This document shows, piece by piece, positions 1 to 37,132 of a DNA stretch of 37,132 nucleotides. Below the pieces are notes generated by a model that saw only the letters and a list, made by a program, of their open reading frames with translations, did no database searches and was not told where the DNA came from. Position numbers and translations under genes: made by a program. The first letter of the stretch is position 1, and each line of letters opens with the position of its first letter. Source of the DNA: Desulfurococcales archaeon (lineage in GTDB: Archaea > Thermoproteota > Thermoprotei_A > Sulfolobales > Fervidicoccaceae); NCBI GenBank assembly GCA_027014955.1, contig JALWDA010000113.1:1-37132 (forward strand), written 5' to 3'.

Positions 1-273
1 GGCGTCGATTATGGTGAAGTAGTACTTTTTGGTCTCGAACTTCATGAAGGCCAGGTCTATGGTGACTCCTCTCTCCCTCTCCTCCTTTAGCCTGTCAAGG
101 AGCCAGGCGAACTTGAACGACTCCTTGCCCTTCTGCTTCGCCTGCTCCTCTAGCTCGGCCATCTTCTTGGGGTCAATGAACCCCAGCCTGTAGAGTATGT
201 GGCCCACCAGGGTGCTCTTACCGTGGTCCACGTGTCCTATTATTACCAGGTTCAAGTGGGGCTTCTCGCTCAT
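1..273 (-). CDS. tuf: Elongation factor 1-alpha (aEF1A), N-terminal 91 codons, cut by window edge
   Basis: This is the GTPase that delivers aminoacyl-tRNA to the ribosome. Only the start of the G domain is present. The P-loop GHVDHGKS is at residues 13-20, and the switch I segment RGVTID follows around residue 70. The last visible residues, FTIIDA, are those that precede the PGH motif in this family, so the gene continues beyond base 1. The ATG at 271-273 is preceded by an AGGAGTG-type SD about 9 nt upstream. It is the last gene of the minus-strand information-processing cluster, but it has its own TATA-like boxes and a GC hairpin in the 170-bp gap before it, so it is probably also transcribed independently. 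Confidence 0.97.
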
Positions 274-308
274 TGGGTACCACACTCCTTCCAGTACACA
301 ACCTGGGG

Positions 309-317
309 CTTAATATG
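309..317 (-). promoter_or_regulatory. TATA-like box for EF-1alpha
   Basis: On the minus strand this reads CATATTAAG. A start about 26 nt downstream would fall near 287, leaving a short leader with an SD before the ATG at 273. A second candidate (TTTAATAT, 391-400) would give a leader of about 100 nt that includes the 339-361 hairpin. Assignment is by spacing only. Confidence 0.4.
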
Positions 318-338
318 CCTCCTGGGAAGGGTAATCTA

Positions 339-361
339 CGCCCACCCGCTTGGGTGGGGCG
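339..361 (-). other. GC-rich hairpin between rps7 and EF-1alpha
   Basis: The arms CGCCCACCC and GGGTGGGGCG pair over 9 bp with one bulged G and a 4-nt loop. It lies between the rps7 stop and the EF-1alpha promoter region. It could be in the EF-1alpha leader if the distal TATA at 391-400 is used, or the 3' end of the upstream transcript. No T-tract follows on the minus strand, so a terminator call is not supported. Confidence 0.4.
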
Positions 362-443
362 GGCTAATTAACATTACCGCCCAAGAGGACATATTAAACT
401 TTTTCAGGCTACGAAGGGTGAGAAGAAGGTGGGAGGAAACCCG

Positions 444-1049
444 TTATCTGCTGCTAAGGGCGATACGCTCGATCTCCTCCTTACGCGACATCGCGTAGCT
501 CCTCGTATCTCCCTGGGCAGCCGCCATTATCTCCTCCGCAAGGCACTCTTCTATGGGCTTGGGGTTGTTGAAGGCACAGTTGCGGGCCCCTTCGGTAAGG
601 TGCCTGAGGGCCAGGTCCACCCTCCGGAGGGGCGCCACGTCGACCGCCACATGGTAGATTATGCCGCCGTACATTATCCTCGTGGTCTCCTCCCGGGGGG
701 CTGCGTTCTCGATTGCCCTAACGAGGACCTGGATGGGGTTCTCTCCCGTTTGTAGGTATATTATGTCAAAGGCCTTCTTCACAATGTTGTACGCAAGGTG
801 CTTCTTACCCATGTTGCGCCCAGGGCGCATGAGCTTGTTCATCAGCCTCTCGACTATGGGCACCTGGCCCTTGCCGAACCTTCTATGCTCGTGCCTCCCC
901 CCCGTGTGGGGTACTATGACTGGCCTCAGGCTTATGTACTTCTTTAGGCTGGGGTCCCTGACCTCAACGTTCTCGTAGCTCCACTTGTTGAACAACTTTA
1001 TCTCAACGGGCATTATGCTCTCTTCACGTAGCTCGACCATGGCGACCAT
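444..1049 (-). CDS. rps7: Small subunit ribosomal protein uS7
   Basis: uS7 nucleates assembly of the 3' major domain of 16S rRNA and lines the E site. The archaeal signature is clear: [19 protein letters not shown] near the N-terminus, then [33 protein letters not shown], and the C-terminal [19 protein letters not shown]. The length of about 190-200 residues is normal. Coordinates give the longest frame. In-frame ATGs at 1049, 1040 and 1013 are all possible. A TATA-like CTTATAGT at 1057-1064 would place the transcript start near 1034-1038, favouring 1040 (leaderless) or 1013, and no good SD precedes any of them. The gene follows a DUF151 gene instead of directly following rps12. Confidence 0.95.
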
Positions 1050-1056
1050 CCCGGCT

Positions 1057-1064
1057 ACTATAAG
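1057..1064 (-). promoter_or_regulatory. rps7: TATA-like box upstream of rps7
   Basis: On the minus strand this reads CTTATAGT. Its distance to the ATGs at 1040 and 1013 suits a leaderless or short-leader transcript. This is a position-based inference. Confidence 0.35.
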
Positions 1065-1154
1065 TGATTCCTATGCCCTAGGCTGGGCGGAGGGAAATCC
1101 TTGGAGGCATCCTACATGCTTTTTCCACTTTAGAGGGATTATAAAGTTGACAGG

Positions 1155-1646
1155 CTACTCAGTGTCGTAGTCCCTCTGCTCCTCTAGCTGCTGTCTCGCC
1201 AGCTCCCTCTTCACGTATATGGGGCGGCCTGATATATAGGCTAGGAACACGGCATGGCTGGGTATCATCCTCCTCTCGACCCTCATCTTACCGTTGGAGA
1301 AAATCACCCTCGCGGTGAAGAGCATGGTGTTGTCATCAAGCTCGTCTATCACAACATAGGCAAGGTCATCGGTTAGCACGTTTTTAAGGTCATCGTGGCT
1401 CACGAGGAGGTCGAATATGCTCTCCCTGTCACTCCCTATTACGTTCTCAATGGAGATGTCCACGCCCTGGTAGCTGTTTATTGCCTCAACGATCTCGAAG
1501 GGGACATAGTATAGAGTAAGGTCAAGCCCGTCCTCCAGGTGGAGGACAATGACGGGTACGTTGGGGTTTCCTGGGGCCACGAAAGCGTCTATGCTGAGCA
1601 CACGCGCGTAGTCGCTGCCCAGGTCGGAAGCAGGAGGGGTCTCCAC
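1155..1646 (-). CDS. DUF151 / bifunctional nuclease-family protein
   Basis: The 163-residue protein matches the BFN (DUF151) fold. It has a first strand set with VPVIVLHLEDGLDLTLYYVPFE in place of the usual PVVLLxxxxxxxLPIWIG, then a helical segment (ESIFDLLVSHDDLKNVL), a strand pair ending TARVIFSNGKMRVERRM, and the hallmark IPSHAVFLAYISGRPIYVKREL, equivalent to RPSDAIALALRTGAPIYV. Plant and bacterial relatives have been reported as nucleases acting on RNA and DNA; the archaeal role is not established. The start is GTG at 1646 with GGTGGTG a few bases upstream. It lies between rps12 and rps7 with its own TATA-like box, and the acidic C-terminal tail is short. The placement suggests an RNA- or ribosome-linked role, which is inference. 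Confidence 0.8.
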   Translation of the reverse strand: METPPASDLGSDYARVLSIDAFVAPGNPNVPVIVLHLEDGLDLTLYYVPFEIVEAINSYQGVDISIENVIGSDRESIFDLLVSHDDLKNVLTDDLAYVVIDELDDNTMLFTARVIFSNGKMRVERRMIPSHAVFLAYISGRPIYVKRELARQQLEEQRDYDTE

Positions 1647-1698
1647 GAGAACACCACCAGCTGGTAGAGAGGGGCCTCAATTCATTCCAAGAAAGCCG

Positions 1699-1707
1699 TG
1701 GGTTAAT
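1699..1707 (-). promoter_or_regulatory. TATA-like box for the DUF151 gene
   Basis: The minus strand reads CTATTAACC, about 55 nt upstream of the GTG at 1646. This implies a leader of about 30 nt carrying the GGTGGTG SD. Confidence 0.35.
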
Positions 1708-1732
1708 AGTTCTTTGTACTGATGAGAATGCT

Positions 1733-2176
1733 TCATCGTATGGGTTTCTGCTTCTTGCCCAGGAGAAGGGCTTTTAGGGAAACACCGTTTACAGTTACCA
1801 CCTTGTACCTCACACCGGGTATGTCTCCCATAGACCGACCCTTGGGGCCTCCAATGCCCTCTATAAGCACTTCATCGTGCTCGTCAATCATGTTAAGTCC
1901 ACCGTCTCCTGGGACGAAGGCTGTCACAACCTTGCCGTTCTTCACCAGCTGTACCCTGACGCACTTCCTGACCGCCGAGTTGGGCTGCCTTGCCTCTACA
2001 CCAACCTTCTCCAGCACTATGCCCCTTGCCATTGGAGCGCCCTCGAGGGGGTCGGTCTTCTCCTTCAGCTTCAGCATCTTCCTCTTGAACTCCTGCTGGC
2101 TCCACTTGAACTTCATCCTCTTCCTTCTCAAGTTCCTGGCCGCGTAGAGGCCCATGGGAGACTTCTTGCCTGTCAT
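1733..2176 (-). CDS. rps12: Small subunit ribosomal protein uS12
   Basis: uS12 sits at the decoding centre and affects accuracy. Archaeal-type sequence: [19 protein letters not shown] at the N-terminus, then [36 protein letters not shown] (the PNSA loop near the decoding site), and [16 protein letters not shown] chose the ATG at 2174-2176 (147 residues), which matches the family N-terminus and has AGGGG upstream. The frame can be extended eight codons to 2200 but that part is not family-like. A TATA-like AATTATTAAC around 2222-2231 would give a leader of about 25 nt, so it may be transcribed from its own promoter as well as from rpoH. Confidence 0.97.
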
Positions 2177-2221
2177 GACCCCTTCCCTCTCTCTTACCAC
2201 TACCTGTGTGGCGTGAATGGG

Positions 2222-2231
2222 GTTAATAATT
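2222..2231 (-). promoter_or_regulatory. rps12: TATA-like box upstream of rps12
   Basis: The minus strand reads AATTATTAAC about 50 nt before the rps12 ATG. Called by sequence and spacing only. Confidence 0.35.
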
Positions 2232-2271
2232 CTTGGTCGTGCAACCCTTGTGGGAGGAGGCTAGAGGGGGC

Positions 2272-2703
2272 CTATTTTATAACCACGTTATCCACATCAA
2301 AGTACCTTTTAAGGAGAATCCGTGCACGGGCAACGTTCTTTCCGTTCTTCCCGATGGCAGTTCCCTTGTCCTTGCTATCGACGTGTATGTAAACCGTGGT
2401 CTTGTTACCCGTCCTCGCAGTCCGGACCTGTTTAACTCTCGCTGGAGAGACGGCGTTACGGGCCATGTCCTCAATGGTCTCGCCCTCCGCCACGACCTCT
2501 ATGTCCCTCCCCATGATCTTCTTCAGCTTCCGTATATTGGAGCCCTTCCTTCCAACAGCCCTGCCCACATCACCCTTGCCCACGACGAATATTATCCTGT
2601 TGTACTCATCGTCGATAACGCAGTCCTTCACCGTCGCACCCGTTATGTCCTGGAAGAGAGCCATGTACCTTAGCTCGTCGGGTGTTAGTCTCCTTTCAGG
2701 CAA
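2272..2703 (-). CDS. nusA: Archaeal NusA-like KH-domain transcription factor
   Basis: This is a small archaeal NusA homologue consisting of tandem KH RNA-binding domains without the bacterial NTD and S1. The two KH GxxG loops are visible: VGRAVGRKGSNIRKLKKIMG in the first and DKGTAIGKNGKNVARARILL in the second. The N-terminal LTPDELRYMALFQDITGAT is typical. It is expected to bind RNA and act in elongation or termination. The frame opens at GTG 2721, but TTG 2703 gives a family-like N-terminus (PERRLTPDELRY) and sits about 8 nt after GGTGGAGG, so I prefer TTG. The leader contains a 10-bp stem and a 12-bp palindrome (2728-2778). Confidence 0.93.
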   Translation of the reverse strand: MPERRLTPDELRYMALFQDITGATVKDCVIDDEYNRIIFVVGKGDVGRAVGRKGSNIRKLKKIMGRDIEVVAEGETIEDMARNAVSPARVKQVRTARTGNKTTVYIHVDSKDKGTAIGKNGKNVARARILLKRYFDVDNVVIK

Positions 2704-2727
2704 ACATATCCCCTCCACCACGATATA

Positions 2728-2754
2728 CTGTCGAGAGCACCCTCTCTAGGACAG
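2728..2754 (-). promoter_or_regulatory. Stem-loop in the nusA leader
   Basis: Arms CTGTC+GAGAG (2728-2737) and CTCTC, three unpaired bases, GACAG (2742-2754) form a 10-bp stem with a 3-nt bulge. It lies 25-50 nt upstream of the preferred nusA start, next to the SD. A role in control is inference. Confidence 0.5.
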
Positions 2755-2766
2755 GGCTTCACCCAA

Positions 2767-2778
2767 CCGGTATACCGG
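2767..2778. repeat. Perfect 12-bp palindrome CCGGTATACCGG
   Basis: An exact inverted repeat in the gap between rpl30e and nusA, just upstream of the 2728-2754 stem. Its centre is TATA-like (GTATAC). It could be a protein-binding site or part of a promoter; which is unknown. Confidence 0.6.
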
Positions 2779-2840
2779 AGTCACATACCCACTCTCCTTA
2801 ACCCTTGACCAGTGCGTCAGGGGGACGGGGGCTATAATTG

Positions 2841-3149
2841 CTATCCGGACTCCTCGGCGAAATCCAAGAGGTTCGAATCCCCAGCATCTAGCACGGCGAG
2901 CGCCTGAATAGGGAAGGGCTTGCCCAGGACAGTGCCCAGCTCTATGCTTGTGCCGTTGAACTCCACCACTGGTATGCCGGAGAGGCTGGCGTATCTATTG
3001 ATGTCCTCCTTTACGGAGGGGTCTGCGTTGGAGGCTATTATGACCATCTTAGCCCGGCCTAGTTTGAGGTTCCTTATGGTTGACTTTGTGCCAAGCTCTA
3101 GCTTTCCGGTCCTGTAGGCGGTCCTCAGCTCCTGCTCCAGTCCAGGCAT
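2841..3149 (-). CDS. rpl30e: Ribosomal protein L30e-family
   Basis: This is a 102-residue archaeal L30e protein of the L7Ae/L30e K-turn-binding superfamily. Family features: LRTAYRTGKLELGTKSTIRNLKLGRAKMVIIASNADPS (RNA-contact region with the GTKST loop) and IPVVEFNGTSIELGTVLGKPF. The start ATG is at 3147-3149 with GGTGGAT upstream. It occupies its standard position between rpoA2 and nusA. The 111-bp gap before it holds an A+T-rich TCAATAAAAACCC element near 3248 and an ACACGC/GCGTGT stem, so it may have its own promoter and a foldable leader. Confidence 0.96.
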   Translation of the reverse strand: MPGLEQELRTAYRTGKLELGTKSTIRNLKLGRAKMVIIASNADPSVKEDINRYASLSGIPVVEFNGTSIELGTVLGKPFPIQALAVLDAGDSNLLDFAEESG

Positions 3150-3173
3150 CCTTCATCCACCCTCTGGGCCACT

Positions 3174-3200
3174 ACACGCGTTGTTACTCGGAGGGCGTGT
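3174..3200 (-). other. Weak stem in the rpl30e leader
   Basis: ACACGC (3174-3179) pairs with GCGTGT (3195-3200) around a 15-nt loop, 25-50 nt upstream of the start. L30e proteins bind kinked RNA and autoregulate in eukaryotes; applying that here is speculative. Confidence 0.3.
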
Positions 3201-3260
3201 AATGCTTGTTCGATGCGCCAATCACGTTTTTGTGGGTCATGGGTTTTTATTGATATAGCT

Positions 3261-7159
<3,899 letters not shown>

Positions 7160-7162
7160 GGC

Positions 7163-10100
7163 TCACTCCTCCCTCTCATACACCTCTGTAACGCGGAGCC
7201 GGGGCACTATGCCCATGCTTATGAGCTCCTGTAGGAGGAGCTTGAACGCGTAGGACATCTCGACGGGGTGGAGGTCCCCCTTATCGCCATGTATGGGGCA
7301 CACGAGGGTGTTACGGTTCCTGTCAAACCACCCTATGTGCCCGCACTTGTTGCATACATAGACTATCGTCTTGTCGCTGTTGTCGAGGAGCCTCTCCTTT
7401 ATCAGCAGAGCCGTACCGTGACCAACTAGGGCGTCCCTCTCCATCTCCCCGAACCTGAGGCCACCCTCCCTTGCTCTCCCCTCCGTAGGCTGGCGGGTGA
7501 GCAGCTGGACGGGGCCCCTCGCCCTCGCGTGGAACTTGTCGGCCACCATGTGGTGCAGCCTCTGGTAGTAAACCACTCCTATCATTATGGTCTGGCCGAT
7601 TATCTCGCCCGTCCGGCCGTCGTACATTACCTCCCTACCATCGGGGCTGTAGCCGTGCTTCATGAGCCGGAGCCTTATCTCCTCTATGGGCTCCTTTGAG
7701 AAGGGCGTGGCGTCAACCGTCCTCCCTTCAAGTGCCCCCAGTTTGCCCGACATGCTCTCTATGAGCTGGCCCAGGGTCATACGGGAGGGGAATGCGTGGG
7801 GGTTGATTATAATGTCAGGGACTATACCCTCCTCGGTGTAGGGCATGTCGTACTGGGGTATGAGCATGCCTATGACGCCCTTCTGACCATGCCTGCTGGC
7901 GAACTTGTCGCCAATCTCGGGTATGCGGTAGTCCCTAACCCTGACCTTGACGAGCCTGTCTCCCTCAGCTGTCTCGGTTATGAAGACAGAGTCCACGACG
8001 CCCTTCTCCCCATACCTGAGGGTGACCGAGGTGTCCTTCCTCGCGGAGGCGCCGAAGCCGAACTCCCTGAACTCCTCGACGAACCGGGGCGGGCTGGTCT
8101 TGCCTATGAGCACCTCTCCCCCACTGACCTCGACCTCGGGGGATATTATGCCGTCGGCGTCGAGCTTGCGGTAGTACTCGAGGCCCCTGTAGCCCCTCAC
8201 TCCCGGCTCGGGTATTGTGAGGCGGTCCTCTTGGCCGCCGGGGTACTTGCGCTCCTCCGCGGTATATAGTCTGAAGAAGGTCGACCTCATGAACCCCCTG
8301 TCGACGCTGCTCTTGTTGAATATCAGGGCGTCTTCTATGTTGTAGCCCGTGTAGGACATTACCGCGACTATGGCGTTCTGGCCCGCGGGCCTGTTGTTGT
8401 AGCCCGTGACCTCCATGGCCTTGGTCTGGACAAGGGGCTTCTCAGGGTAGCTGAGCACGTGTCCCCTCGAGTCGGTCCTCACGTTATAGTTGGCCGCGTA
8501 GAGCCCTATGGCCTGCTTCACCATGGCCGACTGGTAGGTGTTCCTGGGGCTCTGGTTGTGCTCGGCGTAGGGTATAGTCAGGGCTGCTACCCCCATTATG
8601 GCGGGGAGCCATAGTTCTAGGTGGGTGTAGCTCTTGTCCTTCTCCAGGTCCTGGGGATAGAGGGCGATGTAGGCGTTCTCCTCCTCCTCGGGGTCGAGGT
8701 ACTCTATCTTGCCCTCTTTGACCAGGTCACTGAACTTCTTCTTGCCGCTCACCAGGTCCCTCACGTCCTTCTTGGTCACCAGGGGCTTGCCGTCCTTTAC
8801 TATTATGAGTGGCCTCCTTATCCTCCCCGCATCTGTGTTAACGTAGATTTCCCTGATGTACTCCGTGGTGTACTCGGCTATATTGACCTCGTGGTGTATC
8901 TTGCCCTTGCGCCTCAGCTCCCTTATCGCCTCCACGAGCTCCCTTCCCTTGGTCGTGTAGCCTATGAGCCTACCGTTGACGAAGACCTTGTACGCCGAGG
9001 AGATGTCCAGCTTGCCCTTGATGGCCCTCTGCCTGGCCTCGTCAAGGGGTATTACCCCCATCTTGTGGAGCTTTACCTCAATGTCCTTCTCGCTAACACC
9101 CACGGTTATGTAGGTGGTGAGGGCGAGGTTCTTCACGAGGCCACAGTTGGGGCCTTCTGGGGTCTCGAAGGGGCACATCCTCCCCCATTGTGTGCCGTGG
9201 AGGTCCCTCGCCTTGAAGAGGGGCTGGCTCCTGCTGAGCGGTGAGACAACTCTCCTCAGGTGGCTTATCATGCTCATCCAGTTGGTGCGGTCAAGGAGCT
9301 GGCTTACACCAGTCCTTCCCCCGACCCAGTTGCCTGTGGCAAGAGCGTGTCTAACCCTGTCGGTTATCACGTCGGGGCGTACTATGGAGGAGAGCTTGTA
9401 CCTCCTGCTCCTGAGGAGGGTCTTCTCCGCCTGGAACTTGAGGTCCCTGAGGAACTGCTTGTAGGCGGCCCTGAAGACCGTGGCGAGGAGCTCTCCCGCG
9501 AGCTTGAGCCTCTTGTTAGCATAGTGGTCCCGGTCGTCGGGCTCCCTCCTCCCCAGCGCGAGCTCGAGGATGTTGTTAGCCATCTGGGCGAGGAAGTAGG
9601 CCTTGCGCTTCCTGTCGCTGGGCTTGCTGCCCAGGTGGGGGAAGAGGTACCTGTCCAGGACGTTCTTGGCCCTATCTATCCTGTTCTCCCTCACCTGGCC
9701 GATGGCTATCTTGGTGCCAATATAGTCGAGCGCGTCGTCCTGGGTCTTTATGAGGCGGGCCTCCTCCAGGCTGGGAAGGAGGAGGCTCTGGACCTCGGGG
9801 TCGAGGGAGACGGCATAGGTTATGTCCTGGTCCTTCTCCATGCCAAGGGCGCGCATGAGCACGACGAAGGGTATCTTGCCCGGCACACCGCCGAAGCTGA
9901 CCTTCAGGGTGCCGTCCTTGTGCCTGTCCATTATCACGGGTATCCTGTAGGCCCCCGTGCTGGAGACCACCTTGGCCGTCTGGAGGACCTGGCCAGAGGT
10001 CTTCGGCTCATCCACCAGTATCCTGTTCGTAACCATGTCCTCCTGGGCGACGATGACCTTCTCGCTGCCGTTTACAATGAAGTACCCACCCGGGTCTTCC

Positions 10101-10558
10101 GGGTCCTCGTTTATCTTTACAAGCTCCTCGGGCCCCAGCTTGCTCGTGGGGTCCAGGGCGCTCTTAACCATAACGGGGAGGTCTCCTATGTACACGGTGT
10201 CCTTGAGGCTCTCCACGCCGTTCTCCAGGAGAGTCATCTCCAGGTACATGGGGGAGCTGTAGCTCAGGTTCCTGACCCTGGCCTCGAAGGGTGTTATGGG
10301 GCTCTCCGAGCCATCTACTTCCCTCGCAACGGGGCCCTTGACGATGATCTTGCCAAACTTTATCTTTATGTCAGGTATCTCCAGGTCAACCACGGGCTGC
10401 TCGTCCACTACCTCCTGCAGCATTGTCTCCAAGAACCTGTTGTAGGAGTCAAGGTGCTGCCTGACGAGGCCGTTCTCCTCAATAAAAGCCCTGGCTAGGA
10501 GCCAGCGGTCCTGCTCGTCTATAACCTGCTGCCCTGTCTGACCATCTTTGGACGACAG
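7163..10558 (-). CDS. rpoB: DNA-directed RNA polymerase subunit Rpo2 (B), non-canonical start
   Basis: This is the second largest subunit, unsplit. Visible motifs include the catalytic-centre lysine region GDKFASRHGQKGVIG, the hybrid-binding region MPYTEEGIVPDIIINPHAFP, and the C-terminal Zn-binding CNKCGHIG...CPIHGD followed by VEMSYAFKLLLQELISMG. The earliest ATG, GTG or TTG in frame is TTG 10432 (1089 residues), but the family-conserved N-terminal helix (ENGLVRQHLDSYNRF) lies upstream of it in the same frame. Between the in-frame stop at 10562-10564 and 10432 no ATG, GTG or TTG occurs. I therefore extend to CTG 10558, about 5 nt after GGTGAT, giving 1131 residues. ATA at 10520-10522 is another option. 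An ATG overlapping the rpoH stop (10563-10565) is in a different frame that stops at 10479-10481. Confidence 0.9.
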   Translation of the reverse strand: MSSKDGQTGQQVIDEQDRWLLARAFIEENGLVRQHLDSYNRFLETMLQEVVDEQPVVDLEIPDIKIKFGKIIVKGPVAREVDGSESPITPFEARVRNLSYSSPMYLEMTLLENGVESLKDTVYIGDLPVMVKSALDPTSKLGPEELVKINEDPEDPGGYFIVNGSEKVIVAQEDMVTNRILVDEPKTSGQVLQTAKVVSSTGAYRIPVIMDRHKDGTLKVSFGGVPGKIPFVVLMRALGMEKDQDITYAVSLDPEVQSLLLPSLEEARLIKTQDDALDYIGTKIAIGQVRENRIDRAKNVLDRYLFPHLGSKPSDRKRKAYFLAQMANNILELALGRREPDDRDHYANKRLKLAGELLATVFRAAYKQFLRDLKFQAEKTLLRSRRYKLSSIVRPDVITDRVRHALATGNWVGGRTGVSQLLDRTNWMSMISHLRRVVSPLSRSQPLFKARDLHGTQWGRMCPFETPEGPNCGLVKNLALTTYITVGVSEKDIEVKLHKMGVIPLDEARQRAIKGKLDISSAYKVFVNGRLIGYTTKGRELVEAIRELRRKGKIHHEVNIAEYTTEYIREIYVNTDAGRIRRPLIIVKDGKPLVTKKDVRDLVSGKKKFSDLVKEGKIEYLDPEEEENAYIALYPQDLEKDKSYTHLELWLPAIMGVAALTIPYAEHNQSPRNTYQSAMVKQAIGLYAANYNVRTDSRGHVLSYPEKPLVQTKAMEVTGYNNRPAGQNAIVAVMSYTGYNIEDALIFNKSSVDRGFMRSTFFRLYTAEERKYPGGQEDRLTIPEPGVRGYRGLEYYRKLDADGIISPEVEVSGGEVLIGKTSPPRFVEEFREFGFGASARKDTSVTLRYGEKGVVDSVFITETAEGDRLVKVRVRDYRIPEIGDKFASRHGQKGVIGMLIPQYDMPYTEEGIVPDIIINPHAFPSRMTLGQLIESMSGKLGALEGRTVDATPFSKEPIEEIRLRLMKHGYSPDGREVMYDGRTGEIIGQTIMIGVVYYQRLHHMVADKFHARARGPVQLLTRQPTEGRAREGGLRFGEMERDALVGHGTALLIKERLLDNSDKTIVYVCNKCGHIGWFDRNRNTLVCPIHGDKGDLHPVEMSYAFKLLLQELISMGIVPRLRVTEVYEREE

Positions 10559-10564
10559 GCCTCA

Positions 10565-10810
10565 TCACCCCACGACAACTATGCGGTAAACAACGGTCTT
10601 TCCAGCTGTCTCGCTCTCCCGTATTATCCTGACAAGCTCGCCCGGCTTCGCGCCTATTGCCTTAACGACGGGGTCACTGGCCCTTATCTGGGGGAGCTGG
10701 GTCGGGTCAAGGCCCAGCTCCTTCAAGATCTCAGTGGCCTCGGGGAGGGGGACACGCTCGTGCTTGGGGACGAGCTTGTGTTCTCTCACGTCGAACTTTT
10801 TAGGGGACAA
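10565..10810 (-). CDS. rpoH: DNA-directed RNA polymerase subunit Rpo5 (H)
   Basis: This is the archaeal counterpart of the C-terminal domain of eukaryotic RPB5, needed for assembly of the jaw. It is 81 residues, of normal size, with the diagnostic [50 protein letters not shown] and TVVYRIVVV. The start is TTG at 10808-10810, with a strong GGTGAT SD 6 nt upstream. It is the first gene of the RNA polymerase operon, and its stop overlaps an ATG that is out of frame with rpoB. Confidence 0.97.
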
Positions 10811-11119
10811 TACACCATCACCGGGGGGTTAACCGTTTCGTGTTTGTACATGGCACGAGAACACGTACCACGGGGATGCCACGTAGTACAGAGTAGCATC
10901 TGGGCTTGTGTCTCCATGGGTGCAAGCGGGTTCCAGAAACCCGCGACTGTTTAGGGGGTTTATCAACCTGGTATCACGCTCTAGAATGGGGCGTGATTGG
11001 GGTTAGACGGGTTCTTTCGGTGGACCGATTCTTTTAGTGGTATTATAACATGTTTTTAAAATTATCCTACAGTGGGGTGGGGAAAGGGTTATATTCCATG
11101 AGTCTAACCTGCGCACGAT
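10811..11119 (-). promoter_or_regulatory. Non-coding gap before rpoH with four inverted repeats; probable long leader
   Basis: No credible gene lies here. Inverted repeats: GTAC/TGGCA with TGCCA/GTAC (10846-10889), GCGGGTT/AACCCGC (10926-10944, 5-nt loop), ATCACGC/GCGTGAT (10973-10997) and TCGGT/ACCGA (11018-11029). A good TATA-like element on the minus strand, TTATAATA near 11040-11048, lies just before the outermost repeat and about 230 nt before the rpoH start. If it is used, all four hairpins fall in the RNA polymerase operon leader. No clear TATA is seen closer to rpoH. Alternatively it encodes a small RNA. Confidence 0.45.
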
Positions 11120-11197
11120 TGGTGCCGCGGCCGGGATTTGAACCCGGGTCACGGGCTCGAGAGGCCCGCATACTTGGCCTGGCTATACTACCGCGGC
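11120..11197 (-). tRNA. tRNA-Glu(CUC)
   Basis: Cloverleaf on the minus strand: acceptor GCCGCGG/CCGCGGC, anticodon stem CGGGC/GCCCG with loop CTCTCGA (anticodon CTC), and T arm CCGGG-TTCAAAT-CCCGG. The terminal CCA is encoded at 11120-11122. No intron. A TATA-like CCTAAAAA at 11232-11239 lies about 38 nt upstream of the 5' end, a normal tRNA promoter spacing. Confidence 0.96.
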
Positions 11198-11268
11198 GCA
11201 TTCTCCCTAGTGTTGTGGTGGATTTGTTAGGTTTTTAGGTTTTTCGTCGAAGGGTTCCACGGTGTTTC

Positions 11269-13674
11269 CTACCGAAGGGTTGGACGGGGTCTGGTAGGGG
11301 GCGTTTTTATCATGTCCGTGAACCTGTCGAAGAACTCCAGGTCGTAGGATGCGCAGGCGTGGGCCAGGCTGGGTGGTCTATGTTTTTTCTCTTTGAGAAT
11401 CTTTGAAGCGTAGAGGGCATAATAGCAGGATGCGCCCGGGTCCTGGGAACACTTGTATTCAGCTTCGTCTATCTTATTGGGCATCCTCTCCTCAGCCCCC
11501 GAGATCAGGGTGGCTATCTTGTAGAGGGCTAGGAGGTTGCAAAGGTGGGTTCGCCTGGACTTGTCCAGTACTCCGCTTACCAATCTCTCTATGTAGGGAA
11601 GAGCAGTTTCAACGGCCTTGGTGGGCTCGCTGAACGTCATGTAGGCCACTGTCTCATAGGTTGCTATGGTCAGTGCCAGGGACATGTTCCCATAGTGCTC
11701 TATCACCTCCCGGGCTGTCCTAACCCTGTTCTCGTCGGGCTTGACGCCGCTTATCATCCGAACCATTTCTCGGTGGAAGACGCTTATCCAGTAGCTTACC
11801 TCATCCCCCTCTAGCTTGGCATATTCCAGCTCCTTCTCCACGTGCTCGGCTGCCTTTTCCAAGTCTCTCTTTACTATTGTATAATAGTAGGTAAGGTTCG
11901 CGTGTATCTGTGAGAGTATGCTGTTGCGGACCAGGGGGTCCTGAATCCCACTGGCGTGCATCATGGCCCTGCGTGCGTGTTCCTCAGCGTTTTCCAGATC
12001 CAGGAAAACGAGCCTCGCATAGACGTTGGCTGCCACTAGGTGGTCCCCAATCTTCTCAAGTACAGGCAGTGCACGTTTGGCGAGGGATATGGTCTCCCTA
12101 GGGTCCCCGCCAGTGTTCTGCATCACCATAGTCTTCTCTGCTAATAGTAGGGCTCTTGACTCGATTGTGGGGGCCACCTTGAGGGCCTTGTCCAAAAGTA
12201 GGCCATAGGAGACAATGTGGTCAAGTATCCTATGAGTGACCCTCCTTATCCTGTGGTGCACGAGGCGCTTGAATAGCTCTGCCGAGGGCCAGGTTAGCGC
12301 TATGCGGAACGCCTCCAAAAAGGCCTCAGCACCGTCACTACCAAGGAGCAGGTCCGCTGCTCTTTCGATAACGCTCCTGCACTGAGGCCCGGTCATGCTG
12401 TCCCCAAGAATATTCTGTAACGTCTCTTTGAGTATGACCCGCTCAGTGGTGTCCATGACCAGCTTCTTGTCCGTGAGCCTCGATATCGCCCAGGCCCCCC
12501 TAGAGACGCCGAGTAGCTCAAGCAACGTATCCTTAGGTGCGTGTCCGCCCAGGCAAAGTAGTGTGAATATCACCCGCTTCTCCTCCACGCCCAGGGCGGA
12601 CATTAACTCATTCACAAGCGGGGCTTCCAGCAGTCTCTTCTCCCTCCCAACCAGACGGTCCAGGTCCTCATTCTTTATAAGAGCAAGGTCCGCGAGCCAT
12701 TTGAGTAGCAAGGGGTAGCCACTCAGGGTTTCGTGCACATGTTCGGCCACCCGGGGCTCCAGTTTCTTCCCCAGCAGCTTCTCCAGGAGCTGGCGGGTTT
12801 CCTCAACCCTGAAGGGAGGAAGCTCCAGGTATGTGGCCTTTGAGCCCAAGCCGGGTAGGCGGGGCTCTTCCCTGCTTATTACAATGTACCTCGCGATATT
12901 CGACTTGACCACCAGGTGGTGGAGGAACTCGGCTATGCGGGGGTCTCTTGACTTGTGGAAGTCATCTAGAACAACCAGTGCCCCCAGACGGTCCAGGTCC
13001 TCAGAGGCTATGGATAGGGATGTATCGAGGTCTGCATCGCCATATACGATATAGTCCCTCAGCCTCGAGAGCCCCCGTGAGGCGAGGAAGAGGGCAATCT
13101 TCCTGAGAAGCCCCTCAAGGTGGTCCGACTCCGTGAAGGTATGCCAAAGCACGTTCTCAAGGTTCCTCGAGCTAATCCAAGCGGCCACAAGCGTGGTCTT
13201 GCCTATCCCGGGGAGGCCCGTTATCACCATAACGTGGCCCTCGGTGAGGCGGTCAAGGGCCTCCAAGTAGAGCCTCCTCCCCACGAAGTCACCAACAGGC
13301 GAGGGAGGGCTCCAAAGACTTTTCGTGTGTATGGTGAAGACGAGCTCAGGCCGTGAACCGTCCCGTACCCTGAGCTCGCCGGTCTCTATGTCAATATTAA
13401 TTCCATGCGCGACGGCTGTGTACATCTTTATATTCCTCTCTCCCGCCCTAACCCACCGGGACTCAACGAGGCCCAGCTTCTGCAGCTTGGAAAGCCTCCT
13501 AGAGATGTCAGTCTCATCGCGCCCCAGGATGCGGGAGAGCTGGCGGGTGTTGAACCCCCCGCCTGCTAGAAGAACCAGTATTTGGAGGTTCACCGGGTTG
13601 CTCAGTACCTTGAGTACCTCCTCTGCACCGGGCCTACCGGGTCTCCAGCTAGCACGTCTTCCCGCTCCGCTCAT
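11269..13674 (-). CDS. STAND-type ATPase regulator with N-terminal winged helix and helical-repeat C-terminus
   Basis: This 801-residue protein has three parts. Residues 20-90 form an ArsR/MarR-like winged helix (VLSNPVNLQILVLLAGGGFNTRQLSRILG...SRRLSKLQKLGLVESRW). A STAND NTPase module follows: DFVGRRLYLEALDRL at 129-143, Walker A GLPGIGKTT 153-161, Walker B ALVVLDDFH 232-240, a sensor-like RYIVISREEPRL at 262-273, and the GxP-type SGYPLLLKWL at 318-327. From about 430 to the end there are amphipathic helical repeats resembling TPRs. The organisation is that of signal-transducing regulators of the MalT class, in which a ligand opens an ATP-driven oligomer, but with the DNA-binding domain at the N-terminus. 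The target and signal are unknown. It is preceded by a 420-bp gap with a TATA-like box and lies downstream of the beta-helix gene. An immune STAND role is possible but nothing here shows it. Confidence 0.8.
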   Translation of the reverse strand: MSGAGRRASWRPGRPGAEEVLKVLSNPVNLQILVLLAGGGFNTRQLSRILGRDETDISRRLSKLQKLGLVESRWVRAGERNIKMYTAVAHGINIDIETGELRVRDGSRPELVFTIHTKSLWSPPSPVGDFVGRRLYLEALDRLTEGHVMVITGLPGIGKTTLVAAWISSRNLENVLWHTFTESDHLEGLLRKIALFLASRGLSRLRDYIVYGDADLDTSLSIASEDLDRLGALVVLDDFHKSRDPRIAEFLHHLVVKSNIARYIVISREEPRLPGLGSKATYLELPPFRVEETRQLLEKLLGKKLEPRVAEHVHETLSGYPLLLKWLADLALIKNEDLDRLVGREKRLLEAPLVNELMSALGVEEKRVIFTLLCLGGHAPKDTLLELLGVSRGAWAISRLTDKKLVMDTTERVILKETLQNILGDSMTGPQCRSVIERAADLLLGSDGAEAFLEAFRIALTWPSAELFKRLVHHRIRRVTHRILDHIVSYGLLLDKALKVAPTIESRALLLAEKTMVMQNTGGDPRETISLAKRALPVLEKIGDHLVAANVYARLVFLDLENAEEHARRAMMHASGIQDPLVRNSILSQIHANLTYYYTIVKRDLEKAAEHVEKELEYAKLEGDEVSYWISVFHREMVRMISGVKPDENRVRTAREVIEHYGNMSLALTIATYETVAYMTFSEPTKAVETALPYIERLVSGVLDKSRRTHLCNLLALYKIATLISGAEERMPNKIDEAEYKCSQDPGASCYYALYASKILKEKKHRPPSLAHACASYDLEFFDRFTDMIKTPPTRPRPTLR

Positions 13675-14096
13675 TATACAGCCATCTCTTCAAAAGAGGA
13701 TAACGGTCCCACCTCTATCAAGGTATTGATCAGTCGGTATAAATAAATATTATAATCTACTGTGACGCTCAGAATTTCCGCAACACTGTTACTCTCCAGG
13801 CTAAGGCTATACTATCATTACTGTAAGGAAACACATCATAACACCAGCTATCCCTCGCTTGATAAACATATGACTCGTGATCAAGGAAAGTATCAGAAAA
13901 TGCTCCGTTCCTAAGAAAACAATGCCTCAGCAATTAACCCTGCGTCCCTAAAATACAATATTATAAATAATTCTAATCCTAACAAAAACAAAGGTAAACA
14001 AAAACAGAGAAATTATATTACCAGAGTCTTGTCCTCTGTCTCCAAGTACTATTCTGACAAGAGCCTAGTCCCAACGGGCCATTGTATCCCGTTGCG
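13675..14096. other. 422-bp AT-rich intergenic region
   Basis: No gene-like frame. Near the STAND gene there is a TATA-like TATTTATTTATACC (minus strand, 13738-13752) and a weak ATCAA-4-TTGAT inverted repeat around 13720-13733. A strongly A-rich stretch (13950-14020) on the plus strand is T-rich on the transcribed minus strand and may serve as the terminator zone of the beta-helix gene. A 7-bp hairpin sits at 14072-14094. Confidence 0.5.
14072..14094 (-). other. Hairpin directly after the beta-helix gene stop codon
   Basis: CAACGGG (14072-14078) and CCCGTTG (14088-14094) form a perfect 7-bp stem with a 9-nt loop. It starts 2 nt after the TAG at 14097-14099. There is no adjacent T-tract; T-rich sequence appears 50-120 nt further along the transcript. 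It could stabilise or process the 3' end. Confidence 0.4.
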
Positions 14097-16775
14097 CTAT
14101 TCTTGTTGTTCGGTTTTTATTATCAATGCTGTTATCCATAGTTTTCCTTCTGGTGTGGGGTAGTTTTCGAGGTTTTCCCCGTAGAGTTTTTGTAGGGTTT
14201 TGAGGAGCTGCTGGGAGAAGGCCTTGCTGGTCTTGGGCGGCTTTTTCATGAGGCCCTGGCTGGAGAGGTAGTTCACCAAGTCGAGGGCATCCACTTTTCC
14301 ATCCTCGTTCGCATCAAGGGTCAGGGTGTCATTAGTTACGCTAACTACGCTAACCCCGTTTACTAGCTTATCTAGGTCCATCCGCTTTAGCTGCTGGAAG
14401 ACCATGTATGCACTTGCTTCGCTCGCTGTGGTGTTGGGCAGGTTAGATATTGTTGCTATCAGTTTCCCTATCCTCTTGACAGCTTCCGCCCTTTTTCCCA
14501 GCATCTCGAGTGTATGCTGAGGGAGAGGTGGTGCTTTCTTCGCCTGGGCCGTTAAGGTCACCTCTAGGGTTGGCTCCGAGGTTAGGTTCGTTGTTACAGC
14601 GAGCACCGCGCTGTACGAGGTATAGGCCCTAGGTATATAGGCGATCTTAACAACAACGCTGCCCCCAGGAGGTAGGGTATATGGGGCCGACAGATTAACG
14701 GCGAATACACCTGTCTCTCCCCTCAGACTGACAGCAATTAGCTCAACCGCCTCACCCAGCGTGTTGCTGATAGTAATCGTGGTGCTCACCGTGTTCCCTG
14801 GTTCTGTCGGTGGGAATGTTACACTTGTAGGTGAAACGATTAATGGAGGGCTGGATGAGCCCTCGCCCCCTCCAGCGTCCCCAGTGCCTCCTCCAGAAAG
14901 GCTGCTGGGGAGAGGTGTTCCACACATGAGGAGGAGGCTGGGGTCCGCTATTGGGAAATTGTCATAGACCTCCCGGGTGGGATCGAGGACGTTGCTCACC
15001 AGCTTTACTGGATTGTCCGCGATGCCGTCGCCGTTTGAGTCTGTGTTGTCGTGCCAGGAGTAGTAGTTGCCTAGTTTGGAAGTAAAGCGGGCAGAGTTGT
15101 ACTCGTAGGGTACTGGTACTGGCGTGTTTAGCGTGTCGTTTGTTATTGACGAGCCCGCACTTCCCTGGTAGAAAATTGAAATAGGGTTACTAGCCACGAA
15201 GGCGTTCATGAATATGTGGACATTGCTTGCCCCGTAGACCCTCTTAACATCTATTACTGTACTGTTGAAGAAGTTGCAGGCAATGGTAAGGTTCTGTGGA
15301 TAGGGGTCTATTCTTACTGCTATCAGGGTTTCCTCGAACACGTTTCGAGCTATTGTGACGTTCTTGCTCCCCAGCTCGGGGGTGGAGTATATTCCCATGT
15401 TGGATACCACGATGCCGTTGTCCAGTCCTTTGAACCTGTTGCCGGCTATGAATATGTCCCTGTTGGGGATATTGTCAAGCGATGATACTTTGAACACCAC
15501 GCCGTCAACGTAGCGTGTGGGGGTGCCGTCCCTATCGGTTGTTTTTGCTGTGAAGTTGTTGTTCTTTACCACTGTGCTGTTCGAGCCCATTATCTGCACA
15601 AATATGGGGAAGAGCTTGCCAATGCGAATGTGCTCGGCTCTAAAGCTGTTGTTTTCCAGAAGGACCCCATTGCTCTTCTTGATGTATATAGGGATATAGG
15701 CATCCTCGTTCACGAGCTTTATGTCATTGTTCTTTATGGTGAGGTCGTCCGAGTCTAGGGCCATTAAGAGGTAGCTACTGTTGAGCCTGGCATTGTTGTT
15801 GTACAGTCTTATGCTGCTGGAGTCCTCTACTTTGAATACGACTGGAAGGCCACCATGGGATGTCCCCTCCCGTATGTTATTATCGCGTATGTCGACATGT
15901 GTTGACCGCATTATGTTTATCCTAATGTCTCCTTCCGTTATGTCGGCTTGGGCTATTCCTATGAAGTTGGAGTCGAATATTCTAACGGTCCCGTGGTCAA
16001 GCTTTGCTCCCACGATGGATATGCTATTCGAGCCACTGATGACTATAGGGTAAGCGACCACGCCTATGATCTCCCTCCGCATATCCAGTGACTGTAGAGT
16101 GACTGAGCGGCTGTTGACCACGACTACCTGACCATATGTGTTGCCATGTCCTGTGAGTACATCCTCTACGCTCTCTATGTAGGCCAGGGGCAGTCCATTC
16201 ACAGTATTGCCCCAGACGATGCCCCCGCCCCCCACATCGTCTACTAGAAGGCCACCTCCGCCATTGAAAGCGTTGGATGTGATTGTGTAGCCCCGCGAGC
16301 CTTCGCCTAATAGTAGAACATGTCCATTTTGGAAGACGTTTCCACGTATCTCCACATTGTCTGAGCCCCTCAGCACCCACACTCCCGTGTTGAGGTTAAG
16401 GCCGCTTATCTCCGAGTTGTCGCAGTTGTAGAACCTGATAGCGAAGCCAGTTATATTTACGGTGACGCCGCTTGCTGCAGTTATTGTTATGCTCATATTA
16501 TGAAGCTCCCAGTTGCCATTACCGGGCAGGTATTGACCGTTCCCATTGGTGTTCAGGTAAACGACAGGGGGATTGTATAGGTCTATCTCTATGTCGCTTC
16601 GGAAGACTATGGCGTCCCCACTGACCGCGTGCTCCACCGCGTCTATGAAATCCGTAATGTCGTCCACATAGTAGGTTTTGGCATATGCAACGTCTGTGGA
16701 TAGGGGTATCAGAGCTGCCATGACTGCGAGAAGTATGGTGACGAAAACTGCGTTCAGCCGAGGCAAAACCTTCAC
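14097..16775 (-). CDS. Secreted right-handed beta-helix protein with Ig-like and dockerin-like C-terminus
   Basis: This 892-residue exoprotein has a signal peptide (hydrophobic core about 8-25, likely cleavage after AYA at 30-32). From about 35 to 620 it has repeated PbH1/NosD-type coils such as NVEIRGNVFQNG, SIRLYNNNARLN, DLTIKNNDIKL and GVLLENNSF, ending with a Ca-binding-like DTDSNGDGIADNP seen in NosD-like proteins. A Gly/Ser linker (about 624-644) leads to an Ig-like domain of the ASH/DUF1573 type (VSPTSVTFPPTEPGNTVSTTI). A 140-residue tail has a dockerin-like EF-hand, D821-x-N-x-D-G-x-V-D-x-x-D832. The fold suits polysaccharide or surface binding; no catalytic residues can be assigned. 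Many NxT/S sites suggest glycosylation. The start is GTG 16775; TTG 16766 is better spaced from the GGGAGA SD. Confidence 0.82.
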   Translation of the reverse strand: MKVLPRLNAVFVTILLAVMAALIPLSTDVAYAKTYYVDDITDFIDAVEHAVSGDAIVFRSDIEIDLYNPPVVYLNTNGNGQYLPGNGNWELHNMSITITAASGVTVNITGFAIRFYNCDNSEISGLNLNTGVWVLRGSDNVEIRGNVFQNGHVLLLGEGSRGYTITSNAFNGGGGLLVDDVGGGGIVWGNTVNGLPLAYIESVEDVLTGHGNTYGQVVVVNSRSVTLQSLDMRREIIGVVAYPIVISGSNSISIVGAKLDHGTVRIFDSNFIGIAQADITEGDIRINIMRSTHVDIRDNNIREGTSHGGLPVVFKVEDSSSIRLYNNNARLNSSYLLMALDSDDLTIKNNDIKLVNEDAYIPIYIKKSNGVLLENNSFRAEHIRIGKLFPIFVQIMGSNSTVVKNNNFTAKTTDRDGTPTRYVDGVVFKVSSLDNIPNRDIFIAGNRFKGLDNGIVVSNMGIYSTPELGSKNVTIARNVFEETLIAVRIDPYPQNLTIACNFFNSTVIDVKRVYGASNVHIFMNAFVASNPISIFYQGSAGSSITNDTLNTPVPVPYEYNSARFTSKLGNYYSWHDNTDSNGDGIADNPVKLVSNVLDPTREVYDNFPIADPSLLLMCGTPLPSSLSGGGTGDAGGGEGSSSPPLIVSPTSVTFPPTEPGNTVSTTITISNTLGEAVELIAVSLRGETGVFAVNLSAPYTLPPGGSVVVKIAYIPRAYTSYSAVLAVTTNLTSEPTLEVTLTAQAKKAPPLPQHTLEMLGKRAEAVKRIGKLIATISNLPNTTASEASAYMVFQQLKRMDLDKLVNGVSVVSVTNDTLTLDANEDGKVDALDLVNYLSSQGLMKKPPKTSKAFSQQLLKTLQKLYGENLENYPTPEGKLWITALIIKTEQQE

Positions 16776-16832
16776 TCTCCCAAGGCGTTGCCGTTATGTG
16801 AGAAGCTCTTTCGTTAGTAGGGATAAGGTTTG

Positions 16833-16855
16833 GGTTTGACGTTTTTAGTCAAACC
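16833..16855. repeat. 8-bp inverted repeat between tRNA-Ser and the beta-helix gene
   Basis: GGTTTGAC (16833-16840), 7-nt spacer GTTTTTA, GTCAAACC (16848-16855), a perfect match. It lies just upstream of a TATA-like AACCTTATCC on the minus strand (about 16823-16832) that could drive the beta-helix gene, and 41 nt after the tRNA-Ser 3' end. It may be an operator or a tRNA transcript end. Confidence 0.55.
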
Positions 16856-16895
16856 AGATAACAAAGCAGAGAACCCGGGGCATGAGGGGTTGTGG

Positions 16896-17018
16896 TGGCG
16901 CCGGGGGCGGGATTCGAACCCGCGCGCCCGCAGAGGGGCAGTGGGTCTCTCGGCTTTGAGGTGATAGCCGGAAACCGGGTCTCGAGCCCACCGCCTTGGT
17001 CCGCTCGGCCACCCCGGC
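16896..17018 (-). tRNA. tRNA-Ser(CGA) with a 34-nt intron
   Basis: Minus strand: acceptor GCCGGGG/CCCCGGC, discriminator G, encoded CCA (16896-16898). Anticodon stem GTGGG/CCCAC with loop CTCGAGA once the intron is removed, anticodon CGA. The long variable arm (GCCC...GGGC) and G73 confirm serine. T arm GCGGG-TTCGAAT-CCCGC. The intron at 16947-16980 follows position 37, the usual archaeal site for bulge-helix-bulge splicing. A TATA-like GGTTATATAG at 17053-17062 gives a short leader. Confidence 0.94.
16947..16980 (-). other. tRNA-Ser intron
   Basis: 34 nt between anticodon-loop bases 37 and 38. Flanks GAG/ACCCGG and GCCGAGAG/ACCCAC allow helices for a bulge-helix-bulge splice structure. It is too short to encode anything. 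Confidence 0.85.
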
Positions 17019-17090
17019 TCTTTCTTCATTTATTTCCTCTCTTTATTGGAGGCTATATAACCCTTGGTTGCTTTTGTGTGGGTGGAGGGA

Positions 17091-17099
17091 TTTTTTAAG
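17091..17099 (+). promoter_or_regulatory. TATA-like box for the thiolase-DUF35 pair
   Basis: TTTTTTAAG, about 60 nt before the ATG at 17153, predicting a leader of about 30 nt. It lies back to back with the tRNA-Ser promoter. Confidence 0.4.
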
Positions 17100-17152
17100 G
17101 CATTTGGGGAAATTGTTTTAGACAATAGGTGTAATGGGGCGGTGCAGCACCC

Positions 17153-18316
17153 ATGGCTGGTAGAAAGGTAGCCATAGTGTCTATTGGCATGACTAGGTTT
17201 GGCAAGCACCCCGACAAGAAGCTGCTCGACCTCCTGGCTGAGGCCAGCCTTGAGGCGATGGATGGCTTGCCCGAGGCCCCCGTGGATTCCCTTATAGTGA
17301 GCGTTATGAGCCCGGGCCTCTACGAGGGGATAACTGGGCCCGCGAATATACTGGCGGGTCTCCTAGGGTTCGAGGACAAGCTAGTCTACAGGGTGGAGAA
17401 CACAAGTGGTAGCGGGGGTGCCGCTTTAATGGCAGGGTGGACGGCCATAGCCTCGGGGGTGGTGGACAGCGTGCTAGTTGTTGGCGGTGAGAAGATGACC
17501 CACAAGTCAACCGCAGAGAACGCCGCCATAATCGCGGGACTCGTCAACGAGTATGAGAGGAGGACGGGGATAACCCTGCCCAGCTACGCCGCTCTAATAG
17601 CCCGGCACTACATGGACAGGTATGGCATCGACAACGAGCCCTTGGCCCACGTTGCTATTAAAAACCACCTCCACGGCAGCATGAACCCCAAAGCCCATTT
17701 CCAGAAGAGGATAACCCTAGAAGACTACTACAAGTCAAGGGTGGTGGCCGAGCCCCTCAGGGTCATGGACTATACCCCCATAAGCGACGGGGCTGCAGCC
17801 GTCCTGCTCATGGAGGTTGACAAGGCCCTCAGCTACACGAGCAAGCCAGTCCTTATCACGGGCATAAGCGGGTCCACTGACACACACGTTGTGCACGAGC
17901 GCCCCGACCTCCTGGAGATGCGGGCCGTGAAAAACTCTGTGGAGAAAGCCCTCCGCATGGCAGGCAAGAGCATACGCGACGTCGGGCTCGTGGAGCTCCA
18001 CGACATGGCGACTATACTGGAGATAGCACAGCTGGAGAACATGGGGTTCTACCCCAGGGGTGAGGCGTGGAGGGCGGCTATGGAGGGCTGGACCCGCTAC
18101 GATGGTGAACTGCCCGTGAACACTAGTGGGGGCCTTAAGGCGAAGGGGCACCCGATTGGGGCCACGGGGGTTGCCCAGGCCTACGAGATAACCCTCCAGC
18201 TCTGGGGACAAGCTGGTGAGAGGCAGATAAAAAGCCAGCCCACTGCTGCCCTGTCCATGAGCATGGGTGGCTTCGGTCACAATGCCTTCACCCTCGTGTA
18301 CGAGCCGGGGTGGTGA
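17153..18316 (+). CDS. Thiolase-superfamily protein lacking the catalytic cysteine
   Basis: This 387-residue protein aligns throughout with archaeal thiolases of the SCP2/acetyl-CoA acetyltransferase group: SIGMTRFGKHPDK at the start, ISDGAAAVLL near 210-219, VELHDMATILE around 280-290, NTSGGLKAKGHPIGATG at 323-339 with the active-site His333, and GGFGHNAF near 372-379. The nucleophilic Cys of the usual VENACASG motif is Ser85 here (VENTSGSGG, 81-89), and the C-terminal Cys of CxG is also absent. Ordinary Claisen condensation or thiolysis is therefore unlikely unless Ser substitutes. It may bind acyl-CoA or lipid, or carry out a different chemistry. A DUF35 gene follows within 2 nt, as in many archaeal thiolase-DUF35 pairs, so the two probably form one complex. 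Confidence 0.85.
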   Translation: MAGRKVAIVSIGMTRFGKHPDKKLLDLLAEASLEAMDGLPEAPVDSLIVSVMSPGLYEGITGPANILAGLLGFEDKLVYRVENTSGSGGAALMAGWTAIASGVVDSVLVVGGEKMTHKSTAENAAIIAGLVNEYERRTGITLPSYAALIARHYMDRYGIDNEPLAHVAIKNHLHGSMNPKAHFQKRITLEDYYKSRVVAEPLRVMDYTPISDGAAAVLLMEVDKALSYTSKPVLITGISGSTDTHVVHERPDLLEMRAVKNSVEKALRMAGKSIRDVGLVELHDMATILEIAQLENMGFYPRGEAWRAAMEGWTRYDGELPVNTSGGLKAKGHPIGATGVAQAYEITLQLWGQAGERQIKSQPTAALSMSMGGFGHNAFTLVYEPGW

Positions 18317-18318
18317 GC

Positions 18319-18645
18319 ATGGGGTCCCTCAGGATACAGGTTTGCAGGTCCTGCGGGCGTGGATATTACCCGCCCAAGATAAGGTGCTCCTGCGGCTCCC
18401 GGGATTTCTATGAGGTGGAGCTCAGAGAGCCGGGGCGCATAGTAACCCTAACTACGATATACGTCCCCCCCATGGGCTTCGAGCCTCCCCTGAGGGTAGC
18501 TATAGCCGAGTTCTCCAAGCACGGGCTCAAGGTGCTGGGCAGGATAGATGGGGACTATAGCCTCAGGGTGGGGGACAGGGTGTGGGCGGTGGAGAACAAT
18601 GGTGTAGTGGTCTTCTCGCCCGCCGAGAGCGGGGAAGGGGAGTAG
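18319..18645 (+). CDS. DUF35 zinc-ribbon/OB-fold acyl-CoA-associated protein
   Basis: This protein of about 108 residues has the DUF35 arrangement. An N-terminal rubredoxin-like Zn ribbon (C-R-S-C then C-S-C) is followed by an OB fold (GRIVTLTTIYVPPMGFEPPLRVAIAEF and LKVLGRIDG...VGDRVWAVE). In archaea such proteins bridge thiolase and HMG-CoA synthase and bind CoA esters. Here the only partner is the preceding Cys-less thiolase. I chose ATG 18319; GTG at 18310 would overlap the thiolase stop. A GGTGA containing that stop can act as SD. The gene ends 1 nt before the convergent livF stop. Confidence 0.85.
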   Translation: MGSLRIQVCRSCGRGYYPPKIRCSCGSRDFYEVELREPGRIVTLTTIYVPPMGFEPPLRVAIAEFSKHGLKVLGRIDGDYSLRVGDRVWAVENNGVVVFSPAESGEGE

Positions 18646-18665
18646 GCTAGAGGCCTAGGTAGGCC
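18643..18665. other. Overlapping hairpins at convergent stop codons
   Basis: TAGGC-5-GCCTA (18643-18657) spans the stops of the DUF35 gene and livF. GGCCTA-2-TAGGCC (18652-18665) lies alongside, within the livF 3' end. The two stems share bases and exclude each other. They might separate convergent transcripts. No T-tract is present. Confidence 0.35.
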
Positions 18666-19372
18666 TGCCGTATGCTCTCGTCGTGCAGTATCTTGTCCCT
18701 CTCCCCCTCCTTTATTATGACCCCCTGCTCCATAACGTAGGCGTAGTCCGCGTTCTTCAGGGCCGCGGCTATATTCTGCTCAACGAGTAGAATGGTTAAG
18801 CCCCTTTCCCTCCGGAGGTTTGAGAGGAGGTCTATAATCTGGATGGCTATCTTTGGAGCAAGGCCCTGGCTAGGCTCGTCCAGGAGCAGTATGCGGGGCT
18901 CTGACATCAGGGCCCTCCCTATTGCCAGCATTTGCTGCTCTCCCCCACTCAGGGTCCCGGCCTTCTGGCCCCTCCTTTCCCTGAGCCTTGGGAAGAGCTC
19001 ATATACCTGCGAGAGGGCCTCCCTGTAGCCCGCAGTGCTCCGGGTTGAAATCCTGGTGTAGGCGCCCAGTAGCAGGTTCTCCTCCACGGTGAGCTCGGGG
19101 AACAGTCTCCTCCCCTCGGGGACTAATGTCATTCCCCGGGCAACCTTCTCGTGGGGAGGCACAAACGTGACGTCCTCGCCCTCCATAATGACCTTCCCCT
19201 TCCAGGGCTTGTTTATCCCCATTATGGTGCGGAGGAGCGTCGTCTTGCCCGCCCCGTTGGGCCCCAGTACCACCGTCATGCTAGCCCTGTTTACCCTCAG
19301 GCTCACACCCCACAGGACCTGCATCTCACCATAGCCAGACTCTAGGCCCTCCACCACAAGGCCCTCGCCCAA
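18647..19372 (-). CDS. livF: Branched-chain amino acid type ABC transporter ATPase LivF
   Basis: Second ATPase of a HAAT-family importer. Walker A GPNGAGKTT, Q-loop region LVPEGRRLFPELTVEENL (LivF hallmark), signature LSGGEQQMLAIGRAL, Walker B RILLLDEPSQGLAP, switch His replaced by the usual LivF VEQN. I chose TTG 19372 because GAGGTG (overlapping the livG stop) is 7 nt upstream; the frame could open at TTG 19387, which has no such SD. Genes livF to livK are one minus-strand operon with small gaps or overlaps, livK being first. Confidence 0.93.
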   Translation of the reverse strand: MGEGLVVEGLESGYGEMQVLWGVSLRVNRASMTVVLGPNGAGKTTLLRTIMGINKPWKGKVIMEGEDVTFVPPHEKVARGMTLVPEGRRLFPELTVEENLLLGAYTRISTRSTAGYREALSQVYELFPRLRERRGQKAGTLSGGEQQMLAIGRALMSEPRILLLDEPSQGLAPKIAIQIIDLLSNLRRERGLTILLVEQNIAAALKNADYAYVMEQGVIIKEGERDKILHDESIRQAYLGL

Positions 19373-19376
19373 GCCT

Positions 19377-20120
19377 CTACACCTCAACAGGTTCTCCCAG
19401 GTATACCTCGACCAGCAGGGGGTCCTTCATAACCTTCTCCGGAGGCCCCTCTAGGATTAGCCTCCCCTGGTGCATTACTACCACCCTCTCAGCGAAGGCC
19501 GTAACCGCTCTCATGAGGTGCTCCACGAGAGCCACCACGGCTATGCCCTTTTCCCTCTTAACCCTCTTGATGGTCTCCACCACACGGTCCACATCACGGG
19601 GACTCATTCCCGCCATCACCTCGTCCAGGAGAAGCAGGCTGGGTTCCATAGCCAAGGCCCGCGCCATTTCCAGGAGCTTTTTCTCAACTACCGTCAGACT
19701 ATGCGCGGGGGCGTCCTCTTTTCCCCCAAGGCCAACCAACCTAAGGGCGTCCCGGGCCCTCTCCAGCGCCTCGTCGACGTCTAGCTGGCCCCCGCGGGCG
19801 CCGAAGAGAGCACCTATGGCAACGTTCTCCTGAGCGGTCAGCGAGCCCCAAGGGCGGGGTATTTGGAAGCTTCGGGCTATACCCATACGGGCTCTCTTGT
19901 AAGGGGGGGTCCGTGTGATGTCCTGCCCTTTGAAGAAGATCTCCCCCTCGTCAGGCGTGTATACTCCGTTTATCAGGTTGAACAGCGTGGTCTTCCCGCT
20001 ACCGTTGGGGCCTATTATACCCAGGCTCTCACCCTCCTCCACCACGAGACTGACCCTGTCAACCGCGACTATTCCCCCGAACCTCTTAGACACCCTCTCC
20101 AGCCTCAGTAGCTCGGCCAT
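19377..20120 (-). CDS. livG: Branched-chain amino acid type ABC transporter ATPase LivG
   Basis: Walker A GPNGSGKTT, the LivG-type RSFQIPRPWGSLTAQENVAIG, and Walker B SLLLLDEVMAGMSPRDVD with the switch His in VALVEHLM. The C-loop reads SLTVVEKKLLEMARAL, so the Gly-Gly of LSGGQ is missing. Degenerate C-loops are common in LivG, but this one lacks both Gly. ATG 20120 is preferred (GGGGGTGG about 9 nt upstream); GTG 20126 is possible. It overlaps nothing at its start but is 22 nt from livM. Confidence 0.92.
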   Translation of the reverse strand: MAELLRLERVSKRFGGIVAVDRVSLVVEEGESLGIIGPNGSGKTTLFNLINGVYTPDEGEIFFKGQDITRTPPYKRARMGIARSFQIPRPWGSLTAQENVAIGALFGARGGQLDVDEALERARDALRLVGLGGKEDAPAHSLTVVEKKLLEMARALAMEPSLLLLDEVMAGMSPRDVDRVVETIKRVKREKGIAVVALVEHLMRAVTAFAERVVVMHQGRLILEGPPEKVMKDPLLVEVYLGEPVEV

Positions 20121-20142
20121 CCCCACTAACCACCCCCTTGTA

Positions 20143-21144
20143 CTACGTGAGGAGCTCCCTCAGGCGGGGGTCTTTGACTCGTTCCCTGACATAACCCATG
20201 AGCCCCTTGGGAAGAGCGACCACGACTGCCAGGAGTATCGGCGCGAGGAACAGGAGCTGGAGACCTGGTTTTATAACTCCTAGGAAGTAGTTCATGGAGC
20301 CGTAGAACAGGCCCCCAATTATGGGGCCAAGCAGGGTGCCCGGGCCGCCGAGCATGACCATTACAATCGCCTCAACGGTATAGTGTATGTTGAAGACGTG
20401 GGCGGGCTCGACGTAGCCTCCCTTGAGGGCCCAGTTGGCCGCCCCCAGCAGGCCCCCTATGCCCGCGCTTATGGTGAAGGCCATTACTTTGTACCTGGTC
20501 ACGTTTATACCGAGAGCGCGGGCAGCGTCCTCGTCCTCCCTTATCGCCTGGAGCGCGTAGCCCACGCGCGTTGATAGTATCAAGGCCGTTATCATCACCG
20601 CGGTTATTCCTATAAGAAGAAGGGCTAGGTCTGCTAGGCCTGTCATTATGAAGTTTGCGGTCTCCCTCCCAAAGGTCGCTCGGAGCTCCCTCACGATTAT
20701 AACGCCCTCGCTGCCGCCCACGAGATTGGCCCCCTCTATCAGGTACCTCACCCCCTCGTTCACGCCAATTGTCGCTATAGCGAAGTAGGCCCCCCTAAGC
20801 CTAAGTGCTATGGCCCCCACCATGCTGGCGAGTGCGACGGACAATGCCACCGCCAGCAGGAAGCCTACTATGATGCTGGCCCACCCCAGCTCGTAGAGGC
20901 TCTCAACGGCAAGCGCCATGCCGTAGGCCCCCATGGCGACAAAGGCCACGTATCCGAAGTCTATGTAGCCCGTCATCCCCATGAAGATGTTGAAGGCCTG
21001 GGCCAGTATCATGTAGAACATGAGTGTCGCTATAAGCTGGCTGTAGTGGGGGAATGCCAGGTATAGCACGCCTAAGATAATGTAGGCGGCCAGCGTCAGC
21101 CTTGCCTTCCTCAGGGCCCTCCTCACCGCGTTTGTGAAAACCAT
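20143..21144 (-). CDS. livM: Branched-chain amino acid type ABC transporter permease LivM
   Basis: Integral membrane permease with about 8-9 helices. Diagnostic LivM segments: FNIFMGMTGYIDFGYVAFVAMGAY, ALRLRGAYFAIATIGVNEGVRYLI, TRVGYALQAIREDEDAARALGINVTRYK (the EAA-like ATPase contact loop) and VMLGGPGTLLGPIIGG. I chose ATG 21144, 7 nt after GGAGGTGAT, a complete anti-SD match that also contains the livH stop. The longer GTG start (21156) would lie inside that SD. It is coupled to livH by this overlap. Confidence 0.94.
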   Translation of the reverse strand: MVFTNAVRRALRKARLTLAAYIILGVLYLAFPHYSQLIATLMFYMILAQAFNIFMGMTGYIDFGYVAFVAMGAYGMALAVESLYELGWASIIVGFLLAVALSVALASMVGAIALRLRGAYFAIATIGVNEGVRYLIEGANLVGGSEGVIIVRELRATFGRETANFIMTGLADLALLLIGITAVMITALILSTRVGYALQAIREDEDAARALGINVTRYKVMAFTISAGIGGLLGAANWALKGGYVEPAHVFNIHYTVEAIVMVMLGGPGTLLGPIIGGLFYGSMNYFLGVIKPGLQLLFLAPILLAVVVALPKGLMGYVRERVKDPRLRELLT

Positions 21145-21152
21145 TCCCGCTA

Positions 21153-22040
21153 TCACCTCCCGAACAGCCCCTTTGGCCTCACCAGGAGAATCACGAGCAG
21201 GAGAGTGAAGGCAATGAAGCGCGTCAGCACGAGTGGCTGTACCCCCTCAATTCCGGTGAGGACAACGTATGAGACGTTCTCGAAGAGGCCGAAGAGCACG
21301 CCCGCTATGAAAGCGCCGCCAATAGAGCCGAGCCCCCCCATAACGGCTATCACGAAGGCCTTAAGTGTGAGGATGGCTCCCATGTAGGGGTTTATGCCAA
21401 CCGGGTTGTAAATCGCGAGAAGGCTGCCGCTGGCAACAGTTATGGCTATGCCTATCGAGAAGCTCAGAGCGTATATCCTGTCAACGTTTATACCAACTAC
21501 GAGGGCCCCTTCCCTGTCCTGCACAACCGCTCTTATGGCGAGGCCCAGTTTGGTACGGTAGAACACTACATAGTGGAACAGTAGTAGTAGAAGGGCAAGC
21601 CCAGCCGCTATGAGTTTTGACGCGTAGATGGATACTCCCCCTATCTCGAGCCTCGCCACCTCCCAGCTGAACCCCCTGTAGTCTGAAGTCCAGGCCATCC
21701 GGGCGGCTTCTTGGAGCAAGAGGCCCATGGCGAATGTTGCCAGGAGGCTGGCCATCTCGGGGGCGTCTATGACCCTCCTTACTACGGGATAGTAGAAGGC
21801 CAGACCCAGCAAAGCACCGATTGCCAGGGAGAAGGGAAGGGAAAGCACAGGGTTTAGGCCATAGAGGGTGAAGAACCAGTAGGTCGTGTAGGCTCCTATC
21901 ATCATGAAGGCTCCATGGCCGACGTTTACAATCTTGAGCACTCCGAATATCAGGCTAAGCCCTGCGGTCGCTATGCCGTATATTACTCCCAGCAACGCGC
22001 CATATAGCAGCGTTCCCACAACTAGGTCTGCGAAGGGCAA
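21153..22040 (-). CDS. livH: Branched-chain amino acid type ABC transporter permease LivH
   Basis: Membrane permease with about 8 helices. LivH hallmarks: GVIYGIATAGLSLIFGVLKIVNVGHGAFMMIGAY near the N-terminus, KLGLAIRAVVQDREGALVVGINVDRIYALSF (ATPase contact loop) and FVIAVMGGLGSIGGAFIAGVLFGL. TTG 22040 is preferred because GGTG lies 6 nt upstream and the protein then starts just before the first helix. The frame opens at GTG 22073 without an SD. The 127-nt gap to livK shows no obvious separate promoter. Confidence 0.92.
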   Translation of the reverse strand: MPFADLVVGTLLYGALLGVIYGIATAGLSLIFGVLKIVNVGHGAFMMIGAYTTYWFFTLYGLNPVLSLPFSLAIGALLGLAFYYPVVRRVIDAPEMASLLATFAMGLLLQEAARMAWTSDYRGFSWEVARLEIGGVSIYASKLIAAGLALLLLLFHYVVFYRTKLGLAIRAVVQDREGALVVGINVDRIYALSFSIGIAITVASGSLLAIYNPVGINPYMGAILTLKAFVIAVMGGLGSIGGAFIAGVLFGLFENVSYVVLTGIEGVQPLVLTRFIAFTLLLVILLVRPKGLFGR

Positions 22041-22166
22041 AGTCTCCACCCCGAGGTGCAGGGCCCGGGTCACATCATGTCAAATTGACCAGACGCTTAA
22101 CCAGCCCGTAGTATGGAAAAAACTGGCCATGGCGCAGGTCATTCGAAAAAGGTTAGGAGAAAGAGC

Positions 22167-23465
22167 TCATCCTTTCTCGCTCCAGGGTGGGAGGGGGTAT
22201 ATGGGCTCGGCGTTGGCGGCCTCTGGAGGCCATATTATTACCTTGCTACCCGACTGCCACTGTCCCAGTATCATGTCATGGCCTATCTGGAGCCCGGTTT
22301 CGGGGTCTATCTTTAGCTTTCCGAAGAACGTCTGTATCTGCAGGTTGTTCATGGCCTTCCTCACGGCATCCGTGTCGGTTGTTCCTGCCATCTCCAGCGC
22401 TTTTGCTAGCATGAGGACCGCGGCTCCCCCTCCTGCGGCGTGGTAGCTTGGCTTGAGGCCCTGTTTCTGGAACCTGGACTCGGCCACCGACGTGAAGTAT
22501 TTGAGGAACTCGTCTATCGTGGGACCGTACCACTCGTATCCCTCGGGAACCTTGTCAGGGCTGTACTTTACGCCCATCTCCCACTGTGCTGGGTAGGTGA
22601 TGCCGTCGGCGAGGGAGCCAAGTGCTTCGTAGAACTTTGGAAGTGCTGGGGCCACTAGTATTGATACTAGCTTGGCGTTTATGTTGAGCTCGGCAAGTTG
22701 CTTGGCGAGGAGCTGGCCGTCCTGGAAGTGCCCTCCTCCTATTATTATATCGGGCTGGCTCGCGGCCAGTTCCTGTAGTATGGGGGTCAGGTCGCTAACA
22801 TCTGCCGGGTAGCTCTTGTAGAACACGACCTGGAAGCCCAGCTGCTCGGCATACTTCCTCGCCCCCTCGGCAACGGTGCGTGAGAACTCGTTCTCCTTAT
22901 AAATTATTGCAACCTTCTTGGCGTTGGGGTCTGTCGCCTTTACGAAGTCCAGGGCGCTGGTAAGATACCTGCTCCCGGGTGTATAGACCTGTACCACGTA
23001 TTGGTATCCCTGCTGGAATATCTTGTCGCTAGCCGCGCCCTGGGCTATCATGAGGACGCCGTTCTTGTCAGCTATTGGAGCAGCTTTGAAGGTGAGGCCC
23101 GAGCTGTAGGGGCTTATGAGGAAATCGACCTTGTCCTGGGTTATCAGCCTCTCGGTGAGGCTGATTACTCTGTCGGGGTTGCTCTCGTCGTCATAGTACT
23201 TGAGGTCGAACATGTAGGTTTTGCCACCCACCTTGACGCCTCCCTGCTCGTTTATCCACTCAATAACAGCTAGGGCTCCTATCAGGCTCATCTCCCCTTC
23301 TACGCTATACTTGCCCGTGAGCGAGATGGGCATTCCTATAACGATTTTCTCCTCTCCTGCCCCCTCCTGTCCCCCAGGTGCCCGCATGAGGAAGACTGCT
23401 GCTATTGCAGCTACTATAACAACAAGTACAACGACTGCAACAAGAGTGGTTGAAATACTTTTCAA
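22167..23465 (-). CDS. livK: Branched-chain amino acid type ABC transporter substrate-binding protein
   Basis: Type I periplasmic binding fold (Leu/Ile/Val-binding, amide-urea group). The N-terminus has a hydrophobic helix (VAVVVLVVIVAAIAAVFL) that probably anchors the protein outside the membrane. Then comes IVIGMPISLTGKYSVEGEMSLIGALAVIEWINEQGG (family start), TERLITQDKVDFLISPYSSG (ligand-binding hinge) and KKVAIIYKENEFSR. The substrate is not determinable: leucine-type, amides and aromatic compounds are all known for this family. TTG 23465 is chosen because AAGAGGTG lies 9 nt upstream; the frame extends to 23507. TATA-like AAAAATATTT at 23532-23541. Confidence 0.93.
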   Translation of the reverse strand: MKSISTTLVAVVVLVVIVAAIAAVFLMRAPGGQEGAGEEKIVIGMPISLTGKYSVEGEMSLIGALAVIEWINEQGGVKVGGKTYMFDLKYYDDESNPDRVISLTERLITQDKVDFLISPYSSGLTFKAAPIADKNGVLMIAQGAASDKIFQQGYQYVVQVYTPGSRYLTSALDFVKATDPNAKKVAIIYKENEFSRTVAEGARKYAEQLGFQVVFYKSYPADVSDLTPILQELAASQPDIIIGGGHFQDGQLLAKQLAELNINAKLVSILVAPALPKFYEALGSLADGITYPAQWEMGVKYSPDKVPEGYEWYGPTIDEFLKYFTSVAESRFQKQGLKPSYHAAGGGAAVLMLAKALEMAGTTDTDAVRKAMNNLQIQTFFGKLKIDPETGLQIGHDMILGQWQSGSKVIIWPPEAANAEPIYPLPPWSEKG

Positions 23466-23758
23466 GATTGAGGCACCTCTTGGATTTTTAACACATTGAG
23501 TTATCAATCAGTGAATAAGATTTTACTCTACAAATATTTTTTGATAGAATAATTGCAATATATAGGACAAGTATCCCGCGTTATTAATACTTAACAATAT
23601 CCTGAAAGCCCTTGGAGAAGAATTGCAATCAATGGCAGGCGTATTGGAAAACTTGTTGTAAAATGCAGAACAACAAAAACGAACGCGTGCTACACCCCAT
23701 GGGTTGTTCTGTTTAGAAACCGCCTAGAAAACGCCCCCTCCACGTATGTGGACATAGA

Positions 23759-23784
23759 GTTGTAGTGTTCTGTTGTAGTGTTCT
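23759..23784. repeat. Exact tandem duplication of a 13-bp unit
   Basis: GTTGTAGTGTTCT occurs twice back to back (23759-23771, 23772-23784), 12 bp before the vapB TATA-like box. Direct repeats in this place can be upstream regulator sites; alternatively it is a slip duplication. Confidence 0.7.
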
Positions 23785-23795
23785 ATGGAAGTATT

Positions 23796-23814
23796 CTTAA
23801 TATACGTATACGTA
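23796..23814 (+). promoter_or_regulatory. vapB promoter with overlapping palindromic operator
   Basis: TATA-like CTTAATAT (23796-23803) is followed at once by the perfect 12-bp palindrome TACGTATACGTA (23803-23814). The vapB ATG is at 23819, so the transcript is leaderless or nearly so. Placement between TATA box and transcript start suits repression by the RHH antitoxin, by analogy with other VapBC systems. Confidence 0.6.
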
Positions 23815-23818
23815 GATA

Positions 23819-24103
23819 ATGGGGAAAAGGATGGGCACACAAGTAGTACCCCTGAGACTCGACAAGGAGGCCCTGGAAATAATCGACGAACTAGTCAAAA
23901 TGGGGCTCTTCAACTCTAGAAGCGAGGCCCTCAGAGAACTAGTCAAGACTGGGGCCAAGGAGTATGAAAAGCGAATCAGCATAGTCAAGGCAGCTGAGCG
24001 GCTGATAGAAATGGAGCGGAAAAAGGGTAAGATCCCCCTACAAATTGGGGGAGGCTTAGAGGAGCTCCTGAGCGCAAGAAGGGATGAAAGGGTTGGCGAT
24101 TAG
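23819..24103 (+). CDS. vapB: Ribbon-helix-helix antitoxin (VapB type)
   Basis: 94 residues. The RHH/CopG DNA-binding motif is at the N-terminus: TQVVPLRLDKEALEIIDELVKMGLFNSRSEALRELVKTGA (strand, then two helices with the SRSEALRE turn). The rest is a charged helical region that would wrap the toxin. It overlaps the PIN-domain gene by 20 nt, the usual antitoxin-first arrangement. Probably autoregulated through the palindrome directly upstream. Confidence 0.88.
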   Translation: MGKRMGTQVVPLRLDKEALEIIDELVKMGLFNSRSEALRELVKTGAKEYEKRISIVKAAERLIEMERKKGKIPLQIGGGLEELLSARRDERVGD

Positions 24104-24599
24104 CTATATCGACACCAGCATCCTTGTGGCGGCCCTCGACGAGAAGGACCGACGCTATGACAAGGCAAGGGCCATTCTCGAGGAAAGCGGCCGGGTAAAG
24201 GTAATCTCCGAGCTTGTTGTTACAGAGCTGGCAAGTGTTGTTGCCCGGAGAAGTGACATTGTTTCTAGTATAGGCCAGATTCTTGGCCTCGGTCCCGAGG
24301 AAGTGATGCTTGCCATTATCCTTTACGTTGTCAAAAGGTTCGGCTTGAAATTGCACACCGTGGAGAGAGGTACCAAGATCCCCACGCTGGGGACAATGAA
24401 TGCGCCTCTCTACGAGACGGTTAAGCTAGCGCCAACTACCAGGCTCAGAACACTTGACCTCATACACGTTGCATACGTGAAGCTGATGGTGGAGACAGGT
24501 CTCCCGTTGGGAGCCTTCATAACAGCTGACCTGGAATACGAGAGGGCCCGGGAGTTCTTGAAGGACACGCTAGGTGTAGAGCTCTTGATAATAGACTAG
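24084..24599 (+). CDS. vapC: PIN-domain ribonuclease toxin (VapC type)
   Basis: 171 residues with the PIN acidic set: D10 in SYIDTSILVAALD, E48 in VVTELA, D125 in LRTLDLIHVAY and D149 in FITADLEYE. These bind Mg2+ in an RNase active site. At 171 residues it is longer than the common 130-residue VapC, with an extra helical segment about residues 60-115. ATG 24084 gives the overlap with vapB; TTG 24093 is an alternative. Targets (tRNA, rRNA or mRNA) cannot be read from sequence. Confidence 0.88.
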   Translation: MKGLAISYIDTSILVAALDEKDRRYDKARAILEESGRVKVISELVVTELASVVARRSDIVSSIGQILGLGPEEVMLAIILYVVKRFGLKLHTVERGTKIPTLGTMNAPLYETVKLAPTTRLRTLDLIHVAYVKLMVETGLPLGAFITADLEYERAREFLKDTLGVELLIID

Positions 24600-24735
24600 A
24601 TGCTGGATATATCTTGTCTATTGAACTGGTGCAGAGTATCTAATGCCGCTATCTCATGCTTGTGAGGAAAAAGGCTCTACTGACGACAGTAATTATTTTC
24701 TCACGGTGTCTACCATAAGTGTAAAAGTTGTTGGA

Positions 24736-24812
24736 TGGTGGACCGGCCGGGATTTGAACCCGGGACATCTCGGGTGCAAACCGAGTGCTCTTCCAGGCTG
24801 AGCTACCGGCCC
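24736..24812 (-). tRNA. tRNA-Ala(UGC)
   Basis: Acceptor GGGCCGG/CCGGTCC with the G3:U70 identity pair, discriminator A, encoded CCA at 24736-24738. Anticodon stem CTCGG/CCGAG, loop TTTGCAC (anticodon TGC). T arm CCGGG-TTCAAAT-CCCGG. No intron. TATA-like AATTAAGG around 24844-24851. A GCCCC-GATT-GGGGC hairpin (24816-24829) lies in the 5' leader 3 nt from the mature end. Confidence 0.96.
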
Positions 24813-24998
24813 ACTGCCCCGATTGGGGCTTTTCCTTGTTTATCCTTAATTGCTCATTGGGTTTTTTTGCTTTGCCACCGAGGAGGACATTTCCTCATTT
24901 AATATAGTTATAATTATATACAATACTTTCGCTTTTTTTTAAACCTCTCCATATTCGATATAATTTTTAATATAATACGAATATGTTCAGATGCTAAC

Positions 24999-25006
24999 GT
25001 ATATAG
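24999..25006 (+). promoter_or_regulatory. Candidate TATA box of the nar operon and leader hairpin
   Basis: GTATATAG at 24999-25006 predicts a start near 25028-25030 and a leader of about 54 nt. In that leader GGGG (25046-25049) and CCCC (25055-25058) can pair around TGCGT, before the GAGAGGTGA SD. Other AT-rich candidates lie upstream (24900-24985), so the choice is tentative. Confidence 0.35.
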
Positions 25007-25082
25007 AAAAAACCACAGATAGAACCATTGTGGTACATAAGGTTAGGGGTGCGTCCCCATCCCCTTTTGAGAGGTGAATACC

Positions 25083-28000
25083 TTGAGCCAGCAAAAACTG
25101 ACAAGGAGAGACTTTGTCAAGATAGCTGGTCTCGCAGGAGTCGCTGTGAGCGTGGGTGGCCTCACAAGTGTCCTGAGTCAGAACAACTTCCTACGGGAGA
25201 TCGGTAATCCCCGTCTTGGCTACCCTGAGGAAAGGAGGGGCTGGGAGAACTTCTATAGGAGCATGTGGCAGTACGACAAGGTCGCTAGGTCCACACATGG
25301 GGTTAACTGTACTGGGTCTTGTTCCTGGATGGTTTATGTTAAGGACGGCATAGTAGCCTGGGAGCTCCAGGCTACTGACTATCCCCGCATAAGCGAGTAC
25401 ATTCCCGACTACGAGCCCCGTGGGTGTCCCCGTGGGGCGTCCTTCAGCTGGTACCTCTACAGTGCACTCAGGGTCAAGTACCCCTACGTGCGCAAACCCC
25501 TACTTGACTTATGGAAGGCTGCAAGGGCCGCCTATGGCGACCCGGTAGAGGCCTGGAAGAGCATCGTGGAGGACCCTGCAAAGAGGAGCCAGTATGTCAA
25601 GGCAAGGGGCATGGGCGGCTGGGTTAGGGCAGATTGGGACACAGTGTTAGAGCTGATAGCTGCAGCCCTTGTCTATACCATAAAGAAGTATGGGCCTGAC
25701 CGGATATTCGGCTTCACACCCATACCCGCCATGAGCCCCGTCAGCTACGCTTCGGGCGCGAGGTTTATAGAGCTTATAGGAGGCAGCATGGGCAGCTTCT
25801 ACGACTGGTACGCTGACCTGCCCCCCGCGAGCCCCCAGGTATGGGGCGAGCAGACTGACGTCCCCGAGAGCGCTGACTGGTTCAACGCCGCCTACATAGT
25901 GAACTTCGGCACAAACATACCCCTCACGAGGACCCCTGACGCGCATTTCTTCGTGGAGGTCAGGTACAGGGGCACCAAGATAGTCGTTGTGAGCCCCGAC
26001 TTCAGCGAGCACACCCGGTTCGCAGACGTGTGGGTGCCCATAAAGGCTGGCACCGACGGTGCGTTTGCCCTCAGCATGGCCCATGTTATTCTCAAGGAGT
26101 TCTACGTGGAGAGGCAGCATGAGTACTTCATGGACTATGCTAAGAGGTTTACCGACCTACCCTTCCTAGTCATGCTTGAAAAGCAGAACGGAGTCTACAA
26201 GCCCGGCAAGTTCCTCATGCTATCAGACCTGGCGGAGGAAGAGTACGCTGCACCAGGCTACGCGGAGCAAGAGAACAGCGAGTGGAAGACCCTCGTGTAT
26301 GACGAGAAGAGCGGGAAAGTGAGGCTGGTCAACGGGAGCATTGGATTCAGGTGGGACGGTAGCGGGAAGTGGAACCTGAAGCTAGAGGACCCTGTGACAG
26401 GCGATACCATAGACCCCAAGCTCTCCTTCATAGACGACGCTGACGAAGTGGTGGGAGTCGAGTTCCCGGCATTCGGCGCCGAGTTCGGCCAGTCGGCGAG
26501 CTTCGTTAGGAACGTCCCCGTGAAACGGGTTAAGACAAAGGAAGGAGAAGCCCTAGTCACAACCGTCTTCGACCTCCTAGCCGCACATCTCGGTGTGGAC
26601 AGGGGGCTTGGAGGCGACTATCCCGCAGGTTATGATGACCCGAAGCCCCACACGCCTGCGTGGCAGGAGGAGATTACGGGCGTCAGCAGGGAGCTAGCGA
26701 TAAGAATCGCGAGGGAGATGGCGGACACGGCCCTCAAGACCAAGGGCCGCGTAATGATAATGCTTGGGCCCGGCGTGAACCACTGGTACCACACTGACCT
26801 CTACTACAGAGCCATACTATCCCTCGTGAAGCTTCTGGGCGCTGAGGGCAGGAACGGTGGAGGATGGGCCCACTACGTGGGCCAGGAGAAGATAAGGACA
26901 CTTGTAGGATGGGCGACAGTCGCGTTCGCCCTGGACTGGATAAAGCCGCCCAGGCATCAGAACTCCCCCAGCTTCTACTACGTCCACACGGATCAGTGGC
27001 GCTATGACACTATGGACCTGAGCCTAATAGCGCCCAAGGACGCCGACCTCCAGGGAAGGGTCAAGTGCAGGCACCCAATGGACTGCAACGTCATAGCCGC
27101 TCGCCTGGGATGGCTGCCCTTCTACCCACAGTACAACAGGAGCACCATTGAGCTCGCAAAGGAGGCGAGGAGCAAGGGCAAGGACCCCGTGGAGTACATC
27201 GTGGAGCTGCTGAAGGCCAACAAGCTGAAGCTGGCCATAGAGGACCCCGATGCCCCCGAGAACTGGATTAGGGTCATGTTCGTCTGGAGGGCAAACATAC
27301 TGGGCAGCAGCTCCAAGGGCCACGAGTACTTCCTGAAACACCTGCTCGGCAGCCCCATGTCAGCCACGATGGCGGAGGAGAAGGCGAAGGGCAAGGTCAA
27401 GGAAGTAACGTGGAGGGACCCTGCCCCCGAGGGTAAGCTTGACCTGCTGGTGAGCCTGGACTTCAGGATGGCAACCACGCCCATTTACAGCGATATAGTG
27501 CTTCCAGCCGCGACGTGGTATGAGAAGTACGACCTAAGCATGACTGACATGCACACCTTCATACACCCCTTCACACCAGCGGTTGACCCCCTGTGGGAGT
27601 CTAAGACCGACTGGGATATCTTCAAGGACCTGGCGAAGAAGTTCAGCGAGATAGCTGAGAAGCACTTCCCCGATCCTGTCGAGGATGTGGTTGCAAGGGC
27701 ACTGTGGCACGACACCTCCATGGAGATAGCGCAACCACGAGGTGTTGTGAAGGACTGGAGGAAGGGAGAGACCGAGCCCATACCCGGCAAGACCATGTGG
27801 CACCTAAAGGTTGTGACCCGGGACTACAAAAACGTATACAACATGTACATAAGCCTAGGACCCGGTGCCAAGAAGGTGGGCGGCAAGGGCGTCGCGTATG
27901 ACACGAGCGACGTTTGGGAGGAGCTGAAGGCGGAGAACGGTGCGGTTAAGTGGGACAAGTGCCCCGAGGGATGCCCCAGCCTTGAGAAGGACAAGTACGC

Positions 28001-28898
28001 CGCAGAGACCATACTCGCGCTCAGCCCCGAGGCCAACCCAACTCTGGGCGTAAGGGCATTTGCCAGCCTCGAGAGCAAGACGGGAGTTCCCCTCAAGGAC
28101 CTGGCCCACGAGGGGAGGAGGATAAGGTTTGACGACATAGTGAGACAGCCCCGTAGGGCCTACACGTCTCCACTCTGGAGCGGTATAGAGTCTCCGGGGA
28201 GGACCTATGCGCCCTTCACGCAGAACACTGAGAAGCTGATACCGTGGAGGACACTGACTGGTCGCCAGCACTTCTACATTGACCACGACTGGTTCCTCGA
28301 GCTGGGAGAAGCCCTCCCCGTCTACAAGCCACCACTTAACTTCATAGCGCTGGGCAACCTGGAGAAGACTCTCCAGAAGCTCGGGATAAGCCCTGATGCA
28401 GTAAAGAGCTACAGGATAAACGGCAACGGCGGTAAGAAGCTGCTCCTGCGCTTCCTGACGCCCCACGGCAAGTGGAACATACACAGCGAGTTCTGGGACA
28501 ACCTCAAGATGCTCACATTGTTCCGCGGCGGGCAGGTGGTGTGGCTTAACGATGAGGACGCCAGGTGGGCTGGTATAGGCGACAACGATTGGATAGAAGT
28601 CGTTAACGACAATGGCGTTGTCGTGGCAAGGGTCGCCACGAGCCCCAGGATACCCAAGGGCATAGCGATAATGTACCACGCCCAGGAGAGGCACATCTAC
28701 GCCAAGAAGAGCAAGATAACCGGCAAGAAGGGCGGCATACACAACAGCCCGACCAAGGTGGACCTGAAGCCCACGAAGATGGTCGGAGGATACGCGCAGC
28801 TGAGCTACTTCTTCAACTACTACGGGCCAACGGGGGTGAACAGGGACACCCTCGTTATTGTACAACTCCATGAAAAACTCGGCTCCAACCTGGGGTGA
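25083..28898 (+). CDS. narG: Respiratory nitrate reductase catalytic subunit NarG, Tat-exported
   Basis: Molybdenum bis-MGD enzyme reducing nitrate to nitrite. The N-terminus carries a twin-arginine signal (LTRRDFVKIAGLAG), so the active site should face outside, as in archaeal pNar enzymes. With the TTG start, FS0 cluster ligands are H72, C76, C80 (HGVNCTGSCSW) and C115 (EPRGCPRG). The Mo-ligand aspartate is D241 in SFYDWYADLPPASP, which is followed by the NarG-specific GEQTDVPESADWF. These distinguish it from DMSO reductase or perchlorate-type relatives. Length about 1271. TTG 25083 is preferred over GTG 25074 because GAGAGGTGA, containing that GTG, is its SD. First gene of the narGH-heme-membrane-narJ operon. 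Confidence 0.96.
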   Translation: MSQQKLTRRDFVKIAGLAGVAVSVGGLTSVLSQNNFLREIGNPRLGYPEERRGWENFYRSMWQYDKVARSTHGVNCTGSCSWMVYVKDGIVAWELQATDYPRISEYIPDYEPRGCPRGASFSWYLYSALRVKYPYVRKPLLDLWKAARAAYGDPVEAWKSIVEDPAKRSQYVKARGMGGWVRADWDTVLELIAAALVYTIKKYGPDRIFGFTPIPAMSPVSYASGARFIELIGGSMGSFYDWYADLPPASPQVWGEQTDVPESADWFNAAYIVNFGTNIPLTRTPDAHFFVEVRYRGTKIVVVSPDFSEHTRFADVWVPIKAGTDGAFALSMAHVILKEFYVERQHEYFMDYAKRFTDLPFLVMLEKQNGVYKPGKFLMLSDLAEEEYAAPGYAEQENSEWKTLVYDEKSGKVRLVNGSIGFRWDGSGKWNLKLEDPVTGDTIDPKLSFIDDADEVVGVEFPAFGAEFGQSASFVRNVPVKRVKTKEGEALVTTVFDLLAAHLGVDRGLGGDYPAGYDDPKPHTPAWQEEITGVSRELAIRIAREMADTALKTKGRVMIMLGPGVNHWYHTDLYYRAILSLVKLLGAEGRNGGGWAHYVGQEKIRTLVGWATVAFALDWIKPPRHQNSPSFYYVHTDQWRYDTMDLSLIAPKDADLQGRVKCRHPMDCNVIAARLGWLPFYPQYNRSTIELAKEARSKGKDPVEYIVELLKANKLKLAIEDPDAPENWIRVMFVWRANILGSSSKGHEYFLKHLLGSPMSATMAEEKAKGKVKEVTWRDPAPEGKLDLLVSLDFRMATTPIYSDIVLPAATWYEKYDLSMTDMHTFIHPFTPAVDPLWESKTDWDIFKDLAKKFSEIAEKHFPDPVEDVVARALWHDTSMEIAQPRGVVKDWRKGETEPIPGKTMWHLKVVTRDYKNVYNMYISLGPGAKKVGGKGVAYDTSDVWEELKAENGAVKWDKCPEGCPSLEKDKYAAETILALSPEANPTLGVRAFASLESKTGVPLKDLAHEGRRIRFDDIVRQPRRAYTSPLWSGIESPGRTYAPFTQNTEKLIPWRTLTGRQHFYIDHDWFLELGEALPVYKPPLNFIALGNLEKTLQKLGISPDAVKSYRINGNGGKKLLLRFLTPHGKWNIHSEFWDNLKMLTLFRGGQVVWLNDEDARWAGIGDNDWIEVVNDNGVVVARVATSPRIPKGIAIMYHAQERHIYAKKSKITGKKGGIHNSPTKVDLKPTKMVGGYAQLSYFFNYYGPTGVNRDTLVIVQLHEKLGSNLG

Positions 28899-28904
28899 TG
28901 GGAA

Positions 28905-30332
28905 ATGGTTAGGGCACACCTCTCCATGGTAATGGTCCTGGACAAGTGTATAGGGTGCCACACCTGTAGCCTGGCCTGCAAGAACGTGTGGACCGACAGG
29001 GAGGGCCAGGAGTACGCCTGGTGGAACAACGTAGAGACCAGGCCCGGCGTGGGGTACCCCAAGACCTGGGAGAACCAGGACAAGTACGGTGGGGGCTGGG
29101 TTCTTGAGGACGACAAGCTGAGGCTTAGGCTGGAGAAGGACAAGCACTACAAGCCACCTAGCCTTAACGACTACTACAACCCCTTCGACTACGACTACGA
29201 GCAGCTCTTCACCCAGGAGATACTCGACCAGCAGCCCAGCGCCGATCCCCTGGACATGTACTCCAGGGAGAAGATAGACGTCAAGTGGGGCCCCAACTGG
29301 GACGATGATCTTGCAGGTGCGGACGTTATAGCGCCCCATGACCCCAACTGGAACGGGATTGACAAGCAGATATACCTGAACTTCAAGGACGTCTTCATGT
29401 TCTACCTGCCCAGGATATGCAACCACTGTCTCAACATGGCCTGTGCCCCCGCGTGTCCAAGAAAGGCGGTGTACAAGAGACCCGAGGACGGCATAGTCCT
29501 TATAGACCAGAACAGCTGCAGGGGCTACAGGTTCTGTGGAATAGCCTGCCCCTACAAGAAGATATACTACAACTGGAAGACGGGCAAGAGCGAGAAGTGC
29601 ATATTCTGCTTCCCCAGGGTCGAGACAGGGCAGCCCCCCGCCTGTACACTGTCATGTGTGGGCAAGATAAGATATGTTGGAGTGGTGCTCTACGACGAGA
29701 CCAGGGTGCCCGAAGCCGCTAAGGCACCCGAGGACCAGCTGGTGAAGGCCCAAAGGGAACTCATACTAGACCCCTTCGACCCCCAGGTCATTAAGGAGGC
29801 CCGAGACGCTGGCGTGCCAGAGAACTTCATAAAGGCAGCTCAGGAGAGCCCCGTCTACTACATGTTCAAGAAGTGGGAGCTGGCACTACCACTACACCCC
29901 GAGTTCAGGACCCTGCCCATGGTCTTCTACGTGCCCCCGCTGAACCCCGTGATAACCGTGCTGGACAGGAACAACAAGTACAGCGCCGACTACAACAGCA
30001 TTATACCCGCCATAGACAAGCTGAGGATACCTATAAGGTACCTTGCCAACATGTTCTCGGCCGGCAATGAGGAGGAGGTGCGCAAGTCCCTTAAGAGGCT
30101 GCTGGCGATAAGGGAGTTCTTCCGCCGCATAGAGGTCGAGGGACAGAGCAGGGCAGAGGCCTCCGCTGTGCTCAGGGAGCACGGGCTCACCGTTGACGAC
30201 GCGGACATGATGTACAGGTGGCTCGCTCTGGGAAGGGACAGGTGGGTGATACCCACAAGCAAGAAAGAGCTAAGGGTAACGTTAACCCCTCGTGGAAGGG
30301 GCCCGGGAATGGGAGGCCGCCAGAGGGGGTGA
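28905..30332 (+). CDS. narH: Nitrate reductase Fe-S subunit NarH
   Basis: 475-residue electron-transfer subunit with four ferredoxin-like Cys clusters: C15-x2-C18-x2-C21-x3-C25; C172-x2-C175-x4-C180-x3-C184; C205-x2-Y208-x2-C211-x3-C215; and C232-x2-C235, C247, C251. The third group has Tyr where E. coli NarH has Trp in place of a fourth Cys, so it should hold the [3Fe-4S] cluster. The ATG follows narG by 6 nt with GGTGAT overlapping the narG stop. It has no signal peptide, so it should be co-exported with folded NarG. Confidence 0.96.
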   Translation: MVRAHLSMVMVLDKCIGCHTCSLACKNVWTDREGQEYAWWNNVETRPGVGYPKTWENQDKYGGGWVLEDDKLRLRLEKDKHYKPPSLNDYYNPFDYDYEQLFTQEILDQQPSADPLDMYSREKIDVKWGPNWDDDLAGADVIAPHDPNWNGIDKQIYLNFKDVFMFYLPRICNHCLNMACAPACPRKAVYKRPEDGIVLIDQNSCRGYRFCGIACPYKKIYYNWKTGKSEKCIFCFPRVETGQPPACTLSCVGKIRYVGVVLYDETRVPEAAKAPEDQLVKAQRELILDPFDPQVIKEARDAGVPENFIKAAQESPVYYMFKKWELALPLHPEFRTLPMVFYVPPLNPVITVLDRNNKYSADYNSIIPAIDKLRIPIRYLANMFSAGNEEEVRKSLKRLLAIREFFRRIEVEGQSRAEASAVLREHGLTVDDADMMYRWLALGRDRWVIPTSKKELRVTLTPRGRGPGMGGRQRG

Positions 30333-30339
30333 GTAGTCC

Positions 30340-31272
30340 ATGAGGACCGGTTTTGAGGCCCTGGTCCTATCCATGCTACTGGGTATTGCACTGGCCATAA
30401 GCCTGACGGTAGGCCCCCTTGTAACGGGGCAGGCGCCCGACGTTACAGCCAAGTACATTACGGGCAACCTAGTGCAAGACGCCCAGGCTGCCATGAAGGA
30501 CGTTGCCGTAGAGTACAAGACGGGCCTCACAGCCCAGCAGATCGTATACCCCCTCAGCGACCCCGGGTCCGCTGAGGTCAGCTACAACATCATGCACAAC
30601 GGAACCCACATTGCCTTCTACATAAAATGGAAGGATGAGACAAAGGATGTGCCCATTGGCGATGTGATTGACCAGTTCCCCGACGCAGTAGCGATACAGT
30701 TCCCGGTATTCAAGGGAGAACTACCCTACGTGTGTATGGGTAACACCCAGAACCCAGTCAACATAGTAATGTGGAAGAGCAACGCGGGCGCAGAGGCGCT
30801 GGTATCCGCATCAGCGTATGGAAGGGGACAGGTCCAGAGAGAGGCTCTTCAGATGTTCGAGTCAAAGACCCGCCCCATACACACCGCGCCACCCGAGGAT
30901 CAGATATGGTACAGTGACGCCTACTATGAGAACGGGGAGTGGATGGTGGTCCTAATAAGGCCCCTGGGAAGCACCAGCCCTCTCACCCCCTCTCTCGAGC
31001 CCGGCTCCACCACCAGCATAGTATTAGCGGTGTGGGATGGGGCAAAAGATGAAAGAGGCGGGTTGAAGAAGACTAGTGGTTGGCTGACCGTTGAGCTGGA
31101 GCAGCCCGCAGCGCCAGCCGCGGCAGCCACAGAGACGGTGACCCAGACGAGCACGGTCACCGTGACCGCTCCCGGCGAAGGCGGTGTGCCTGGATGGTTT
31201 GTCGAGTTCGCAGTGGTCATAATAGTACTGCTGGCGCTAGCAGTGGTCTACCTGCTCGCGCGGAAGGGTTAG
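30340..31272 (+). CDS. EbdC-like heme b subunit, membrane anchored
   Basis: 310 residues. A signal peptide or anchor (about 7-28) is followed by an extracytoplasmic domain with the ethylbenzene dehydrogenase gamma/DMSO reductase-family heme b pattern: AIQFPVFKGELPYVCMGN (M133 is the likely axial ligand) and NPVNIVMWKS, later SGWLTVELEQP. A Thr/Ala-rich spacer leads to a C-terminal helix (FAVVIIVLLALAVVYLL) and RKG, a tail anchor. In EbdC the heme has Met and Lys ligands; the Lys cannot be fixed by eye here. It should take electrons from the quinol side and pass them to NarH. The start ATG has GGGGGTGA upstream, overlapping the narH stop. Confidence 0.8.
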   Translation: MRTGFEALVLSMLLGIALAISLTVGPLVTGQAPDVTAKYITGNLVQDAQAAMKDVAVEYKTGLTAQQIVYPLSDPGSAEVSYNIMHNGTHIAFYIKWKDETKDVPIGDVIDQFPDAVAIQFPVFKGELPYVCMGNTQNPVNIVMWKSNAGAEALVSASAYGRGQVQREALQMFESKTRPIHTAPPEDQIWYSDAYYENGEWMVVLIRPLGSTSPLTPSLEPGSTTSIVLAVWDGAKDERGGLKKTSGWLTVELEQPAAPAAAATETVTQTSTVTVTAPGEGGVPGWFVEFAVVIIVLLALAVVYLLARKG

Positions 31273-31277
31273 CGAAG

Positions 31278-32090
31278 ATGGTTTTTTCAAAGGACGTGTT
31301 TTTTTCCAAGCCCTCAGGCAGATATGCATCTTTTTTCCTCTCCCATACCTTCTCTCTATTCCTGCTTTTCCTATACGCACTTGAGCTCCTCTTCAACCGT
31401 ACCCTCATGCGTGTACTCATCTTCATACCCCCCAGTGGTGTCAGGGGCGCTCTTGAGTTCCTTACCTCATACCTAGGTCTCCTTGCGTTGAACGCCACCC
31501 TTGTCCTATCATTGGCCGGTATGTTCCTGGGCCTGGGAGTTGGGGTTGGCGTTATTTTCCTAGGGGGCCTGGTGGCTGATTTTGCTGGTTTGTTCAAGGT
31601 CAAGTACCTCCTCATACCCCTCGCACTTGCTGTTACCTACATGGATCGGAGGCTCCTATGGCCCTCTTTCATAGTGTCGTTGATGGTGTTATCGTCGAGC
31701 TTCACATACCTGTACCTGGGGTGGCTTGTGACCATACTCTGGGCCCTCTACCCGCTTCCCCAAATCATAAGGAGGGGTGTTACTGTAGACAAATGGACAT
31801 ACCTGGCTGTGGCACTCGCCACCATGCTAGCCGCTGGTCTCTTGACAAACCCCTATCATGTGGGCCAGGTTTTCATACTCGCTATGGACATAGTCAGCCC
31901 CTGGGTGCTTCCAGTCGCGCTACTCGCCTATGGACTAGCCCCCCGCTCACGGTTCGCAACGACATTACTTCTCACGGGTCCTGGGCTCCAGCTCTCCAAT
32001 CAGGTCCTTATGCTGGCACTATTCATGATTGAAGAAGCCAATATTTATCCATCTACTACCAATGGGAAAAAGCGGGGTGTTCATGGTTGA
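31278..32090 (+). CDS. Unassigned polytopic membrane protein in the nar operon
   Basis: I do not recognise this 270-residue protein. It has about 7-8 hydrophobic segments: FFLSHTFSLFLLFLYALELLF, a stretch at 63-105 rich in Gly (GMFLGLGVGVGVIFLGGLVA), then 110-122, 130-160, 174-190, 197-220 and 228-250. Histidines near membrane segments are H23 and H194 only, not the four needed for NarI's two hemes. The position (after the heme b subunit, before narJ) implies a nitrate reductase membrane partner or quinol site, or a nitrate/nitrite transporter, but it lacks the NarK family signature. The ATG at 31278 follows the previous stop by 5 nt; the frame is open further upstream but overlaps the heme subunit. 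Confidence 0.75.
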   Translation: MVFSKDVFFSKPSGRYASFFLSHTFSLFLLFLYALELLFNRTLMRVLIFIPPSGVRGALEFLTSYLGLLALNATLVLSLAGMFLGLGVGVGVIFLGGLVADFAGLFKVKYLLIPLALAVTYMDRRLLWPSFIVSLMVLSSSFTYLYLGWLVTILWALYPLPQIIRRGVTVDKWTYLAVALATMLAAGLLTNPYHVGQVFILAMDIVSPWVLPVALLAYGLAPRSRFATTLLLTGPGLQLSNQVLMLALFMIEEANIYPSTTNGKKRGVHG

Positions 32091-32620
32091 AGAACACATT
32101 CAAGACACTTTCCGTGCTCCTCAGCTATCCTGGGGAAGCCCACAAGGTCCTGTACAAGTACAAGCAGGACCTAGGCGAGATACTCAGTGACGAGGACCCC
32201 CGGATAGCTAGGCTCATCATGGAGTTCATGGACAGGACCGACCCCTACAACATTGACGAGAAGTACGTCAGCCTCTTCGAGATGCCCCCCAAGTGCCCAC
32301 TATACGCGCACGAGCACCTGCCCAACCAGAAGGAGAGCGAGGTGGGCAACTTCCTGCTGGAGATAAAGATATTCTACAAGGCAAAGGGCCTCGACATTGA
32401 CGCTTCGAAGGAGATACCCGATTACCTCCCCGCTATGCTTGAGTACATGGCGAACCTTCTCCCTGACGACGAGGGCCTTGCCCGCTCGTTTGCGAGGAAG
32501 TACTTTAAGCCCTGGATTGGAAAGTGGGCAGAGTGCGTCAAGAAGGAGGGGGGAGAATATGCGCTCCTTGCAAAGGCTGTCATGATGGCCATTGACAGGG
32601 TCCTGGGGGACGAATCATAG
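32087..32620 (+). CDS. narJ: Nitrate reductase assembly chaperone NarJ
   Basis: 177-residue all-helical chaperone of the NarJ/TorD family, which holds apo-NarG until the cofactor is inserted and checks it before export. Features: TLSVLLSYPGEAH near the start, YVSLFEMPPKCPLYAHEH, and the NarJ-specific EIPDYLPAMLEYMANLL (about 108-124). The start is TTG 32087, overlapping the stop of the membrane protein by 4 nt, with GGGGTG 7 nt upstream. Its 3' end overlaps that of the convergent HTH-10 regulator by 6 nt. Confidence 0.9.
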   Translation: MKNTFKTLSVLLSYPGEAHKVLYKYKQDLGEILSDEDPRIARLIMEFMDRTDPYNIDEKYVSLFEMPPKCPLYAHEHLPNQKESEVGNFLLEIKIFYKAKGLDIDASKEIPDYLPAMLEYMANLLPDDEGLARSFARKYFKPWIGKWAECVKKEGGEYALLAKAVMMAIDRVLGDES

Positions 32621-33250
32621 CTCCGTGAGGGCCCTCCACACGGCCTTCGCCTCGGCCCTCCTCAGCACCTCGGCCACGCTTGACTTGGACATGTTAAGCA
32701 TCCTGGCAAGGTCGTCAAGGTTCACCTTGCGGGGGACATCATAGTATCCCGCCCTTACCGCTGTTAGGAGGACCCTCTCCTGGAGGGGGGTCAGGTAGGC
32801 CTTGTTGAAGGGCTTCTCTATTGTGATCTCCACGTTCTCCTTGCCCAGTAGGGTCTCAAAGTACTCGGCTATCTGGCGGGCCTTTTTACGGGTTGTGAGT
32901 ACAGTTAAACGAGAGACGCCGTTGGGGGCAACAGTGGTTCTGAGGAATATCATCTCCGGGTCATAGGAGCTGTACTTGCACACCTCGCAGGTCTCTGAAA
33001 GGACGAGTGCTATGTAGGAGTTTTTAGAGAGGCGGCCCCCCTTTATGCGGAGGTTCCTCGAGTTCCTCAGGACCTCCACGGCCTCTCTTAGTTTCCTGTT
33101 GTCGCCCTTCAGCTTAACAAGGTGAGTGGCATGGTTGTCGACGACCCTGTTCTCCAGTATTTCAATCTCGACGTCGACTGGCTTCTTCTTTAGCTCCTTC
33201 AGCACGTTGCAGAACCTGTGCTTGAAAATTATGTTTATTAGGACGACCAT
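32615..33250 (-). CDS. Bat-type HTH-10 transcriptional regulator with CxxC
   Basis: 211 residues. The C-terminal HTH-10 domain is clear: LTPLQERVLLTAVRAGYYDVPRKVNLDDLARMLNMSKSSVAEVLRRAEAK (about 153-202), as in haloarchaeal Bat and related regulators. The N-terminal domain is unassigned but resembles the input part of such proteins. It has a C88-E-V-C91 pair, C14 and several His, which could bind metal or respond to redox state. It converges on narJ, so it is a likely controller of nitrate respiration (inference). ATG 33250 with AGGAGA 6 nt upstream; TATA-like TTATTTATATG at 33326-33336. Confidence 0.82.
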   Translation of the reverse strand: MVVLINIIFKHRFCNVLKELKKKPVDVEIEILENRVVDNHATHLVKLKGDNRKLREAVEVLRNSRNLRIKGGRLSKNSYIALVLSETCEVCKYSSYDPEMIFLRTTVAPNGVSRLTVLTTRKKARQIAEYFETLLGKENVEITIEKPFNKAYLTPLQERVLLTAVRAGYYDVPRKVNLDDLARMLNMSKSSVAEVLRRAEAKAVWRALTEL

Positions 33251-33371
33251 CTCGATTCTCCTTATGTCACCCGGTGGCGTGCTCTCGTCTCTACTCTTTA
33301 GAAGATGTGGTGGTAAAAAGTTTTCATATAAATAATAATTTTAGAAATATATTTACAGAAAACCTCCCCCA

Positions 33372-34844
33372 CTAATCTGCAGGGGAAACGTTGAACCGGG
33401 ACTCGGCCTCCCCTAGGACCTCATCGAACAGGCGGAGGGCCTCATCTATCTCCTCGTAGGTTATTGTCAGTGGGGGTGACAGGGCAAACCTGTTACCATA
33501 GTAGCCGGCCTTCTTCACCAACATGCCCTTTTGAAGAAGCCTCATTGTTATCCACGAGGTCTCCTTCGAAGCTGGCTTCTTGCTACGCCTGTCCCTCACG
33601 AGCTCCAGGCCCATGTACAGGCCCTTGTTCTGGAACTCTCCTATAAGAGGGTGCTTTTTCTCAAGGTCCTCGAATCCCTGTCTAAAGTACTTGCCCTTCT
33701 CCTCCGCCTGGCGAGCTAGGTTTTCCTTCTTAATGACCTCTATGGTGGCCAGGGCGGCTGCCACCCCCAGCATGTATCCTGCAAACGTGGTAGAGTGCGC
33801 TCCGGGGCCCCAGGAGTCCATTATCTCCCTCCTGCCAACTACAGCTGCGAAGGGGAGACCGTTTGCTATTGACTTTGATACTAGGAAGAGGTCTGGCTCC
33901 ACGCCGGGGTAGTGGTCCACAGCCCACATCCTTCCCGTGCGGGCCCACCCGGTCTGTATCTCATCTAGGGCGAAGAGAATGTCGTGATCGCGGGCCAGCT
34001 TGTAGAGCGAGGGGAGCCAGGTGTCGGGGGGTATTATGTACCCCGCGGCACTCTGGTAGGGCTCTATGAGCATGGCTGCTATGTTGCATATTCCCTTAGA
34101 CGAGTCCACCAGCCCGTAGTACTTAGAGCTTAGCATGTAGTCGACCTGGTGGAGACACTCCTCTGCACACGATTCGCAGTCCCGGGCCGTTTTCGAGCAG
34201 GGGCACCGATAGCAATAGGGGAAGGGTATCCTAACAATGGCGGTGTCGGCGGGGGGCACGGGGTATATCTGGGACCAGGTGCTGGTGCTGTGGGTGAGGG
34301 GGGCGGTTCCTATGGTTCGGCCGTGGTAGTCCCCCCACTGGGTCATTATGTACTGTCGGCCCGTGTATATGCGGGCAAGCTTTATGGCAACCTCGTTGGC
34401 GTCGCTCCCAGTCACCGTGTAGAATACCTTCTTGGGGAAACCCCCCGGGGTTATGCTGACGAGCTTCTCGCCAAGCCTTATCCTGTCCTCGGTAAGCATC
34501 TCGCTGTACTGGACTATCTTCTCGAACTGCCTGACAATGGCCTCCAGCACAGCTCTCCTGTGGTGGCCCGCGTTGCTCACGGCGAAGCCCGCCATCATGT
34601 CTATATAACGCTTCCCATCCACATCATAGACTACGGCGGTTTCCTCCGCCCTTTCTATTATGGGTGGGGCCTCGTACATGCTGAAGGGCATCGAGCCCAG
34701 GCTCTCGACCTCTAGGGCCCTTTTTATGACCTCCCTGCTCTTCTCCCCATAGCCCCACTCCTCGGCTGCCTCCAATATCCTGTCGGGATCGGGCCTGTAT
34801 TTTAGGAGTTTCTCGGAGAAGTCCAGCCGGGGTGGTTTGTCCAA
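33372..34844 (-). CDS. Class III PLP aminotransferase with Cys-rich insert
   Basis: Fold type I omega-aminotransferase of about 490 residues. In frame numbering from GTG 34856: PLP phosphate site GSDANEVAIKLAR (150-162), DYHGRT (176-181), PLP-ring Asp in FALDEIQTGWARTGRMWA (295-312), Schiff-base Lys328 in FLVSKSIANGLP, and TTFAGYMLGVAAALATI. Family members act on 4-aminobutyrate, ornithine, dialkylglycine or amino acid racemisation; the substrate is not settled. An insert has C215-x2-C218-x-C220...C227-x2-C230-x3-C234, a denser set than the CxxC...C pattern I recall in Pyrococcus relatives. TTG 34844 is chosen because GGTGA is 5 nt upstream; GTG 34856 is the alternative. TATA-like TTGTATAAAG near 34887-34897. 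Confidence 0.88.
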   Translation of the reverse strand: MDKPPRLDFSEKLLKYRPDPDRILEAAEEWGYGEKSREVIKRALEVESLGSMPFSMYEAPPIIERAEETAVVYDVDGKRYIDMMAGFAVSNAGHHRRAVLEAIVRQFEKIVQYSEMLTEDRIRLGEKLVSITPGGFPKKVFYTVTGSDANEVAIKLARIYTGRQYIMTQWGDYHGRTIGTAPLTHSTSTWSQIYPVPPADTAIVRIPFPYCYRCPCSKTARDCESCAEECLHQVDYMLSSKYYGLVDSSKGICNIAAMLIEPYQSAAGYIIPPDTWLPSLYKLARDHDILFALDEIQTGWARTGRMWAVDHYPGVEPDLFLVSKSIANGLPFAAVVGRREIMDSWGPGAHSTTFAGYMLGVAAALATIEVIKKENLARQAEEKGKYFRQGFEDLEKKHPLIGEFQNKGLYMGLELVRDRRSKKPASKETSWITMRLLQKGMLVKKAGYYGNRFALSPPLTITYEEIDEALRLFDEVLGEAESRFNVSPAD

Positions 34845-34940
34845 TGGCCTCACCACCGTTTCATGATAACATTATGTCTTGTCCTTCTTTATACAATCTT
34901 ACAGGAGTAGTAATTAATACTTCCATGCGCTCTTTGAAAC

Positions 34941-35663
34941 CTATATGACAAGCAAGTACCTGAGCTGGGGGAAAGCCTCCTTGGCCTTCTCTAAGATATC
35001 CCGGCTCAGAGCCACAACTGACACCGCGGTAACCTCTCCCCCCTGGACGTGCGCGAGCCTCTGCAATGAGGTTAGGGTGCAGCCCGTCCAACTCACGTCG
35101 TCAACGACGATCACGCGGTCGTCCTTCGACACGGCCTTAGGGGGGAGGGTTATGTAGGCCCGGGACTTGGGCTCTCCACTATAGCTGTGAAGGGGGGTGC
35201 AGGGCTCGGTCAGGCCCCGGGGGACAAAGGTGTTCCTAAGCGCGTAGACAATCTTCTTACCCTCCAGCATCGAAATTATTGTGGCTATGGATATTCCTCC
35301 CCCCTCCACGGTGAGTATCTTGCTGTACTTCTTCGGGTCCAGGCCCCTCTTCAGCTCGATGGCGGCCCATACTGCTAGGTAGGGTCTCGTGGAGAGGACG
35401 TTGTTGAGCTCTGGGCCCTCCATTATGCCCTCCCTAAGGGACTTCTCCAGCGATGCACGGGGGTCGATCAGCTTCGAGAGACGGGGTAGCAGCTCCCTTA
35501 TACGCTTGATGCTCGGGTAGAGCTTGCCTGTGGAGTATTTGCTCAGGGTAGGCATGTCTATTCCCAGTTCCTGGGAGACCCTGGAGAGACCCAGCTCGTC
35601 CTTGGCCAGCCTTAGCAGGGAGTTGAACAGCAGTTTTTCCTCCAACATGCTCAACCCGGTCAT
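34941..35663 (-). CDS. HTH-phosphoribosyltransferase regulator (GfcR type)
   Basis: 240 residues. An N-terminal Cro/XRE-like HTH (LSRVSQELGIDMPTLSKYSTGKLYPSIKRIREL, about 26-58) is joined to a type I phosphoribosyltransferase fold with the PRPP loop RVIVVDDVSWTGCTL (183-197) and a flexible hood. This is the layout of archaeal GfcR/PurR-like regulators, where PRPP or a sugar phosphate acts as a ligand rather than a substrate. In Haloferax, GfcR controls sugar catabolism. Divergent from a sugar kinase, it probably regulates it. The ATG at 35663 has GGGAGGG upstream and a TATA element (35705-35713) giving a leader of about 20 nt. In-frame ATG at 35648 is an alternative. Confidence 0.85.
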   Translation of the reverse strand: MTGLSMLEEKLLFNSLLRLAKDELGLSRVSQELGIDMPTLSKYSTGKLYPSIKRIRELLPRLSKLIDPRASLEKSLREGIMEGPELNNVLSTRPYLAVWAAIELKRGLDPKKYSKILTVEGGGISIATIISMLEGKKIVYALRNTFVPRGLTEPCTPLHSYSGEPKSRAYITLPPKAVSKDDRVIVVDDVSWTGCTLTSLQRLAHVQGGEVTAVSVVALSRDILEKAKEAFPQLRYLLVI

Positions 35664-35704
35664 CGTCCCTCCCTTTTTGCGTCTCCTGGTATTTTCTTGT
35701 ATGG

Positions 35705-35724
35705 TATTTTATAACACATGTGTT
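35705..35724. promoter_or_regulatory. Divergent promoter with two-way TATA element and 12-bp palindrome
   Basis: TATTTTATAA (35705-35714) reads as a TATA box on the plus strand and as TTATAAAATA on the minus strand. The perfect palindrome AACACATGTGTT (35713-35724) touches it. Predicted starts are near 35738 (kinase) and 35685 (regulator). The palindrome lies between TATA and start on the kinase side, a classic repressor position, and in the BRE position on the regulator side. The GfcR-like protein is the obvious binder (inference). Confidence 0.6.
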
Positions 35725-35742
35725 TGGGCCCTGGCTGTAAGT

Positions 35743-37132
35743 ATGACGGGTGTTGAAATATATATTTTAATGATGTTCTCAGAAAAACCTTCTACAGGGG
35801 GAGAAGCCCTGCCCACACTCTTCGCTGGACTGGACCTGGGTACGGGCAGTGTGAAGCTAGAGTGCTATACCCTGACCTTTGAAAAGTTATGTGACGCTTC
35901 CCAGCCTATAGGTCTGAAGACCTGGGAAGATAGCGGCAGGCTCTACGCAGAGCAGGACCTTGGGGAGATAATCAACACATCCGTGAAGTTACTAAGACTC
36001 GCGGTAAAGAGAGCCGAGAAGAGAGGGTTCGACACGCTGGTGATAGGCCTCTCGGGCCAGTCCCCCGGGCTTGCACTTATAGACAAGGAAGCGAGGGCCC
36101 TCCACCCCTACATATCCTGGATGGATAGGAGGGCCGTTGAAGAGGCCAGGCTGATCGAACAGGAGGTCGGGTGGGAGAAGATAAGGAAGCTCACCGGCCT
36201 GAGGCCTGACCCGCTTTTCACGGGACCCAAGCTTCTCTGGGTAAAGAAGAGGAAGCCCCAACTCGTTGAGAGGGCCTACATGGCTGGGCAGCTGAAGGAT
36301 GTCCTCTACTACGTGTTAACGGGTAAGAAGCTGACTGACCACACACATGCCAGCGAGACCCTCCTATACGGCCTGGAGAGGGGAGGGTGGGAGCCCCTAC
36401 TGCTTGAGAAGAGTGGAGTCGAGGACCTCGGCCTTCTCCCCAGTATAGAGGAGTCAATACACTTGGAGGACGCCACGATAAACGCCCGGGGGCTCCTTGA
36501 AGCGAGTGGAGGTATGAGGATATACGTGTCCCTGGGGTGCGTGGACTCCGTCTGCTCACACATGGTGACAGAGTCGGGGCGGCGAGACATTGTCGTGGAC
36601 ACCACTGGCAGCTCCACCTGCCTCAACTTCACGGTCGACGAGCCCCGGGGCGACCCCTGGGGGGCCTTCGAGGTCTACAGGCACGCTATCGCGGGTAAGT
36701 GGGTGGCCGAGGCCTCTCTCCCCACGGGAGGCAGGGGTCTCGAGTGGCTCTTGGAGACCCTTAGCCTCTCCTGGGATGCCCTAGAGGGTCTTCCCAAGGG
36801 TCCCTCCGAGCTTCTCTTTCTCCCCTTCCTTGAGGGGACACGTAGCCCCGACTGGCGCCCAGGTATGCGGGGGCTTGTATACGGTCTTAGCCTCTCCACT
36901 AGCAAAAGTGACCTCATCAGGGCCTATATGCAGGGGGTGGCCCTTTGGGAGAGGGTTATTGTCAGAAAGGCTGAGGAGTGGAGGGGTAGGGGGTTCAGTC
37001 TCATGAGGGTGGTCGGCGGCGGCTCCAGGATTGGCTTGTGGAACTCTAGAAAGGCTGGAATCGTCGGCCTCCCTGTGGAGAAGATGCCCTGGATTGACGC
37101 GAGCGCCCTCGGCGCCGCGGTTACGGGCATGG
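35743..37132 (+). CDS. FGGY-family carbohydrate kinase, xylulokinase-like, 3' end outside window
   Basis: The frame is open to the window end (463 codons visible). FGGY features: phosphate-1 loop FAGLDLGTGSVK near the start, LSGQSPGLALIDKEARAL with ISWMDRRA, the catalytic-base segment LGCVDSVC, adenosine/phosphate-2 loop DTTGSSTCLNF, and a xylulokinase-like LPFLEGTRSPDWRPGMRG with VVGGGSRIGLWNSRKAGIVGLPV and ALGAAVTG. Related kinases act on xylulose, gluconate, glycerol or ribulose; the substrate cannot be decided. ATG 35743 suits the TATA at 35705 (short leader) but adds about 26 residues before the core. ATG 35770, and CTG 35809 after GGGGGAG, are alternatives. It diverges from the GfcR-type regulator. 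Confidence 0.88.
   Translation, partial: MTGVEIYILMMFSEKPSTGGEALPTLFAGLDLGTGSVKLECYTLTFEKLCDASQPIGLKTWEDSGRLYAEQDLGEIINTSVKLLRLAVKRAEKRGFDTLVIGLSGQSPGLALIDKEARALHPYISWMDRRAVEEARLIEQEVGWEKIRKLTGLRPDPLFTGPKLLWVKKRKPQLVERAYMAGQLKDVLYYVLTGKKLTDHTHASETLLYGLERGGWEPLLLEKSGVEDLGLLPSIEESIHLEDATINARGLLEASGGMRIYVSLGCVDSVCSHMVTESGRRDIVVDTTGSSTCLNFTVDEPRGDPWGAFEVYRHAIAGKWVAEASLPTGGRGLEWLLETLSLSWDALEGLPKGPSELLFLPFLEGTRSPDWRPGMRGLVYGLSLSTSKSDLIRAYMQGVALWERVIVRKAEEWRGRGFSLMRVVGGGSRIGLWNSRKAGIVGLPVEKMPWIDASALGAAVTGM

Follow-up and report, generated by a model that had tools for sequence, protein, structure and literature searches.

In the pur operon repressor PurR of Bacillus the N-terminal part is DNA-binding, and the PRTase domain acts as a sensor of PRPP or a related phosphorylated metabolite. 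To our knowledge, few archaeal regulators of the PRTase fold have known targets. GfcR, encoded by pyrE1 in Haloarcula hispanica, is described as an activator of sugar degradation genes (PMC11519228). With regard to divergent archaeal promoters, transcription in both directions from one TATA box, with about 49–50 bp between the starts, has been reported, with in vitro evidence, for Pyrococcus furiosus (PMC6640164).

We have analysed a window of 37,132 nt, which is the entire contig C113 of the draft genome of a heat-loving archaeon (G000; 1.42 Mb, 71% complete), and compared it with a sister species of the same genus, the Desulfurococcales archaeon MAG G001. Towards its end, an HTH-PRTase regulator of 240 aa (34941–35663, reverse strand) stands back to back with an FGGY carbohydrate kinase (35809–37132, forward strand), whose start is probably a CTG and whose 3′ end is cut by the contig end; the last part of the kinase opens contig C159 of the same genome. 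The GC content of the window is 0.558, compared with 0.499 over 217,869 bases from three other contigs of this draft genome. Two further gene sets of the window were named from translations only: a large molybdopterin-oxidoreductase-like set at 25074–32620, including a 1274-aa protein with RRDF near its start, an iron-sulfur-like subunit, further subunits and a chaperone-like protein of 177 aa, and a branched-chain amino-acid-type ABC transporter set at 18647–23507 with two ATPases, two permeases and a binding protein.

Kinase, aminotransferase and their conserved gene order

The kinase carries both Pfam domains of its family (FGGY_N, 3e-34; FGGY_C, 8e-25), as do xylulokinase (5vm1, 2itm), glycerol kinase (2zf5) and gluconate kinase (3gbt), and a GxVDS stretch is kept in 10/10 aligned members. 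However, it reaches no equivalog cutoff in its truncated window copy: without the C-terminal end, the top NCBIfam model is the xylulokinase TIGR01312 (XylB) at 187 bits, against a cutoff of 380, and the likewise truncated copy scores 128 bits against a cutoff of 590 with the glycerol kinase model. A profile of 10 members ranked gluconate, glycerol and xylulose kinases almost equal; given this ranking and the scores below cutoff, no substrate is assigned to the kinase.

On the other side of the regulator lies a class III PLP aminotransferase (33372–34856, reverse strand), which matches NCBIfam class III aminotransferases without reaching a cutoff. It is preceded by a TATA-like element, GTATAAAG, at 34887–34894 (reverse strand), which is the same in the sister species and probably provides the gene with a promoter of its own. 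The nearest PDB chains are isoleucine 2-epimerase (5wya, 4ysn), a class III aminotransferase/amino-acid racemase matched strongly at 279 bits, and amino-acid racemases; unlike these, the aminotransferase of the locus belongs to a separate group, 65–97% identical, found beside the kinase. Directly downstream of it, and in the same place in the sister species, 32615–33250 encodes a separate 211-aa protein, HTH-like by reading.

Searches of 214 genomes of the order indicated that these genes travel together. At a threshold of 1e-45, the kinase profile found 46 genomes, of which eight score 496–823 bits and the next 272, and the aminotransferase search found eight at 1e-150 or better. The two sets of eight are identical (G000, G001, G059, G151, G152, G094, G155 and G159); they represent four genera and two families and are not eight independent cases. 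The regulator profile, with 18 genomes at 1e-20 or better, placed a regulator just before the aminotransferase and on the same strand in all eight. In five of them the kinase immediately precedes the regulator in the same orientation, overlapping it by 4 bp (G094, G155) or 8 bp (G059, G151) or ending 9 bp apart (G152); it is divergent in two (G000 and G001, one genus), and in G159 it lies on another contig. The pairing of kinase and regulator pointed out in the earlier note is thus borne out as a conserved neighbourhood among the order genomes. G082, of the same genus as G059, showed no kinase and no aminotransferase when these thresholds were applied; its regulator paralog is a different one and has other neighbours.

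In a draw of 398 genomes from the phylum, the aminotransferase was found in six at 1e-140 or better, three of them outside the order (G269, G408 and G480), and in each of these three a related kinase is the gene next to it. No regulator was seen near the aminotransferase on the 8.3, 13.5 and 7.9 kb available in these genomes, two of the stretches being limited by contig ends. As kinase and aminotransferase stand side by side in three distant genomes too, this pair is the stable core of the module; the regulator is seen within the order only, and the divergent arrangement is a local one. The co-occurrence of the two enzymes across distant archaea, read from their sequences, points to a small pathway that may not have been described so far. 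A literature search found no report of a kinase–aminotransferase–regulator module by title or abstract start, which, being restricted to open-licence full text, is weak evidence.

The genes further out vary. A phosphodiesterase (Pfam GDPD) and an importer lie beyond the kinase in G159; in G094 and G155 the surroundings of the module include an amino-acid permease and a phosphoesterase-like gene below the Pfam cutoff, and reading alone suggests similar genes close to it in G152 and G269. In G159, two carbamoyltransferase-like genes (L093, 1597–2649 and 4860–5942) and an amidohydrolase were observed just upstream of the regulator–aminotransferase pair.

Our model, which we hold with moderate confidence, is that of a kinase–aminotransferase module with its own PRTase-fold regulator, in which the divergent genes have separate core promoters and the regulator acts at 35683–35728 in response to a PRPP-type signal. 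It starts from gene families, gene order, conservation and element positions as observed, and extends to promoter use, operator, ligand and sign of regulation, which we infer. The regulator would be transcribed from the TATA box at 35707–35714 (reverse strand), and the kinase from that at 35759–35766 (forward strand), with CTG 35809 as its start codon. For the regulator, the most likely binding site is the conserved block 35683–35728, a putative operator; in this position the regulator would cover its own TATA box and start site, amounting to autoregulation. The same site would lie about 30–75 bp upstream of the kinase TATA box, where activation by an archaeal factor is possible.

An alternative is that the regulator acts chiefly on its own gene and that of the aminotransferase, the kinase being a pathway neighbour whose promoter the regulator leaves untouched. 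The regulator–aminotransferase order is found in 8/8 genomes, including G159 with its kinase elsewhere, and the similarity between the promoters of kinase and regulator does not exceed background, with 114 of 130 background promoters scoring at least as high. Against it, kinase and regulator form one collinear unit in 5/8 genomes, and we regard this alternative as possible but somewhat unlikely.

Promoters of the divergent pair

Under the preferred model each gene has its own core promoter. The TATA box of the regulator, TTATAAAA, predicted from its sequence at 35707–35714 on the reverse strand, falls in a block with 45/46 identical positions and includes a self-complementary TTATAA at 35709–35714. 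A second TATA-like element, TATATATT, at 35759–35766 on the forward strand, is the probable kinase promoter, judging from the conserved block and the 16-bp A/T-only run (35756–35771) around it; this stretch lies 43 bp before CTG 35809, and runs of at least 16 bp occur four times in the window, compared with a shuffle mean of 0.06.

Aligned with the sister species, block 35683–35728 shows one difference in 46 columns and holds the regulator TATA box together with the palindrome and the 9-bp direct repeat discussed below, which makes this island over the regulator promoter the most likely place for an operator. It is followed by 35729–35749 with eight differences in 21 columns, by 35750–35774 with a single one in 25, which holds the element at 35759–35766, and by 35775–35808 with 11 in 34, part of which is an indel compensating for that at 35774. 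At third codon positions, both genes differ from the sister at a rate of about 27%. Compared with this rate, taken as about 27.5%, 35683–35728 (P 6.9e-06) and 35750–35774 (P 0.0034) are slower and the other blocks are not, with third positions assumed to be neutral and block boundaries picked by eye. Because there are two conserved islands, each with a TATA element, and a diverged stretch between them, separate promoters are favoured, and it is most likely, on this comparison, that each gene has an ordinary promoter of its own.

Transcription in archaea generally starts about 26 bp downstream of the TATA box. From the element at 35759–35766, the kinase transcript would be predicted to start near 35789, with a leader of 20 nt containing the Shine-Dalgarno-like sequence GGGGGAG (35797–35803, forward strand), 5 nt before CTG 35809. 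CTG starts are rare; a CTG occupies the same place in the sister species. Alternative in-frame ATGs occur at 35743, 35770 and 35773, of which 35743 and 35770 are retained in frame in the sister. Eight of the nine other aligned kinases start 4–11 residues before GxDxG, the ORF of L129 being longer, and CTG 35809 is located 6 residues before this motif in the window kinase. In addition, two compensating indels relative to the sister, at 35774–35796, shift the reading frame between them, so that coding upstream of about 35797 is disfavoured. The N-termini of the orthologs, the Shine-Dalgarno sequence and the second TATA element therefore favour CTG 35809 as the probable kinase start over ATG 35743. 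The separation of 79 bp between the genes, as originally given, holds with the ATG 35743 start; the favoured CTG gives a gap of 145 bp.

The earlier note had instead proposed that a single TTATAA core, at 35709–35714, can serve both genes; the kinase would then be read from ATG 35743 on a nearly leaderless transcript, which is a coherent reading. TTATAA is indeed self-complementary, ATG 35743, at a distance of 29 bp from it, is also in frame in the sister, and two-way use of one TATA box has been reported in P. furiosus (PMC6640164). The second conserved TATA-like run nevertheless suits the kinase better, with its Shine-Dalgarno sequence and an ortholog-matching start, the compensating indels change the peptide encoded from 35743 to 35809, and divergence is lineage-specific (2/8); we consider a shared core distinctly unlikely. 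The description of this promoter as unusually compact does not stand either, as two-way TATA boxes with starts about 50 bp apart are reported as widespread in P. furiosus (PMC6640164). In promoter terms, the locus is most likely an ordinary divergent pair.

Operator candidates and the prs neighbour

The palindrome AACACATGTGTT (35713–35724) and the TTATAA core, described in the earlier note as abutting, are both present; they overlap by two bases. The window contains 10 perfect 12-bp palindromes, and at least one arose in 3.1% of mono-nucleotide shuffles of the 145-bp gap. Allowing up to two mismatches, the palindrome occurs four times within the window, an excess over the shuffle mean of 0.51 that is not confirmed by the genome-wide control: over the whole genome, the palindrome has 25 sites per strand with up to two mismatches and the reversed control has 32, and an exact copy is found a single time. 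The sister species has AACACGTGTGTT at this place, the perfect symmetry being gone and the centre altered on one side. Hence AACACATGTGTT, which had been suggested as the operator, was discarded as a regulon-wide one for its absent genome enrichment and lost symmetry. The direct repeat TGGTATTTT-6-TGGTATTTT (35687–35710), over the regulator TATA box and the bases just downstream, has a shuffle chance of 1.5% and is also found in the sister; with a single occurrence in the genome it was likewise rejected as a regulon-wide operator, and is at most a local site.

In the sister species, the PRPP synthetase gene prs directly follows the kinase, and G000, continued on contig C159, has the same order. 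In G094 a gene recognised as prs-like by reading is located on the other strand, about 6 kb from the kinase and beyond it. Beyond prs in G000, on the other strand, are ABC importer genes and a gene resembling a glycerophosphodiester phosphodiesterase, as recognised by reading and by G159 matches. Assignment of the kinase to a pentose pathway was considered and dropped: the prs neighbour is its one support, and elsewhere the neighbours are a GDPD-type phosphodiesterase and ABC importer (G000, G159), a permease or other ABC genes. As a separate observation, the ABC binding protein of G000 (C159; L108, 4945–6000) is 90% identical to that of G159 (C116, 7404–8456), a genome of a different family, which reflects either recent transfer or a binning problem; the phosphodiesterases beside these proteins are about 40% identical. 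A second, diverged PRPP-synthetase-like gene, with 36% identity, was also noted in G000 (C23, 14591–15388).

Local alignment of the regulator and prs promoters gave a score of 31, reached by 0/130 background promoters of the same genome and by 1/500 shuffles. With the prs promoter as query, 1/130 background promoters reached the score, and in the sister species 5/500 shuffles did so for the corresponding comparison. This likeness, one among several comparisons made, may serve as a lead towards a regulon. No likeness was detected between the regulator and aminotransferase promoters (92/130 background promoters as high or higher), or between the kinase promoter of G094 and its prs or aminotransferase promoters (286/500 and 191/500 shuffles as high, respectively). 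A motif common to the regulator, kinase and aminotransferase promoters was thus not found by promoter alignment against background. The sequence GTGTT, spotted post hoc, stands just before the TATA element in the regulator, kinase and prs promoters. Among the 132 genes whose upstream region is 50 bp or longer, two have it in this position, including the regulator; the kinase is outside this set, as its longest ORF overlaps the regulator. As a common element it is only a hint. The wider pattern TGTGTTN{0,5}ATAAAATA picked out the regulator in G000; in G001 it matched the prs promoter and one further site, unrelated to these genes.

It is tempting to speculate that a PRPP-sensing regulator controls both prs and an undescribed kinase–aminotransferase pathway, forming a feedback loop, a suggestion that we advance as doubtful. 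If true, a PRPP sensor would set both PRPP supply and the use of the substrate feeding it.

The regulator among PRTase-fold proteins

As a single sequence, the regulator matches Pfam HTH_3 and PRTase, each below the gathering cutoff, and the PRTase half becomes clear with a profile of 11 members, so that both parts are found in one protein. The PRPP-site signature, EGGG plus DDxxW(T/S)GxT, is kept in 11/11 aligned members, which thereby have the PRPP-binding loop of PurR/GfcR-like regulators; in a more distant paralog of G082, DG replaces the DD of the signature. Against the PDB, the best match of the 11-member profile is the Bacillus pur operon repressor (1p4a/1o57, 1.4e-12), over the PRTase part only (profile 92–231). 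For the N-terminal part of the profile, the matches, to two small HTH proteins and to the transposase of an IS element, were all weak. In a single-sequence AlphaFold model, residues 1–80 are helical with good confidence and the PRTase half is poor (mean pLDDT 53.3). The HTH-PRTase regulator and FGGY kinase first recognised from the letters of the window are real genes. Judged by its matches, the former is a PurR-like PRTase-fold transcription regulator, of a kind already known.

Since its profile best matches the Bacillus pur operon repressor, PRPP is a reasonable guess for the ligand by analogy, and the probable signal sensed by the PRTase domain, as in that repressor, is PRPP or a phosphorylated metabolite related to it. 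It is very unlikely that the HTH-PRTase protein is a phosphoribosyltransferase, for adenine or another substrate, that has remained an enzyme instead of being a regulator: its nearest NCBIfam models bear the name adenine phosphoribosyltransferase and it retains the PRPP-site signature, but it has an N-terminal HTH, its best solved relative by profile is a repressor and it stays below the cutoffs of the phosphoribosyltransferase models.

The contribution of this analysis is a kinase–aminotransferase module defined from genomes, together with a possible regulator–prs link. A regulator with likely targets defined in this way (kinase, aminotransferase and perhaps prs) would offer a testable case, and the pair, standing side by side in distant Thermoproteota, would mark a pathway whose substrate could be found with the two purified enzymes.

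Among described proteins, NCBIfam NF006328 / PRK08558 resembles the regulator over its full length (2.5e-22), residues 5–230 being collinear with positions 5–226 of the 238 in the model, and 11/11 aligned members match; at 79.7 bits, against a cutoff of 184, the regulator is a distant relative outside the curated membership rule. To the orotate PRTase-like model PRK02277, which we take to be the family of GfcR, it shows a weak match of 15.7 bits versus a cutoff of 115. With Bacillus PurR (1p4a, 1o57, 7rmw), the top PDB match of its profile, it shares the combination of a PRTase-fold part with an N-terminal part predicted to bind DNA, but the genes adjoining the archaeal regulator are not those of purine synthesis. 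With GfcR of the haloarchaea it has in common the character of an archaeal PRTase-like regulator tied to sugar metabolism (PMC11519228).
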